Shown here one piece after another: positions 1 to 64,000 of a stretch of DNA of 64,000 bases (the first letter of the stretch is position 1; the number at the start of each line of letters is the position of its first letter). Source of the DNA: Fertoeibacter niger (lineage in GTDB: Bacteria; Pseudomonadota; Alphaproteobacteria; Rhodobacterales; Rhodobacteraceae). The notes under the pieces are model-generated. The model did not search any database and was not told where the DNA came from. It saw nothing but the letters and a program-made list of their open reading frames with translations. The stretch is taken from contig NZ_WHUT02000017.1 of assembly GCF_009380135.2 (NCBI RefSeq), positions 1 through 64,000 of the forward strand, read 5' to 3'. A program made the translations under genes and the position numbers.

Positions 1-327
1 CAATACCTCAGCGCAACCAACCGCCTCATCTCCAGATTTCCAAACTTCCCGACTTCCGCAGCACTTCCGCGCCGCCCCGCCGTTCCGTCCACCGTCACTT
101 CCGCTTCGGTGAGGCGGTGTTTAGGCCTGCTCGCCGAAAGCCGCAAGCAGAAAAATCGGTCTTCATGACGTTTTTTTGTCAGCGCCAACATTTGTTGGGT
201 TTTTTCGCAGCCCATGCCGCGCAAACAGGCGGAGGTTCGCGCAGTTTTCGCTCCCGATCGAGCGAAACCGTGCGAAATCGACCCGTGATTCCCCGCGCTT
301 GGGTGAATCGCCGACTCGATTCCGTCC
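1..327. other. Gene-free left edge
   Basis: No reading frame here has a convincing start, codon bias or recognisable product. The stretch contains one weak stem-loop followed by a T-run (185-205, listed separately) and a perfect 8-bp inverted repeat at 246-253/260-267 with a 6-bp loop. Both could belong to the 3' region of a rightward transcript entering from outside the window. Confidence 0.5.
185..205 (+). terminator. Candidate intrinsic terminator of a gene left of the window
   Basis: A short stem, CCAAC pairing with GTTGG around a small AT loop (185-198), is followed by G and six T residues (200-205). The layout fits a weak Rho-independent terminator on the plus strand. No rightward gene lies between position 1 and here, so it would serve one beyond the left edge. 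Confidence 0.35.
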
Positions 328-2007
328 CTATGGGGCGAATCCCGGTCCTGCATGGGTGATCCGTCCACCGCAAATCGTCAGCGCGATGCCAAGTTCGGGC
401 AGGCCGGCCAGCGCTGCAACCTCGATATCACCGCCCAGCAGCACCAGATCCGCCGCAAGCCCTGGCACCAGCCGCCCGGTCAGCCCGTCACGATGCGCGG
501 CCCAGGCCCCGCCAGCCGTATAGCCATGCAGGCTGGCCATCAGGTCCAGCCGCTCATCGCCGCATCCGGGGTAAGGCACGCGCGCCAGCGCCGCATGCAG
601 GCCGCGCAGCACCGACACATCCGTCACCGGCCAGTCAGAAGCAAAGGCAATGGGCGCCCCCGCCTCGGCCAGCGTGCGCCACAGATAGGCATCGCGCCAG
701 CGCCCCTGCCCGATCAGCGTCAGTGTCGGCTCCAGCGGAAAATCCATGGCACCCGGCGGATGTGGCGGCTGCACGCTGGCCACGATGCCCAAGGTGCCCA
801 GCCGGGCAATGTCCGCCCGGTCTATCAGCTCGATATGTTCAATCCGGTGACGGCTGTCGCGCCAGCCATTGGCGAGCCGCGCCGCCTCATAGCCGTCGAT
901 GGTGTTGCGCACCGCCCCGTCGCCAATGGCATGCACCGCCATCTGCATGCCGCGCCGGTCCACCTCTGTCGCGATCTCGGCAAAGCGCGGAGCTGAAAAC
1001 AGCGGCTCTGCCCGGTGCCCCGGCACACCGGGATAATCTTGCAACATGAAGGCGGTGCGGCTGTCCATCACCCCATCCATGAACATCTTCACGAAATTGC
1101 AGGTCAGCCAGTCATCGTTGAAATCACGGGTCATCTGGGCCGCGCGGTCCAGCGCCGCCAGATCCATATGCGGCTTGAAATGGAACGGCACCTTGACCCG
1201 CGCGGTCAGCGTGCCCGCATCCCGCATGCCTGCCAACAGTTCCAGCGTGTAGCGGTTGCCATCCATGTTCACCATCGAGGTGATGCCATGCGCCGCGCAA
1301 TGTGCCAGCCCGCGCGCGATCTTGGCCCGGTCGATGGCCATGTCTGCATCCGATGGCCAGGGTGAAGGCTCCTCGCCCGTGGCGATGCCCAGGTTCAGCC
1401 GTGCTTCGCCGCCCAGGGCCACCACCGGGGCAAAGGCCTCGAATTCGCGCAATTCTCCGCTGGCGGTGCCGTCTGGTGCCATCACCACCTCATGCCCATG
1501 CGGCATCGCCGCCCCTTGCAACAGCCCCGCCGCACGCAGCGCCGCCGTATTGGCCCAGACGGTGTGATGGTCGGGCGCGGTCATGGCGATGGGCCGGTCG
1601 GCGATGATCGCGTCCAGATCATGCCGGGTCACGGGCTTGTCCAGTATCGTGTAGTCTGCCCCCTGTGCCATCAGCAAAGGCTTGTCGGGGTTGGCCGCCG
1701 CATAGGCGCGGAACGCCGCCGTCAATGGCCCCGCGCCATGCACACCGCCCAGTTGCAGATGCGCCAGCTCTGCCCCGCCCAGCACCAGATGCAGGTGGCT
1801 TTCCACGAAACCCGGCAGCAGCGTGCGCCCGCCTGCGTCGATCACGCGCGTCTGCGGCCCGGCCAGCGCCTCTAAATCGCGCCCGCCCACGGCGATGATC
1901 CGGCCCCCGGCGCAGGCCACCGCCTCCGCCCTCGGATGCGCCGCATCCATCGTCAGCACGCGCGCATTGGTGATGATCAGTTCCGCCTGCATCTCATCCG
2001 CTTTCAT
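328..2007 (-). CDS. YtcJ-type metal-dependent amidohydrolase
   Basis: Protein of 559 residues from the amidohydrolase superfamily, YtcJ-like branch (Amidohydro_3), presumed cytoplasmic. It shows the N-terminal beta-strand region, the metal-binding LPGF-ESHLHL motif, a central HAIGDGAV motif, an RIEHIE motif that supplies a metal/catalytic His, and SDWPV near the C-terminus, the usual order for this family. The ATG at 2007 was chosen because longer frames would overlap the upstream agmatinase gene; ATG 1992 is a possible alternative. It follows the agmatinase-like gene on the same strand with a 62-bp gap that holds a hairpin element. The substrate cannot be told from sequence; amide or imide hydrolysis is the family norm. 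Confidence 0.85.
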   Translation of the reverse strand: MKADEMQAELIITNARVLTMDAAHPRAEAVACAGGRIIAVGGRDLEALAGPQTRVIDAGGRTLLPGFVESHLHLVLGGAELAHLQLGGVHGAGPLTAAFRAYAAANPDKPLLMAQGADYTILDKPVTRHDLDAIIADRPIAMTAPDHHTVWANTAALRAAGLLQGAAMPHGHEVVMAPDGTASGELREFEAFAPVVALGGEARLNLGIATGEEPSPWPSDADMAIDRAKIARGLAHCAAHGITSMVNMDGNRYTLELLAGMRDAGTLTARVKVPFHFKPHMDLAALDRAAQMTRDFNDDWLTCNFVKMFMDGVMDSRTAFMLQDYPGVPGHRAEPLFSAPRFAEIATEVDRRGMQMAVHAIGDGAVRNTIDGYEAARLANGWRDSRHRIEHIELIDRADIARLGTLGIVASVQPPHPPGAMDFPLEPTLTLIGQGRWRDAYLWRTLAEAGAPIAFASDWPVTDVSVLRGLHAALARVPYPGCGDERLDLMASLHGYTAGGAWAAHRDGLTGRLVPGLAADLVLLGGDIEVAALAGLPELGIALTICGGRITHAGPGFAP

Positions 2008-2064
2008 CTTGGTTGAAATATCATGGGGGTAGGGCCTTGATGGCCGAGGGGGCAAAGCCCCCCC
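2002..2064 (-). repeat. Dispersed hairpin/GATATTT element, copy 1
   Basis: Read on the minus strand, a GGGGGC-ttt-GCCCCC hairpin (2048-2062) is followed by a C-rich tract and the core TGATATTT, then GAAA at the start codon of the amidohydrolase. The same arrangement of G/C hairpin, GATATTT core and GAAA recurs before hisD (61647-61692) and, with a weaker hairpin, before proA (33209-33250). Function unknown. Confidence 0.45.
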
Positions 2065-2069
2065 GTCCT

Positions 2070-3047
2070 CTAATCCTGCGCGGCCAGCCGCTCGGCCATC
2101 ACGCACAGCAGTTCGAACATTACCGTCACGCCCAGAAAGGCCGTGCCACCAGTCGGGTCAAAGGGTGGCGACACCTCTACCATATCCGCCCCCACGATGT
2201 TGACGCCGCGCAGCAGCCGCACCACCTGCAAGGCCTGCCACGCATTCGGCCCGCCGATTTCGGGCGTGCCGGTGCCCGGGGCAAAGGCCGGGTCGATAAA
2301 GTCGATGTCGTAACTCACATAGGTCTCGCCATCCCCGGCAATGGCGCGCGCCTCGGCCATCACGTCCACCGGGCCACGGTCATGAAACTCCTCGATAGGG
2401 ATCACGCGGATGCCCACGGCATCGGCAAAATCCCGATCCTCGAAATCATAGGCCGGGCCCCGGATGCCGATCATGCAGACACGTTTCGGGTCCAGCAGCC
2501 CTTCCTCCACCGCGCGCCGGAAAGGCGTGCCATGGGTATACATGGTGCCACCGAAGTAGCTGTGGAACAGGTCTGTATGGCTGTCGAAATGGATCATCCC
2601 CAGGGGGCGGTCCTTGGCCAGCGCGCGCAGGATCGGCAGCGAACACAGATGGTCGCCCCCCGCCGTCAACGGCACGATGCCCGCCGCGCGCACCCGCGCA
2701 TAAAACGCTTCCATCCGGGCCAGACTGTCCATCAGGTCGGCGGGGTTCGGCCCGACATCGCCCAGATCGGCGCAGTTCACTAGATCGAAGGGCCGCACCC
2801 GGGTGACGCCGTTCGCCGCGCGGATCATGGTCGAAAGGTCGCGCAACTGGCGTGGCGCGTGGCGCGGGCCGGGGCGGTTGGTGGTGCCGCCGTCCCAGGG
2901 CGCGCCGATCAGACCCACCTGCACCTCGGCAAAGCGGGGATGATCGAACGGCACCAGCGGCAGCCGCATGAAGGTGGGAACACCGGCATAGCGTGGCAAG
3001 TCGAACCCCGACACCGGTCGAAAGAACCCGTCATCCGTCTTGTCCAT
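2070..3047 (-). CDS. speB: Agmatinase/arginase-family ureohydrolase
   Basis: Protein of 325 residues of the ureohydrolase family, which hydrolyses guanidino compounds to urea and an amine; agmatine to putrescine is the commonest assignment. The manganese-binding motifs are visible in order: GGDH, DSHTD within a longer His/Asp-rich segment, and SYDIDFIDPAFAPGTGTPE. The ATG at 3047 is preceded by a GGGAG ribosome-binding site 8 bases away; longer frames lack one. It lies upstream of the amidohydrolase on the same strand and is divergent from the bactofilin gene. Guanidinobutyrase or guanidinopropionase activity cannot be excluded, so the gene symbol is tentative. Confidence 0.85.
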   Translation of the reverse strand: MDKTDDGFFRPVSGFDLPRYAGVPTFMRLPLVPFDHPRFAEVQVGLIGAPWDGGTTNRPGPRHAPRQLRDLSTMIRAANGVTRVRPFDLVNCADLGDVGPNPADLMDSLARMEAFYARVRAAGIVPLTAGGDHLCSLPILRALAKDRPLGMIHFDSHTDLFHSYFGGTMYTHGTPFRRAVEEGLLDPKRVCMIGIRGPAYDFEDRDFADAVGIRVIPIEEFHDRGPVDVMAEARAIAGDGETYVSYDIDFIDPAFAPGTGTPEIGGPNAWQALQVVRLLRGVNIVGADMVEVSPPFDPTGGTAFLGVTVMFELLCVMAERLAAQD

Positions 3048-3238
3048 AGGTGTCTCCCTTGGCCGATTCCCGCCTGCATCAGACCATCCGGCCCCTGACT
3101 TGTCACCCTCTGCCGCAAAAGCCACCCGGGGCCTCTTGACCGCCGCGCGCCGTTCAGCCTCTATCGGGGGAAGCATGCGGGGCCAACCCGCCCCCCTCCG
3201 ACATTGGCGGCGGGGACAGCGCCACAAGGGAAGAGACC

Positions 3239-3604
3239 ATGCAGACCAAAGCCGATACCGCCCCCCCGCCCGCCGCGCGCAGCGGGGCCGCTCCGGGCAA
3301 ATCCACCCTTGCCGCCGATCTGCGCGTCACCGGCGACATCAGCTGCGATGGCAGCATCGAGGTGATGGGGTCGGTTGACGGCACGCTGACAGCGCGCGGT
3401 CTGCTGGTGGGCAACGAGGGCCGGGTGAACGGCACCGTCAGCGCCGAGATCATCGAGGTGCGGGGTCGGATGGATGGCCGCATCTCCTGCTCCAGCCTCA
3501 CGCTGCGCGGCTCGGCGCAGGTGACGGCCGATGTCACCTACCGCACGCTGATCATCGAAAGCGGCGCGCAGATCGACGGGCGGTTCAAACACACCAAGGA
3601 CTGA
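3239..3604 (+). CDS. Bactofilin family cytoskeletal protein
   Basis: A 121-residue bactofilin (polymer-forming, formerly DUF583). After a disordered Ala/Pro-rich leader of about 30 residues comes the right-handed beta-helix core with repeating hydrophobic/Gly units (D-RVTGDISCDGSIEVMGSVDG and so on), ending in a short polar tail. Bactofilins polymerise without nucleotide at the inner membrane and help position envelope enzymes. The gene stands alone between divergent agmatinase and convergent cupin genes and is followed by a strong hairpin, suggesting a monocistronic unit. Confidence 0.9.
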   Translation: MQTKADTAPPPAARSGAAPGKSTLAADLRVTGDISCDGSIEVMGSVDGTLTARGLLVGNEGRVNGTVSAEIIEVRGRMDGRISCSSLTLRGSAQVTADVTYRTLIIESGAQIDGRFKHTKD

Positions 3605-3616
3605 TCGCGAAGCCCG

Positions 3617-3656
3617 GCACACAGCGGCGGTCACACCCGTGGCCGCCGCTGTGTGC
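3617..3656 (+). terminator. Strong hairpin terminator after bactofilin gene
   Basis: Perfect 14-bp inverted repeat, GCACACAGCGGCGG (3617-3630) with its complement at 3643-3656, 13 bases after the bactofilin stop codon. There is no T-run, so termination may be factor-assisted or bidirectional; the cupin gene on the other strand ends 84 bp further on. Confidence 0.65.
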
Positions 3657-3739
3657 TGTCTGGCCGCGATGTTTCATCCATTGCAGCGGGAAACAGTGCC
3701 TCGCGCGGGCCTGCGCCCGGCAAGACCTGCAATTGCCCC

Positions 3740-4039
3740 TCACGCACGCTGCTTCAACTCCACCTCGACGAAACTCATCCCCGGGCCGTCGCAGATGACA
3801 TTGTGCTCCACCCCCTCGGCCCGGCGATAGGCGCTGCCTGCGGGCACCAGCACCCGCCGCGTGCCGCCGCCCGGCTCCTCCAGCAGCATCGGGCAATCGG
3901 TGATCGCGGTGATCACATAATCATGCCCGTGCCGATGCCATCCGGTTTCCGCGCCAGAGGTGAAATCAAACCGCGTCACGCGCACCCGGTCATCATCCAC
4001 AAGCACAGTGGCGGTGCATTGCTGCCGCATCACTGGCAT
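3740..4039 (-). CDS. Small cupin-domain protein
   Basis: Single-domain cupin of 99 residues. The first cupin motif is seen as G-WHRHGHDYVI and the second as the AGSAYRRAEGVEHNV segment, giving the His ligands for a metal. It lies 22 bp downstream of the transaminase gene on the same strand and is probably co-transcribed. Small cupins of this kind serve as isomerases, dioxygenases or sensors; no specific substrate can be assigned. A second in-frame ATG lies at 4030. Confidence 0.75.
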   Translation of the reverse strand: MPVMRQQCTATVLVDDDRVRVTRFDFTSGAETGWHRHGHDYVITAITDCPMLLEEPGGGTRRVLVPAGSAYRRAEGVEHNVICDGPGMSFVEVELKQRA

Positions 4040-4061
4040 TTCCGCACCGCCATGCGCATCG

Positions 4062-5390
4062 TCAGTCCAGCGCGCTCAACACATCGCGAAGCGTATCCAA
4101 CAACTGATCGACCTGCGGCTTTTCGATGATCAGCGGTGGCGACATGGCGATGATGTCGCCCGTGGTGCGGATCAGGATGCCCTTTTCATAGGCTTTCAGG
4201 AACGCCGCAAAGGCCCGCTTGGTCGGCTGGCCCGGAATGCCCTCCAACTCGATCCCCGCGATCAGGCCCATGTTGCGCACGTCGATCACATGGCGCGCAT
4301 CGCGCAAGCTATGCACCGCCGCCTCCCAATAGGGCGCAATCGCGGCACAACGTTCAAACAGTGCCTCCTCGCGGTAGACCTCCAGCGTGGCGATCCCCGC
4401 GGCCGAGGCTATCGGGTTGCCGGAATAGGTATAGCCATGGAACAGCTCGATCATCCCCTCGGGTCCGTCCATGAAGGCGTCATGCACCGCGGCGGTCGTC
4501 AGCACCGCGCCCATCGGGATCACGCCGTTGGTCAGGCCCTTGGCCGTGGTCATCATGTCGGGCAGAACATCGAAATGCTGCGCGGCAAAGGCCGAGCCCA
4601 GACGGCCAAACCCCGTAATCACCTCGTCAAAGATCAGCAGGATACCGTGTTTTTTCGTGATCGCCCGCAGCTTTTCCAGATAGCCCACGGGCGGGATCAG
4701 CACGCCGGTCGATCCGGCCACAGGCTCCACAATCACCGCCGCGATGGTTTCAGCCCCGTGCAGCGCCACGATGCGTTCCAGATCATCGGCCAGATTGGCC
4801 CCATGCTCTGGCTGCCCCTTGGCAAAGGCGTTCTGCCCCGGCAAATGCGTGTGCGGCAGATGATCCACCCCACCCAGCAACGTGCCAAACATCTTGCGGT
4901 TATTCACGATGCCGCCCACCGAAATGCCGCCAAAGTTCACGCCGTGATAGCCGCGTTCCCGCCCGATCAGCCGGGTGCGCGCGCCTTCACCCCGCGCGCG
5001 GTGATAGGCGATAGCCAGCTTCAGCGCCGTTTCCACCGATTCAGACCCGGAATTGGTGTAGAACACATGCTCGATGCCCTTGGGCGCCATGTCGATGATG
5101 CGGTTCGCCAATTCAAACGCAATAGGGTGGCCCATCTGGAACGCCGGGGCATAGTCCAGCTCTGCCGCCTGGCGGGCAATCGCCTCGGTGATCTTGGGGC
5201 GGCAATGGCCCGCGTTGCAGCACCACAGCCCCGCCGTGCCATCCAGCACCTGCCGTCCCTCGGCGGTGGTGTAATGCATGTCCTTCGCACCGACCAGCAT
5301 GCGCGGGTTGCTTTTGAACTGCCGGTTCGCGGTGAAGGGCATCCAGAAGGCGTTCAGGTCGTTCGGGGTTGGCTTGCGGTCAAGCGCCAT
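4062..5390 (-). CDS. Omega-amino acid:pyruvate aminotransferase (beta-alanine transaminase)
   Basis: Class III PLP-dependent aminotransferase of 442 residues, matching the beta-alanine:pyruvate transaminase group (EC 2.6.1.18), which forms malonate semialdehyde and alanine. Diagnostic features are the N-terminal NDLNAFWMPFTANRQFK segment, the GTAGLWC motif, the NSGSE phosphate-binding turn, the DEVITGFGRLG motif holding the PLP-pyridine Asp, and TTAKGLTNG with the Schiff-base Lys. ATG 5390 has GGAG 6 bases upstream. The gene is divergent from rutR, and a RutR-type operator lies 51 bp upstream. This fits consumption of beta-alanine released by reductive uracil degradation. Confidence 0.88.
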   Translation of the reverse strand: MALDRKPTPNDLNAFWMPFTANRQFKSNPRMLVGAKDMHYTTAEGRQVLDGTAGLWCCNAGHCRPKITEAIARQAAELDYAPAFQMGHPIAFELANRIIDMAPKGIEHVFYTNSGSESVETALKLAIAYHRARGEGARTRLIGRERGYHGVNFGGISVGGIVNNRKMFGTLLGGVDHLPHTHLPGQNAFAKGQPEHGANLADDLERIVALHGAETIAAVIVEPVAGSTGVLIPPVGYLEKLRAITKKHGILLIFDEVITGFGRLGSAFAAQHFDVLPDMMTTAKGLTNGVIPMGAVLTTAAVHDAFMDGPEGMIELFHGYTYSGNPIASAAGIATLEVYREEALFERCAAIAPYWEAAVHSLRDARHVIDVRNMGLIAGIELEGIPGQPTKRAFAAFLKAYEKGILIRTTGDIIAMSPPLIIEKPQVDQLLDTLRDVLSALD

Positions 5391-5440
5391 GGCGGGCTCC
5401 GGTTCGGGCGGGCCATGCTGCGGCACCGCTGGCTTAGGGT

Positions 5441-5456
5441 TTGACCACTTGGTCAA
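5441..5456. promoter_or_regulatory. RutR operator between transaminase gene and rutR
   Basis: The 16-bp sequence TTGACCACTTGGTCAA is a perfect 7-bp inverted repeat with a 2-bp centre and matches the E. coli RutR consensus TTGACCA-N2-TGGTCAA at every fixed position. It sits between two divergent start codons, one of which encodes a RutR homologue. Its left half, TTGACC, could also be a -35 element for rutR, with TAGCAT 18 bases on as a poor -10, which would make the gene autorepressed. Confidence 0.88.
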
Positions 5457-5600
5457 TATCACGCTAGCATCGGGTCAGGCACCGTCAAGGGGCCACGATC
5501 CGCGATGATGAGGTGCCCGCAGCATGACCGCTTTCCCGCCTGCCGTCACGACAATCTGCGCCACGCGCCGGTGGCCCTGCGACATCGGCGGGGCCATGGC

Positions 5601-6218
5601 ATGACAAAAGCGCGCCCACGCACGCGAATTCAGCAGAAAAATTCGGAAACCATCCTTGAGGCCGCGCTGGAGGTGTTTTCGCAGCACGGCTTTCGCGGTG
5701 CCACGCTGGATCAGATCGCCGATGTGGCGGGCCTGTCGAAACCCAACCTGCTGTATTACTTCCCCTCGAAAGAGGCGATCCACCAGACATTGCTGACCGA
5801 ACTCTTGGCCACCTGGCTGGACCCGTTGCGCGCCATGAAACCCGACGGCGACCCGGTGACGGAAATCATGGGCTATGTGCGCCGCAAACTGGATCTGGCG
5901 CGCGACTATCCGCGCGAAAGCCGGCTGTTTGCCAATGAGATCCTGCAAGGCGCACCCCGGATGATGGAGGCGATCACCGGCGATCTGAAATCGCTGGTCG
6001 ATGAAAAGACCATCATCCTGCGCCGCTGGATGGACGAGGGCCGCATCGCCCGCGTCCATCCGGTGCATCTGATCTTTTCGATCTGGGCGCTGACCCAGCA
6101 TTACGCGGATTTCGACGTGCAGGTGCATGCCGTGCTGGGGCCGGGCGAACCCGATCCCTACCCCGAGGCAGCGCGCTATCTGGAGGTGCTGTTCACCAAA
6201 CTGCTGGCCCCGGCCTAG
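5601..6218 (+). CDS. rutR: TetR-family pyrimidine regulator RutR
   Basis: A 205-residue TetR-family repressor closely resembling E. coli RutR along its whole length. The N-terminal helix-turn-helix runs through [34 protein letters not shown]. The C-terminal ligand domain keeps [26 protein letters not shown] and HLIF-IWA-TQHYADF-VQV. RutR senses uracil and thymine and controls pyrimidine use. ATG 5601 begins the conserved part; upstream ATGs in frame lack homology. Its stop codon overlaps the stop of the convergent oxidoreductase gene by 4 bp, so both ends share CTAG. Confidence 0.93.
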
Positions 6219-7222
6219 GCGGCTTGCCGTTCCGCCACGATGCCCGCCAGCACTTCGGCAGCAATTCGGAAGGAATTCTTGCGCGCCACCGGGTCATGGA
6301 TCATTGCCGTCACCAGCAGTTCATCGGGCTGATACTCGGCAATCAATGCACGCAACTCCCGCTCTACCGTCGCCCGCGACCCCGTGGCCGAACAGGACAG
6401 CGCCTGTTCCGCCGCCGCCAGATAAGGCGCGGGCACCACTGCTGTTATGTCATCAACCGGGCGGGGCAGCTTGCCCGGCGTGCCCAGCCGCAGCCGGGCA
6501 AAGGCCTGCTGCTGCGAGGTTTTCAGATACCGCGCCTCGGCATCCGTTTCAGCGGCAAACACCCCCGCCGCCATCATGAAATAGGGCCGCGCCAGATAGG
6601 CCGAAGGCCGAAACGTCTGCCGGTAGGTCGCCGCCGCATCAGACAGCATCGCTGGCGCGAAATGCGAGGCAAAGGCATAGGGCAGCCCCAGATAGGCCGC
6701 CAGTTGCGCGCCATATAGGCTGGAACCCAATATCCACACCGGCACATGGGTGCCCGCGCCGGGAATGGCGCGGATCGGTGCATTCTCGGGCATGTCGCCG
6801 AAATACTCCATCAGTTCCACCACATCCTGCGGAAAGCTGTCATTCGCCTCCATATGCCGGCGCAGCGCGCGGGCCGTGCCCTGATCGGTGCCGGGCGCGC
6901 GGCCAAGGCCAAGGTCAATACGGCCCGGAAACAGCGTGGCCAGTGTGCCGAACTGTTCCGCAATCACCAAGGGCGCGTGGTTGGGCAGCATGATGCCCCC
7001 TGCCCCCACGCGGATGCTGCGGGTGCCCGCCGCCACATGGCCGATGACGATGCTGGTCGCCGCCGAGGCGATGCCCAGCATGTTGTGGTGCTCGGCCAGC
7101 CAGAAGCGGTGATAGCCCAGCCCTTCGGCATGCCGCGCCAGATCCAGCGTGTTGGCCAGCGCATCGGCGGCGGTCGACCCTTCGGGGATCGGTGACAGGT
7201 CGAGAACGGAATAGTGCTGCAT
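6215..7222 (-). CDS. LLM-class flavin-dependent oxidoreductase (MsnO8/YhbW-like)
   Basis: Luciferase-like monooxygenase of 335 residues. It has the N-terminal LDLSP-PEG and [19 protein letters not shown] segments and the [16 protein letters not shown] and [25 protein letters not shown] stretches typical of the MsnO8/YhbW subgroup, which binds FMN. ATG 7222 follows AAGGAG. The gene is the last of the minus-strand run preT-dedA-preA, 78 bp after preA. It is not RutA, whose sequence is different, so its role in pyrimidine breakdown is only suggested by location. Confidence 0.85.
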
Positions 7223-7300
7223 CGCGGTATCTCCTTGTCCCCCGATATGGCCCCGCCACACGGGCAGGCCAAGGGGGCGGGTGGGAAAACCTGCTGCCCG

Positions 7301-8599
7301 CTATTCTGCGGCCACGGATGGATTGTTCGGATGCTGCGTCCAGTTCGCATAATCCGTCACCTTGGCCCCGGTGCGCGGGTCAACCGCACCCTTTGGCAAT
7401 TCCACCATGGTGATGCAGTTTTCCACCGGGCAGACATTGACGCACAGGTTGCAGGCCACGCATTCGTCATCCATCACCTCGAAGACCCGGCCCGGCTTCA
7501 TGGCGATGGCCTGATGGCTGGTATCCTCGCAGGCCGCAAAGCAGCGCCCGCATTTGATGCAGGCGTCGGGGTCGATGCGGGCCTTGGTGACATAGTTCAG
7601 GTTCAGGAACTGCCAGTCGGTCACATTCGGCACAGCGCGGCCCACCAGTTCGACGGTGCTGGTCATGCCTTTTCGGTCCATGTAATCGCTTAGGCCGGAT
7701 ATCATCTCCTGCACGATCTTGAACCCATAGGTCATGGCGGCGGTGCAGACCTGCACATTGCCCGCGCCCAGCGTCATGAATTCGGCGGCGTCGCGCCATG
7801 TGGTCACACCGCCGATACCCGAGATCGGCAGGCCGTAGGTTTCAGGGCTGCGGGCAATCTCGGCCACCATGTTCAGCGCAATCGGCTTCACCGCCGGGCC
7901 GCAATAGCCGCCATGCGTGCCCTTGCCGTCGATCATCGGCTCGGGGCTGAAGTCATCAAGGTTGACCGAGGTGATGGAATTGATCGTGTTGATCAGGCTC
8001 ACCGCATCGGCCCCGCCCCGCTTTGCCGCCTCGGCGGGCTTGCGGATGTCGCTGATGTTGGGGGTCAGCTTCACGATGCAGGGCATCCGGCTGTGTTTCT
8101 TCACCCAGCGCGTGACCATCTCGATATATTCCGGCACCTGCCCCACGGCGCTGCCCATGCCGCGTTCGGCCATGCCGTGCGGGCAGCCAAAGTTCAATTC
8201 CACCCCGTCGGCCTCTGTATCCTCGATGCGCGCGAGGATGTCTTTCCACGAATCCTCGTCGCAGGGCACCATCAGGCTGATGATCAGCGCGCGGTCCTTC
8301 CAGTCGCGCTTTACCGCCTTGATCTCGCGCAGGTTCACCTCCAGCGGGCGGTCGGTGATCAGTTCGATGTTGTTCAGCCCCAGCAGCCGCCGGTCCGCCC
8401 CCCAGATCGCGCCATAGCGGGGGCCGTTGACGTTCACCACCGGCGGCCCTTCGGAGCCAAGCGTTTTCCACACCACCCCGCCCCATCCGGCCTCGAACGC
8501 GCGGCGCACGTTGTATTCCTTGTCGGTGGGCGGGGCCGAGGCCAGCCAGAACGGATTGGGGGATGTGATGCCGATGAATGTTGTGGTCAGGTCAGCCAT
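7301..8599 (-). CDS. preA: NAD-dependent dihydropyrimidine dehydrogenase, catalytic subunit PreA
   Basis: A 432-residue protein combining an FMN-binding dihydroorotate-dehydrogenase-like TIM barrel (residues about 1-320) with a C-terminal 2[4Fe-4S] ferredoxin domain, whose CIKCGRCFAAC and CVACNLCVNVC clusters are both intact. It reduces uracil and thymine to the 5,6-dihydro forms with electrons passed from PreT. The N-terminus (MADLTTTFIGITSPNPFWLASAPPT) and the catalytic-loop FGCPHGM motif are typical of PreA. ATG 8599 has a GGAGG site 7 bases upstream. It is separated from preT by a dedA gene. Confidence 0.94.
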   Translation of the reverse strand: MADLTTTFIGITSPNPFWLASAPPTDKEYNVRRAFEAGWGGVVWKTLGSEGPPVVNVNGPRYGAIWGADRRLLGLNNIELITDRPLEVNLREIKAVKRDWKDRALIISLMVPCDEDSWKDILARIEDTEADGVELNFGCPHGMAERGMGSAVGQVPEYIEMVTRWVKKHSRMPCIVKLTPNISDIRKPAEAAKRGGADAVSLINTINSITSVNLDDFSPEPMIDGKGTHGGYCGPAVKPIALNMVAEIARSPETYGLPISGIGGVTTWRDAAEFMTLGAGNVQVCTAAMTYGFKIVQEMISGLSDYMDRKGMTSTVELVGRAVPNVTDWQFLNLNYVTKARIDPDACIKCGRCFAACEDTSHQAIAMKPGRVFEVMDDECVACNLCVNVCPVENCITMVELPKGAVDPRTGAKVTDYANWTQHPNNPSVAAE

Positions 8600-8680
8600 G
8601 ATATTCCTCCTGCAACGGGCGGGCTGGCAGCACAAGGCTGCCGCTGGCGCGGGGGATGGACGGGGAAAGAAGGGGAATGG

Positions 8681-9229
8681 TCAGCCGGTGATCAGCCGCC
8701 ACAGCCAGCCGAACACCTGACCGGCGACCTCGCCGAATTTCGGCGTGACATAGGCCCAGGCCAGGCAACCGACGATGTTCACCGGCACAAAGAGCAGTGG
8801 CGAGATGCGCGATATGCCGGCCATCACGAACACCACCGCGCGCAGCGGGCCAAAGAAATGCCCGATCAGCACGGCCACCACGCCCCATTTCTGGAACGCC
8901 GCATTGCCGCGCGCCACAAGGTCGGGGTGATCGCGCAGCGGCCACAACCGCAAGATCGCGTCGCCATAGCGCCAGCCGATCCAGTAGGAAAACAGCGACC
9001 CGATCACCGCCCCCACCGACGCCCCGGCCCAGATCGGCAACAAGGACAACTCGCCCGTCGCCACCAGCGCCCCCACCCCCAGCAGAACGGCGGTGGACGG
9101 GATTATGATTGACAGGAAGGCGGTCGTCTCGCCCATGGCGAAGACCAGCGCGATCCAGAACGCCCAATCGCGGTTGTCGCGCACAAAGGCCAGCGTCGCC
9201 TCGATCACTGTGTCGATGAATGCGAACAT
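8681..9229 (-). CDS. DedA-family membrane protein
   Basis: Integral membrane protein of 182 residues with about five hydrophobic segments and the DedA/VTT core, including the re-entrant GHFFGPLRAVVFVMAGISR motif and the N-terminal E-TAFLSIIIPST stretch. DedA proteins are linked to undecaprenyl-phosphate or phospholipid flipping and to envelope or proton-motive-force homeostasis. It lies between preT (79-bp gap) and preA (81-bp gap) on the same strand, an unusual place for a DedA protein. ATG 9229 fits the conserved N-terminus; the ribosome-binding site is weak. Confidence 0.88.
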   Translation of the reverse strand: MFAFIDTVIEATLAFVRDNRDWAFWIALVFAMGETTAFLSIIIPSTAVLLGVGALVATGELSLLPIWAGASVGAVIGSLFSYWIGWRYGDAILRLWPLRDHPDLVARGNAAFQKWGVVAVLIGHFFGPLRAVVFVMAGISRISPLLFVPVNIVGCLAWAYVTPKFGEVAGQVFGWLWRLITG

Positions 9230-9307
9230 CGCCGCCCCTGTCTGCCCCGCCCCATGGTCCGGGGCCACGCCGACCTAGTGCTTTGGCAATGGATGCGCAA
9301 CCCCGGG

Positions 9308-10657
9308 TCATCCCTGCAGGCTTTCGTGCATGTCCATCGCGGCATCGCGGCCTTCGGCCACCGCCGTCACCGTCAGGTCTGCCCCGCCCGCCGCGCAGTC
9401 GCCCCCGGCCCAGACGCCGGGCAGGCTGGTGCGCCCCGTCGCATCGACGGCGATCTTGCCGCCGGTCAGCGCCAGCCCATCGGGTGCGCCCGCAAGGGTC
9501 TGGCCGATGGCCTTGAACACCTGATCCGCCTTCAGGCGAAAGGTTTCGCCGGTCTGCACCAGCCCCTGCGGCGTCTCTTCGGTATAGGCAAACTCCACCT
9601 CGCGCACCGTGCCGTTGCCATGCACTGCCAGCGGGGCCGCGTGGCAGATGATGCGCACACCGACAGAGGTGGCGTGTTCCTGCTCATGGCCGCTGGCGCT
9701 CATCCGGTCCTGGCTGCGGCGGTAGACGATGGTCACGTTTTCCGCGCCCAACAGTTTTGACTGAACGGCGGCATCCACCGCCGTCATGCCGCCACCGATC
9801 ACCACCACGTCACGGCCCACCGGCAGCGCCGATTTGTCCCCCGCCTGCCGCAGTTCCGCGATGAAATCCACCGCGTCGCGCACATGGCCCATATCCTCGC
9901 CCACCGCGCGCAGGGCGTTCACCCCGGCCAGACCGATGGCCAGAAACACCGCGTCATGCGTGGCGCGCAGGTCATCCAGCGTCATGTCGCGGCCAAGGGC
10001 CATGCCGTTCCTTATGGCGATACCGCCGATTTTCAGCAGCCAGTCCACCTCGCGCTGGGCAAAATCATCGGGGGCCTTGTAGGTGGCGATGCCGAATTCG
10101 TTCAGCCCGCCGGGTTTCGGGCGCGCGTCATAGATCGTCACCTCATGCCCCAGCATGGCCAGCCGGTGCGCCGCCGAAAGCCCCGCAGGCCCGGCCCCCA
10201 CCACCGCCACATGCTTGCCCGTGCCATCGGCCCGCACAAAGGGATGCAGCCCCTTGGCCATCACCACATCGGTGGCAAAGCGTTGCAGCCGCCCGATTTC
10301 CACCGGCTTGCCCTCGGCGGCCTCACGCACGCAGGCCTCTTCGCACAATTGCTCGGTCGGGCAGACGCGGGCGCACATGCCGCCAAGGATGTTCTGTGAC
10401 AGGATGGTTTTCGCCGCCGCATCCGGCGTGCCCGTGGCGATCTGGCGGATGAACAGCGGGATGTCGATGCTTGTGGGGCAGGCGGTGATGCAGGGCGCGT
10501 CATGACAGAAATAGCAACGGTCAGCGGCCACATGCGCCTCGTGCCGGTCCAGCGGGGCCGCGACATCGGTGAAATTGTCATGATAGGCGGCGGCGGGCAG
10601 ACGGTGCGGCACGACACCGGGCGTCAGCTGGCTGTTGGACAAGGCGGAACCCCCCAT
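9308..10657 (-). CDS. preT: Dihydropyrimidine dehydrogenase, NAD-binding subunit PreT
   Basis: A 449-residue GltD-like flavoprotein. The N-terminal alpha-helical Fe-S region carries CYFCHDAPCITACPT and GGMCARVCPTEQLCEEAC. It is followed by an FAD-binding GAGPAGLSAAHRLA motif, the NAD-binding GGGMTAVDAA motif and a C-terminal GGDCAAGG-DLTVTAVAEGRDAA segment. It oxidises NAD(P)H and feeds electrons to PreA. ATG 10657 was preferred; a GTG at 10687 would extend it by ten residues, and neither has a clear ribosome-binding site. The upstream region contains a long inverted repeat (10669-10707). Confidence 0.92.
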   Translation of the reverse strand: MGGSALSNSQLTPGVVPHRLPAAAYHDNFTDVAAPLDRHEAHVAADRCYFCHDAPCITACPTSIDIPLFIRQIATGTPDAAAKTILSQNILGGMCARVCPTEQLCEEACVREAAEGKPVEIGRLQRFATDVVMAKGLHPFVRADGTGKHVAVVGAGPAGLSAAHRLAMLGHEVTIYDARPKPGGLNEFGIATYKAPDDFAQREVDWLLKIGGIAIRNGMALGRDMTLDDLRATHDAVFLAIGLAGVNALRAVGEDMGHVRDAVDFIAELRQAGDKSALPVGRDVVVIGGGMTAVDAAVQSKLLGAENVTIVYRRSQDRMSASGHEQEHATSVGVRIICHAAPLAVHGNGTVREVEFAYTEETPQGLVQTGETFRLKADQVFKAIGQTLAGAPDGLALTGGKIAVDATGRTSLPGVWAGGDCAAGGADLTVTAVAEGRDAAMDMHESLQG

Positions 10658-10668
10658 TGGCTTATTTC

Positions 10669-10707
10669 TTTGATAAAAAGCTGCCACGGGTCTGATTTTT
10701 TATCAAA
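10669..10707. promoter_or_regulatory. Inverted repeat upstream of preT
   Basis: TTTGATAAAAA at 10669-10679 is exactly complementary to TTTTTATCAAA at 10697-10707, with a 17-bp spacer. It is a very AT-rich patch in GC-rich DNA, immediately upstream of the preT start. The half-site spacing does not fit an FNR box and it is unlike the RutR operator, so a second regulator of the preT operon is possible. Confidence 0.5.
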
Positions 10708-10805
10708 CGGTAAATTTTGCTTTTCTGCCAAAATCCACCGCGGCGCACCGCTCCTGCCCGAAAAACCGGCAACAGCATCCGGCTGCCGGGCCATGCAACT
10801 GACGC

Positions 10806-10834
10806 TTTTCACCCAAAGCGGGCTGGCGTATAAG
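10806..10834 (+). promoter_or_regulatory. Candidate sigma-70 promoter of accBC
   Basis: TTTTCA (10806-10811) and TATAAG (10829-10834) are separated by 17 bp and lie about 75 bp before the accB start codon. This is the best -35/-10 pair in the 10708-10907 intergenic region. Confidence 0.35.
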
Positions 10835-10907
10835 GCTGGCGCAGCCCGCGCGCCCTGAGGCGTGCCCGACAGCCACAAATCAGGCCAAGACGCCAATCGA
10901 GGACCGT

Positions 10908-11393
10908 ATGAGCAAACATTCCACCGAATCCGATGTCGCTTTCATCCAGGCCCTTGCGGAGCTGTTGAACACAAATGCGCTGACCGAACTTTCCGTCAAA
11001 CGTGAATACGGCGAGGATGACAGCCTTGAGGTGCGCGTGGTCAAGCAGGCCAACATCGTGACCACCTCGGTCGCAGCCTCTGCCCCGGTCACGGTCGCCG
11101 CCCCGGCTGCCGCGCATGCCGCCGCCGCACCTGTGGCGATGGAAGACCCCGCGCAGCACCCCGGTGCAGTGACCTCGCCCATGGTCGGCACGGCCTATCT
11201 TTCCGCCGAACCCGGCGCTGCGGCCTTTGTCACCGTGGGGGCCACGGTGTCGGAAGGCCAGACGCTGATGATCATCGAGGCGATGAAGACGATGAACCAC
11301 ATTCCCGCGCCGCGCGCCGGCGTGGTCAAACGCATTCTGGTGGCCGATGGCAATCCGGTCGAATACGGCGCCCCCCTGATGATCGTGGAGTGA
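10908..11393 (+). CDS. accB: Acetyl-CoA carboxylase biotin carboxyl carrier protein
   Basis: BCCP of 161 residues. The N-terminal region (about 1-45) is followed by an Ala/Pro-rich linker and a C-terminal lipoyl/biotinyl domain with EAMKTMNHI, in which Lys127 is the biotinylation site. It carries the carboxyl group in acetyl-CoA carboxylase, the first step of fatty-acid synthesis. It lies 6 bp upstream of accC in the usual accBC operon. Confidence 0.96.
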   Translation: MSKHSTESDVAFIQALAELLNTNALTELSVKREYGEDDSLEVRVVKQANIVTTSVAASAPVTVAAPAAAHAAAAPVAMEDPAQHPGAVTSPMVGTAYLSAEPGAAAFVTVGATVSEGQTLMIIEAMKTMNHIPAPRAGVVKRILVADGNPVEYGAPLMIVE

Positions 11394-11399
11394 TCCGCG

Positions 11400-12746
11400 A
11401 TGTTCACCAAAATCCTTATCGCCAACCGGGGCGAGATTGCCCTGCGCGTGATCCGCGCCTGCCAGGAAATGGGCATCACCTCGGTCGCGGTGCATTCCAC
11501 CGCTGATTCCGACGCGATGCATGTGCGGATGGCCGACGAATCCGTCTGCATCGGCCCGGCATCCTCGACCGAAAGCTACCTCAGCAAGGCCGCGATCATT
11601 TCTGCCTGTGAAATCACCGGGGCCGAGGCTGTGCATCCGGGCTATGGCTTCCTGTCCGAAAACGCCGCTTTTGCGCAGGCGTTGCAGGATCACGACATCA
11701 CCTTCATCGGCCCTACCGCGGAACATATCCGCATCATGGGCGACAAGATCACCGCAAAGGAAACCGCCAAGGCGCTGGGGATTCCCGTGGTGCCGGGGTC
11801 TGACGGCGGCGTGGCCGATTACGAATCCGCCATCGGCGTGGCGGCGGCCATCGGCTTTCCGGTGATCATCAAGGCCACGGCAGGCGGCGGCGGGCGCGGC
11901 ATGAAAGTGGCCCGCAACCCCGAAGAGCTGGAGATCGCCTTCCGCACCGCACGGTCGGAATCCAAAGCCGCCTTTGGCAATGACGAAGTCTATATCGAGA
12001 AATACCTGCAAACCCCGCGCCATATCGAGATTCAGGTGTTTGGCGACGGCAAGGGCAATGCCGTGCATCTTGGCGAGCGTGATTGCAGCCTGCAACGCCG
12101 CCACCAGAAAGTATTCGAAGAGGCACCGGGCCCCGTCATCACCCCCGCCCTGCGCGCGAAAATCGGCAAGATCTGCGCCGATGCCGTGGCCAAGATCAAC
12201 TATATCGGCGCGGGCACCATCGAGTTCCTGTATGAAAACGGCGAGTTCTTCTTCATCGAGATGAACACCCGGTTGCAGGTAGAGCATCCGGTGACGGAAA
12301 CCATCTTTGGCGTCGATCTGGTGCGCGAACAGATCCGTGTGGCGGCGGGCATGGGCCTGTCCTTCACCCAGGACGAGCTGGAGATCAACGGCCACGCCAT
12401 CGAAGTGCGGATCAACGCGGAAAAGCTGCCGAATTTCAGCCCCTGCCCCGGCAAGGTGCGGATGTTCCACGCGCCCGGCGGTCTGGGTGTGCGGATGGAT
12501 TCGGCGCTGTATTCCGGCTACTCGATCCCGCCCTATTACGATTCACTCATCGGCAAGCTCATCGTGCATGGCCGCGACCGGCCCGAGGCGCTGGCACGCC
12601 TGCGCCGGGCCTTGGGCGAATTGATCGTGGACGGGGTGGATACCACGGTGCCGCTGTTCCATGCCCTGCTGGCCGAACCCGACATCCAGCATGGCGAATA
12701 CAACATTCACTGGCTGGAAAAATGGCTGGCCGCACAGTTCGGCTGA
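11400..12746 (+). CDS. accC: Acetyl-CoA carboxylase biotin carboxylase subunit
   Basis: Biotin carboxylase of 448 residues, normal full length. Visible motifs are the N-terminal [13 protein letters not shown], the glycine-rich ATP loop GGGGRGMK, the [18 protein letters not shown] segment, and [14 protein letters not shown] with the catalytic Glu/Arg residues. It carboxylates biotin on AccB using ATP and bicarbonate. It directly follows accB; the next gene, aat, begins beyond a twin-palindrome element and is probably separate. Confidence 0.97.
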
Positions 12747-12782
12747 CCCTTGAGGCGCGCGGCCCCGGGTCGCGCGCACATG

Positions 12783-12824
12783 AAATTCCTGCAAGGGAAT
12801 TTGCAAAATTCTTCGAAGAATTTT
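12783..12824. repeat. Twin-palindrome element upstream of aat
   Basis: Two adjacent inverted repeats: AAATTCC (12783-12789) with GGAATTT (12796-12802), then a perfect 20-bp palindrome AAAATTCTTCGAAGAATTTT (12805-12824). The second ends one base before the aat start codon and covers its ribosome-binding region. A structurally similar pair with different sequence lies between proB and proA (33282-33328). Confidence 0.6.
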
Positions 12825-12825
12825 G

Positions 12826-13470
12826 ATGGCAGACGCCCCCTTGACCCCCGACCTGCTGCTGCGCGCCTATGCCCTGGGCGTCTTTCCCATGGCCGAAAGC
12901 CGAGATGCGCCCGATGTGCATTGGGTTGACCCGCGCAGGCGTGGTGTCTTTCCTTTGCACAGCTTCCACATTTCAAGCAGTCTTTCTGCGGCTATCTTGC
13001 GCAAGGATTATCAAATTCGAACAGACACGGCATTTTCCGCAGTCGTCGCCGCCTGCGCCGACCGGCCCGAGACCTGGATCAACGCCCCCCTGTTCGCCCT
13101 TTATGACGCGCTGCACCAACGCGGCCACGCCCATGCGCTTGAAGTCTGGGATGGGCCTGCCCTGATCGGCGGCGTTTACGGCGTGACGCTGGGGGCTGCG
13201 TTTTTCGGCGAAAGCATGTTCTCGCGCCGCAGCAATGCGTCAAAGATCGCGCTGGCCTGGCTGGTTCACCGGCTGCGCGCCGGCGGGTTTACCCTGTTCG
13301 ACACACAATTCCTGACGCCGCATCTGGCCAGCCTTGGCGCGGTGGAAATCACCCGGGCGGATTATCATGCAAAGCTGGGGCACGCTTTGCAGGGCGCTGC
13401 CAGTTTTGCGCCATCAAACTACCAGCCCGACGCCTATTCCGTGGCGCAGCGCAGCACCCACACATCGTAA
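12826..13470 (+). CDS. aat: Leucyl/phenylalanyl-tRNA--protein transferase
   Basis: Aat of 214 residues, which adds Leu or Phe to N-terminal Arg/Lys of proteins destined for ClpAP (N-degron pathway, cytoplasm). The family signatures LLLRAYALGVFPMAES, VHWVDPRRRGVFPL, GGVYGVTLGAAFFGESMFSR-SNASK and FDTQFLTPHLASLGAVEI are all present, and the C-terminal QRSTHTS tail is typical of alphaproteobacteria. The ATG at 12826 is preferred over the adjacent in-frame TTG. Its last 37 bases overlap the 3' end of the convergent DUF2155 gene. Confidence 0.95.
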   Translation: MADAPLTPDLLLRAYALGVFPMAESRDAPDVHWVDPRRRGVFPLHSFHISSSLSAAILRKDYQIRTDTAFSAVVAACADRPETWINAPLFALYDALHQRGHAHALEVWDGPALIGGVYGVTLGAAFFGESMFSRRSNASKIALAWLVHRLRAGGFTLFDTQFLTPHLASLGAVEITRADYHAKLGHALQGAASFAPSNYQPDAYSVAQRSTHTS

Positions 13471-13787
13471 CGTGCATGGTCCAGCGCCGACAGCGCTGGG
13501 CTTGAGGCGATCATCCAGCCGGAAAACACAGGTTCGGCCGCCCGGCTGTCACGGATCGTCAGATGCGCATAGGCATCCGCCGCCGGATCGGCGCTGGGAT
13601 AGCGGCATTCATCCAGTTGCATCGTCAGAAATCCGCTGGTCGCGGCCTGCCCGCGCGCGAGTTCGATATCCGCCGTCTCGCCCGACACCTTGTCAAGCCA
13701 ACGCAGGATACCGCCCGGCGCACTGGTCACATCCTGCGCCAGCGCAGGCGGTGCCAGCATCACCAGCAGGGCCAGCGCGCGCATCAT
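13434..13787 (-). CDS. Secreted DUF2155 protein
   Basis: A 117-residue protein with an N-terminal signal peptide (MMRALALLVMLAPPALAQ, predicted cleavage after AQ) and a DUF2155 domain: ILRWLDKVSGETADIELARGQ, L-ECRYP and VFSGWMIASSPALSALDH-RYDVWVLRC. The domain is typical of alphaproteobacteria and of unknown function. Its start overlaps the mlaD-like stop by 4 bp (ATGA), so it is the third gene of a unit that begins with the NDUFA12-like gene. Confidence 0.85.
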   Translation of the reverse strand: MMRALALLVMLAPPALAQDVTSAPGGILRWLDKVSGETADIELARGQAATSGFLTMQLDECRYPSADPAADAYAHLTIRDSRAAEPVFSGWMIASSPALSALDHARYDVWVLRCATE

Positions 13788-14254
13788 CCGCCGCTCCCCG
13801 TCTCGGCATCATCACCCCCGCCGCCTACGAATTTCATCAGCAGCGAGATCAGGCTGACCGAGCCCTGGGTATCCTCGATCTCGGCGCCCGGGGCCAGATT
13901 GTCCAGCGACCCGCCCGGCACCAGTTCCACGAAATTCCCGCCCAGCAGCCCTTCGGACGAGATCAGCAGCGCCGAATCGTCGGGCAGGGCTATCCCCTCA
14001 AGCACCGAAATCGTGGCATCGGCAAAGAAGGTTTCGGGGTTCAGCGTCAGCGATGTCACGCTGCCCACCCTTACCCCCGCCAGCCGCACATCGGTGCCGA
14101 CCGAAATCCCCTCGACCGAGCGGAAACTGGCGGTCAGCGGGTAGCTGCCCCCGCCGCCGGAAAAGCCCGCCGTCTGACCCGCATAGACCAGAAAGCCGAT
14201 GGCCGCCGCCAGAACGGCCGCCCCTGCGATCACTTCTGAGGTATTTTCCGCCAT
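13784..14254 (-). CDS. mlaD: MlaD-family MCE-domain lipid transport protein
   Basis: A 156-residue protein with one N-terminal membrane anchor (SEVIAGAAVLAAAIGFLVYAG) and an MCE/MlaD domain (YPLTASFRSVEGISVGTDVRLAGVRVGSVTSLTL---TFFADATI). MlaD proteins form periplasmic hexamers that bind phospholipid and act with an MlaFE ABC transporter in outer-membrane asymmetry; no MlaE or MlaF gene is present here. ATG 14254 shares one base with the stop of the NDUFA12-like gene, and its own stop overlaps the DUF2155 start, implying translational coupling. Confidence 0.85.
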   Translation of the reverse strand: MAENTSEVIAGAAVLAAAIGFLVYAGQTAGFSGGGGSYPLTASFRSVEGISVGTDVRLAGVRVGSVTSLTLNPETFFADATISVLEGIALPDDSALLISSEGLLGGNFVELVPGGSLDNLAPGAEIEDTQGSVSLISLLMKFVGGGGDDAETGSGG

Positions 14255-14628
14255 TATTCGGGCTGCCATGCCTCGTAATCCTGACGTGCGGCCGGTTCCG
14301 AGCGGCGGATCGACCCGGGCGGCGCATAGGCCGCCGCCGTGCCCGACAGGTTTTCCTGATGCGGCTTTTCCCAGGCCTTGTGCACCAGCGGCACCTTGTT
14401 CGGCGGCTGATCCCAGGTGTGGTGCAGCCAGCCGTGCCAGTCAGGTTCCACCCGGCTGGCCTCGGCCTCGCCGTTGAAAATCACCCAGCGGCGCTTGCCG
14501 TCGGCGGTCTGGTAAAACAGATTGCCCTGCGCATCTTCGCCAACCTTCTGGCCCTTGCGCCAGGTATAGATCTGGGTGCCAACCGTCTGGCTGTTCCACC
14601 AGGTAAGCAGGCGCAGCAGGAAATTCAT
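14254..14628 (-). CDS. NDUFA12-family complex I accessory protein
   Basis: A 124-residue homologue of the NDUFA12/B17.2 accessory subunit of NADH:ubiquinone oxidoreductase, found in mitochondria and alphaproteobacteria. The conserved core reads [53 protein letters not shown] and [22 protein letters not shown] ribosome-binding site lies 7 bases before ATG 14628. It leads the overlapping unit NDUFA12-mlaD-DUF2155 rather than sitting in a nuo operon. Confidence 0.92.
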
Positions 14629-14700
14629 GCGGAAACCTCCGAAAGGGTGTTGGCTTTGGTATGCCGCAACCGCGAAGCAAGGTCCAGCGCGAAGCGGCGG

Positions 14701-14729
14701 CAAAGCAAAAGGCGGGCCGAAGCCCGCCT
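14701..14729 (-). terminator. Intrinsic terminator of clpX
   Basis: On the minus strand, AGGCGGGC and GCCCGCCT form a perfect 8-bp stem with a TTCG tetraloop (14710-14729), followed by a T-rich tract (TTTGCTTTG). It begins 25 bp after the clpX stop and is a standard Rho-independent terminator. Confidence 0.85.
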
Positions 14730-14754
14730 GTCTTTCACCATCGCCGCAGGGGCC

Positions 14755-16047
<1,293 letters not shown>

Positions 16048-16127
16048 CGTCGTCCTCTGCCCGTTTGCCGTTTATGGCATTCGCATGAAAGTCTAGGCCA
16101 AGGCCCGCGCCTTCACAATGTCAAATC

Positions 16128-16155
16128 GCCCCCCGGCGGTCTGCCGCCGGGGGGC
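16128..16155 (-). terminator. Hairpin between clpP and clpX
   Basis: Perfect 12-bp stem GCCCCCCGGCGG with a 4-base loop, 7 bp after the clpP stop. It lacks a T-run on the minus strand, so it may attenuate rather than fully end transcription into clpX. Confidence 0.65.
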
Positions 16156-16162
16156 GCATGTT

Positions 16163-16795
16163 TCACTTCGACGTGTCGTCCATCTTGCCCCGGTCGGCCA
16201 CGATCTCGTCGATCAGGCCCCAGGCCTTGGCATCTTCGGCGGACATGAAGTTGTCACGCTCCAGCGCCGCCTCGACCGTTTCATAGGCATTTCCGGTGTG
16301 TTTGACATAAATCTCGTTCAACCGGCGCTTCAGCTTTTCCGTCTCGCGCGCGTGGATCATGATGTCGGTGGCCTGACCCTGATACCCGCCAGACGGCTGG
16401 TGGACCATGACGCGGCTGTTGGGCAGGCTGAACCGCATGCCCTTGTGCCCCGCCGTCAGCAGAAGGCTGCCCATCGAGGCCGCCTGCCCGATGACCAGCG
16501 TGCTGACCTTCGGCTTGATGTATTGCATCGTGTCATAGATCGACAGGCCCGATGTCACCACGCCGCCCGGGCTGTTGATATACATCGAGATTTCCTTTGA
16601 CGGGTTCTCCGCCTCAAGGAACAGCAACTGCGCGCAGATCAGGCTGGACATGCCGTCATGCACGGGGCCGGACAGGAAGATGATCCGCTCCTTCAGCATG
16701 CGGCTGAAGATGTCATAGGCGCGTTCGCCACGGCTGGTCTGTTCGACCACCATCGGCACGAGGGTGTTCATGTAGTGATCAATCGGGTCTTTCAT
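16163..16795 (-). CDS. clpP: ATP-dependent Clp protease proteolytic subunit ClpP
   Basis: ClpP of 210 residues with the complete triad: Ser107 in GQAASMGS, His132 in VHQPSGG and Asp181 in [10 protein letters not shown]. It forms the tetradecameric chamber that degrades proteins delivered by ClpX or ClpA. The start at 16795 agrees with the family N-terminus ([29 protein letters not shown]). It is divergent from the photolyase-like gene. Confidence 0.97.
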
Positions 16796-16933
16796 CTGCG
16801 CCTGCCTCTGTCTTGGAAGAAATACCGCTTGGGGATTACCCGAGTCTTAGTTGCGCGCACCGGGGGCTGCAAGGGCAGGCGGCGAAAACAGCCCCGGCTT
16901 GAAGCGGCGCAAGCCTGCCCTAGCTGCCCCACC

Positions 16934-18124
16934 ATGACGCAGTCAGACGATTTTCCCCCACACCGAAGCGCCGCCCTAGCGCGTCTTGCGGCCTTTGTGC
17001 CGCAGGCCGGGCGCGACTATGCTGCCCTGCGCAACCACGATCTGCCGGGGCACCCGCATGTTTCGGGCCTTTCGCCCTACATCCGCCACCGCCTGCTGCT
17101 GGAGGACGAGGTGATCGCCGCTGTCGGCGCAGCGCACGCCCGCCCTTCGGCCGACAAGTTTCTGGCCGAGGTCTATTGGCGCAGCTACTGGAAGGGCTGG
17201 CTGGAGCTGCGCCCCGGCATCTGGCGCGGCTACCGCGCGGGGCTGGCGGCCGCGCTGAACCGGGTGCAGACCGAATCCGGCCTGCGCGCGGCGGTGCATG
17301 CGGCCTGCCGGGGCGACACCGGGATAGACGGCTTTGACCATTGGGCGCGTGAACTGTTGGCCACAGGCTATCTGCACAACCATGCGCGGATGTGGTTCGC
17401 CTCGATCTGGATATTCACCCTGCGGCTGCCGTGGGAACTGGGGGCCGATTTCTTCCTGCGGCATCTGCTGGATGGCGATGCGGCGTCGAACACCCTGTCA
17501 TGGCGCTGGGTGGGCGGGCTGCACACGCCGGGCAAGACCTATCTGGCCACGCCCGACAACATCGCGCGCAACACAGGCGGGCGGTTCAACCCGACCGGGC
17601 TGGCGACACATGCCGATCCGCTGCCTATGGCCCCGCTGCCCAGCCCCCGCCCCGCGCCGCAGCCGGTGGTTTGGAACCCGAACCTGCCCACCGCGCTGAT
17701 CCTGCATGACGATGACCTGCACCCCGACCATCTGGCGCAGGCGGGGCTGGCACCGCTGGCGACGGCCCTGCTCGACAGCGCCGCGGTGCGGTCGCCCTTG
17801 GCCGTGGGGCCGCTGCCACAGGCGTTTGTCGCAGGCGCGCTTGCCGATGTGGCAGCGCGCCATGCCGGTTGGCTGGGTCCGGTGCAGAGCTTCGGCCCTG
17901 AAGCCTCCGCCGACACGCTGGCGGCTTGGGCCCTTGCGACTGGCGCGCAGCAGGTTGTCACCCCCCATGCGCCCATCGGGCCGGTGGCCGACCGGCTGAC
18001 TTCACTGGCCCCCGCCCTCACAGCCCTTGGTCTGCCGCTGGTGCAGGTGCTGCGCCCGTTTGATGCCGCGCTTTGGCCCCATGCCACCCATGGCTTTTTC
18101 CGGTTCCGCGAGGCGGTGCTGTAG
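16934..18124 (+). CDS. Photolyase/cryptochrome-like FAD-binding protein with permuted domain order
   Basis: A 396-residue protein. Residues about 1-220 match the helical FAD-binding domain that is normally C-terminal in photolyases: KFLAEVYWRSYWKGW, FDHWARELLATGYLHNHARMWFAS, LPWELGADFFLRHLLDGDAASNTLSWRWV and a GGRFNP end. Residues about 225-396 look like an alpha/beta domain with strand-like segments (LPTALILHDDDLHPDHL, GAQQVVTPHAPIGP) and a final THGFFRFREAV, resembling the end of a photolyase antenna domain. The order is therefore inverted relative to classical photolyases. Flavin binding is likely; DNA-repair or light-sensing function is inferred. Confidence 0.72.
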   Translation: MTQSDDFPPHRSAALARLAAFVPQAGRDYAALRNHDLPGHPHVSGLSPYIRHRLLLEDEVIAAVGAAHARPSADKFLAEVYWRSYWKGWLELRPGIWRGYRAGLAAALNRVQTESGLRAAVHAACRGDTGIDGFDHWARELLATGYLHNHARMWFASIWIFTLRLPWELGADFFLRHLLDGDAASNTLSWRWVGGLHTPGKTYLATPDNIARNTGGRFNPTGLATHADPLPMAPLPSPRPAPQPVVWNPNLPTALILHDDDLHPDHLAQAGLAPLATALLDSAAVRSPLAVGPLPQAFVAGALADVAARHAGWLGPVQSFGPEASADTLAAWALATGAQQVVTPHAPIGPVADRLTSLAPALTALGLPLVQVLRPFDAALWPHATHGFFRFREAVL

Positions 18125-18130
18125 CGCCCG

Positions 18131-18739
18131 TCAGCGGGCAAATTCCCGCCGCGCCAGCAGCACACGGGCCAGCGCCGTGACAAAGCACAAGGCGCCAAAC
18201 CCCCATGCCAGCGGCACAAAACCCGCAGGCCAAACGCACAGCAGCACGAAAAACGCAATCGTCTCGCTGCCCTCCAGCAGCCCCGCCGTGAAATACAGTG
18301 ATTTTTCGCCCCGGTTGCTGGTCGTCATGCCGCGCTTTTCGGCCAGCACCGCATAGCCCAGAAAGCTGGTGCCATTGACGTAGAATGAGGTCAGCAGGAA
18401 GGACGCAGCGGGTGCATTGGCCGGGTCGCGCAGCGCAAAGGCCAAGGGCACCGCACCGTAAAACAGGAAATCGCAGACAATATCCAGATAGCCGCCGAAA
18501 TCGGTCTTTTGCGTGGCCCGCGCCACCGCCCCGTCCAGCCCGTCGGCAATGCGGCTGGCCAACAGCGGCACCAGCGCCACAAATCCCGACAGCCCAAGTG
18601 CCAGACACCCCGCCGCCAGCAACCCCAATGCCAGACCCGCCAGTGTCACCCCATCCGCGGTCACCCCACGCGCCGCAAGCCAGCGCCCCACCCGGTTCAA
18701 CGGCGGGTCGATCAAGCGGCGCATCTGCCCGTCCAGCAT
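18131..18739 (-). CDS. CDP-alcohol phosphatidyltransferase family membrane protein
   Basis: Membrane enzyme of 202 residues with about six hydrophobic segments and the CDP-alcohol transferase signature DGLDGAVAR...G-YLD-VCD. Seven rather than the usual eight residues separate AR from G. Such enzymes join a CDP-activated lipid or alcohol to an acceptor during phospholipid synthesis. The product is not assignable, since PssA, PgsA and Pcs each have other hallmarks. ATG 18739 has GGGAGG close upstream. It ends 6 bp from the convergent photolyase-like gene. Confidence 0.83.
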   Translation of the reverse strand: MLDGQMRRLIDPPLNRVGRWLAARGVTADGVTLAGLALGLLAAGCLALGLSGFVALVPLLASRIADGLDGAVARATQKTDFGGYLDIVCDFLFYGAVPLAFALRDPANAPAASFLLTSFYVNGTSFLGYAVLAEKRGMTTSNRGEKSLYFTAGLLEGSETIAFFVLLCVWPAGFVPLAWGFGALCFVTALARVLLARREFAR

Positions 18740-18943
18740 TCTGTCCTCCCGGTTTTCGCTGTGGTGCCGCAGCAGGGGGTGCAACGCAACCGCGTGACAG
18801 ATGTTTCACGCAAGCGTGGGGCCATGGCGCCGCCCGATTTCTCACATTCCGGTGGGAGGCGACATTTTCTTTTGCCGCCGCCCCTGCCGGGGCCGTAAGT
18901 CTGATGCGACCACGGCCCGCCGGGCCGCAACAGGGGATGAAGC

Positions 18944-20164
18944 ATGACCAAACGCATTCTGGCGGCGCTGGCCGCCACCGGCCTTTTGCTGGGGGCGGTG
19001 CCCGCCACCGCCCAGACCGCACCCGCACCCGATTGGCAGGCGGTTCTGGATCAGGCCGAAGGCCAGACAGTCTATTGGCATGCCTGGGGTGGCGACCCCA
19101 AGATCAATGATTTCATCGCCTTTGTCGGGGCCGAGGCGATGGCCCGCCATGGCGTGACGCTGGAGCATGTGAAACTCGCCTCCACCGCCGATGCGGTGGC
19201 CCGCGTGCAGGGCGAACAGCAGGCTGGGCGCAACACAGGTGGCGCGGTGGATCTGATCTGGATCAACGGCGAGAATTTTGCCGCGATGAAGGCAAACGGC
19301 CTGCTGGGCGCACCCTTTGCGGAAAGCCTGCCCAATTGGGCGCTTGTCGATGTGGCGGGCAAACCCGCCGTGGCAAACGACTTCACCGAACCGACGGAAG
19401 GGCTGGAAAGCCCATGGGCCATGGCGCAACTGGTCTTTGAACATGATAGCGCCATCTTGCCGGAACCGCCCCGCAGCACCCAGGGCCTGCTGGACTGGAT
19501 CATCGCCAACCCCGGGCGGTTCACCTATCCGCAGCCGCCGGATTATCTGGGCACCACCTTTCTGAAGCAGGTGCTTTACGGCGTTATGGACAACCCTGCG
19601 ATCCTGCAACAGCCGCTGGATCCCGCCACCTATGACGCGGCGACGGCACCCCTTTGGGCCTGGCTGGATGCCGCAACCCCGCATCTGTGGCGCGAAGGGC
19701 GGGCCTATCCGCAGAATGAACCGGCGCTGGGGCAGTTGCTGGCCGATGGCGAGGTGCAGATCGCCTTTGCCTTCAACCCCGGCCGCGCCTCGGCGGTCAT
19801 CGCGGCGGGTGAATTGCCCGATACCGTGCGCACCTTCGTGCTGGAGGAAGGCACGATCGGCAACGCCAGCTTTGTCGCCATACCGTTCAACGCGGCCAAC
19901 CGGGCGGGGGCCATGGTGGTGGCCAACCTGCTGCTGGACCCCGCCGTGCAGGCCCGCGCCCAGGATCCCGCCGTGCTGGGCTTTCAGACGGTGCTGAATG
20001 TGGCGGCCCTGCCCGACACTGACCGCGCACGGTTTGATGCGCTGGAACTGGGCGTGGCCACCCTGTCACCCGACCAGCTGGGCAAGGCCCTGCTGGAACC
20101 CCATGCCAGCTGGATGGTGAAGATCGCCGAGGACTGGGCACGGCGCTACGGGGTCGCTCAATGA
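18944..20164 (+). CDS. YnjB-type ABC transporter substrate-binding protein
   Basis: A 406-residue periplasmic binding protein with signal peptide MTKRILAALAATGLLLGAVPATAQ. The mature part opens with W-A-L-QAEGQTVYWHAWGGDPKINDFI and contains GGAVDLIWINGENFAAMK, both characteristic of the YnjB family, which is related to polyamine- and iron-type solute-binding proteins. It heads a three-gene unit with permease and ATPase genes. The substrate is unknown here as in E. coli. Confidence 0.88.
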   Translation: MTKRILAALAATGLLLGAVPATAQTAPAPDWQAVLDQAEGQTVYWHAWGGDPKINDFIAFVGAEAMARHGVTLEHVKLASTADAVARVQGEQQAGRNTGGAVDLIWINGENFAAMKANGLLGAPFAESLPNWALVDVAGKPAVANDFTEPTEGLESPWAMAQLVFEHDSAILPEPPRSTQGLLDWIIANPGRFTYPQPPDYLGTTFLKQVLYGVMDNPAILQQPLDPATYDAATAPLWAWLDAATPHLWREGRAYPQNEPALGQLLADGEVQIAFAFNPGRASAVIAAGELPDTVRTFVLEEGTIGNASFVAIPFNAANRAGAMVVANLLLDPAVQARAQDPAVLGFQTVLNVAALPDTDRARFDALELGVATLSPDQLGKALLEPHASWMVKIAEDWARRYGVAQ

Positions 20165-20171
20165 TCCGCAC

Positions 20172-21887
20172 ATGCGGGCGGCGATGAAACTGTTTCCGCG
20201 GGGCAGGCTGCGGCTTGCCCCCAGGATCACGCTGGCCCTGATGCTGGGGCCGGTGCTGGCCGGGCTGGCGGGCACGCTGGCCCCGGCCTTTGGCCTTGTG
20301 CCTATGCCCGACGCCCCGCCCGGGCTTGCGGCGTTCCGGCAACTGGCCGACTGGCCCGGCCTGCGCCCGGCGGCGGTTCTCTCGCTTACCACCGGGCTGG
20401 CCTCGACCGCCCTGGCATTGGCCATCACGCTGGCGGTGCTGGCGCTGTTGCAGGGCACGCGGGCGTTTGCGCTTCTGTTGCGGCTGCTGTCACCCTTGCT
20501 GGCGGTGCCGCATGCGGCGGTGGCGCTGGGGCTGGCGTTCTTGCTGGCCCCTTCGGGCTGGATCGCGCGGGCACTGTCACCCTGGGCAACGGGGTGGCAT
20601 GCCCCGCCCGATCTGCTGACGCTGAATGACCCGGCAGGCCTTGCGCTTGTCGCGGGGCTGGTGGCGAAAGAGGTGCCCTTTCTGTTGCTGATGGCCTTGG
20701 CAGCGTTGCCGCAGACCGATGCGCCGCGACGCCGGATGGTGGCCGCGACGCTGGGCTATGGCACGGCGGCAGGCTGGGCCTACACGGTGCTGCCGGCGCT
20801 TTACCGCCAAATGCGTCTGCCGGTCTATGCCGTGCTGGCCTATGCCATGACGGTGGTGGACATGGCGATGATCCTGGGCCCCACCCGTCCGCCCACGCTG
20901 GCGGTGCAGATTACCTTGTGGATGACCGATCCGTCACTGGCGCAGCGCGGCATGGCAGCGGCGGCGGCCCTGCTGCAACTGGCGCTTGTCGTCGGGGCGC
21001 TGCTGGCATGGAGGGCTGCGGAACTGCTGGCCAAGAGGCTGTTGATCTGCCGCGCCATGGCCGGGCGGCGCGGGTTGGCGCTGGATGGCTGGCTTGGCCC
21101 CCTTGCGGGCTTGCTGGCGGCGCTTGCAGTCGCGGCGGTTGCGCTGGGTCTGGCGGGGCTGGCCGTGTGGTCGGTGGCAGGGCTGTGGCAGTTTCCCGAT
21201 GCCTTGCCCGAAACCCTGACTCTGAATACCTGGTCCCGCGCCGCCCCCGACCTGCAAGCGGCAACGACCCTGACACTTGGGTTGGCGGCGCTGGCCACCG
21301 CCACCGCCATCGCCCTGGTGCTGGCCTGTCTGGAGGCCGAGGCCCGGCATGGCCTGCGCCCGACCACCCGCGCGCTCTGGCTGCTGTATCTGCCGCTGAT
21401 CGTGCCGCAGATCGCCTTTTTGCCGGGCTTGCAGTTTCTGGCGCTGGTGACAGGCGCCGAAGGCACGGCCCTTGCCGTGGCCGCGGCGCATCTGGTCTTT
21501 GTGCTGCCCTATGTGTTCCTGTCACTGGCCCCGCCCTGGCGCGCCTGGGATGGCCGCACCGCCACAGCGGCGGCGACGCTTGGGGCCTCGCCATTCCGCA
21601 TCTTCTGGCACCTGCGCCTGCCGATGCTGCTGCGCCCTGTGCTGACGGCTGCGGCGGTGGGCGTGGCGGTATCGGTCGGGCAGTATCTGCCCACGCTGCT
21701 GATCGGCGGCGGCCGCGTCGTCACCCTGACGACCGAGGCCGTGGCCCTGTCATCGGGCGGCAACCGCCGCATCATCGGCACCTATGCGCTGCTGCAAATG
21801 GCGTTGCCCGCGCTGGCCTTTGCCATGGCCATCGCGCTGCCCGCACTGGTGTTCCGCAACCGGCGTGGCATGGCGGTGGCGGCATGA
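20172..21887 (+). CDS. YnjC-type ABC transporter permease (fused double permease)
   Basis: A 571-residue inner-membrane protein with roughly twelve hydrophobic segments, formed from two fused permease halves. Each carries an EAA-type cytoplasmic loop: one around RRMVAATLGYGTAAGWAYTVLPALY and one around TAAATLGASPFRIFWHLRLP. It begins 7 bp after the binding-protein gene and its stop overlaps the ATPase start (ATGA), so the three are co-translated. ATG 20172 or 20184 may be the start. Confidence 0.87.
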   Translation: MRAAMKLFPRGRLRLAPRITLALMLGPVLAGLAGTLAPAFGLVPMPDAPPGLAAFRQLADWPGLRPAAVLSLTTGLASTALALAITLAVLALLQGTRAFALLLRLLSPLLAVPHAAVALGLAFLLAPSGWIARALSPWATGWHAPPDLLTLNDPAGLALVAGLVAKEVPFLLLMALAALPQTDAPRRRMVAATLGYGTAAGWAYTVLPALYRQMRLPVYAVLAYAMTVVDMAMILGPTRPPTLAVQITLWMTDPSLAQRGMAAAAALLQLALVVGALLAWRAAELLAKRLLICRAMAGRRGLALDGWLGPLAGLLAALAVAAVALGLAGLAVWSVAGLWQFPDALPETLTLNTWSRAAPDLQAATTLTLGLAALATATAIALVLACLEAEARHGLRPTTRALWLLYLPLIVPQIAFLPGLQFLALVTGAEGTALAVAAAHLVFVLPYVFLSLAPPWRAWDGRTATAAATLGASPFRIFWHLRLPMLLRPVLTAAAVGVAVSVGQYLPTLLIGGGRVVTLTTEAVALSSGGNRRIIGTYALLQMALPALAFAMAIALPALVFRNRRGMAVAA

Positions 21888-22573
21888 CGGGTCTTGTTCT
21901 GGACAATCTGCTTGTCACCAGCGGCGACACGACCTGGGTCGCGCTGCACACGACCGTCGCGCGCGGTGAGGTGCTGACGATCATGGGACCGTCCGGCACC
22001 GGCAAATCCACCCTGCTGGCGGCGATCATCGGCACGCTGGCCCCCGCCTTCCGCATGACCGGCAAGGTGCTGCTGGACGGGGTGGATGTGACGGACCGCC
22101 CCACCCGCGCCCGCCGCATCGGGTTGTTGTTTCAGGATGACGTGCTGTTTCCGCACCTGTCGGTGGGCGGCAATCTGGCCTTTGCGCTGCCCGCATCCAT
22201 CCGGGGCCGCCGCGCACGGCGCGACCGCATCGCCACCGCGCTGGTGCAGGCCGGTCTGGCAGGCTTTGCCGACCGCGACCCCGCCACCCTGTCGGGCGGG
22301 CAGCGCGCCCGTGTGGCCCTTATGCGCACCCTCTTGGCCGAGCCGCGCGCCCTGCTGCTGGATGAGCCCTTCAGCCGGCTTGACGCCGACCTGCGCGCCC
22401 AGATCCGCAGCTTCGTGCTAACGCGCGCCCGGGATGAGGGGCTGCCGGTGATCCTTGTCACCCATGATGCCGAAGATGCCCGGGCCGCTGCGGGCCGCAT
22501 TCTCAGCCCGCTGGGCAAGGAATTGCCGAAAAAACCGCAAGGCGTGGAAGGAAACGCGACACTGGCCCGTTGA
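21884..22573 (+). CDS. YnjD-type ABC transporter ATP-binding protein
   Basis: A 229-residue ABC ATPase with Walker A GPSGTGKST, Q-loop LLFQDDVLFPHL, signature LSGGQRARVAL, Walker B ALLLDEPFSRLD and switch His in VILVTHD. It couples ATP hydrolysis to the fused permease just upstream, with which it shares an ATGA overlap. The C-terminal end lacks the TOBE domain present in many related importers. Confidence 0.92.
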   Translation: MTGLVLDNLLVTSGDTTWVALHTTVARGEVLTIMGPSGTGKSTLLAAIIGTLAPAFRMTGKVLLDGVDVTDRPTRARRIGLLFQDDVLFPHLSVGGNLAFALPASIRGRRARRDRIATALVQAGLAGFADRDPATLSGGQRARVALMRTLLAEPRALLLDEPFSRLDADLRAQIRSFVLTRARDEGLPVILVTHDAEDARAAAGRILSPLGKELPKKPQGVEGNATLAR

Positions 22574-22707
22574 CCTTCTGTCAGCCTTGCATCACAGCGC
22601 CGCAAAATCGCCGTGAGAGGATGGCAATAGTCACACAGGCATCAGCCCGGTCCGTCTGGCATCACCCCAGCATGACACCGCAGATGCCACAAGAGAAAGG
22701 ACCAGAC

Positions 22708-23190
22708 ATGCCATTTTTCCGACTGATCCCGCTGGCCGTGACGGCCTTTCTGGCGCTGCCCCTGGTGGCACAGGCCTGCATCATGCCCGCGGGCGCATCC
22801 GCCGCCCGCGCCGCGATGATCCAGGCGGTGAATGCCGAACGCCGCGCACAGGGACTGCCTGCGCTGAGTTCGTCGCCCAAGCTGGACAGGGCCGCCCAGC
22901 AGCAGGCCTGCGACAATGCGGCCCGCCGGTCCATTTCGCACACCGGGGCAGATGGGTCGGAACTGGCCACGCGGCTGAAACGCGCAGGCTACCGCTACCG
23001 CATTGCAACCGAAAACACCGGGCGCGGCTTTGCCCAGCCGCAGAATGCGGTGGATTGGTGGATGAATTCCGGCAAGCACCGCACCAACATCCTGCTGCGC
23101 AAAACGCGCGAGATCGGCGTGGGTCTGGCGCTCAGCGACGCCCCGGAAAGCCGAAACCACTGGATCATCGTGATGGGCGCCTCGAAATAG
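22708..23190 (+). CDS. Secreted CAP-domain (SCP/PR1) protein
   Basis: A 160-residue protein with a signal peptide ending near VAQAC and a CAP domain: MIQAVNAERRAQGLPALSSSPKLDRAAQQQACDNAARRSISHTG, a RYRIATENTGRGF segment and a VDWWMNSGKHRTNILL segment. CAP proteins are extracytoplasmic and of varied or unknown activity. The Cys immediately after the Ala-rich signal could mark a lipoprotein, but the lipobox is weak. ATG 22708 follows a GAAAGG ribosome-binding site. Confidence 0.86.
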   Translation: MPFFRLIPLAVTAFLALPLVAQACIMPAGASAARAAMIQAVNAERRAQGLPALSSSPKLDRAAQQQACDNAARRSISHTGADGSELATRLKRAGYRYRIATENTGRGFAQPQNAVDWWMNSGKHRTNILLRKTREIGVGLALSDAPESRNHWIIVMGASK

Positions 23191-23208
23191 GCGCCCATCA
23201 GCGGGGCA

Positions 23209-24690
23209 TCACAACCGGTAGATGCCCCGGAACTTCGCCTCCAGATAGTCCAGCAACGGCCCTTCGCCGGGTTCGGCCCCGCAGGCGCGCGTGATCACCT
23301 CGCGCGGGGTATAAAGCCCGCCGTGGCGCTGCACGTTCTCGCGCAGCCAGCCGGTTGCGGCTGACGTGTCGCCAGCAGCCAGCGCCGCATCCAGATCGGG
23401 CACCGCCGCGCGCAGCGCGCGGTGCAGACAGCCCGCATAGACATTGCCCAGCGAATAGGTGGGGAAATAGCCGAACAGCCCCACCGACCAATGCACATCC
23501 TGCAACATCCCCAGCGCCGGGCGCGGCACGGCAATGCCGAAATCGGCCTTGAAGCGGTCGTTCCACGCGGCCTCCAGATCCTCCACCACCAGATCGCCCC
23601 GGATCAGCGCACGTTCCAGATCAAAGCGCATCATCACATGCAGGTTGTAATGCACCTCGTCGGCTTCCGTGCGGATGAAGCCTGACTGCACCCGGTTCAC
23701 CGTGCCATAGAAGGCCTCGGCCCCGGCAATGCCGAAATCGCCAAAACGTTCGCGCATCTGGCCATACATCCAGCCGGTGAAGGCGCGGCTGCGCCCCAAT
23801 TGGTTTTCATAAATCCGGCTCTGGCTTTCATGCACACCCATCGAGACGCCCTGCCCCAGCGGCGTCAGCGCGTAATCGGGGTCGATGCCCAGTTCATAGC
23901 AGGCATGCCCGACCTCATGGATCGTCGAATAAAAGCAGTTGAACGGATCGGTTTCCACCACCCGCGTGGTGATCCGCGCATCCGACCCCGACCCCGACGA
24001 GAACGGATGCACCGCCAGATCCAGCCGCCCGCGCTGCCAGTCATAGCCAAAGGCGGTGGCCAGATCGCGCGCCATGCGCATCTGCGCATCCTGGCCGAAA
24101 TGCCCCTCCAGCGGTTTTGGCTGATACTCCGCCCCCAGCACCGCGCTGCGCAGCGCCACCAGACGCGGGCGCATCCGGTCGAACATCGCGCCAAGGCTTT
24201 CCGCCGTGGCACCCGGTTCGTAATCGTCGATCAGCGCATCATAAAGATCGCCGCCTTCGGCCAGACACTCCGCCTCTTGCCGCCTGAGTGCTATCACCTG
24301 CGCCAGCGTGGGCAGAAACGCCGCCACATCGTCATTCGCCCGCGCCTCGGCCCAGATGCCCTGCGCGATCGAGGTCACGCGCGCCAGTTCCTGCGCCAAG
24401 GCGCCGGGAATTTTCGTCGTGCGGGCATGGTTGCGCCGGATGTGGCGCAGCTGCGCCGCCGCCTTGTCATCCGCCGGTTCCGCCGCCGCCAGCCAGTCGG
24501 CCAGCCGAGGGTCGGTGCGTCGGGCATGCAGCACGCCCTCCAGCGCGCCCATTTCCTCGGACCGTTGCTGCGCCGCGCCGCGCGGCATCACGGTTTCCTG
24601 ATCCCAGCCCAGACGGCCCGCGACCTGCGCCAAAGCCTCGGTCTGGCGCTGAAACTCCATCAGTTCGGCATAGGCGGTGTTGTTGGTCAT
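23209..24690 (-). CDS. M32-family metallocarboxypeptidase
   Basis: Thermostable-type carboxypeptidase of 493 residues. The zinc motif HEVGH appears in STIHEVGHACYELGI, preceded by DARITTRV and followed by GVHESQSR-YENQLGRS, all signatures of family M32. It removes C-terminal amino acids from peptides in the cytoplasm. ATG 24690 overlaps the ctaA stop by 4 bp, so it is translated from the ctaA message. Confidence 0.95.
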   Translation of the reverse strand: MTNNTAYAELMEFQRQTEALAQVAGRLGWDQETVMPRGAAQQRSEEMGALEGVLHARRTDPRLADWLAAAEPADDKAAAQLRHIRRNHARTTKIPGALAQELARVTSIAQGIWAEARANDDVAAFLPTLAQVIALRRQEAECLAEGGDLYDALIDDYEPGATAESLGAMFDRMRPRLVALRSAVLGAEYQPKPLEGHFGQDAQMRMARDLATAFGYDWQRGRLDLAVHPFSSGSGSDARITTRVVETDPFNCFYSTIHEVGHACYELGIDPDYALTPLGQGVSMGVHESQSRIYENQLGRSRAFTGWMYGQMRERFGDFGIAGAEAFYGTVNRVQSGFIRTEADEVHYNLHVMMRFDLERALIRGDLVVEDLEAAWNDRFKADFGIAVPRPALGMLQDVHWSVGLFGYFPTYSLGNVYAGCLHRALRAAVPDLDAALAAGDTSAATGWLRENVQRHGGLYTPREVITRACGAEPGEGPLLDYLEAKFRGIYRL

Positions 24691-25853
24691 TGGGTTCCCT
24701 TTCGGATCGAGCCCACCATGGGGTATTGCGCCAGATGCCGCGCCCGCAGGATCAACACCCACAGGATCACCGCACCGATCTGGTGCGTCAGCGCCGTGTG
24801 CAGATGCGCCGCCGTCAGCACGGTGGCCACGCCCAGCGCCATCTGGGCCAGCATCATTGCCATCACGGCATTGTAGGCCGCGCGCGTCGTGCCATGTGCC
24901 GACCTGCGGCCGCGCAGCCAGACCACCACGCCAAAGGCGAACAGCAGATAGCCCGACATGCGGTGCATGAACTGCACCAGCCCCGCATTTTCAAAGAAGG
25001 CATGCCACAGCGGCAGACTGCCGCCCTGCCCGTCCGGCACATAGAACGCATCGGCGGGAAAGAACTGGCCGTTCATCAAGGGCCATGTGGGAAAACCCCG
25101 GCCCGCGTCGATGCCCGCCACCAGCGCCCCCAGCAGGATTTGCAGGAAGGTGAAATGCAACAGGCCGGTGGTCATGCCGAACAGCTTGGCCTCGCGCACC
25201 CGCCGGGCCTGCAAAAGCGCGGTTTCCGTGCGCCCCAGCAGGAATACATACCACGCGATGAACCCAAGGATCACAAAGGCCAGCCCCAGATGCGTGGCCA
25301 GACGGTAGGACGCCACATCCACCCGGTCGCCGCCCAGCCCCGATGACACCATCCACCAGCCGATCGCGCCCTGCGCGCCGCCAAGGGCACCCAGCAGCAA
25401 CAGCCGCGGCGTCCAGCCCGCAGGAATTTTCCGCGCCGCCAGAAAGCCGAAAAACCCCACGGCCCAGACCAGCCCCACCACCCGGCCCAATTGCCGGTGG
25501 CCCCATTCCCACCAGTAGATCACTTTGAACTCGGCCAGTGACATGCCCTTGTTCTGCAACTGGTATTCCGGGATGGCGCGGTATTTTTCAAACTCGGCGG
25601 CCCAGGTGGCCTCATCCAGCGGCGGCAGCGCCCCCGTCACGGGCCGCCATTCGGTGATCGACAGGCCGGAATCCGTCAGCCGCGTCAACCCGCCTACAGC
25701 GATCATCGCCGCCACCAGCAAGAAGAGCACCACCAGCCACAGCCGTAACGCCCCGCGCGCGCCGCCGGTTCCCCGGTCGATGACGCCCGCCTGCGGCACC
25801 GGGGCCTTGCCCCCCGCACCGACCTCTTCGAAAATGCTGCGCTTGCCTGCCAT
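24687..25853 (-). CDS. ctaA: Heme A synthase
   Basis: CtaA/COX15 type 2 protein of 388 residues with eight predicted membrane spans. The conserved [25 protein letters not shown] segment, the [17 protein letters not shown] segment with its heme-ligand His, and the HRMSGYLLF and LTHQIGAV His motifs are present. It oxidises heme O to heme A for aa3-type cytochrome oxidase. It is followed directly by the M32 peptidase gene. Confidence 0.96.
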   Translation of the reverse strand: [388 protein letters not shown]

Positions 25854-26151
25854 GAAAGCCTCCGGGTTGCGGAGCGAGACTAGGCCGCGGCTAAGGGGGG
25901 TTCAAGGGGCGGCCACCGTGTCGCAAAGCCGCAAGCCAGTGCGGTTGCCCCGCGCCTTGCCGCTTTCTGCAGCAAAGACGCGAAAACCGCGCAAAAGGGC
26001 CAGAAACCGCTTTTCACCCGGCCACCCTGCCCGTAAAACCGCGCCAGCAGACTGGACCCGGTGCAATTCCGGGTGGCCCTTCCGGCCGCCGATCCGCCGG
26101 ACCACCGACCCGCCCCCAAGCCAAGGCACCGGGCGGCACACCGAAACCCGC
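25854..26151. other. Intergenic region between ctaA and sulP
   Basis: Divergent intergenic interval. A long frame reads into it from the sulP side but loses all family similarity upstream of 26152. No convincing promoter or hairpin was recognised. Confidence 0.5.
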
Positions 26152-27630
26152 ATGATCCTTCTGAACACCTATGCCCGTCAATGGACGGGCAACATCCGTG
26201 GCGACCTTTTGTCGGGCCTTGTCGTGGCGCTGGCGCTGATCCCCGAGGCCATCGCCTTTTCCATCATCGCGGGTGTTGACCCCAAGGTGGGGCTTTACGC
26301 CTCGTTCTCCATCGCGGTGCTGACGGCGATCACTGGCGGGCGGCCCGCAATGATTTCGGCGGCAACGGCCGCCACCGCTGTGCTGATGGTCACGCTGGTG
26401 CGCGACCACGGCCTGCAATACCTGCTTGCGGCCACGGTGCTGGCCGGGCTGATCCAGATTGCGGCGGGCCTGCTGCAACTGGGGCAGGTTATGCGCTTTG
26501 TCTCGCGGTCGGTCATGACCGGCTTTGTCAACGCGCTGGCGATCCTGATCTTTCTGGCGCAACTGCCCGAACTGGTCGGCGTGCCCGCGCTGGCCTATGT
26601 GATGGTGGCAGGCGGGCTGGCCATCATCTATCTGTTTCCACGGCTTACCACCGCCATCCCCTCGCCACTGGTCTGCATCATCGTGCTGACCACGATCACA
26701 CTGGCGCTGGGGCTGGATCTGCGGACCGTGGGCGACATGGGCCAACTGCCCGATACGCTGCCGGTGTTCCTGCTGCCCGATGTGCCGCTGACGCTGGAAA
26801 CGTTGCAGATCATCCTGCCCTACTCCTTTGCCGTGGCGGCCGTGGGGCTGCTGGAATCGCTGATGACGCAGAATATCATCGACGACATGACCGAAACCAC
26901 ATCCGACAAGAACCGCGAATGCGTGGGGCAAGGCATCGCCAACACCGTCACCGGATTTATCGGCGGCATGGCGGGCTGTGCCATGATCGGGCAATCCATC
27001 ATCAACGTGAAATCGGGCGGGCGCACGCGGCTGTCTTGCGCCTTTGCCGGGGTGATGCTGCTGATCTTCTGCGTGTTTCTGGGCGACTGGGTGGCGATGA
27101 TCCCGATGGCGGCGCTGGTGGCCATCATGATCATGGTGTCGGTCGGCACCTTCAGCTGGGCCTCGGTCGGCAATCTGCGCAGCCACCCTGCCAGCTCGTC
27201 GGTGGTGATGCTGGCCACGGTGGTGATCGTGGTCTGGACGCACAACCTTGCCCTTGGCGTGCTGGCGGGAGTGCTGCTGTCTGGCCTCTTCTTTGCCTGG
27301 AAAATCGCGCATCTGTTCCGCGTCACCTCGCTGCTGTCCGAGGACGGCCAGACCCGCACCTACCGGCTGGAGGGGCAGATGTTCTTTGCCTCGGCCGAAA
27401 CCTTCATGCGGGCCTTTGACTTTCACGAGCGCCCGACCCGGGTCGAGATCGACCTGACCGATGCCCATATCTGGGACATTTCCTCGGTTGCGGCGCTGGA
27501 CCAGACCGTTCTGCGCCTGCGCCGCAGCGGCATCGTGGTGAATGTCACCGGCATGAACGCGGCCACACAGACGCTGGTGGACAAGCTGAGCGTGCAGGAC
27601 AGGCCGGGGGCAAACGTCTCGGCCCACTGA
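26152..27630 (+). CDS. SulP-family anion transporter
   Basis: A 492-residue SLC26/SulP protein. The N-terminal [35 protein letters not shown] is a family hallmark, about ten to twelve hydrophobic spans follow, and a short C-terminal STAS domain (residues about 395-480) ends the protein. Substrates in the family include sulfate, bicarbonate, nitrate and carboxylates. The protein resembles the short bacterial SulP group lacking an enzyme fusion. No transport partner is adjacent. Confidence 0.92.
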
Positions 27631-27677
27631 TCGCGCCGCTGTTGCGTCACAGCCTTTCGGCTGGCAGTATCACAAGG

Positions 27678-27713
27678 CCCTTAGCGCAGTCGGCGGAACA
27701 GACTGCGCAAGGG
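27678..27713. terminator. Hairpin between convergent sulP and trmJ
   Basis: CCCTT-a-GCGCAGTC (27678-27691) pairs with GACTGCGCAAGGG (27701-27713), a 13-bp stem with one bulged A and a 9-base loop. It lies 47 bp past sulP and 72 bp past trmJ, so it may serve both. There is no T-run on either side. Confidence 0.5.
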
Positions 27714-27785
27714 GAAAAGCTGAAACCCTAGCATCGGGTAAAGGGCTTCCGCCGTCCTTTCAGCACCAGAACGGCTGCGGCTGCC

Positions 27786-28544
27786 TTACTCCCCCTGCTT
27801 CAGCTTCCATGCGATCTGGCGCAGCATGCCGTGGAAGGTCTGCACCTCGGCCCGGGTCAGGTTCAGGCGGCCCCACATGTTGCGCAGGCTGGCCTTCATG
27901 CCGGGCACCTTGGCCTCGGGGTAGAAAAACCCCGCCGCCTCCAGCCGTTCCTCGTAATGGTCGCCCAGACGCTCCACTTCCACCCGGGTGGCAAATTCGG
28001 TGCGGGCCAGTTCCATTACCTCGGGCGGCACTGCCACCGTCTGCCGTCGCCACTCATAGCCCAGCAGAAGCACGCATTGCGCAAGGTTCAGCGAGGGGAA
28101 ATCGGGGTTCACCGGCACGGTGACGATGGCATTGGCCAGCACCACATCTTCATTCTCCAGCCCCGCGCGTTCGGGGCCGAAAAGCACCGCCACCCGCTTG
28201 CCCTCGGCGGTCAGCGCGCGCGCCATATCCATCGCGCGTTCCGGGGTGACGATGGGTTTCGTCAGCTCGCGCCCCCGCGCGGTGGTGGCAAAGACATAGT
28301 CGCAATCGGCAATCGCCGCGCGCACATCCAGGAACAGCCCCGCGTGATCCAGCACCCGCCCCGCGCCCGAGGCCATGGCCACGGCGCGCGAATTGGGCCA
28401 GCCGTCGCGCGGAGCCACGACACGCATGCGCTCCAGCCCGAAGTTCAGCATGGCCCGGGCGGCACCGCCGATGTTCTCGCCCATCTGCGGGCGCACCAGA
28501 ATGAATGCGGGGGCTACGGGGGTATCGGTGGGGCTGGGGGGCAT
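27786..28544 (-). CDS. trmJ: TrmJ-type tRNA/rRNA methyltransferase (SPOUT)
   Basis: SPOUT methyltransferase of 252 residues. The motifs FILVRPQMGENIGGAARAMLNFGLERMRVVAPRDGWPN, VLFGPERAGLENEDV and VPVNPDFPSLNLAQCVLLLGYEWRR are those of the TrmJ group, which 2'-O-methylates position 32 of certain tRNAs. The C-terminal helical extension (residues 165-252) is also typical. ATG 28544 is preceded by GGAG; upstream in-frame starts add a basic tail without homology. Confidence 0.88.
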   Translation of the reverse strand: MPPSPTDTPVAPAFILVRPQMGENIGGAARAMLNFGLERMRVVAPRDGWPNSRAVAMASGAGRVLDHAGLFLDVRAAIADCDYVFATTARGRELTKPIVTPERAMDMARALTAEGKRVAVLFGPERAGLENEDVVLANAIVTVPVNPDFPSLNLAQCVLLLGYEWRRQTVAVPPEVMELARTEFATRVEVERLGDHYEERLEAAGFFYPEAKVPGMKASLRNMWGRLNLTRAEVQTFHGMLRQIAWKLKQGE

Positions 28545-28670
28545 GCGGCAGGCTCCGGTGCGGGGGTGGTGCCTGATACGCCTGCCCCGTGCCCCGCGCA
28601 ACCCGTGCAGCCCCATGGCCTTGCCCCGCATTCTGCGCTAACAGGGGCAAAACCGCGACAGGACACCCAA

Positions 28671-29291
28671 ATGGCCGATGCCGAGCGCCCGCAGATTTAC
28701 CTGATCACCCCGCCGGATGTTGCGCTGGATGTGTTTCCCGCACGGCTGGCCCGCGTGCTGGACGGGGCCGAGATTGCCTGCATCCGTCTGGCACTGGCCA
28801 CCCGCGACGAAGACCTGCTGTCGCGCGCCGCCGATGCCATCCGCGAGGTGGCGCATGCCCGTGATGTGGCGCTGGTGATCGAGAACCATGTGCTCTTGGC
28901 CGAACGGCTGGGGCTGGACGGCGTGCATCTGACCGACGGCGCGCGCCAGATCCGCAAGCTGCGCAAGGATATGGGCAATGACGCCATCATCGGGGCCTTC
29001 TGCGGTGTCACGCGCCACGATGGCATCAACGCGGCCGAGGCCGGGGCCGATTACGTGGCCTTTGGCCCGGTGGGCACCACGCCGCTGGGCGACGGCGCGC
29101 AGGCCGGGGAAGACCTGTTCGAATGGTGGTCGGAAATGATCGAGGTGCCGGTGGTGGCCGAAGGCGCGCTGACGGCGGAACTGGTGGCGAAGCTTGGTCC
29201 GATGACCGATTTCTTTGGCATAGGCGACGAGATCTGGCGCGAGGATGATGCGCTGGCGGCCTTGCGCGGCCTGCTGGCCCCGCTGGGCTGA
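28671..29291 (+). CDS. ThiE/TenI-like thiamine phosphate synthase family protein
   Basis: A 206-residue TIM-barrel protein resembling thiamine phosphate synthase and its TenI relatives: YLITPP near the start, LVIENHVLLAERLGLDGVHLTD, IIGAFCGVTRHDGINAAEAGADYVAFGPVG and a VVAEGALT segment. It lacks some of the pyrophosphate-binding residues of true ThiE (ND-D-A changed to EN-V-L), so a TenI-like role or loss of activity is possible. No thi genes are adjacent. Confidence 0.75.
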   Translation: MADAERPQIYLITPPDVALDVFPARLARVLDGAEIACIRLALATRDEDLLSRAADAIREVAHARDVALVIENHVLLAERLGLDGVHLTDGARQIRKLRKDMGNDAIIGAFCGVTRHDGINAAEAGADYVAFGPVGTTPLGDGAQAGEDLFEWWSEMIEVPVVAEGALTAELVAKLGPMTDFFGIGDEIWREDDALAALRGLLAPLG

Positions 29292-29293
29292 TC

Positions 29294-30118
29294 TCAGCCC
29301 GCCGAACCCGCCGGATGCCCGCTGCGCACAGCCGCCTCGCAGGCCGCGGCCAGCGCCTTGCGGTCGGCAAAATCGGCCACCGGTAGGGGGGTGTGAAAGA
29401 TCACCTCCACCCGCCCTTGCTGCCGCGCCGCCAGCACCTGTTTCAGATGCGGGCCAAAATCCATGTCGCCCCACCAGCCGTAGAACCGCGCATCCTGCCC
29501 GGGCGGGGCATGATAGACCACGCTGACCGGCTGCACATGCAGCGCGTCCCTTAGCCCGGCACTGAAGAAGGCCGCGAACAGCGTTGATTTGAAAGGCAGA
29601 ATGCGGATGCTGTCGGTGCTTGTGCCCTCGGGGAAGAACAACAGCCGGTGGTTGGCGCGCAGCCGCTGTTCAAACAGCGCCTGCTGCACCTTGGCCTCGG
29701 CCCCCGAGCGGCGGATGAACACCGTGCCGGTGGCCCGCGCCAGCCAACCGATGCCGGGCCAGCCCGCCACTTCGGATTTCGACACGAAATAGACGCGCTG
29801 GCAGGCGTTCAGCGCAAAAATATCCAGCCATGACGCATGGTTGGCCACCACGGCCCCCGGCTGGCGCATGGGCGCACCGCGCCGGACCAAAGGAATGCCC
29901 AGGATACGAAACGCAGACCGGCAGACAAACTGGGTGATGAAAGGCGACACTGGCCGTTCCAGGCCGCACAGCGGGCGCTCCACCAGACGCACCAACAGCA
30001 GCAGCAGCAGCCCGCCATAGGTCAGCCCGCCCAGCACACCGCCCCGCCACACCAGCCGCAACCAGCCGCTTGGGCTCAGCGGCGGATAAGGGGCAGGCCG
30101 TTGCAGCCACTCGCTCAT
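29294..30118 (-). CDS. olsA: Lysophospholipid/lyso-ornithine-lipid acyltransferase
   Basis: PlsC-family acyltransferase of 274 residues with an N-terminal membrane segment (VLGGLTYGGLLLLLLVRLV), the catalytic NHASWLDIF (H-x4-D) motif and the FPEGTSTDS substrate-binding motif. Its start overlaps the stop of olsB by 4 bp, and this pairing is that of OlsBA, which make ornithine lipids; OlsA adds the second acyl chain. A general 1-acylglycerol-3-phosphate acyltransferase activity is also possible. Confidence 0.88.
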   Translation of the reverse strand: MSEWLQRPAPYPPLSPSGWLRLVWRGGVLGGLTYGGLLLLLLVRLVERPLCGLERPVSPFITQFVCRSAFRILGIPLVRRGAPMRQPGAVVANHASWLDIFALNACQRVYFVSKSEVAGWPGIGWLARATGTVFIRRSGAEAKVQQALFEQRLRANHRLLFFPEGTSTDSIRILPFKSTLFAAFFSAGLRDALHVQPVSVVYHAPPGQDARFYGWWGDMDFGPHLKQVLAARQQGRVEVIFHTPLPVADFADRKALAAACEAAVRSGHPAGSAG

Positions 30119-30897
30119 GCACGGTCCTGTTTGCGGGTATAGAAATCGCGGTGCTTTTCCGACATGCGGCCCGTATCCATCAGCAGGCAGACATCGGTTG
30201 TGTTGAAGGCGCGGTCCACCCAGGCGCCCTCGCCCACGAAACCGCCCAGCCGCAGATAGGCCTTGATCAGCGCGGGCGTGCCCAGCATCGCCGCCTTGCG
30301 GTCCAGCTGATCCTCGGGGATCAGATCCATCGCCTGATAGGCCCCGGGCCGCGCCCTGACCCGCAGCGCCGCAGGTGCCAGATGCTTGTGATGCAGATAG
30401 GCCAAGGGCTGTGCCAGAGCCGCCGTATCGGTGCCGTGAAAACTGGCCACCCCGAACAGCACCTCGATCTCACGCTCCAGCACATATTCCGCCAGCCCGT
30501 TCCACAGCAGATACATTGCCGTGCCGCCCCGGTAATCGGCATGCACGCAGGACCGCCCCAGTTCCAGCAGGCGCCGCCCCGATGCCACCAGCGGCGCCAG
30601 ATCATATTCGCCGTCGGAATAGAACCGCCCCGCCTGCGCCAGCCTGTCGCCCGGCAGCAGACGGTAAACACCCACCACATCATCCAGCGCGGCTGCGTCG
30701 CGCCGCCGGTCAACCAGCAGAAGATGGTCGAAATGCGGGTCGAAAGCGTCACGCTCCAGCCTCCGGTCGTGATCAACCAGTTCGCCGTCGCCACCCAGCT
30801 CTGTGACAAAAACCTGATAGCGCAGCCGCTGTGCCGCCATCAGGTCGCGGTCGTCTCGCGCAAGGCGCAGTTCGAAATGCGGATCATCCGGCTGCAT
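30115..30897 (-). CDS. olsB: L-ornithine N(alpha)-acyltransferase
   Basis: OlsB of 260 residues with a GNAT-like fold. The conserved LRYQVFVTELGG, FDHLLLVD, YDLAPLVASGRRLLELGRSCVHADYRGGTAMYLLW and LFGVASFHGTD segments are typical. It transfers a 3-hydroxyacyl chain to ornithine, forming lyso-ornithine lipid that OlsA then acylates; the lipid is membrane-located. ATG 30897 has a GGGAG site. A palindrome lies about 100 bp upstream. Confidence 0.93.
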   Translation of the reverse strand: MQPDDPHFELRLARDDRDLMAAQRLRYQVFVTELGGDGELVDHDRRLERDAFDPHFDHLLLVDRRRDAAALDDVVGVYRLLPGDRLAQAGRFYSDGEYDLAPLVASGRRLLELGRSCVHADYRGGTAMYLLWNGLAEYVLEREIEVLFGVASFHGTDTAALAQPLAYLHHKHLAPAALRVRARPGAYQAMDLIPEDQLDRKAAMLGTPALIKAYLRLGGFVGEGAWVDRAFNTTDVCLLMDTGRMSEKHRDFYTRKQDRA

Positions 30898-30995
30898 CAG
30901 CACTCCCCCGCCCCGCTGCGGAGCGTGGCCGTGTCTTAGGATGCGCCCTGCGCGAATGCAACCTGTTCGGCTGATAGCCGCCACGCCACGGGCCG

Positions 30996-31013
30996 ATATG
31001 TCATCCGACATAT
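30996..31013. promoter_or_regulatory. Palindrome upstream of olsBA
   Basis: ATATGTC-ATCC-GACATAT, a perfect 7-bp inverted repeat with a 4-bp centre, lies 99 bp before the olsB start and 34 bp from the end of the DUF3553 gene. It has the shape of a dimeric-regulator operator but matches no box I can name; it is not a PhoB direct repeat. Confidence 0.45.
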
Positions 31014-31047
31014 GGGCAATCTCGGGTTGAACTATTGTTGCGCCAGG

Positions 31048-31233
31048 TCATATCCTGCCTGAGCTGTCGAACACCTGCACCAGTCCGATCCACCGCCCGT
31101 CGATCACAACCTTTCCCCTGTGTTCGAAATTCACGGTGATCCGCCCGCCGATGTTCGATTGCACTTGTCCAAGCCCCCAGTCCGGTTGGTCGGGGTGGCG
31201 GACGACCATGCCCGGTTCCAGTAATGCGTTCAT
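31048..31233 (-). CDS. DUF3553 small protein
   Basis: A 61-residue protein with the DUF3553 pattern: MVVRHPDQPDWGLGQVQSNIGGRITVNFEHRGKVVI. The segment forms a small beta-barrel, a Tudor/KOW-like fold in related families. It is widespread in alphaproteobacteria and of unknown function. It is divergent from chpT with a 36-bp gap. Confidence 0.83.
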   Translation of the reverse strand: MNALLEPGMVVRHPDQPDWGLGQVQSNIGGRITVNFEHRGKVVIDGRWIGLVQVFDSSGRI

Positions 31234-31269
31234 TCAGTTCACCTTTTCCCTGCCCTGTGGAGCGCCTTC

Positions 31270-31866
31270 ATGACCAATACCCCCGATCTGCCGGCCCTGA
31301 TTGGCTCGCGCATCTGCCATGATCTTATCAGCCCGATCGGAGCCATCGGCAACGGTGTAGAGCTGATGATGATGGACGGTGCGATGAAAGGCCCCGAGAT
31401 CACGCTCATTTCCGAAAGCGTCCTGCACGCGAATGCCCGCATCCGGTTTTTCCGCGTGGCCTTTGGATCTGCCACGGGCGAGCAGCGGCTGGGTCGACCA
31501 GAGGTGCAGGCCATCCTGTCAGACCTGACGCGCGGCACGCGGCTGGTGATCGACTGGCAAGGCCCTGCCGACCTGCCCCGGCCCGAGGTGAAACTGGCGT
31601 TTCTGGCCATCCAATGCCTTGAATCCGCGCTGGCCTATGGCGGGCGGATCACAGTCGAACGGGCCGAGCCACGCTGGGTGCTGACAGCGCATGCCACAAG
31701 GCTCAAGGCCCTGCCCGGCCTGTGGGCCGTGCTGACCGACGCCGCAGAGGCCCCTGACCTGACGGCGGCCCAAGTGCATTTCGCACTTCTGGCGGCCGAA
31801 CTCGGCCAGCAAAACCGCAGCATGGCAGCCGAACTGCGCGACACCGAAGTCCGCCTCAGCTTTTGA
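31270..31866 (+). CDS. chpT: Histidine phosphotransferase ChpT
   Basis: A 198-residue phosphotransferase resembling a histidine-kinase dimerisation/catalytic core without ATP binding. The phosphoacceptor is His17 in the SRICHDLISPIGAIGNGVELM helix. ChpT passes phosphate from CckA to CtrA and CpdR, controlling cell cycle, motility and gene-transfer-agent production in this group. It lies alone between DUF3553 and proA. Confidence 0.92.
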   Translation: MTNTPDLPALIGSRICHDLISPIGAIGNGVELMMMDGAMKGPEITLISESVLHANARIRFFRVAFGSATGEQRLGRPEVQAILSDLTRGTRLVIDWQGPADLPRPEVKLAFLAIQCLESALAYGGRITVERAEPRWVLTAHATRLKALPGLWAVLTDAAEAPDLTAAQVHFALLAAELGQQNRSMAAELRDTEVRLSF

Positions 31867-31915
31867 CCCTCATGCGCCGCCTGACCAGCCGCCGCAGCGT
31901 CTGGCCGCGGCCGGT

Positions 31916-33184
31916 TCAGCCGCGGATGGTGCCGTCGCCCGTCACCAGATATTTGAAACTGGTCAACTGTTCCGCCCCCACGGGCCCACGGGCATGCATC
32001 TTGCCCGTGGCGATGCCGATCTCGGCCCCCATGCCGAACTCGCCGCCATCGGCAAACTGGGTCGAGGCATTGTGCAACAGTATCGCCGAGTCTAGCCGCT
32101 GGAAGAACCGGTCAGCCACCGCCTGATCCTCGGTCAACACAGCCTCGGTGTGCTGGCTGCCATGGCGGCGGATATGGGCAATCGCCTCGTCCACGCCATC
32201 CACCAGCTTTGCTGCGATGATCATGTCCAGAAACTCGCGCCCGAAGTCATCGGGCGCGGCCTGCACAGTGCCCGGCACTTTCAGCAGTTCGCCTTCCGTG
32301 CGCACCTCGACACCGGCCGCCAGCAGATCCTCGATCAACACCGCGCCGTGCTTGGTATAGAATTTCCAGTCGATCAGCAGGCATTCTGCCGACCCGCAGA
32401 TGCCGGTGCGCCGGGTCTTGGCGTTCAGCACCACGCGCCGCGCCTTTTCCAGATCGGCCGCCCCATCGGCATAGACGTGGCAGATGCCCTCCAGATGCGC
32501 AAAGACCGGCACCCGCGCTTCGCGCTGCACCAGGCCCACCAGCCCCTTGCCGCCGCGCGGCACGATCACGTCAATGTATTCCACCATGCCCAGCATCGCC
32601 GACACCGCCTCTCGGTCGCGCGTCGGCACCAACTGGATCGCATCCTCGGGCAAACCCGCCTGCCGCAACCCCTGCACCAGACAGGCATGGATGGCCTGCG
32701 ACGAATGGAAACTTTCCGATCCGCCGCGCAGGATCACCGCATTGCCGGACTTCAGGCACAGGGCCCCGGCATCGGCGGTCACATTGGGGCGCGATTCATA
32801 GATCACCCCCACCACACCCAAAGGCGTGCGCACCCGGCGGATATGCAGGCCCGTGGGCATGTCCCATTCGGCCATCACCTCGCCCACCGGGTCGCGCTGC
32901 TCGGCCACCGCGCGCAAACCATCCACCATGGCCCGCACCCGGCCTTCGTCCAGCCGCAGACGGTCCATCATCGCGGGCGAAAGGCCCTTGGCCTCGGCAT
33001 AAACCTGATCTTCGCAATTGGCATCGATGATCGCCTGCCGCTGCGCCCAGACCGCCTCGGCCGCCCCGATCAGCGCCGCATGCTTGCGCTCGGCCGATGC
33101 AAAGGCCAGTTCCGCCGCCGCCGCCCGCGCCCGCCGCCCGATGTCCTGCATCTGGACCGCTACCGAAACCATGCCGTCATCCAT
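31916..33184 (-). CDS. proA: Gamma-glutamyl phosphate reductase
   Basis: ProA of 422 residues, an aldehyde-dehydrogenase-superfamily enzyme reducing gamma-glutamyl phosphate to glutamate semialdehyde in proline synthesis. The catalytic Cys is in [11 protein letters not shown], and the NADPH-binding and GSRKHHA-like segments are in order. ATG 33184 has an AAGGAA site; the longer frame runs through a dispersed element and has no homology. It follows proB on the same strand with a 150-bp gap filled by two repeat elements. Confidence 0.96.
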
Positions 33185-33208
33185 CGCCTGTTCCTTCCCG
33201 CTGACCCG

Positions 33209-33250
33209 TTTCTTACTGGCCCAAATATCCCCGCCGGAGGCCCCCGACCG
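33209..33250 (-). repeat. Dispersed GATATTT element, copy 2
   Basis: On the minus strand, GGGGGCCTCC is followed by GGCGGGGATATTT and, eleven bases on, GAAA. It shares the GGATATTT core and the trailing GAAA with copies before the amidohydrolase and hisD genes. It ends about 25 bp before the proA start codon. The G/C part forms only a weak hairpin here. Confidence 0.4.
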
Positions 33251-33281
33251 TTCCACCCGCACACCCTTGGCCTACCGCGCC

Positions 33282-33328
33282 AAAAGTTTTCCTGAAAACT
33301 TTTTCGCAAAATCCTTTCAAGGATTTTG
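33282..33328. repeat. Twin-palindrome element between proB and proA
   Basis: AAAAGTTTTC-CT-GAAAACTTTT (33282-33303) is followed by CAAAATCCTT-TC-AAGGATTTTG (33307-33328); each has perfect 10-bp arms and a 2-base centre. It starts 6 bp after the proB stop. The two-hairpin layout is like that at 12783-12824 though the bases differ. Confidence 0.6.
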
Positions 33329-33334
33329 GCCGCC

Positions 33335-35502
<2,168 letters not shown>

Positions 35503-35559
35503 TCAGTGGCGATAGACCCGGACGCGCCCGGGTTCAAGCATTGCTTGGGGTTTTCGGCG

Positions 35560-36084
35560 TCATGGCATGCGACCGGGGTGCGGCCGGTCGTCGAGTTGCA
35601 GCGTCAGAAAGGCCAGATCCAGCCAGCGGCCAAACTTCTGCCCCACCTGCCGCAGCACGCCGGTTTCCACAAAGCCCAGCGAGCGGTGCAGCGCGATCGA
35701 GGGCGCATTGCCCGCCTCGATGGCCGCCACCATCACATGCTTGCCGCAGCCGCGCGCCCGATCAGTCAGTGCAGCCAGCAGCACCCGCCCGATCCCCCCG
35801 CCGCGCGCGCCATCCGCCACATAGACCGAATGTTCCACCGTGCCGCGAAATCCGTCAAAGGCCCGCCAGTCGCCGAAACTGGCATAGCCCACAACCGCGC
35901 CGCCGCGTTCTGCCACAATCACCGGATAACCCTGCGCGGCCCGTGCCGCCATCCATGCGATGCGGTTGGCCTCATCCACGGTCACATCATTCCAGATCGC
36001 GGTGCCATGCAGCACCGCGTCATTGTAGATGGCCGCGATGGCTGCCGCATCGTCGGGCGTGGCGTCGCGCAGGGTCAGGGTCAT
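35560..36084 (-). CDS. GNAT acetyltransferase, phosphinothricin-acetyltransferase-like
   Basis: A 174-residue GNAT with the Pat/Bar pattern: IYNDAVLHGTAIWND, GYASFGDWRAFDGFRGTVEHSVYVADGARGGGIGRVLLAAL, IEAGNAPSIALHRSLGFVETGVLRQVGQKFGRWLDLAFLTLQL. Family members acetylate phosphinothricin, methionine sulfone or related amino acids. The acetyl-CoA loop RGGGIG is intact. Its start overlaps the stop of the next GNAT by 4 bp. Confidence 0.85.
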   Translation of the reverse strand: MTLTLRDATPDDAAAIAAIYNDAVLHGTAIWNDVTVDEANRIAWMAARAAQGYPVIVAERGGAVVGYASFGDWRAFDGFRGTVEHSVYVADGARGGGIGRVLLAALTDRARGCGKHVMVAAIEAGNAPSIALHRSLGFVETGVLRQVGQKFGRWLDLAFLTLQLDDRPHPGRMP

Positions 36085-36641
36085 GCGGCCAGCTTTCGCA
36101 TGTAGGTCCAGGTCGGCACGCGGGAGTTGCGCGCGACCGAGAAGGTTTCCGCATCGCCCAGATATTCAAAACCGCAATTGGTCAGCACGCGGGCGGAACC
36201 GGGGTTGTCCTGAAACACCTCGGCAAAGATTGCACTGGCACCCTGCGGATTGGCCTCGATCAGAGCGCGCACCGCCTCGGACGCAAATCCGGCGTTCCAG
36301 AAGGCGGGCGCCACCCAATAGCCGATTTCCGACTGCGCCCTGTCCATCTTTTTCAGTGATATGACGCCCAGCACCTCGCCCAGACCCGTGGCCGAACCAT
36401 CCATCACCCAGACATCCTCGGCCCCGCCCTGGACCATCGTGCGGGTCACGAACGCCTCGGCCGCGCCGGGCGGCAACGGATGGGGGATCGACCGCGTGCC
36501 CGTGGCCACCCGGCGGTCGCCCGCATACATGGCGAAAAGCCCCGCATCAGACTTGCGCACCGGGCGCAGGATGAAACGGCCGGCGGCAATCTGGTTGCCG
36601 GTGGCGGCCTGTGTGGGGGGATGGCCCCGGTATTGCATCAT
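36081..36641 (-). CDS. GNAT acetyltransferase, RimJ/RimL-like
   Basis: A 186-residue GNAT of the Acetyltransf_3 group: [61 protein letters not shown] and a final [23 protein letters not shown]. Such proteins acetylate protein N-termini or small amines; the target is unknown. It is co-transcribed with the Pat-like GNAT through an ATGA overlap. Two adjacent ATGs (36641, 36638) could serve as start. Confidence 0.83.
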
Positions 36642-36832
36642 GTCGCGCTCACTCCGTCCTCCTCTCGGGCAACGGGGCGGGAACCGCCCGCATCGCCACC
36701 CTTTTCGCCCGCCCGGCCCTGCCCGCAGGGCCGCCCCTCTCTCTCAGACGGACGACGCTGAAATGGGGTGCCGCCCCCTGCGCCACAAGCCGGTGGCTTT
36801 GCCGCGCCACCAGAACAAGGCCCCGCCGAAAA

Positions 36833-36861
36833 CCAAAAAGGACCGGCCTTGCAGCCGGTCC
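36833..36861 (-). terminator. Intrinsic terminator of rplU-rpmA
   Basis: Minus-strand GGACCGGC-TGCAAG-GCCGGTCC stem (36840-36861) is followed by TTTTTGGTTTT, 29 bp after the rpmA stop. This is a clear Rho-independent terminator. Confidence 0.88.
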
Positions 36862-36890
36862 CCTTTACATCTGAACTGTAAAGGTTCGGC

Positions 36891-37160
36891 TTATTCTGCC
36901 GCTTCGGCCACTGGGAGCACGGAAATGAAGGTGCGGCCCTTCAGGCCTTTCTTGAAGGCCACCTTGCCCTCGACCACGGCAAAGATCGTGTGGTCGGTGC
37001 CCATGCCCACGCCCTGCCCCGGGAACCAGGTGGTGCCACGCTGGCGCACGATGATGTTGCCCGGAATGGCAACCTGGCCACCATAGAGTTTCACGCCAAG
37101 GCGACGACCGGCCGAGTCGCGGCCGTTGCGGGAAGAACCGCCTGCTTTCTTGTGTGCCAT
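36891..37160 (-). CDS. rpmA: 50S ribosomal protein L27
   Basis: L27 of 89 residues with the usual [29 protein letters not shown] start and an [25 protein letters not shown] core. The N-terminus reaches the peptidyl-transferase centre. It lies 6 bp after rplU in the standard rplU-rpmA operon. Confidence 0.98.
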
Positions 37161-37166
37161 GGGGTG

Positions 37167-37619
37167 TTACTCCTGTGCAGCAGCGGCTTTGGCAGCGCGC
37201 TTCGGTTTCGCGGGGGCTTCAACCGCCGGAGCGGCCTCGGCATTGTGGGCGGCGCGGCGCGCATCGGCGGTGCCGGTGGCTGCTGCCACGCCCGAGGCTT
37301 CGGCGCCCGAGGCCAGAACGTCGGTCACGCGCAGCAGCGTCAGGTGCTGGCGGTGGCCCTTGGTGCGCTGCGACGAATGTTTCCGGCGGCGTTTCACATA
37401 GTGAATCACCTTCTCGCCCTTGATCTGGGCGATGACTTCGGCCTGCACCGCAGCACCGGCCACAAAGGGAACGCCAACGGTCACGGCATCGCCGCCAACC
37501 ATCAGGATATCGTTGAACTGGATCTTGTCGCCAGCTTCACAGGCCAGTTTCTCGACACGCAGAATGTCGCCTGCCTGCACCTTGTATTGCTTGCCGCCTG
37601 TTTTCAGGACCGCGAACAT
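37167..37619 (-). CDS. rplU: 50S ribosomal protein L21
   Basis: L21 of 150 residues. The core (MFAVLKTGGKQYKVQAGDILRVEKL and HYVKRRRKHSSQRTKGHRQHLT-LRVT) covers about residues 1-103. The remaining part is an Ala-rich extension ending KPKRAAKAAAAQE, as often seen in this family's L21 proteins. ATG 37619 matches the conserved N-terminus. Confidence 0.97.
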   Translation of the reverse strand: MFAVLKTGGKQYKVQAGDILRVEKLACEAGDKIQFNDILMVGGDAVTVGVPFVAGAAVQAEVIAQIKGEKVIHYVKRRRKHSSQRTKGHRQHLTLLRVTDVLASGAEASGVAAATGTADARRAAHNAEAAPAVEAPAKPKRAAKAAAAQE

Positions 37620-37849
37620 GGGTCTTTCCTTCTTTCGGTTCCGCGTCCCTCGGCCCCGGGGTTTAACCGGCGTTCGGGCTTTGCCTTCGGACTGCGCGCC
37701 CCTTGGGGCGTCATCAATGAAAAACACGGCCAACCCTGCGATTGACCGAGATGGGGGCTTATCGGGTATCGATTGGCCAGAGTCAAGCACCGGCGCAGGC
37801 GTTGTGAGGCATGTTTTTGCCTGAACGCCCCGCGTTTGGCGGCCTGTGG

Positions 37850-38731
37850 TCAGATATCCTCACCCTGCATCTGCCGGGCCGCCGCACGCCCCAGATCATA
37901 GGAAATCGCGGTGAACACCTTGTCAAAGGCGGCAAAGACCGCAGCGTTCAGCCTCTGGCCCGCAGGGGTTTCGGAAAAGGCCAGATAGGCCTGCATATCC
38001 TCGTCCGGCAGCGGGCCATAGGCCAGCGCCAGATAGGGGAACAACCAGTCTGTCGTCTCGGTCCTGATCTCGGGCTCTTGCCCCCAGACATCGGCCAGCA
38101 TCTGCTCTTCGGTCATCGCATCGCCAAAGGCCCCGCCCTCGGACATGCCCTTGAAAAACGCGAGGTTGGAATTCAGCGCCCCTGCCACGTTGGATTCGAT
38201 CAGGTCATTGGCCTCGGCAAAGCGGCGCAGCACCTCCATGCGCGGATCGGCGTCAGCGATCATATCCTCGACCGCCACCTTCGCCGCCTCTTCCGCCGCC
38301 TCGTCCATCAGCGCGCGCCGCGCCTCCAGCTCCAGCGTCAGGATGCGCTGGCCCTGCGCGCTGCCGAAGAAACTCAGCATCGCCTCCAGTTCCGGGTCCG
38401 TGGCCAGTTCGGCGGCGAAAACGGCATCGAAGCGCTCGCGCATGGTGGCGGTGTCATAGATCATGCCCACAACGGCCTGCCAGCGCGCACCGCCGCTTCC
38501 GCCAAACAGCTCGCCCTCCAGCGAACTGCCGTAGTCAAGCCCTTCGGCGCGCATCACGTCTATCACCGGACCGATCATCAGCGCCTCGGTCAGGGCCAAG
38601 ATCTGCGTGGCCGGATCGGCCAGCACATTTGCCCCGGTGTCAGGAGCCGCGGTGTTGGGCGGCGTCTGTGCAGCCAGCGGAAATGCGGGAAGGCAAAGGG
38701 CAAGCGCAAGGGCAAGCGGACGCAGGATCAT
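37850..38731 (-). CDS. Secreted DUF2059 protein
   Basis: A 293-residue exported protein with signal peptide MILRPLALALALCLPAFPLAAQ and a DUF2059-type helical domain (ERFDAVFAAELATDPELEAMLSFFGSAQGQRILTLELEARRALMDE). A second, similar helical unit lies near the C-terminus (EDMQAYLAFSETPAGQRLNAAVFAAFDKVFTAISYDLGRAAA). The duplicated FFGSAQGQRI/FSETPAGQRL motif suggests two DUF2059 units. Function is unknown. Upstream DNA holds a direct repeat and palindrome. Confidence 0.82.
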   Translation of the reverse strand: MILRPLALALALCLPAFPLAAQTPPNTAAPDTGANVLADPATQILALTEALMIGPVIDVMRAEGLDYGSSLEGELFGGSGGARWQAVVGMIYDTATMRERFDAVFAAELATDPELEAMLSFFGSAQGQRILTLELEARRALMDEAAEEAAKVAVEDMIADADPRMEVLRRFAEANDLIESNVAGALNSNLAFFKGMSEGGAFGDAMTEEQMLADVWGQEPEIRTETTDWLFPYLALAYGPLPDEDMQAYLAFSETPAGQRLNAAVFAAFDKVFTAISYDLGRAAARQMQGEDI

Positions 38732-38858
38732 GACGCGGTCTTTCGCAGGGGGCCAATGTTGCCGGTGAGCCTACAGCTAACCTCTCGCCCCCCGCTTGCC
38801 AACCCGCCAGCCGACCACAGAGCTGTGAAGACGGCACAAACCTGTTGCGGCGCGTTAG

Positions 38859-38902
38859 CTTCTGGACGATGCCGTTTACCTTCTGGACGAAAATTTTTCG
38901 TC
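38859..38902. promoter_or_regulatory. Direct repeat plus palindrome upstream of DUF2059 gene
   Basis: CTTCTGGACGA occurs at 38859-38869 and again at 38880-38890, exactly 21 bp apart, that is, two helical turns. The second copy merges into the palindrome GACGAAAA-T-TTTTCGTC (38886-38902). The layout suggests a protein-binding region about 130-170 bp before the DUF2059 start. Confidence 0.45.
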
Positions 38903-38970
38903 TGCGTCAGGAATGACCAGCGACGACGCGGGGCCCGGAGTTCCTGACGGGCGGCATTGAACCGAAGCGA

Positions 38971-39078
38971 TCAGAGATCCATCCCCAGCATGTCGCGGCA
39001 ATAGCTGTAGACCCGGTCCATGGCGGCCTCGTTGGCGGGGGCGGTCAGGTCTGCGGTGCCATAGGCAAGGTCAGACAT
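38971..39078 (-). CDS. Possible 35-residue phage-module protein
   Basis: Short frame reading MSDLAYGTADLTAPANEAAMDRV...DMLGMDL, beginning 9 bp after the stop of the tail-associated gene on the same strand. The start lacks a good ribosome-binding site. Position and orientation suit the last gene of the tail module, but similarity is not recognised. Confidence 0.3.
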   Translation of the reverse strand: MSDLAYGTADLTAPANEAAMDRVYSYCRDMLGMDL

Positions 39079-39087
39079 GTCGAAATT

Positions 39088-39771
39088 TTAGGTGGAACCG
39101 CCACCGCCGATCATCATCGTGGCCACGTCGACCACGGCGGCCGGGTTGCTGGCCGAGACGAAATCGCCGCCATTCAAGGACAGGCTGACGGATTTGGTGG
39201 CCGGGTTCCAGACCATGAGGGCCAGGAACCACTCGCCCAGCGGGCAGGGCATTGCCACCAGCGCCTCGCTGCCGCTGGCCCCGGCGCGGGCGATCAGATG
39301 GTTCGGCTGCCCGCCCTGCGAGCCCAGCTGCAGGATGAAGCGGTTGCCCGTGGTGCCGGAGGAGGCGAAATACATACTGCCCGAGGCCTGCCCGTCCGTG
39401 CGCAGGGCGGCGGCGATGGCGATGTTGCCGCTGACCACGGGGGTCACATCCGCGACGAGGCTGTCGGTCCCCGCGTTCAGGAAGCGCAGGCAGCCCCGCC
39501 CCAGCGGCCCGCCCGCCGCCAGATAGGACGGGCGCGCGGTCGAGACGGCCTGGGTCAGCGCCAGCGCCGATCCCGTCTTGCGGCTGGCCCAGGCCGAGGC
39601 GAGGCCGCTGTAATCGCCGCCCGCAGCCACCGTCAGCCGGTCTGGATGGGCGGTGAAGAACCCCGTCCAGACCGGATCGTCGCCGATCAGGGTCTGATAC
39701 GGGGCCGATGACAGCGCGTTGCCGCTGCGGAGATAATGCGAGAGGGTCAGGCCCTCGACGTCGATGGTCAT
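39088..39771 (-). CDS. Prophage tail-associated protein, LamG-like
   Basis: A 227-residue protein rich in Gly, Ala and Ser with alternating beta-strand patterns (GNIAIAAALRTDGQASGSMYFASSGTTGNRFILQLGSQGGQ, WFLALMVWNPATKSVSLSLNGG), resembling a concanavalin/LamG-type jelly roll used in receptor-binding tail proteins. It overlaps the end of the tail-tip remnant by 4 bp and so belongs to the same late phage operon. It has no visible damage. Confidence 0.6.
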   Translation of the reverse strand: MTIDVEGLTLSHYLRSGNALSSAPYQTLIGDDPVWTGFFTAHPDRLTVAAGGDYSGLASAWASRKTGSALALTQAVSTARPSYLAAGGPLGRGCLRFLNAGTDSLVADVTPVVSGNIAIAAALRTDGQASGSMYFASSGTTGNRFILQLGSQGGQPNHLIARAGASGSEALVAMPCPLGEWFLALMVWNPATKSVSLSLNGGDFVSASNPAAVVDVATMMIGGGGST

Positions 39772-41257
39772 GCGATCACCTTTCGGAAGCTGTGCAAGTA
39801 GTTGATGTGCTGCCGCCCCGGCATGATCTGGGACGGTAGGGTGCAGTTGTCGGCGATGTTGCCCCAGGCACTGCTGTAGTCGGTGGCCTCCAGCTCGCCG
39901 GTATAGGCATATTCCAGTACCGCCCCGGCTGCCGGGGCTTGCGACAGGGTTGCCACGCGCACCGGGCCGTCCTGCATCACCTCGTGCAGGTCGGGGCGGT
40001 AGATCGCCTCATACATGCGCCGCCGCGCCTCGCGCCAGATCTCGTCCGGGCGGGTCTTGCCGGGCAGTTCCAGCGCCTCGGTGATGGTGATCTCGCCGGT
40101 ATGGCCCGGCCAGCGGATCAGCCGCTCGGCGTCCTTCCACTCGTTGGTCGCATCCTTGAACTTCACGCGGAACGCATGCGGCGGGTCGATGCAATTGCGG
40201 CGCGACTGGAAATCCCGGCTGTTGCGCGGTGTCAGGTGATCGACCACCAGATCCTGCGGGCGGTCGATGGTGACGCCCCAGCGCAGCCCGTCATGGCGGG
40301 GCGAGGCCCGCCCGGCGGCGGCGATCTCGGCCAGCGCGTGCGTAGGGTGCTGTCGCTGCTGTCCAGCACCCGGTCATAGGCCAGATCCTGCACCCGGCAA
40401 AAATCATGCCAGTCAGCCAGTTGGTCGAGGTCAATGCCGCTGTCCTCAACCGGGCGGACATTCGCAGCAGACTGCAGCACGAAGCGGTAGAGCGAGGCCG
40501 GGTTCGACGTGGCACGGGTAATCCAGGTCTCGGTCAGATGATCCCAGTCCGGGCAGACCCGGCTGGCAATGGCGTTGAAACTGTCGAGCTGCCCGTTGAT
40601 CTGGTGCGTGGCCTTGATCCTGAGCGCGACCAGCGCCAGCGGTCGGGCGATGTTCAGCGGGTATTCGGGGCGCAGGGTCTGGATCGCGGCCCAGTTGCAG
40701 CGCTGCTGGATCTGGGAATTCTCGGTCTCATCCGTCAGCATCGTCAGGCGCACCTGACAGCGCCCCCGGGTCGGAAACTCCCATGTGTGCTGCCGGTACA
40801 ACCCCTCGGCCTTCTTTGCGGTGATCTCGAGTGTCTCGACCGCCGTCCAGAGCACGGCGTCGATGCGGCGGTGCTCGATGAGCACGGAAACCGTACGCGC
40901 TCGCTTCTTGCCCTTGCCGGTGAATTTGATCAGCCCGCCCGGGAAGGCCAGCAGCACCGATGCGCCCGCCGCATCCGCGCCGGTCGACCGCACCACGGGC
41001 GTCTCGATGGACGGATCGCCCTCGATGACCTCGCCCAGGTCATCACGCGGCAGCGGGCGGGTCAGCTCGACGCCGATGTTCTCTTCGGCCACCTGACGCG
41101 GATAAAGGCTGACGGGCAGATCGCCCGCCACCCCGCTCCTCACCTCGATCTCCACCTCGTCATAGTCGCCGATGGACGTTTCGCCGATGCGGAAATCCGA
41201 CAGGTCGACCCCGCCGTCATCGCGTTCTGAATGTTGCGCCAGGAAGCCATTCCAAGA
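39768..41257 (-). pseudogene. TipJ-like phage tail-tip (host specificity J) remnant, 5'-truncated and frameshifted
   Basis: The 5' part (open from 41257) reads LAQHSERDDGGVDLSDFRIGETSIG...VEIEVRSGVAGDLPVSLYPRQVAEENIGVELTRPL and runs to a Y-RVLDSSDSTLR end. A shift near 40340 then moves the reading to the frame that continues ALAEIAAAGRASPRHDGLRWGVTIDRPQDLVVDHLTPRN and ends at 39768. Adding one base (restoring an Asp codon) would rejoin them. Segments such as FKDATNEWKDAERLIRWPGHTGEITITEALELPGKT are characteristic of J/TipJ proteins. The normal N-terminal several hundred residues are missing, cut off near a tRNA-Ser gene. Confidence 0.75.
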
Positions 41258-41334
41258 TCAAGGGAAAGCAGCAAATCGGGGTTGCAAGCCACAACGTCGC
41301 AGGATAGATGAGCCGCCACGACGATCCCTGACGC

Positions 41335-41424
41335 GGAGAGGTGGCAGAGTGGTCGAATGCGGCGGTCTCGAAAACCGTTGTCGGTGTGAGCCGACCCAGG
41401 GTTCGAATCCCTGTCTCTCCGCCA
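41335..41424 (+). tRNA. tRNA-Ser(CGA)
   Basis: Acceptor stem GGAGAGG pairs with TCTCTCC (one G-U pair). The D-arm is GCAGAGTGGTCGAATGC, the anticodon loop CTCGAAA has CGA at 41369-41371, a long class II variable arm follows, the T-loop is GGTTCGAATCC, and the 3' end is G-CCA encoded in the DNA. It marks the junction between a prophage remnant on the left and an AT-richer accessory tract on the right. Confidence 0.96.
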
Positions 41425-42038
41425 TACACTATTGAAATAATTGATGAAATTTTGATTTTAGTGGCGCTACCCGCCTACCAACCCGCCAACTTGTTTGCGC
41501 TTGAATGCGCTTTTATACGACTGGATGCTTCATTCGCTTGACTGGAGTAAGATAGTCAAAAGCCAATCGACTGTGCTGTGGTGTCGGGCGTTTAGCAAAG
41601 GCAGGCACGACCGACGTGAAGGGCGGCAAGCCGCCTGACGGCGACGAAGCTTGGCGCCCGCAGCGAACTTGGGATAGCGGTCATTCATGCACCACGCAGC
41701 GCAAGTCGCTCCCTTCTGCCCATCACGGGCGGGAAATCACCCACTCTTTTAAGCAAAGCCAGATAGACGGTCTGCTCCCGTGGAATTACACCATCACGGC
41801 GTGATCGGGACACCGCTGGCGCTCAGGGTGTCGACCTGGGCGAAGTCTGCTAACGGTCAGGGTCATTTTATGCCCCTTCAGGGTGACGTCAACGGCTCCA
41901 TCGAGGTCATCCAGTGGCAGGATCTCGTCAACGATGCCTGGGCACGGAACGAGGCGACCTTTTACGCGGCGAGGCTTCGCAAAGGTTAGAACCGACGGCT
42001 CAATTGTTGGCTGGTATCGCCCCAAGCAGCGCAAGATC
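41425..42038. other. Accessory intergenic tract right of tRNA-Ser, no supported gene
   Basis: Starts AT-rich just after the tRNA, unlike its surroundings, then returns to average composition. Short frames on either strand (for example 41780-41989 plus and 41786-42034 minus) overlap one another and give no recognisable product. It looks like a scar of past insertions and deletions. Confidence 0.5.
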
Positions 42039-42932
42039 TCACCCCCGATGACGCAAGGCGTCGACGATCACCCGGAATGCGGGCAGGTTCTGGCGTCGGC
42101 TTGGGTAGTAGATGAAGTAGCCCGCAAAGGGCTGTGACCAGTTGTCCAGCACCACCACAAGCGCGCCTGACGCGACCTGCGCCGCTACGATATCTTCGGG
42201 CACATAGGCGATGCCATAACCGCGCATCGCGGCATCGATCATCTCGTAGGATCCGTTGAAGGTCAGCTGACCCTCGACACGCACCCGCAGCACTTCGTCA
42301 CCCTTCTCGAACTCCCAGGCATAGAGGCCGCCCGCCGCGATCTGCCGGATGTTGATGCAGGTGTGCGTGGTCAGGTCTTTCGGGTGCAGCGGCGTGCCGC
42401 GCGCTGCCAGATACGCAGGCGACGCCACCGCCACCAGTCGCCAGTCCGGGCCTATGCGCACGGCGATCATGTCATGCTCGACGCTTTCGCCCAGCCGGAT
42501 GCCTGCGTCAAATCCGCTGTCGACGATATTGCGAAAGGCACTGTCCACGCTGAATTCGACCCGGATCTCGGGATAGCCGCTCAGGACCTCGCGCAGCTTC
42601 GGCCAGACGATGGTCCGCAGCGCATGGTCCGAGAGCGTGATACGCACCCGCCCTGCAGGCCGGTCGCGATAGGACATGATCGCTGCCATTTCGGATTCGA
42701 TCTCGGCGATGCGCGGCGACAGCGACGCGTGCAGCCGCTCGCCTGCCTCGGTCGGCGCGACGTTGCGGGTGGTGCGGTTCAGGAGCAGCACGCCCATCCG
42801 CGTCTCCAGCCGTTTGATCGTATGGCTGAGGGTGGATTGCGAGATGCCAAGGCGGGCGGCCGCGCGGGTAAAGCTGCGTTCCTCGGCCACGGCGAGGAAC
42901 CACAACAGGTCGTTGAACTGTTCGCGTGCCAT
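42039..42932 (-). CDS. LysR-family transcriptional regulator
   Basis: A 297-residue LysR regulator. The helix-turn-helix is at residues about 5-60 (LLWFLAVAEERSFTRAAARLGISQSTLSHTIKRLETRMGVLLLNRTTR), and the effector domain follows with VRITLSDHALRTIVWPKL, AGIRLGESVEHDMIAV and AYVPEDIVAAQV. It belongs to the group next to oxidoreductase and efflux genes. It is divergent from an MFS remnant and may once have controlled the cluster to its right. Confidence 0.9.
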   Translation of the reverse strand: MAREQFNDLLWFLAVAEERSFTRAAARLGISQSTLSHTIKRLETRMGVLLLNRTTRNVAPTEAGERLHASLSPRIAEIESEMAAIMSYRDRPAGRVRITLSDHALRTIVWPKLREVLSGYPEIRVEFSVDSAFRNIVDSGFDAGIRLGESVEHDMIAVRIGPDWRLVAVASPAYLAARGTPLHPKDLTTHTCINIRQIAAGGLYAWEFEKGDEVLRVRVEGQLTFNGSYEMIDAAMRGYGIAYVPEDIVAAQVASGALVVVLDNWSQPFAGYFIYYPSRRQNLPAFRVIVDALRHRG

Positions 42933-43099
42933 CTGGCCCCTCCGTCTGGGTCAGACTTATGGTGATGGTCGATGAATGCAAGCGGATTGCGATGGGTAAT
43001 CTTGGCCATCCATCCCTGTTATCTACAGCGCATCACAGAGAGGGCGACTGCGCCCCCGCACGGAAAACAGGACCGACGATGGATCTGACATTACCCTCA

Positions 43100-43502
43100 A
43101 TAGCGATACCGTCGCGTTCCGCGCAGGCTGCTGCGACGCCATCTGTTCCGAATGCTGATCGGCATTCCACTAGTGATGGCAGGGATCGGGGGGCTTCTAC
43201 TGATGCTTTCGCACGTGCCGGTCAAGGTGGCGGTGTTGCTGGTCCTGTGGGGGGTCTTCGCCACGGCGGCGCCGGTCGGCTGGGGCACCTGGCTGGCCCA
43301 CACCATGGGTAGTGATGCCGAGGCCGGGGGCGGTCTGCAGGTCGCGGTGATCCAGCTGGCTATCATGACCGGAGCCGCGGTGGGCGGGTTGGTCTTCGAT
43401 GCCTTCGGCTGGCAGGTGAGTTTCGGCATAGCGTCGCTGCTTTTGCTCGGGGCATCCTTGACCGCACATTTGACTTGGAAAGACCACGGGGAAGCAAATT
43501 GA
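43100..43502 (+). pseudogene. MFS transporter remnant (C-terminal part only)
   Basis: The frame reads RRLLRRHLFRMLIGIPLVMAGIGGLLLMLSHVPVKVAVLLVLWGVFATAAPVGWGTWLAHTMG, then VAVIQLAIMTGAAVGGLVFDAFGWQVSFGIASLLLLGASLTAHL. It has four to five membrane spans and matches the last third of arabinose-efflux-type MFS permeases. The N-terminal two thirds are gone, with an in-frame stop (TAG) just upstream. Its end overlaps the start of the cyclophilin-like gene. Confidence 0.72.
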
Positions 43503-43936
43503 TCCAATTGACCCGCCGCCTGCTGATTGCCAGCGCCGCCGCAAACCTGCTGCCCGGGCCGGCCCAGACACAGACAGGAGCCGCCATGCGCCTTCGCTGC
43601 CGCTTTGCCGATCAGGATTTCAGCTATGCCTTGCAGGACAATGCGACCGCGCGCGATCTGATCTCGCTGCTGCCGCTGGACCTGACCATCGAGGATTTCT
43701 CGACAAACGAGAAACTCGCCCATCTGCCACGCCGACTGGATGAGACCGGGCGGCAACCGATCACCGACGAGGCACCGGGGGATCTGTGCTACTTTCGGGG
43801 CTGGGGAAATCTGGCCTTCTTTCACACCGGCTATACCTATCGCGACGATCTGATCCTTCTGGGCAAGATCGCGGGCGGGGTAGCGCCGCTTCTGGTCAAA
43901 GGCACGCATCCTTTGCGCCTCGACCTCATGTCCTAA
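43499..43936 (+). CDS. Cyclophilin-like fold protein, exported
   Basis: A 145-residue protein. After a possible signal sequence ([19 protein letters not shown]) comes a cyclophilin-like domain: [87 protein letters not shown]. These proteins have the fold but no known peptidyl-prolyl isomerase activity and often sit by cupins and reductases. The start is TTG 43499, overlapping the MFS remnant stop; ATG 43586 would give the bare domain. Confidence 0.78.
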
Positions 43937-43946
43937 GGAGAAACCC

Positions 43947-44342
43947 ATGGAAATCTTCCGCGCCGGCCATGTCCCTTCGCGCAAAGGCCCTGCTGACTGG
44001 TTCACCGGGCAAGTCCGGATTGATATGCTGTTCGACCCCGCCGCCCCTGATCGGGTGCAGGGCGCCAGCGTGACCTTCGAGCCGGGCGCCCGCACCGCAT
44101 GGCATACGCACCCGCTGGGGCAAACGCTGATCGTCACGGTTGGTCTGGGCAGGGCGCAGCGTGATGGCGGCCCGGTCTAGGAGATCCGCACCGACGATGT
44201 CGTTTGCTTCGCCCCAGGCGAACGCCACTGGCACGACGCCAGCCCCGGCACCGCCATGACCCATATCGCCATCCAAGAGGTGCTGGATGGCAAGATGGTC
44301 GACTGGCTGGACCATGTGACCGACGCCGACTACGGCGCCTGA
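43947..44342 (+). pseudogene. Cupin gene interrupted by a nonsense codon
   Basis: The frame encodes a cupin of about 131 residues: [68 protein letters not shown], then TAG at 44178, continuing [38 protein letters not shown] and ending DYGA. The TAG stands where related proteins have Glu, so a single G-to-T change explains it. Both metal-His motifs are kept, indicating recent inactivation. Confidence 0.82.
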
Positions 44343-44434
44343 ACCTTAACTAACTGATTTTGTTACCGACAAGGTCGCCTCCATGGCGGCCACCACCCCC
44401 GGCTTGCACGGGCCCCATCCAGATGGAGATGACC

Positions 44435-45535
44435 ATGACTGACCAAAACCCCGAAAGCCCGCCGCGCCCCGACACCCTGACAAATGCCGGACGGCGCGGC
44501 TTCCTGTCGCTGACCGGTGCCGGGATTGCCGCCCTTGGCGCGGCATCGCTTCTCCCCTCCTCCAATGCAAAGGCGCAAACCATGTCAGAGACCTGGGACA
44601 AAACCTTCCCGAAAAGCGATGCCGTCACGCATCGCAAGATCACTTTTGCCAATCGATATGGCATCACGCTCAGCGGTGATCTTTATGAGCCGGCGAACCG
44701 GGGCGATGCGGTTCTGCCCGCCATCGCCATTTCCGGCCCCTTCGGCGCGGTGAAAGAGCAATCCTCCGGGCTGTATGCCCAGACCCTGGCCGAACTCGGT
44801 TTCGTCACCCTGGCCTTTGATCCGTCCTGGACCGGGGAAAGCGGCGGCACACCGCGCAACATGGCCTCGCCCGAGATCAACACCGAAGATTTCAGCGCCG
44901 CCGTCGATGCGCTTGGCCTGCAATCCGGCGTGGACCGTGAGCGGATTGGCATCATCGGCATCTGCGGCTGGGGTGGCATGGCGCTGAATGCTGCGGCGAT
45001 CGACAAGCGCATCAAGGCGGTTGCGGCCAGCACGATGTATGACATGACCCGCGTGATGTCCAAAGGCTACAATGACAGCGTGGCCCTGGAACAGCGCACC
45101 GCAAATCTGGAGCAACTGGCCAATCAGCGTTGGCTGGATGCCGAAGCGGGCAGCCCGGCTTATGGCCCGGTTTCGCTGGATTTGAAGGGCGGCGAGCCGC
45201 AATTCGTGGTGGAATATGCCGATTACTACAAGACGGATCGCGGCTTCCACCCGCGTGCCGTAAACTCGAACGGTTCGTTCACACTGACCACGCCGCTGTC
45301 CTTCATGAACATGCCGCTGCTCAGCTATATCGCGGAAATCTCGCCCCGTCCGATGCTGTTGGTGCATGGTGCAGAGGCGCATTCGCGCTACTTCAGTGAA
45401 ACGGCTTTTGCGGCGGCGGCCGAGCCGAAGGAGCTGCTGCTGATCGAAGGCGCCAACCACACTGATCTTTATGACAAGGTCGATCTGATCCCCTTCGACC
45501 GGCTGCAGGCCTTCTTCGAACAGCATCTAGCCTGA
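44435..45535 (+). CDS. Tat-exported alpha/beta hydrolase (DLH-like)
   Basis: A 366-residue protein. The N-terminus has a twin-arginine signal (GRRGFLSLTGAGIAALGAA) ending near AKAQT. The hydrolase part shows GDLYEPANRGDAVLPAIAISGPFGAVKEQSSGLYAQTLAELGFVTLAFD, a nucleophile elbow GICGWGGMA with Cys in place of Ser, a late Asp/Glu region LVHGAEAHSR and a His in EGANHTDLY. Cys at the elbow is like dienelactone hydrolase. A GGAG site precedes ATG 44435. It is the only intact enzyme of the cluster. Confidence 0.82.
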   Translation: MTDQNPESPPRPDTLTNAGRRGFLSLTGAGIAALGAASLLPSSNAKAQTMSETWDKTFPKSDAVTHRKITFANRYGITLSGDLYEPANRGDAVLPAIAISGPFGAVKEQSSGLYAQTLAELGFVTLAFDPSWTGESGGTPRNMASPEINTEDFSAAVDALGLQSGVDRERIGIIGICGWGGMALNAAAIDKRIKAVAASTMYDMTRVMSKGYNDSVALEQRTANLEQLANQRWLDAEAGSPAYGPVSLDLKGGEPQFVVEYADYYKTDRGFHPRAVNSNGSFTLTTPLSFMNMPLLSYIAEISPRPMLLVHGAEAHSRYFSETAFAAAAEPKELLLIEGANHTDLYDKVDLIPFDRLQAFFEQHLA

Positions 45536-45635
45536 CTTTGAAAGGCGGTTCCAGTTTCCCGGACTCGCATGCCGACAATCCGTCCCCGCAGCCCATCGGC
45601 CTGCGGGGACGGCGCGATTTCAGAGGGAGACCGAT

Positions 45636-46244
45636 ATGGTCGTGAAAGCCTATGGCACCCCGGCAGGCGATGCACCGCTGGCCCCGTTGAACATCACTCG
45701 CCGCATGCCGGGGCCGCAGGATGTGCAAATCGAGTTCCTGTTCTGCGGCATCTGCCATTCCGACCTGCATCAGGCGCGGGGCGAATGGGCGGGCACGCCC
45801 TATCCCTGCGTACCCGGGCATGAGATTGTGGGCCGCGTCGCTGCGGTCGGCGGCCGTGTCACCAGCCACAAGCGCGGCGATCTGGTCGGCGTCGGCTGCA
45901 TCGTCGACAGCTGCCAGAGTTGCGCCGACTGCAAGGACGGGCTAGAGAATTACTGCGACGGCATGATCGGCACCTATAATGTGCCGACGCAGGACGTGCC
46001 CGGCCACACCCTTGCCATTTCGGAAATCATCCCGGTGTGGCAGGGTCGAAATAGTCAAGTCCCGCGCAACGACCGGTGCCGCGCCTGCCCGATCCTTTGG
46101 GCCGCCCCCACCCGGATGGCGGAACTGCTTAGGGTATGGCCGCATGCCAAAGGGCCAGCTGCGCCAAGCATGAGGTCGGCATGGCTGGACAGGCGATCAA
46201 GAACATTCGTTTTCGCGATCCGGCCTTTGCTTCCGGCGGGCTGA
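45636..46244 (+). pseudogene. Zinc alcohol dehydrogenase remnant (YahK-like N-terminus)
   Basis: Residues 1-126 match cinnamyl-alcohol-dehydrogenase/YahK-type enzymes: FLFCGICHSDLHQARGEW, PYPCVPGHEIVGRV with the catalytic zinc ligands, and CIVDSCQSCADCKDGLENYC with the structural zinc ligands. Similarity stops near GTYNVPTQDVPGHTLA at about 46013. The rest of the frame to 46244 is unrelated, and the NAD-binding domain is absent. It is cut off by the rearrangement that lies before the patatin gene. Confidence 0.8.
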
Positions 46245-46512
46245 AGGAACACAAGACCCGGCACATCCGGTTGAACGGCATGCGCCCACCCGATGTGGCT
46301 GCGAAACGCGCGCAAATCCTGGCCGCCCTTCGCGCCGGACCGCTACTGGCAGAGCGCGTGACTGCCGTGGCGCAGCCCTTGGGGCAAATCAGGGTGCGTC
46401 ACGCGGAAACGGCCGGTCCTTCATGCAAGGGCCAAGATGCCGTTTGCGGGAACAAGACCTGCGCTGGTCATCGCATCGGCCCTTGTCACGTCACCAGGGT
46501 CGCTGCCTGTGG
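46245..46512. other. Unassigned tract between alcohol dehydrogenase remnant and patatin gene
   Basis: Overlapping short frames on both strands with no recognised product. It holds the junction between the decayed detoxification cluster and the putative defence operon. Confidence 0.5.
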
Positions 46513-48285
46513 TCAGGGTTGCGCGCTGTTGTTGTTGGCGGTTGCGGGTCTTGATGCTTCGTCATCCATATTGGCCACGACACGCAACCGCGCACGGCGC
46601 AATGGCAACGCCTGGGCAAGACTGGCGGTCATCGGATCGGCGGACAACGCGCGGCCGAGGGCAGCCAGCCGCTCGGCACGAAGCAGCAGCGCCTTTCTGT
46701 GGGTGGCCGTTCTCAACGCATAGGCCTTGCGATTGGCGGCGTCGTCCAGAAGCGCGGGATAGCTGAGGTCTCCCGGCCCCGGTTCCGGGGAATCCCAATG
46801 GCGCGCATATTCGATCAGCAGGTCTTCGATCAGCGGAAGTTCGGTCAGGAAGCGTCGCCAGCGGTGTTCCTTCAGGTCGAATTCCTCCACGAAGGTGCGG
46901 CCCGCCTGCTCTCCGAACTCGGTCAACCGGCAAATCGTCTCTGGCGGCATTTGCAGGTTCAACCCGCCCTCGTCAGCTTTCAGCGCCACGGTCGCGATAC
47001 GTTCGCGGTAGCCCGTCAGAACGGCCTGAAGCGAATCCTGCCAGTCCTTGGCGCTGTCAAACATCGCCATCACGAAACCGGCCAGCCCGCCAAAAGGCCG
47101 GGTCGGCAGCAGTCGGCCCGCGCTGTCTGGCGTGGTGGGCAGGGTGATGCGTTGATCCTCCTCACCGGGTTTGGCGCGGGCGATGTCATATTCCGACAGG
47201 GCAATTCCGAAGGTCGGGGTCTGCGGCAGGAAACGGTCAAAGAAATGGACCGGAAAGTTCGAAGAGATCCCGCCATCGGAAAACAGGCAGCGCCGGATCT
47301 TGCGGGCACCATCCAGCCGCACCAGCGTATAGTCGATGCGATGCAGCGGCACCGCCGAGATAAGGCCGGGGAAGGACAGGCTCATGCGCGCCAGAACCAC
47401 CACCGGCAGATCATCCGACTGGAAGTAGTGCAGCTTGCCCGACGCATCGCCCCATTCGTCGGCCACCTTGCTGGAACAGGCGATCATGTGATCGACGACA
47501 TGGCCGGGAAACAGGCGGCGGAACTCGTCTTCGTGAAAGGCGTGCAGGTTGTTGCCCATCGGCAGGGCATAGGGCCGGTGCGTGGTGATGTCGGTGGTGA
47601 CTGTCTGGACGTTGATCCCTTCGGCCCGCAGCTGGCCGATTGTCAGCGGTCCCTTTCCTCGCCCAAGTCCCGCAACGTCGTCGATCGTGGCTGACAGCCA
47701 GTCGGTCAGCGCGGGGCCGGAATACCCCGGCTGGGTCAACCCGGTGCAAAGCCCGTAATCCTGTTCGGGCAGATCCCGCGTGGCTTGTTTTCTTGCCGCC
47801 AGCAGCGGGCCGATCAGCAGGCCTGCCAGCACCAAAAGCCCGCCCAGCACCAGAAAGCCCCAGTCTGCCGGTTTGTGCGGCGCGGCCGCCAGCACCATGA
47901 TGACGGCCCCGGGCAGCGCCGCGCCGGCGGCCGCAACCGGATAGCCCGTCAGCAGCGCGCGCAGGATCGCAGTGGGCTTGCCAGATAACCCCGCCAGCGC
48001 CAGTCTGAAAAGCGGGGCCAGTTGCGGCGTCGGCTGGAATTTTTCTAGCAAAGTCTTCGACAGATCCTGAGGCAGGGCCGCAACCCTGGTGAACCCGCCA
48101 CTGGCGCGGCCATACTCTGCCGCAGCCGTCACGGCCGCAGCAATCGCGCCAGCCGAGGTGCCGCCGATATTCTCGAACCTGTATTTCCGGGACAGGCCGA
48201 CCACGGCGCGCGGATAAACCACGCCCGAGGTGATGCCGCCCTTCATAACGAGGTCGCAGCGGTGGGTCGGGGGGCTGTCTTTCAT
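46513..48285 (-). CDS. Patatin-like phospholipase with internal membrane segments
   Basis: A 590-residue protein. The oxyanion loop is MKGGITSGVVYPRAV, the nucleophile is in G-T-S-A-G and the catalytic Asp in DGGISSNFP, giving a complete Ser-Asp dyad of patatin lipases. Between dyad halves, at about residues 120-165, two hydrophobic segments (AAAGAALPGAVIMVLAA and GFLVLGGLLVLAGLLIGPLLAA) predict membrane anchoring. ATG 48285 has GGAGG 5 bases upstream, better than ATG 48297. It is the last gene of an operon with HNH and ATPase genes, 29 bp after the HNH stop. A membrane-damaging effector role is inferred. Confidence 0.85.
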   Translation of the reverse strand: MKDSPPTHRCDLVMKGGITSGVVYPRAVVGLSRKYRFENIGGTSAGAIAAAVTAAAEYGRASGGFTRVAALPQDLSKTLLEKFQPTPQLAPLFRLALAGLSGKPTAILRALLTGYPVAAAGAALPGAVIMVLAAAPHKPADWGFLVLGGLLVLAGLLIGPLLAARKQATRDLPEQDYGLCTGLTQPGYSGPALTDWLSATIDDVAGLGRGKGPLTIGQLRAEGINVQTVTTDITTHRPYALPMGNNLHAFHEDEFRRLFPGHVVDHMIACSSKVADEWGDASGKLHYFQSDDLPVVVLARMSLSFPGLISAVPLHRIDYTLVRLDGARKIRRCLFSDGGISSNFPVHFFDRFLPQTPTFGIALSEYDIARAKPGEEDQRITLPTTPDSAGRLLPTRPFGGLAGFVMAMFDSAKDWQDSLQAVLTGYRERIATVALKADEGGLNLQMPPETICRLTEFGEQAGRTFVEEFDLKEHRWRRFLTELPLIEDLLIEYARHWDSPEPGPGDLSYPALLDDAANRKAYALRTATHRKALLLRAERLAALGRALSADPMTASLAQALPLRRARLRVVANMDDEASRPATANNNSAQP

Positions 48286-48314
48286 GAGTGCCTCCATCTT
48301 GCGGGGGGATGCGG

Positions 48315-49340
48315 TCAGGTGCGGTCTTCAATCAGATGGTCGACCCAGCGGTCGGTCCATTGCAGGACCATGGCCGAATAGGGCTGGTCGGGTTCGCCCA
48401 TCTGGCGGATCTCGGCAATCAGGCGGTCGATGAAACCTTCGATCACCGGCAGGGCCTCTTTCGCGGCGGCAGAGCGGCTTTGCGCCAGTTTGGTTGCCAA
48501 TGCATCCGCATCGGCGATCATCAGGCGCAACGCCTCCAGTTGCCGCAGCACGCGGGTGCGGGCCTGGACAAGACCCAGACGGTTCAGGCCATAGACCTGG
48601 ATCGACACCGCCCCGCGGACCGAAACATGCGCAGGAACGGCCCCCGGGTCGATGTCGGCGCCGACGGCGATCAACGGCAGGGCGTCGGGGGCGCCCGGTT
48701 GCAGACGGCGCGGCAGGACGAGCCCGAAGGGCACCGGGCTGTCGACCAGATACTCCAGATGCGCATCCGGGTCGTCGCGACACGGATCAAGAAGATAGGG
48801 CCGTTCGGTCAGAATCTCCTGGTCGGGATCTTCGCCAAGGCCAAGCGCGCGGGTGCCGGGCATGACCGGAAAGGCGCTTTCCTTGCCCGTCTGCCATATG
48901 GGTTTTCCCGAGTTGCGAAGGTCTGCAAGGCTGGCGGTGCCGGGGGTCGGCAGCACCTGATACCGGCGGCGGTTGCAATCGATGCAGGACGGCAGAAGGT
49001 TCATCCAGTCAGCGGCAAGCCACCAGTAACCCCAGTGATCCGGGTCATCCTCGACACCGCCCTTTGGCCGGTAATGCTCGATGTCCACCGGCGCCTGCGA
49101 GGCGTAATGGGTTTCGCAATAGGCGCATTTCCCCTGAAACAGCGCCTCCAGCGCCAACCGGCCCGCCTCATCCTTGTAGGTCATGAACTTGTAGGCCTTG
49201 GGGCGCGCGCCGCCCTGCGCCACGGTGTCCATGGCTTTGCGAACATAGGCCCACGCCTTGGCCCGCTCTTTGGCGGCAGAGCTGTCGGGGCCGTTGAAGG
49301 CACCGGGAACGGGATGGGATCCGCGGTCAACCCGGCGCAT
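48315..49340 (-). CDS. HNH endonuclease, PtuB/TIGR02646-like
   Basis: A 341-residue HNH protein. The zinc and catalytic motifs are intact: Cys72 and Cys75 in KCAYCE, DIEHYRPK with catalytic His89, Asn114 in DWMNLLPSC and Cys119/Cys122 followed by Asn123 in CIDCN. The DIEHYRPK pattern is that of retron- and Septu-associated HNH nucleases. Downstream, YLLDPCRDDPDAHLEY and VYGLNRLGLVQARTRVLRQLEALR match parts of the neighbouring ATPase protein. Its start overlaps the ATPase gene by 14 bp. It is predicted to cut DNA or tRNA under ATPase control. Confidence 0.85.
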   Translation of the reverse strand: MRRVDRGSHPVPGAFNGPDSSAAKERAKAWAYVRKAMDTVAQGGARPKAYKFMTYKDEAGRLALEALFQGKCAYCETHYASQAPVDIEHYRPKGGVEDDPDHWGYWWLAADWMNLLPSCIDCNRRRYQVLPTPGTASLADLRNSGKPIWQTGKESAFPVMPGTRALGLGEDPDQEILTERPYLLDPCRDDPDAHLEYLVDSPVPFGLVLPRRLQPGAPDALPLIAVGADIDPGAVPAHVSVRGAVSIQVYGLNRLGLVQARTRVLRQLEALRLMIADADALATKLAQSRSAAAKEALPVIEGFIDRLIAEIRQMGEPDQPYSAMVLQWTDRWVDHLIEDRT

Positions 49341-51570
49341 GCGGCACCCCCCTGTCCCGGCCTTCGGTCAGGATTCGCACGATCCTGTCGCGGGTGGCGT
49401 CGCGCAGCCGCGCGCGGTCGGGACCGGCGCTGCGGCCGCGTTGCAGCAGGTAATCCGCCACCGCCCCCTGCACCAGCATCGCCACTTCGCTGCGCCCTAC
49501 CGGCAGGGACTGGGTCACGTCATCGGCGATGGTGGCGATGAGTGCGGCCCGCCGGGCCTGACCGTCTTCGCTGTCGGGCGCAACGCTGCCCAGCCCGTCT
49601 GCAAGTTCGGCCAGCATGTTGCCGCGCGCGGGGTCGTCGGGATCGGCGACGCTGAAGAAATCCGAGGTCAGAAGCTGCTCGATGTTCAGGTTGGTGACAT
49701 CGGGCAGCCGGGTCAGCTGTTCGACCTTGACCGGCAACCCCTCGGCTCCCCGGGCGCGGGGCACGCGCTGCAACACCATCACCTCGCCGTTCTTCATGCC
49801 GCGCAGGCACAGCGGTTCATGCGACGTGGCGATGAAGGTGACATGCGGCAGCGCGGTGCGCAGACCCCGCATGATCTGCACCTTCCAGCGCGGATGCAGA
49901 TGCGCCTCCACCTCGTCGATCAGCACGATCGCCCGTGCCTGTCTCAGCGTCGGAAACGACCAGCCGCGCGCCGGGTCCATCAGCCAGCGCATCACGTCGC
50001 AGGTCAGCGCAAGAATGCTGCGAAAGCCCGACGAGACCGAGGACAGCGGCGTCATCGCCTCGGCCCCGCCCGGCCCGTCGGGCAGGGTCACAACCATGCA
50101 GCGATTGCCGATCACCTCGATCCGCTCGAACCCGCCACCGGGACCAAAGATCGACCGCAGCGCGGCAATGACATCATTGAAGGGATCAGGTTCCAGCGAC
50201 AACAGCCATCTTTCGGGGTTGGACAGCAGATTGTCGCTGTGAAACAGGCTGACGATGCCGCGGTCAGGCGTCCAGTCGCGGTAGTCCTTGAGGAAGTGAC
50301 GATAGGCCCCGTAGGCAAAGACCGGCAGGTCTTTCAGGGCGTTGGGTGGCCCAGACAGGCCCCGCAAGTGAAGCCGCAGCGTGCGTGTGCGGGTCTTGCC
50401 ATCGCGGTGGCGCAGGGTCAGCTTCACGGTGCCTTCGCTGTGGCGGGCCTCTTTGCCACCCATGAACACAGGGTCAAGCAGCAGGCTGCCAGGTTGCGGG
50501 ATCAGCGCGTCCCGGGCCGTGCCTGACGCAAACGTCAGCGCGATGGCTTCCAGGATCGATGACTTCCCGGCGGCATTTTCGCCCAGGATCAGCAGCGCGG
50601 TCGCAGGATCGTCGGGTGTCAGCGGGGCCGGCAGGGTGATGGTGAGATCCTCGATGCCCTTGAAACCACGGATGGCCACTTTCACGAGTGTCGGGGGATC
50701 GGAATACACCGGGGTGGCGGGCGTGACGGCAGCCGAGATGCGGGTTTGTCGCCGAGAGCGATGATGGGCCGACGCCTGATCAAAGGCGAGACCACGGGCA
50801 AGGCTTTCAAGAAACCCGGAAAACTCCAGGCCTGCGGGAAATATGCCCGCGAGATCAGCCTCGGGGTCGCGGGAAAGGATATCTGCCGCGTCCGCGCCAC
50901 GCGTGGCTTCGCGTGCCAGAGCCTCGCGGCGCAGCGCCACCAGCCCGTCACGGTTCAGCTGGAAATGACGGATGGTCTCTGCCCCGCGGGGGCTTTTCGG
51001 CTCCCACAGACCGTCTGACAGGGCCTGCATGTGCCCCGACAGGTGGGTGTCGGTGCATGGGTCCAGCAGCAGCGGCTGTTCGGTCAAGCCTGCGGCCCAG
51101 GGCGCAGTGTTCACCGGATAAGGCCAGAGACCCTTCTTGGTCGCCTCGAACCCTGCGTATACTTCGGGCGGCGGAATGGGCACCCGGGGGCCTGCGACCG
51201 GAAAATGGTTGGCGGGCGAGGGGCGGCAATCCGCGCAGATCGGATACAGGTTCTGCCACACATCGGCGAGCCAGCCATAAGCCAGCGCGCCTTCGCCGCC
51301 AAGGATCGGCAGAGCCTCGGATGTCGGTCGAAACCGATAGGGCATGCTGGTGGTCTTGCGCTCGCAGAAGGCGCATTTGTCATCGAACTGAATCCGCAAG
51401 GCGAGATCGAGTGTCGTTGCGGCGCTGGGAAGGTGGCGATCGGGCGGCCGGGTCTGCGCGCGGCGGCGCGGATCAAGCAACAGGAACTCCAGATAATCCT
51501 GCCGCATTCTTTGAAATTCAGGAATGGACAGTGCTTCTGGCGCGGGACTTGAACGCTCGACAAAACGCAT
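49327..51570 (-). CDS. HNH-like/AAA ATPase fusion protein, PtuA-like
   Basis: A 747-residue protein with two parts. Residues about 50-220 form an HNH-like domain with zinc cysteines CAFC and CADC and a DVWQNL motif, but the catalytic EH of the paralog is replaced by YR (YRFRP). Residues about 295-747 are an ABC/SMC-type AAA ATPase: Walker A GENAAGKSS, a signature-like SSVSSGFRSILAL, Walker B IVLIDEVEAHLHP and ATSHEP switch. ATG 51570 is preferred over TTG 51606. It leads the operon ATPase-HNH-patatin and is the likely sensor/regulator. Confidence 0.85.
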   Translation of the reverse strand: MRFVERSSPAPEALSIPEFQRMRQDYLEFLLLDPRRRAQTRPPDRHLPSAATTLDLALRIQFDDKCAFCERKTTSMPYRFRPTSEALPILGGEGALAYGWLADVWQNLYPICADCRPSPANHFPVAGPRVPIPPPEVYAGFEATKKGLWPYPVNTAPWAAGLTEQPLLLDPCTDTHLSGHMQALSDGLWEPKSPRGAETIRHFQLNRDGLVALRREALAREATRGADAADILSRDPEADLAGIFPAGLEFSGFLESLARGLAFDQASAHHRSRRQTRISAAVTPATPVYSDPPTLVKVAIRGFKGIEDLTITLPAPLTPDDPATALLILGENAAGKSSILEAIALTFASGTARDALIPQPGSLLLDPVFMGGKEARHSEGTVKLTLRHRDGKTRTRTLRLHLRGLSGPPNALKDLPVFAYGAYRHFLKDYRDWTPDRGIVSLFHSDNLLSNPERWLLSLEPDPFNDVIAALRSIFGPGGGFERIEVIGNRCMVVTLPDGPGGAEAMTPLSSVSSGFRSILALTCDVMRWLMDPARGWSFPTLRQARAIVLIDEVEAHLHPRWKVQIMRGLRTALPHVTFIATSHEPLCLRGMKNGEVMVLQRVPRARGAEGLPVKVEQLTRLPDVTNLNIEQLLTSDFFSVADPDDPARGNMLAELADGLGSVAPDSEDGQARRAALIATIADDVTQSLPVGRSEVAMLVQGAVADYLLQRGRSAGPDRARLRDATRDRIVRILTEGRDRGVPHAPG

Positions 51571-52070
51571 GACACGAGGCCTGAAAAGCGGTTTCGGTGG
51601 AAACAAGTTGTCACGTAGAATACAGCAATTGCATCAACTGTAGCACGTTTTTTTCTGTATGGCGTCATCCTATGCGATAAAATCGGGGGGCCAAAGTGGG
51701 GCTGGCAAGGCCAGACGCTTCCCAAGCGCGACACAAAGATGAAGGTCGCCCCGGCTCAATTGATGGGCGCTTGGGGAATGGGGCTGCACAGGCGAACAGG
51801 TTTTTCCAGTGCAAGGGCTTTTTTCGACCGCAGGGATTATCGACGCGGGTTTCCCCCGGCCGGTGTCCGCTCTGTTAATTGATGTGGAACGCATTTTCGG
51901 GCACCCGAGGATGACCTTGGCTGCATGCCCGACGCGGTGGATGCAGATGGAAGGGCTGTCTGGGAAGGGCGCAGGGCAGCGCCGGGCCGATTGGTTGTCC
52001 AAAGGGGAAATGGCGTTCGCAACAATGTGGCCGCCAGATTGCCTCACTCAAGCAGCACGGGACGGCAAAG
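51571..52070. other. Intergenic region between ATPase fusion and LysR genes
   Basis: About 500 bp upstream of the putative defence operon. It should contain the operon's promoter: an AT-rich patch at about 51605-51665 (with a run of six T) lies just before the start. The remainder has only overlapping short frames without recognised products. Confidence 0.5.
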
Positions 52071-52958
52071 CTACGTCAGAAGCTGCGCCAGCAATAACGC
52101 CACATGACGCAGACCCAGATCCCTGGCCCTGCGGCGGTGCCAGCCCAGGTGCAGCGGGAAACCGGCGACGGGAATTGGCACAGGCAGACTGATCAGGTCT
52201 GGCCGGATGGCGACAAGGCGCGACGGCAGCAGCGCGATCATGTCGGTTTCGTGCAGCAGGGCGGGCACCATGGCAAAACTAGGCACCACCAGCCCGATCC
52301 GTCGGGTGCGGCCAATCCGGGCCAGTTCGGTGTCAAACGGGCTGCGCGCCTCGCCCTTCCCCGACACCAGGACATGCGGGAACGCAAGCCAGCGGTCGAG
52401 ATCGAAGCCCGCGATGGCCGGGTGGCCCTGCCGCAAGGCAACGACAAAATGCTCGGTCAACAGGTTCTGTTGGTGAATATCGTCCTGCGCGCCGGAAAAC
52501 ACCGAAATGGCGATGTCGGTGGTTCCCGCGATCAACGCGGATGCCGCAGCTTCGGCCCCATGCCAGGGCTGAAGGATCAGGTCGATTCCGGGGGCCGTGC
52601 TTTGCAGGGCCTGCAACAGCGGCCCTGTGACCAGCATCGCCGGAAGGTCGGCCATCGAAAGGCGCAGCGTCTGACGCAAATCTTCAAGAATTGGCTCTGC
52701 CGGGTCTACCAGATCGCCAATCCCCGCCAGCAGCGATTTCAGCGGCGCGCGCAAGGCTTCTGCCTTGGCTGTCAGGCGCATCGTGCCGCGCCCGCGTTCC
52801 AAGAGGTCATCGCGGAACAGGTGGCGGCAGCGCTGCAAGGCAGCGGAAGCGGCAGGTTGTGACAGGTTCAGCCGGTCGGCTGCCCGGCTGACATGCGCCT
52901 CGTCCAACAGCGCGTCGAGGATCACCAGAAGATTGAGGTCAAGGCTGCGTAAATTCAT
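52071..52958 (-). CDS. LysR-family regulator (NodD/SyrM-like group)
   Basis: A 295-residue LysR protein beginning MNLRSLDLNLLVILDALLDEAHVSRAADRLNLSQPAASAALQRCRHLFRDDLLERGRGTMRLTAKAEAL, the pattern of the NodD/SyrM-like branch. The effector domain has LRLSMADLPAMLVTGPLLQAL and TDIAISVF. It is divergent from a flavodoxin-fold reductase gene, which it probably controls through an inverted repeat at 52962-52986. Confidence 0.9.
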   Translation of the reverse strand: MNLRSLDLNLLVILDALLDEAHVSRAADRLNLSQPAASAALQRCRHLFRDDLLERGRGTMRLTAKAEALRAPLKSLLAGIGDLVDPAEPILEDLRQTLRLSMADLPAMLVTGPLLQALQSTAPGIDLILQPWHGAEAAASALIAGTTDIAISVFSGAQDDIHQQNLLTEHFVVALRQGHPAIAGFDLDRWLAFPHVLVSGKGEARSPFDTELARIGRTRRIGLVVPSFAMVPALLHETDMIALLPSRLVAIRPDLISLPVPIPVAGFPLHLGWHRRRARDLGLRHVALLLAQLLT

Positions 52959-52961
52959 GGG

Positions 52962-52986
52962 ATTGATAATAGATCAGATCATCAAT
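52962..52986. promoter_or_regulatory. Inverted repeat in the lysR/reductase promoter
   Basis: ATTGAT (52962-52967) and ATCAAT (52981-52986) are perfect complements 13 bp apart, starting 4 bp from the LysR start codon. The T-N11-A-like geometry and divergent context fit a LysR binding site. Confidence 0.5.
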
Positions 52987-53040
52987 CGATTGGAGTGATT
53001 TGTTTCGATCGCACATCCTGCCTTTATCGCAACACAGGAT

Positions 53041-53613
53041 ATGTCCATGACCCACACTCTGATCCTTGTCTTCCATCCCGATCTTGCCCGGTCGCGGGCC
53101 AATGCGGCCCTGGCAAAAGCCGCCCAAACGCTGCCCGGCGTCGAGGTGGTCGACATGCAGGCGGCCTTTCCCGACGGGATCGACATGGCCCGCGATGGCG
53201 CGGCCGAGGCGGCGCGGCTGCTGGCCGCCGACCGGATCGTGTTGCAATTCCCGGTGCAGTGGTATTCCGCGCCGCCGTTGTTGGGCGCGTGGCAGAACGC
53301 CGTCCTGACGCGGATGTTCTACATCAACTTCGACGATGAGGGGCGGCGGCTTGCCGGCATCCCGCTGAAGATAGCAGCCACGGCGGGCAATGTGCCCGAG
53401 GCTTACGGGCCGACGGGCAGCAACGGCTTTGCGATGATCGACTTGTTCACACCGCTGCGGGCCATGGCGCACCGCTGCGCTTTCGGTTGGGCCGAGCCGT
53501 TTGTGCTTTACCGCGCCATGGCGCTGTCGGACGCCGAATTGCAGGCCGCCGGGGATGATTATGCGGCAACGCTTGCCTGCTGGATCGCCACGCCAGACCG
53601 CAGGGCGGCCTGA
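53041..53613 (+). CDS. NAD(P)H-dependent oxidoreductase, KefF/MdaB-like flavodoxin fold
   Basis: A 190-residue quinone-reductase-type flavoprotein: LILVFHPDLARSRANAAL for phosphate binding, IVLQFPVQWYSAPPLLGAWQNAVLTRMF and LKIAATAGNVPEAYGPTGSNGF. It binds FAD or FMN and reduces quinones or similar electrophiles in the cytoplasm. It is followed 3 bp on by a small membrane protein gene. The start may be ATG 53041 or 53047. Confidence 0.88.
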   Translation: MSMTHTLILVFHPDLARSRANAALAKAAQTLPGVEVVDMQAAFPDGIDMARDGAAEAARLLAADRIVLQFPVQWYSAPPLLGAWQNAVLTRMFYINFDDEGRRLAGIPLKIAATAGNVPEAYGPTGSNGFAMIDLFTPLRAMAHRCAFGWAEPFVLYRAMALSDAELQAAGDDYAATLACWIATPDRRAA

Positions 53614-53616
53614 GCC

Positions 53617-54033
53617 ATGGAAAGATCGCATGACACTTTCACCGACCTGCCGCGCGGAACGCCGGTCTGGTTCACCTTGTCTGCCCGCGTGCTGCCGTTT
53701 GGCCTGCTCAGCCAGTTCCTCAGCGCCGGCAGCGCGCTGTTCCGGGATGACACGCTGTGGAACCTGCACGGGGGCATCGGCGGCGCGCTGTCTGTTCCCG
53801 TCCTTGCGCTGCTGGCAGGTGCCGTCTTCATCCGCCGACTGCGCGGCTTTGGCTGGTGGGCCGGGCTGACCTGCCTGCTGTATCTGACACAGGTCGCCTT
53901 GGCTGCGGGGGCGGGCCCGCTGCCCTTGTCGCTGCATCCGCTGAACGGCGCGCTGTTGCTGACCGCCAGCCTGATCCTGCTGGCCAAGGTCGAACGCCGC
54001 CGCGCCCGCCCCCTGCCCGCGCGAAGCCTGTGA
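53617..54033 (+). CDS. Small membrane protein, DUF6220-like
   Basis: A 138-residue protein with four hydrophobic segments (FTLSARVLPFGLLSQFLSAG, GGALSVPVLALLAGAVFI, WWAGLTCLLYLTQVALAAG, LNGALLLTASLILLAKV) and a short His in NLHGGIGG. Similar small four-helix proteins occur beside quinone reductases. Function is unknown. It is in an operon with the reductase. Confidence 0.7.
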   Translation: MERSHDTFTDLPRGTPVWFTLSARVLPFGLLSQFLSAGSALFRDDTLWNLHGGIGGALSVPVLALLAGAVFIRRLRGFGWWAGLTCLLYLTQVALAAGAGPLPLSLHPLNGALLLTASLILLAKVERRRARPLPARSL

Positions 54034-54186
54034 CCGCCGAAATGCTGCGCTGACGGCCTGCCGTCACCATCAGGTTGGAACCAATGGCGCTACGCTGCTT
54101 GGGCGTGGCGCCTGCGTGACGAACCTGTCGCAGTTGCTTGCGTCCATCCCTGCAAAGCGCCCGCGCTCAACTCAAGGGACGAAGCT

Positions 54187-54930
54187 TCAGCCGGGCTTTT
54201 CATCCTCGTTCAGCAAGACAGGTGGAACATCCTCATAACTGCCCGTGCGTGACCACACGATGTTTTCGCGCTTCTTGCGCGCGGGAATGCCGGCATACAC
54301 ACAATGAGCGTCAAGCGTGCCGCTGGCGATTGACGCCCCACCCAGCACCGTGCCTTCGTGGATGCGCACGCCCTTGTTGCAGCGCGAACCGTTCCCGAGC
54401 CAGACATAGCGGTCGATCACGACCGAAGCGGGAGTGTTCAGGCGCTCACGGGACTTGCGGTCAAAAATTCCATGGCCATCGTCGGTGCGCAGCATCACAC
54501 TGTTCGAGAACATGCAGCCGTTGCCTATCAAGATCGCCTGATCACCTGGGCCGCAAATGGCAGAGCCGCTCTCCCATGTGACGCGGCCCCCCAATGCAAT
54601 CGTGTTGCCCAGCCCGTGGGTTGTGAAAAGCACTGATTTCACTCGTGCATTCGGGCCGATGAAGACAACGTTGTTTTCACCGCGAATTTCAAACTTTGTT
54701 CGATAAAGATTTACGCCCTCGGCAATGAAGATGGCTGAGCCCTTGCCTGAAAGGGTCACTTCTAGATTGCGGGCAACGAACCGACCGGATGCGAATATGC
54801 CTGCGCCGCCCGTCACCTCGAACTTGGCAGAATTGAGAAAGTCACTCTCACCGACGGGCATGTAGTTCCGGCCGACGTCCAGATCGACACCGAACTTCTC
54901 AATCAGCTCTGACAGGCGGTCAGCTTGCAT
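54187..54930 (-). CDS. Left-handed beta-helix (hexapeptide) acyltransferase-like protein
   Basis: A 247-residue protein with the hexapeptide-repeat pattern of LbetaH acyltransferases, notably IGNGCMFSNSVMLRTDDGHGIFDRKS, VVIDRYVWLGNGSRCNKGVRIHEGTVLGGASIASG and DAHCVYAGIPARKKRENIVW. The DGH segment supplies the likely catalytic His. It resembles capsule or lipopolysaccharide sugar O-acetyltransferases. AGGAGG lies 6 bases before ATG 54930. It stands alone without glycosyltransferases nearby. Confidence 0.82.
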   Translation of the reverse strand: MQADRLSELIEKFGVDLDVGRNYMPVGESDFLNSAKFEVTGGAGIFASGRFVARNLEVTLSGKGSAIFIAEGVNLYRTKFEIRGENNVVFIGPNARVKSVLFTTHGLGNTIALGGRVTWESGSAICGPGDQAILIGNGCMFSNSVMLRTDDGHGIFDRKSRERLNTPASVVIDRYVWLGNGSRCNKGVRIHEGTVLGGASIASGTLDAHCVYAGIPARKKRENIVWSRTGSYEDVPPVLLNEDEKPG

Positions 54931-55192
54931 ATGGCACCTCCTGCCAACTCTTCCATGGTGACTCGTCGTCGGGGGGCAACGTCGCCTGATAGGGCTTGGT
55001 GATCAATCACTTTCTTGCGGATCAGCATCTGCCCGCTTGGCAGGGGTTCAGGGCACCTGCAGATCTCTGTCCACGAAACCTGCGGAAGCGCAAATAATGT
55101 GACCGCCCCCGATGGCAGCCAGCATTTTCCTTTGCATCTGCGTCAAGATCGTGTGAACTGCCGAGAGGCAGCCGCATTTTCAGGAGACCCGA

Positions 55193-55810
55193 TTGATCGG
55201 ACGAAGCTTGATGTTAGCGCTTGCAATTTCCTGTGCGCCGACTCTTGCAGCAGCGGATGCGAATGCCGTTGCTGCGGCGTTGCAAAGTTGGCGAGACGCG
55301 TGCAGCGACCCTAACCCGGATCTGGCGGTCGGCTACCTCGGCGATGCGATGGCCACCGGGAACATCGACGTCCGCAAAGCGTGCCTTCGGCAAATACTGA
55401 GTAGTGACAATCTCGATGTGCAAAGCGCCGCGCTGAGGGTGCTGGTTGCTAGCCTGCCGGTAATACGCTTCCGAACAGGCAAGCCGAACAATGGCAGTGC
55501 CGGCGGGCGGGCGAGAGAGATCTCAGCTTCGCTGCGGCATGGGTTGGTCTTCTATGCCTCGAACGGCGACGCCGCCACAGCGACCGCACAGTGGAGCCCG
55601 CTTGTCCGAAACACCGTTCCTCTGGAGACGGCGACAGGAAGGGTGAGCGTCTTCGGCTCTTCAATCCACTGGGCCGGGACATGCTACTATGACGAAGGCG
55701 AGGTGTTCGATTGCCAGCTGTCGGCAGACCTGGTCGAGGGAGACCAATTGACCGGGATATTCTTGATAAGGGATATGGAGTTTCCGGTAACAGCCAGCCT
55801 GTTTGACTGA
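55193..55810 (+). CDS. Predicted secreted protein of unknown function
   Basis: A 205-residue protein with signal peptide MIGRSLMLALAISCAPTLAAAD. The mature N-terminal half is helical and HEAT-like in pattern (AALQSWRDACSDPNPDLAVGYLGDAMATGNIDVRKACLRQILSSDNLDVQSAALRVLVASL). The C-terminal half is beta-rich with two Cys (TCYYDEGEVFDCQL). TTG 55193 has AGGAG 6 bases upstream; ATG 55211 is an alternative without one. It is convergent with the protease-like operon, 8 bp away, and may belong with it functionally. Confidence 0.65.
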   Translation: MIGRSLMLALAISCAPTLAAADANAVAAALQSWRDACSDPNPDLAVGYLGDAMATGNIDVRKACLRQILSSDNLDVQSAALRVLVASLPVIRFRTGKPNNGSAGGRAREISASLRHGLVFYASNGDAATATAQWSPLVRNTVPLETATGRVSVFGSSIHWAGTCYYDEGEVFDCQLSADLVEGDQLTGIFLIRDMEFPVTASLFD

Positions 55811-55818
55811 ATCCGCCG

Positions 55819-56922
55819 CTATTGCAGATATATCTCAGATAGGCCCACCACGCCTTGCGCCGGAACCGCACGGAACCTCAATTTCAAAGGGCCCTTTGCG
55901 CCAACCCGGCAAATTGATGCCGATGCGCCGACCATGCAGCGGTTGTTCAGCGTTGTCCAGCCGTCGCCCCGGTTCATCTCGATGGTCAGGGCCGTGGCCG
56001 GGCCGCAGGCTGGATCGGCGCGCAAGCGGATAGCTGACACCTGCACATTGTCCTTGATCTGCAGCACCACCTCAACCACACGCTTCCCAGGCGGTGGGGT
56101 CACCTGCCAGCAGCCTCCTGGTGCGATTTCGGACAGAAGGGCAGAGGCTTCCAAGGGCACCGCCAGTAAATGAAGAATTTCGAAGCGTATCTGACCGGGT
56201 TGATCCAGAGGTTCAGGTGAACGGCTGTTCTGTGCCGCCTCGATCAGTTCGAAGGCTGCACGAACAAGGTCGAAGCGCAGGACGCTGGCATCGCCTTCAT
56301 CTTTCCGCACCTCAAGAATCATGGCGGCGGGAAGCGGGTTACCCTCCCAGTCCAAGAACACGATTGACCCACTAAGGCCGCCGCGAAAAAAGGTGCGATC
56401 CGCTGGATTCAACGGGCGCACCAGAAATCGGCTGCCCTGCGCTTCATCAGTCGTGCTACGAAATCTATCGACGGCGAAAGTGACCGTGGCGCCTTCTTGC
56501 ACATGGATCACGTTCAGTGCACGCGAGCGAGCCAGTGCGTCAACATAGGATTGCCCTGGCAGACCCAGCCGCGAGTTGCAGTCGCCCTCCGCCCTGCCCG
56601 CCACCACGCGGGCGAATGCCAGGTCGTCCACCATCCCGGCTGCCTGCAATGCACCTGGCACCGCCGAGACCCGGATGGGTTGCGCGGTTTCGCCACTGCG
56701 ACCAGACTGGTCGCGAAAAGCGAAGGCGGGGGCCGTTGTCGTATCCATCGTGCCAACGACATGCCAGGGCAAGGCAATCCAGCAACTGCTGTCGTTGCGC
56801 GAACCGAAGAGCCAGCCGTTTCCGACCTCTTCGAAGGCGGCGTTGACGAAGACCACCTCGGCACGAGCGGCACCGCCGCAGACAGCCATCAGCAGTGCCA
56901 GAACCTGCATGGCTCGGATCAT
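55819..56922 (-). CDS. Predicted secreted trypsin-like serine protease
   Basis: A 367-residue protein with a signal peptide ending near AARAE. Residues about 25-210 resemble a trypsin-fold protease: GNGWLFG then CWIALPWHVV with His54, VDDLAFARV with Asp100, and GGLSGSIVFL with Ser184. The spacing fits the chymotrypsin order His-Asp-Ser. The C-terminal 150 residues are a beta-rich domain with Cys pairs. Its start overlaps the upstream membrane-protein gene by 4 bp. The family is otherwise unrecognised; activity is inferred. Confidence 0.62.
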   Translation of the reverse strand: MIRAMQVLALLMAVCGGAARAEVVFVNAAFEEVGNGWLFGSRNDSSCWIALPWHVVGTMDTTTAPAFAFRDQSGRSGETAQPIRVSAVPGALQAAGMVDDLAFARVVAGRAEGDCNSRLGLPGQSYVDALARSRALNVIHVQEGATVTFAVDRFRSTTDEAQGSRFLVRPLNPADRTFFRGGLSGSIVFLDWEGNPLPAAMILEVRKDEGDASVLRFDLVRAAFELIEAAQNSRSPEPLDQPGQIRFEILHLLAVPLEASALLSEIAPGGCWQVTPPPGKRVVEVVLQIKDNVQVSAIRLRADPACGPATALTIEMNRGDGWTTLNNRCMVGASASICRVGAKGPLKLRFRAVPAQGVVGLSEIYLQ

Positions 56923-57917
56923 CGGCGGCCCCGTTTGTCGCGCACCACCCCGTCAAGCGCGCACAAGAGTTGAAGGATGAAGCCGAATATCGCGATGGCG
57001 ACAAGGATCGGCACCAGACCAGGGTTGGAGAAGCTCCGTGCAAAGGCCCCAACTGCCAGCCTTTCGACCTGATCGCGCTGACCTATGCGATAGATCAGCA
57101 CTTCTGATGCCTCCAGCGTTACCTCGACATCCAGCGCGAAGTCGTCCGCGGCCGCCGTAACCGTGCCGACCATTGTGGAAGGTTCTTCCGTGCTGGACAG
57201 CCGGCTGCCACGGGGGATCTGGAACTCGGCGTCGGGGATGGGATAAAGTTGGCCCGTCCCGGACAAGGTCGAGGTCCGACCGAACAGCCGGACCGTCGCC
57301 CCCATCAGCAAGGGGCCCGGCGCACGGCGCACGCTGAACCCGCCATGGCCATCATCGACCTGGATCAGGTCTTGTGCCTGCACCGGCGCGGTCTGTATTC
57401 TCAGTTCCGCGCCTATTTCGCCACGGCCAACGATCGGAAAGGGCAGGTGCCGGTCCAGCACCTCATTCGGCACAAGAAGGTTCAGGGTGTCGCCCTGCAC
57501 CTTGCAGACTGCGTGACCCTCGACGGTCAGTTCGGCTGCGGAAGTTCCCGGCGGAATGTCCAGTGTGATCAACAGATGGCTACGATGGTGAGTGTAGGAG
57601 ACCCGGTTGCCTTGTCCGGGCGCCACCAAGCCCGTGAATCGACCCGTGCCGTCCAGAATCCCTTCACAGACCTGCGAACGATCGCGCAACTGCGCTCCCT
57701 GAAGGGTGAAATTCGAGGCGGGGCCGCGCTGCACTTCGTAGGTAACGAAAGTCGATTGCGCACTGATCAGCGCTACGGGCGTGATGTCCAGAACGAAGAC
57801 ACGCACGAACAGGAAGATTACCCCGGTCAGGCCCGCCGAGGCCAACAGGAACCAGGCCGGCCTCGACCAGGAAGAGACGGACTCGAAAAGGGTGCGGAGC
57901 CGTTTCGGCAGCGTCAT
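56919..57917 (-). CDS. Bitopic membrane protein with large periplasmic domain
   Basis: A 332-residue protein with one membrane span near each end (WFLLASAGLTGVIFLFVRVFVL at about 22-43 and LVPILVAIAIFGFILQLLCALD at about 300-321) and some 250 residues of beta-rich, presumably periplasmic sequence between them. The C-terminus ends basic, VRDKRGRR. No family is recognised. It overlaps both neighbours by 4 bp (ATGA), so the three genes are tightly co-translated. Confidence 0.65.
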   Translation of the reverse strand: MTLPKRLRTLFESVSSWSRPAWFLLASAGLTGVIFLFVRVFVLDITPVALISAQSTFVTYEVQRGPASNFTLQGAQLRDRSQVCEGILDGTGRFTGLVAPGQGNRVSYTHHRSHLLITLDIPPGTSAAELTVEGHAVCKVQGDTLNLLVPNEVLDRHLPFPIVGRGEIGAELRIQTAPVQAQDLIQVDDGHGGFSVRRAPGPLLMGATVRLFGRTSTLSGTGQLYPIPDAEFQIPRGSRLSSTEEPSTMVGTVTAAADDFALDVEVTLEASEVLIYRIGQRDQVERLAVGAFARSFSNPGLVPILVAIAIFGFILQLLCALDGVVRDKRGRR

Positions 57918-58612
57918 TGGTGCGCCGGTAGAAATATCTTGTAGTCTTCCCTTACGACTGTCAGCCCATCATCCATCGCGACCTGAAGCACTCTCTGGGT
58001 CGGCCGGTCCGACAACACGACGGCGAGCGTGCAGATACTGTCGAAGACAATCCGTTCGATGTTCTGAGGCGTGACACACACCACCTGTTCGCCGCCATCC
58101 AGTCCGGCGGAAATCCGGCGGCTGCCAGAATTCAGCAATACCTCAATGCGGTCTGGTGCGCCCTCGGGAACCAAGACCGGCAGCACCAAGGGTGACTGAT
58201 CCAAACAGGATGCGTCTACCGAACTGAAAGCTACGATCGCGATCTCACCTTCTCCGTAGGATCGAAGTATCTGGTCAAGGCTACTAGTGAATGGTTCGAT
58301 CAGGAGCCGCTTTCCCGAGGCCGTGGCTTCCACACCATAGTAGGTCCGCATCCAGTAAAGACCGTCGCGACTAATGCTGCGGACACAGACGCCCGCCAGT
58401 GATACAGGCCTCACCACCTGCACGTTGCTCGGGTCGAAAGCAAGGCCACGTGCCGTTCCCAGCCGAACGCTGACGAGCCGACTTCCAGCCACACGCGCTG
58501 TCGTGTCGAAGTGCTCGTTCACGGAGCCGCTCAGCGATGTTACAGCCACATCCTGTGCAACCACATCGCCGGGCATTGCGAACATCACGGACACGAAAAA
58601 GGCACGAAGCAT
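57914..58612 (-). CDS. Predicted secreted protein, first gene of protease operon
   Basis: A 232-residue protein with signal peptide MLRAFFVSVMFAMPGDVVAQ and a beta-rich mature part with Cys residues (VSLAGVCVRSISRDGLYWMRTYYGVEA, VDASCLDQSPLVLPVLVPEG, QVVCVTPQNIERIVFDSICTLAV). The start at 58612 is supported by AGGAGG 9 bases upstream; two earlier ATGs lack one. It leads an operon with the membrane and protease-like proteins. No family is recognised. Confidence 0.65.
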   Translation of the reverse strand: MLRAFFVSVMFAMPGDVVAQDVAVTSLSGSVNEHFDTTARVAGSRLVSVRLGTARGLAFDPSNVQVVRPVSLAGVCVRSISRDGLYWMRTYYGVEATASGKRLLIEPFTSSLDQILRSYGEGEIAIVAFSSVDASCLDQSPLVLPVLVPEGAPDRIEVLLNSGSRRISAGLDGGEQVVCVTPQNIERIVFDSICTLAVVLSDRPTQRVLQVAMDDGLTVVREDYKIFLPAHQ

Positions 58613-58926
58613 ATGACGAAGCCTCCTATGTGGATGCATCATTCATTCGGCATATTGATTCTGTCCATAGCCACAAAAACTCTGTGCGCCACAAACAAGC
58701 CTCGCCTTGGTCCCTCCAATCCTGAGCTCAGACTAACATCAATCGAGCTCGACGCCGCCGCGCATGCGAAAGTTTGACCTGCTCCCCAACTCCTGGGTTC
58801 CAGACTTCGGTAGCGGGGTCGCCCCAGTCAAGCGGTTTTGCGCATGTGGGGTTGGCCGCCGTAATGCGGTTTTGAACATCAGTTCTTTCTTGGTCGCCTT
58901 GCTGTCACTGCCGCCTTCATCTGAGA
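58613..58926. other. Tract upstream of the secreted-protein operon
   Basis: AT-richer than the genes on either side (about 58620-58760) and probably containing the operon promoter. The right part holds decayed sequence that runs into the integrase remnant. No gene is supported. Confidence 0.5.
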
Positions 58927-59201
58927 TCACCCCGGGTGCATGGTTCGGTCCGCGGCCGTGCTTGGTCGAAGCTGCGATCTGGGGCTTTCCTGTGTTGATG
59001 CCGACTGCATCGCCTGACTCATCATGGCCTGCAGTCTTGCCACGGCGGCCGCATGCTTCTGGTCAGCAACGCGACGATCTCCGCCAAGGGCCTCGGTGAG
59101 TTGTGTCTTGCCGTCGAAGCGTGAACGCAGCGCCGCAGGTATGGAAATCCTGGCCCGAACCGACCATCCTTGGCTTTCCAGTGACGCCGTCTCGCGGCCA
59201 T
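58927..59201 (-). pseudogene. Tyrosine integrase N-terminal remnant, frameshifted
   Basis: From ATG 59201 the frame reads MAARRRHWKAKDGRF, then a shift leads into ARISIPAALRSRFDGKTQLTEALGGDRRVADQKHAAAVARLQAMMSQAMQ and a stop at 58927. Together they match the N-terminal arm- and core-binding region of phage integrases of the 'HWKxKDGRYYARISVPA' type. The catalytic domain with its Arg-His-Arg-Tyr residues is missing. It lies 90 bp past the 3' end of tRNA-Thr, in the position of an island integrase. Confidence 0.7.
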
Positions 59202-59291
59202 GGCATACCCTGTTCTGGCACCAACTCTGGCACTTAGAATGGCACCAAGGTCATGAAAGCAAGGGGTTTCTTTGATATCAATGGGATAAGG

Positions 59292-59366
59292 TGGTGCTGT
59301 GAGAGAGGATTGAACTCTCGACCTCACCCTTACCAAGGGTGTGCTCTACCACTGAGCTACCACAGC
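59292..59366 (-). tRNA. tRNA-Thr(GGT)
   Basis: On the minus strand, acceptor GCTGTGG pairs with TCACAGC (one G-U pair). The D-arm is TAGCTCAGTGGTAGAGCA, the anticodon loop TTGGTAA carries GGT (59332-59334), the T-loop is GTTCAATCC, and A-CCA is encoded. Length is 75 nt. The integrase remnant lies directly downstream, so this gene is the likely attachment site of the island to the left. Confidence 0.96.
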
Positions 59367-59476
59367 GCCGGCGCCGGTGAAGGTGTCCCTTCGGGCGTGG
59401 CGGCTGATTAGACGCAATCGCGGGGCCGTGCAAGCGCAATCTGGACCCTTTTTCGCGGCTGGGCTACAGAGGGCGC

Positions 59477-59767
59477 ATGAGACGGAAACCGGGTGAACCT
59501 TTGGGGGGCGATGCGCCGGGCGCAAAACCGCCGGCGGGGCGGGATGCGGAGCTTTTGCGCCGCGAGGCCCGCTTGAAAGCCGCGTTGAAGGCCAATATGG
59601 CCCGGCGCAAGGCGCAAGCGCGGGCGCGGGCGAGTGCCGAGCGAACGGGCGGCGCTGATGCGACCGGCGCGGGCCCGGACGCCCATGATGCGGCTGACCG
59701 GGGCACCGGGGAAACTGCGCCCGGCGGGTCAGCTGACAGCGGGCCCGGCGAGGGCGCGGCCGACTGA
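59477..59767 (+). CDS. Small basic/Gly-rich hypothetical protein
   Basis: A 96-residue protein. The first half is highly charged (RRKPGEPLGG, then ELLRREARLKAALKANMARRKAQARARA, predicted helix); the second is Ala/Gly/Asp-rich and disordered. An AGAGGG site precedes the ATG. It lies 109 bp upstream of murA on the same strand. The pattern is common next to murA in this family of bacteria but has no known function. Confidence 0.6.
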   Translation: MRRKPGEPLGGDAPGAKPPAGRDAELLRREARLKAALKANMARRKAQARARASAERTGGADATGAGPDAHDAADRGTGETAPGGSADSGPGEGAAD

Positions 59768-59876
59768 GCGATGCGGGCCGCAGGGTGGCCCTGACTGAGC
59801 CGCGGCTTGCGCCAAGGTGTGATGGAACGGCGGAACGGCCCTCAACGGGCGGCAAAAGGCAAAGAGGCAAGGGCAG

Positions 59877-61145
59877 ATGGACCAGATACTTGTGCGCGGC
59901 AATGGCGAGTTGCGGGGCCAGATCCCGATTGCGGGGGCCAAGAACGCCTGCCTCACCCTGATGCCCGCGACCCTGCTGACCGACGAGCCGCTGACGCTGA
60001 CCAATGCGCCGCGCCTGTCGGACATCCGCACCATGACGCAGCTGCTGCAAAGTCTGGGGGCCGAGGTAGCCAGCCTGCAACAGGGGCAGGTGCTGGCCAT
60101 GTCCAGCCACCGCATCACCAACCACACGGCGGATTATGACATCGTGCGCAAGATGCGCGCCTCGATCCTGGTGCTTGGCCCGATGCTGGCGCGTGACGGG
60201 CATGCGGTGGTGTCGCTGCCCGGCGGCTGCGCCATTGGCGCGCGCCCGGTTGACCTGCATCTGAAGGCGCTTGAGGCGATGGGGGCGGAACTGGACCTGC
60301 GCGATGGCTATGTGCATGCCAAGGCTGTCGGCGGGCGGCTGCGCGGAGCGGTGGTCGATTTCCCCATCGTGTCTGTCGGGGCCACGGAAAATGCGCTGAT
60401 GGCGGCGACGCTGGCCAAGGGCACCACGGTGCTGAACAACGCCGCGCGCGAGCCCGAGATCGTCGATCTGGCGCGCTGCCTGCGCCGCATGGGTGCCCAG
60501 ATCGACGGCGAGGGCACCAGCACCATCACCATTCAGGGTGTGGACCGGCTGGGCGGGGCCACGCATCCGGTGGTGACGGACCGGATCGAGCTGGGCACCT
60601 ATATGCTGGCCCCGGCGATCTGCGGCGGCGAGGTGGAATTGCTGGGCGGGCGGATCGAACTGGTGGGCGCGTTCTGCGAGCGGCTGGATGCGGCGGGTGT
60701 GTCGGTGACGGAAACCGCCAATGGGCTGAAAGTGTCCCGCAAGAATGGCCGGGTGCGGGCGGTGGATGTGGTGACAGAGCCGTTCCCCGGCTTTCCCACC
60801 GACCTTCAGGCGCAGATGATGGCGCTTTTGTGCACGGCCGAAGGCACCTCTGTGCTGGAAGAGCGGATTTTCGAGAACCGTTTCATGCACGCCCCGGAAC
60901 TGGTCCGCATGGGCGCCAGGATCGAGGTGCATGGCGGGCATGCGACGGTCACGGGCGTCGACCATCTGCGCGGCGCGCCGGTGATGGCCACAGACCTGCG
61001 CGCCAGCGTGTCGCTGATCCTGGCAGGGCTGGCGGCCGAGGGTGAGACACTGGTCAGCCGCGTCTACCATCTGGACCGCGGCTATGAACGGGTCGAGGAA
61101 AAGCTGCGCGCCTGCGGGGCCCATATAGAACGGATCCCGGGCTGA
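59877..61145 (+). CDS. murA: UDP-N-acetylglucosamine 1-carboxyvinyltransferase
   Basis: MurA of 422 residues, catalysing the first committed step of peptidoglycan synthesis. The catalytic Cys118 lies in [16 protein letters not shown], Lys22 in IAGAKNACL binds substrate, and [19 protein letters not shown] and [26 protein letters not shown] are conserved. Cys118 predicts fosfomycin sensitivity. Its stop overlaps the start of the DUF2948 gene (TGATG). Confidence 0.97.
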
Positions 61146-61618
61146 TGGCCGACGCAACGTATCAGGACGGCGGCGAGGCGCCGCTGTATCTGGCCGCCCA
61201 ACAGGCCGACGACCTGCCCGTCATCTCGGCCCTGGTGCAGGATGCGGTGTTTCCGATTGGCGAGATGGCGTTCCGCAGGGGCAAGCGGCAGTTCGCATTG
61301 CTGATCAACCGATTCCGCTGGGAAGATCGCGCCGCCGCCGAACGCGGCGGGCGGGCCTATGAGCGGGTGCAGGCGGTGCTTGCCGTGGCCGAGGTGCTGG
61401 CGGTGCGCACGCAGGGCATTGATCGCGCGGACCGTGACACGGTGCTGTCGTTGCTGGCGCTGGACTGGCACCCGGGCGCCGATGGCGCCGGGCGGCTGAT
61501 GCTGGTGCTGGCCGGTGACGGGGCCATTGCGCTGGACGTCGAGGCGCTGGACGTGACGCTGAAGGACGTGACGCGGCCCTATGCCGCGCCCTCGGGCAAG
61601 GTGCCGGGGCACGACTGA
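61145..61618 (+). CDS. DUF2948 protein
   Basis: A 157-residue DUF2948 protein with the conserved LYLAAQQADDLPVISALVQDAVFPIGEMAFRRGKRQFALLINRFRWED segment and the ALDVEALDVTLKDVTRPYAAPSGKVPGHD end. It is conserved in alphaproteobacteria between murA and hisD; function is unknown. It is translationally coupled to murA by overlap of the stop and start codons. Confidence 0.9.
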   Translation: MADATYQDGGEAPLYLAAQQADDLPVISALVQDAVFPIGEMAFRRGKRQFALLINRFRWEDRAAAERGGRAYERVQAVLAVAEVLAVRTQGIDRADRDTVLSLLALDWHPGADGAGRLMLVLAGDGAIALDVEALDVTLKDVTRPYAAPSGKVPGHD

Positions 61619-61646
61619 TCGGGCGGCAGAGGTTGATTGCCGACCG

Positions 61647-61692
61647 CCGGGGGCTTTGCCCCCGGGCCCCCAGGATATTTTCAGACAGAAAA
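61647..61692 (+). repeat. Dispersed hairpin/GATATTT element, copy 3
   Basis: A perfect 8-bp hairpin CCGGGGGC-TTT-GCCCCCGG (61647-61665) is followed by a C-rich tract, the core GGATATTT (61673-61680) and GAAAATG. It shares layout and core with copies at 2002-2064 and 33209-33250. It lies 29 bp after the DUF2948 stop and about 100 bp before hisD. Confidence 0.5.
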
Positions 61693-61792
61693 TGCAGAAG
61701 GCGGCGCGGGCCGGCGTTCCGCCGCGGCCGCGTGACGCCTTGAGCCGCGCCGCGCCGCAGGCTAAGGCAGCCATGACCGAAGGAGAGCACCG

Positions 61793-63127
61793 ATGCCCCA
61801 GTTTCTGACCACCGCAGATGCCGGTTTCGAGGCCGCCTTTGCCGCCCTGCTGGGCATGAAGCGCGAGGATGCGCCCGATGTCGATGCCGCCGTGGCCGCG
61901 ATCATCGCCGATGTGCGCGACCGGGGCGATGCGGCGGTGATCGCGCTGACCGAACAGTTTGACCGGCTGGCGCTGACGCCCGCTACGCTGGCCTTTTCCG
62001 ACACCCAGATCGATGCCGAAATCGCCAAGGTTTCGGCCGAGGATCGCGCGGCGCTGGAACTGGCCGCCGACCGTATCCATGCCTATCACGCCCGCCAGAT
62101 GCCCGAAGACCAACAATGGACCGATGAGGCAGGCGCGACACTTGGCTGGCGCTGGGGACCGGTGACGGCCGCGGGGCTGTATGTTCCCGGGGGCTTGGCC
62201 AGCTATCCGTCATCGGTGCTGATGAACGCCATTCCGGCCAAGGTGGCGGGGGTGCAGCGGCTGGTGGTGGCCTGCCCCACACCGGGCGGCGTGGTGAACC
62301 CGTTGGTGCTGCTGGCCTCGCGGATTGCCGGAGTGGACACTGTCTACCGCATCGGCGGCGCGCAGGCGATTGCGGCGCTGGCCTATGGCACGGCGACGAT
62401 CCCCCCGGTGGACAAGATCACCGGGCCAGGCAATGCCTTTGTGGCCGCCGCCAAGCGCCGGGTTTTTGGCCGCGTGGGAATCGACATGATCGCCGGCCCG
62501 TCCGAGATCCTGGTGATTGCCGACCGTGACAATGACCCCGACTGGATCGCGCTGGATCTGCTGAGCCAGGCCGAACATGATGAATCGGCCCAGTCGATCC
62601 TGATGACCGATGATGCCGCCTTTGGGCTGGCCGTGGTCGCGGCGGTGGAAAAATGGCTGCAAACGCTGGAACGGCGGGCGATAGCCGGGGCCAGTTGGCG
62701 CGATTATGGCGCTGTGATTGTGGTGGACGACCTGGAACAGGCTGCCACCCTGTCAAACCGCATCGCCCCGGAACATCTGGAACTCTGCGTGTCCGACCCC
62801 GAGGCGTTGGCCAAACGCATCACCCACGCCGGGGCGATTTTCCTGGGAGCATGGACCCCGGAAGCGATTGGCGATTACGTCGGCGGGCCGAACCATGTGT
62901 TGCCCACCGCACGCTCGGCGCGGTTTTCCAGCGGGCTGTCGGTGATGGATTTTCTGAAACGCACGACGATCGCCAAAATGACCCCCGCCGCCCTGCGCGC
63001 CATTGGCCCGGGCGCGGAACGGCTGGCGGTTTCGGAAAGCCTTCAGGCGCATGGGTTGTCGGTCCGGGCGCGGCTTGATCGGTTGAACGAAAGCCAGCCT
63101 CCGGCTTCAATCACATGCACCGGATAG
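61793..63127 (+). CDS. hisD: Histidinol dehydrogenase
   Basis: HisD of 444 residues, a zinc enzyme that oxidises histidinol to histidine in two NAD-linked steps. The segments VPGGLASYPSSVLMNAIPAKVAGV, DKITGPGNAFVAAAKRRVFG, IDMIAGPSEILVIAD, LLSQAEHDESAQSIL and FSSGLSVMDFLKRTTI mark the active site. The usual C-terminus (RLDRLN) is followed by about a dozen extra residues, possibly read-in after loss of the original stop. The GGAG site precedes ATG 61793. Confidence 0.96.
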   Translation: MPQFLTTADAGFEAAFAALLGMKREDAPDVDAAVAAIIADVRDRGDAAVIALTEQFDRLALTPATLAFSDTQIDAEIAKVSAEDRAALELAADRIHAYHARQMPEDQQWTDEAGATLGWRWGPVTAAGLYVPGGLASYPSSVLMNAIPAKVAGVQRLVVACPTPGGVVNPLVLLASRIAGVDTVYRIGGAQAIAALAYGTATIPPVDKITGPGNAFVAAAKRRVFGRVGIDMIAGPSEILVIADRDNDPDWIALDLLSQAEHDESAQSILMTDDAAFGLAVVAAVEKWLQTLERRAIAGASWRDYGAVIVVDDLEQAATLSNRIAPEHLELCVSDPEALAKRITHAGAIFLGAWTPEAIGDYVGGPNHVLPTARSARFSSGLSVMDFLKRTTIAKMTPAALRAIGPGAERLAVSESLQAHGLSVRARLDRLNESQPPASITCTG

Positions 63128-63495
63128 CGGCGGCTGCGATCTTGACCGTTGAAATGGGGTTGCAGCGCGCCTGCGACAACGTGCCAAGACGCCCCGCCGT
63201 TGTCCCGGTATCCGAAGGCGTTCTGCCCGCACGCGGTGCCGGCGCAATATCACCTGGCCGTCGTCGCGCAGCAATCCGCGCGTCAGGCCCAGCCGGGTCG
63301 GCAACTGGCGCCTGAACATGTCGGCATCATCCCTCCATACGCCGGGCGGGGGGCCGCAAAGCTGTCCCCATCCCTGTCTTCGAAAGCGGTTTCTGCAGGG
63401 ATGGGCTGCCAGAAAAACAGGTCGTCAATGCCTGCACCTGCCACAGGATGCGGAGAACGCCGGTCGGCCGGGATGGTGAGCATGATCAGGCAAGG
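63128..63495. other. Region between hisD and tRNA-Leu, no supported gene
   Basis: Overlapping short frames exist on both strands but none has a convincing start or product. In many relatives hisD is followed by a UPF0262-type gene; it is absent here, which with the odd HisD tail hints at a deletion. Confidence 0.5.
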
Positions 63496-63579
63496 TGGTG
63501 CGGGCGACGGGACTTGAACCCGTACTCCAAAGGAAAGGGTGTTTAAGACCCCAGCGTCTACCGATTTCGCCACGCCCGC
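63496..63579 (-). tRNA. tRNA-Leu(TAA)
   Basis: On the minus strand, acceptor GCGGGCG pairs with CGCCCGC. The D-arm is TGGCGAAATCGGTAGACGC, the anticodon loop TCTTAAA carries TAA (63543-63545), a class II variable arm follows, the T-loop is GGTTCAAGTCC, and A-CCA is encoded. Length is 84 nt. Confidence 0.96.
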
Positions 63580-63898
63580 AAAGCCGTGACGTTGCTTTTA
63601 GACTGAGCCCGGGCACCACGACAATATGATCCGGGCAAAGTTTCCGGCCAATCGCAGGTCTGCCAGGAACAGCTGGGCGCAAGTGCTTGATCTGCCGTGA
63701 TTTCAGCGGCAGTCCCGCGGTTTGGGTCGGCCTTGGCCGCGGACAGGGCGTTGCCGCAGCGCCGCCGAAAACCAAGCGCCGCATGGCCAGCCTGCCGCGC
63801 CGCCACGTTGGCCCTGCATGGAGCGGCCGCTGCGGTGCAGCAATTGACTTGCCTGCACTGCTTCGCCACAAATGACCGGCAACTTCTCGGAGGACGAC
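63580..63898. other. Intergenic region before CoA-transferase gene
   Basis: No gene is supported. It is a divergent interval between tRNA-Leu and the CoA-transferase gene, and should hold the promoters of both. Confidence 0.5.
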
Positions 63899-64000
63899 AT
63901 GGGAAAACTTTACGCGGATGCGTTTTCGGCGCTGGACGGTGTCTTGTTTGACGGGATGGTGATTGCGGCGGGTGGTTTCGGGCTGTGCGGGATCCCGGAG
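63899..64000 (+). CDS. scoA: 3-oxoacid CoA-transferase subunit A (5' end only)
   Basis: The first 34 codons read MGKLYADAFSALDGVLFDGM, then VIAAGGFGLCGIPE, the N-terminus of the alpha subunit of succinyl-CoA:3-ketoacid (or acetoacetyl) CoA-transferases. GGAGG lies 6 bases before the ATG. The gene runs off the right edge; the beta-subunit gene would normally follow. Confidence 0.85.
   Translation, partial: MGKLYADAFSALDGVLFDGMVIAAGGFGLCGIPE

Follow-up and report, generated by a model that had tools for sequence, protein, structure and literature searches.

Proteases of the HtrA family carry the motif GNSGG at their catalytic serine, and trypsins possess a zymogen switch, operating via Ile16–Asp194, in which a new N-terminus activates the enzyme. 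In Hachiman, AVAST, Lamassu and DRT systems, a trypsin-like protease is fused to the defence enzyme and activates an MBL-fold nuclease (PMC12799240). The Trypsin/Trypco conflict systems belong to the NTP-dependent systems (PMC7159879). Here we describe a set of four genes, g1–g4, one of which encodes a predicted protease of the trypsin fold; no description of this quartet was found in a search of open-licence PMC papers.

The window analysed is the whole stretch of 64,000 nucleotides from Fertoeibacter niger that begins contig NZ_WHUT02000017.1. Three of the genes run along its minus strand (55819–58612): g1 (57914..58612; 232 aa), with a leader judged by eye, four invariant cysteines and no known family; g2 (56919..57917; 332 aa), whose two ends each form a membrane helix, flanking a beta-rich domain; and g3 (55819..56922; 367 aa), a predicted serine protease of the trypsin fold that ends in a discoidin-like (F5/8 type C) domain. 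The initial annotation had reported three ATGA-overlapping genes of no recognised family, and both points hold: the coordinates agree and ATGA is found at the g1/g2 and g2/g3 junctions, while none of g1–g4 in the window matches Pfam, NCBIfam or PADLOC at E values up to 1. The fourth gene, g4 (55193..55810, plus strand; 205 aa), converges on g3 with the two stop codons 8 bases apart, and encodes a protein with a leader (again by eye), a HEAT-like N-terminal half and a beta-rich C-terminal half. In three close pairs of loci, compared for all four genes, 11 of the 12 comparisons gave dN/dS values of 0.04–0.33 and the twelfth gave no dS, indicating that each of the four genes is under purifying selection in these pairs. 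Because the set recurs and its close pairs are under purifying selection, the grouping is more than chance.

The protease assignment for g3 comes from structure prediction and from conserved residues. The model, made from 13 aligned sequences, has a mean pLDDT of 84.5 and a pTM of 0.79. Its residues 5–232 form a double beta-barrel that matches DegS, DegP and thrombin at Z of about 17–18 in VIA-align (DegS 2qf0_F, Z 18.2; 3lh3_H, Z 17.9, 2.6 Å over 173 residues). Foldseek returns trypsin-fold proteases for the model and, for its C-terminal part, GH29 F5/8, CBM32 and DOC, with E values of about 1e-5 to 3e-4; the trypsin-like fold that had been proposed is therefore present in the predicted structure. 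A profile search of PDB sequences gives a weak match to HtrA1 over profile positions 30–203 (E 0.032), and Pfam Trypsin_2 is matched by 7 of 14 g3 members at E up to 0.1, the best at 1.9e-4; g3 of the window itself matches nothing in Pfam even at E 1. The initial annotation had singled out His54, Asp100 and Ser184, with GxSG at the serine, and these residues are not only present but invariant in all 26 aligned homologues, as are G182, G185, C47, C115 and R216. The alignment represents 26 distinct loci at a median pairwise identity of 20%, and two loci found later have the same His, Asp and Ser when read by eye. A hydrophobic span at residues 1–19 is consistent with a leader. Taken together, g3 appears to be a secreted trypsin-like serine protease, with activity predicted. 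In all 26 sequences the serine is preceded by L, M, A, I, T, S or W and never by Asp, which makes the Ile16–Asp194 switch of trypsin unlikely in g3; judged from sequence, an HtrA-like switch is more likely than N-terminal activation of the trypsin type.

All nine compared pairs show stronger conservation in the protease part of g3 than in its C-terminal part, with domain boundaries taken approximately. For the C-terminal jelly-roll, the Foldseek rows are 6tr4, 3uet, 4a42, 9r6v and 1jhj, and the profile search of PDB sequences finds an F5/8 type C protein over positions 223–346 at a weak E of 0.015. Neither a Pfam F5/8C model nor a PDZ model matched among the 14 g3 members at E up to 0.1. In the predicted structure, the domain has the F5/8 type C (discoidin-like) jelly-roll fold.

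A membrane span at either end of g2 had also been claimed, and hydropathy places the two at 33–51 and 301–319. The g2 model (23 sequences; pLDDT 83.5, pTM 0.77) consists of a helix at 5–42, a beta-rich domain and a second helix at 301–330. No PDB fold is retrieved for it at a Foldseek E of 0.001 or better, and the top rows, with TM-scores near 0.1, were set aside as noise; for a predicted model, failing to find a match is no proof of a new fold. The plan of a first transmembrane helix, a large beta-rich ectodomain and a second transmembrane helix is that of two-span trimeric channels (P2X, ASOR). The best VIA-align matches are to P2X1 (9c2b_A; Z 6.0 over 55 residues) and ASOR (8h8d_A; Z 5.6 over 81), Z values lower than the 7 to 8 typical of models without a clear match.

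The cysteines noted earlier in g1 lie at positions 76, 136, 179 and 194, and all 23 homologues in the alignment keep the four of them unchanged; g1 is probably disulphide-bonded. Pfam, searched with 23 g1 members to an E of 0.05, gave no match, and g1 as a paralogue of g2 was rejected at an hhalign probability of 0.1%. The hydropathy threshold raised no leader in g1 or g4, both leaders being calls made by eye. Among 29 g4 members, Pfam HEAT is matched by four and HEAT_2 by two. The gene opposes the 3′ end of g3 in 27 of 28 loci, the exception being L044, where it faces g2, and L043, L045 and L047 each carry two tandem copies of it and L046 three. Such tandem repetition gives g4 the look of an inhibitor or an immunity protein.

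The quartet was found at 28 distinct loci, mostly in Alphaproteobacteria and once in Thermodesulfobacteriota (L010), in two arrangements. In type I (13 loci: the window, L004, L007–L015, L019 and L051), g1-g2-g3 are followed by a facing g4; in type II (15 loci: L020, L021, L039–L049, L069 and L071), g1-g2 are divergent from g3, with g4 facing g3. The hosts belong to the window's family, Rhizobiaceae, other Rhizobiales, Bosea and two more families of the class (f33 and f42). In L012, g1 is shortened near the contig start, in L051 it is split over two frames, and g2 of L046 was read from the frame and then confirmed by hhalign (96.8%). The g2 proteins of the two types are related at an hhalign probability of 97.4% (E 1.3e-11); a single type II g2 (P0012) matched the type I profile weakly (8%), and it was the profile–profile comparison that settled the relation. 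A tree of 26 g3 proteins parts the types by one fully supported branch, and L010 g3 groups with the type I proteins from the family of the window; this grouping has a support of 94/82 without a star, and L010 was flagged for a long branch and unusual composition. Distances for g1, g2 and g3 correlate at 0.93–0.95, as shared descent alone would also yield.

The frequency of the set was estimated from several searches, of which the genome draws give lower bounds. A scan of a genome collection yielded 9 loci among 38 pattern stretches, and a plasmid search yielded 2 records, to which a later search added one more. Matches were found in 2 of 198 genomes drawn from the family and searched with a single sequence, in 4 of 385 drawn from the class and in 2 of 398 drawn from the phylum, the window's own genome being included in each. 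With a g3 profile and five candidates scored per genome, 15 of 394 family genomes matched (again including the window's own) and 14 of these carry the quartet; the fifteenth (G1063, L050) has a short partial match and lacks the partners. A g1 profile applied to the same 394 genomes gave 17 matches, 16 with the quartet, and recovered two quartet genomes, G185 and G1088, that the g3 profile had overlooked. In one genome (G017, L070), g1-g2 stand beside a gene that by eye is radical-SAM-like; the 11 kb read contains neither g3 nor g4, and the 5 of 28 first-look candidates scored in the genome draw include no g3 match. The pair g1-g2 can therefore persist without the protease. Linkage of the quartet is strong, not absolute. 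The initial proposal, a co-translated trio that forms a membrane-anchored proteolytic or sensing complex, stands in part. Neither of the two outcomes named as refuting it was observed, since the g3 model does contain a trypsin-like barrel and the genes do co-occur elsewhere, but the unit is a quartet whose g4 had been overlooked, g1-g2 occur once without the protease, and the complex, the protease activity and the sensing are putative.

Several observations bear on mobility. The set resides on large plasmids of Rhizobium leguminosarum and on a Bosea plasmid typed as conjugative, and in Jhaorihella it adjoins partition-like genes (by eye). In the window, the quartet adjoins a tRNA-Thr(GGT) gene (59292..59366, minus strand), followed by a gene named murA by eye. 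Of 26 loci scanned, some on short stretches and with L069 and L071 left out, three from three genera have the quartet beside tRNA-Thr(GGT), then murA and hisD (by eye): the window, L012 and L047. The gene next to the tRNA is g1 in the window and g4 in the other two, making separate insertions likely. In a search for an att site, no 13-base word starting at 59230–59369 recurred elsewhere on the plus strand of the window. Carriage on an island, as initially suggested, is partly supported, by the tRNA-Thr adjacency in three loci and by a Septu system nearby, but that search found no direct repeat of the tRNA region in the window. As for phage cargo, 0 of 24 IMG/VR pattern matches encode a relative by tblastn and the window's g3 has no match among 50,697 phage records, and the idea is unsupported by these searches for relatives that close.

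Clustering of flanking ORFs from 26 loci, with clusters covering three or more loci considered, found no specific flank gene that is widely common, and a fixed fifth gene was rejected. ABC-transporter ATPases, which are common paralogues, flank nine loci; murA and hisD, both named by eye, together with a short gene are common to three loci and represent the tRNA-Thr spot; and a gene of roughly 140 aa adjoins g4 in three Rhizobiales loci, its L004 copy being without a Pfam or PADLOC match. No regulator gene lies next to the quartet in three or more of the 26 clustered loci, so a DegS-style signal to transcription is unsupported.

We lean towards the view that the four genes make up a dedicated protease module in the cell envelope, regulated by a ligand. 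The fold, the invariant catalytic residues, the membrane spans and the co-conservation are the results that support this reading. What we infer is that g1 and g4, given their by-eye leaders, are exported, that the protease is active and that the proteins form a complex; the orientation in the membrane, the parts played by g1, g2 and g4, the cue and the substrate are likewise proposed. In outline, g3 would be exported and fold in an HtrA-like manner, with the discoidin-like binding domain replacing PDZ. Its partners would be g2, anchoring the module in the inner membrane with the beta-rich domain in the periplasm, g1, a periplasmic protein with disulphide bonds, and g4, a soluble HEAT-like periplasmic protein that is most likely a protease inhibitor or adaptor. 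Either the discoidin-like domain or g1/g2 would bind a cue, perhaps a glycan or a misfolded or foreign envelope protein, and by analogy with DegS this would switch the protease on. Active g3 would then cut a local substrate, plausibly g2 or g1.

Could the set instead be an anti-phage or anti-plasmid defence of the envelope, in which an adsorbing phage or altered envelope component is sensed? We consider this rather unlikely, and likewise the effect it would require, namely that the protease sets off membrane damage or blocks entry. The distribution is suitably patchy, with the quartet in at least 16 of the 394 genomes drawn from the family (the window's own included), the set is found on Rhizobium leguminosarum and Bosea plasmids, and known antiviral systems employ trypsin-like proteases (PMC12799240). 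Among the window and the three other loci whose flanks were given to PADLOC (L051, L015 and L004), three have known defence genes close by: Septu near the quartet in the window, Upx beside L051 on the conjugative Bosea plasmid and DpdC near L015 in Rhizobium Root483D2. However, PADLOC models match none of the window's g1–g4, and many other loci sit amid transport and metabolic genes (by eye, from ORF starts). PADLOC was run on 10 chosen flank genes from L051, L015 and L004 besides the window, and Pfam on 10 chosen flank proteins; the flank gene calls used our own codon score, which is rough, and gene nature was mostly judged by eye. Moreover, the protease of PMC12799240 activates a nuclease, and the text examined does not mention signal peptide, periplasm, transmembrane or secreted.

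A protease toxin paired with immunity is a doubtful interpretation. Here g3 would harm the envelope of competitors or of its own cell, g4 would be a periplasmic immunity protein and, equally doubtfully, g1-g2 would serve in g3 export or anchoring. The position of g4 opposite the g3 3′ end in nearly all loci, its by-eye leader and its tandem copies fit such a pairing, but there is no apparent delivery domain, and the retention of g1-g2 is as strict as that of g4. Nor does g4 evolve faster than g3: of nine pairs compared, eight have a g4 identity that exceeds the g3 value or differs from it by no more than 3 points, the exception being L044/L047 (g4 29% versus g3 55%), where one of the two L047 copies was compared.

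We regard as improbable an ordinary envelope upkeep or nutrient device, with a protease for outer-membrane proteins, glycans or iron-binding proteins. Individual neighbours are suggestive, namely alpha-2-macroglobulin (L044), Slam with a TbpB-like protein (L048), an M48 peptidase (L039) and a caspase-domain protein (L041), but none of them recurs in as many as three loci, and so patchy a distribution is atypical of housekeeping. Least probable of all is a bacterial system that follows the logic of animal two-span channels activated by proteases, in which g2 would be an ion channel or pore shut until ligand-triggered g3 cuts the g2 ectodomain or g1, with g4 as a safety catch and phages or competitors as the target.

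While the fold of the enzyme is known, the sources searched do not describe the set of four genes or its membrane protein. In two phyla and on plasmids, a trypsin-fold protease with invariant catalytic residues goes together with a membrane protein whose fold is unmatched, yet the three curated libraries searched name none of the window's four proteins. The top Foldseek row for g3 is VesC of Vibrio cholerae (6bqm), likewise a secreted serine protease, but the whole-length TM-scores are low (0.36 and 0.30) and we know of no four-gene set for VesC. The NTP-dependent Trypsin/Trypco systems (PMC7159879) similarly pair a trypsin-like peptidase with a co-occurring partner gene, whereas none of g1–g4 matches an NTPase in Pfam, NCBIfam or PADLOC. 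The systems of PMC12799240 also have a trypsin-like protease within an accessory gene set; g3 differs in having a leader, a membrane-protein partner and no nuclease partner. If the quartet were defensive, it would be a proteolytic immune system located in the envelope, in contrast to the nuclease-activating protease described in PMC12799240.

DegS and DegP, the best VIA-align matches, share with g3 the combination of a trypsin-fold serine protease and a C-terminal regulatory domain. They differ from it in three respects: (i) the C-terminal domain of g3 is discoidin-like in the model, whereas that of HtrA proteins is PDZ; (ii) the serine motif is GxSG, with L, M, T or another such residue before the serine, rather than GNSGG; and (iii) g3 is encoded alongside three partners of no known family. 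If the regulated-protease reading is true, the quartet would represent a second route, besides DegS/HtrA, from an envelope cue to proteolysis.

The tRNA-Thr(GGT)/murA spot is a repeatedly used landing place for the quartet g1–g4, the predicted envelope protease module. The quartet is found there in three genera, in opposite orientations, with the tRNA-Thr(GGT) gene lying beside murA at positions 59292–59366 of the window, 4962–5036 of locus L012 and 11447–11521 of locus L047.

Adjoining the quartet in L044 (434–5887) is a bacterial alpha-2-macroglobulin with a PAN domain, a protease trap, and a protein with a caspase domain (Peptidase_C14) is encoded close to it in L041 (12206–13654). On the Bosea conjugative plasmid (L051), an Upx-like gene immediately adjoins the quartet (10284–13997; PADLOC E 8.5e-77) and is followed by a caspase-like gene. 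A Slam-like (SlipAM) protein, accompanied by a TbpB-like protein, is a neighbor of the quartet in L048 (4934–7284). Three Rhizobiales loci share a small gene without known family adjoining g4, the HEAT-like member (L004, 9715–10191; L013, 9863–10321; L015, 9836–10285).

In L070 (genome G017), the four-cysteine protein g1 and the two-span membrane protein g2 are present (3023–5935), followed by a gene judged by eye to be radical-SAM-like; the trypsin-fold protease g3 and g4 are absent from the 11 kb read. It is possible that the effector half has been exchanged in this arrangement.

The window also carries a Septu pair (48315–51606), with a patatin-like gene coming next (46513–48297). One member of the pair is a PtuA-like ATPase (PADLOC E 8.8e-211) that additionally matches a PtuB model in its N-terminal part (PADLOC E 7.5e-17); the other is a PtuB-like HNH protein (PADLOC E 1.4e-104).
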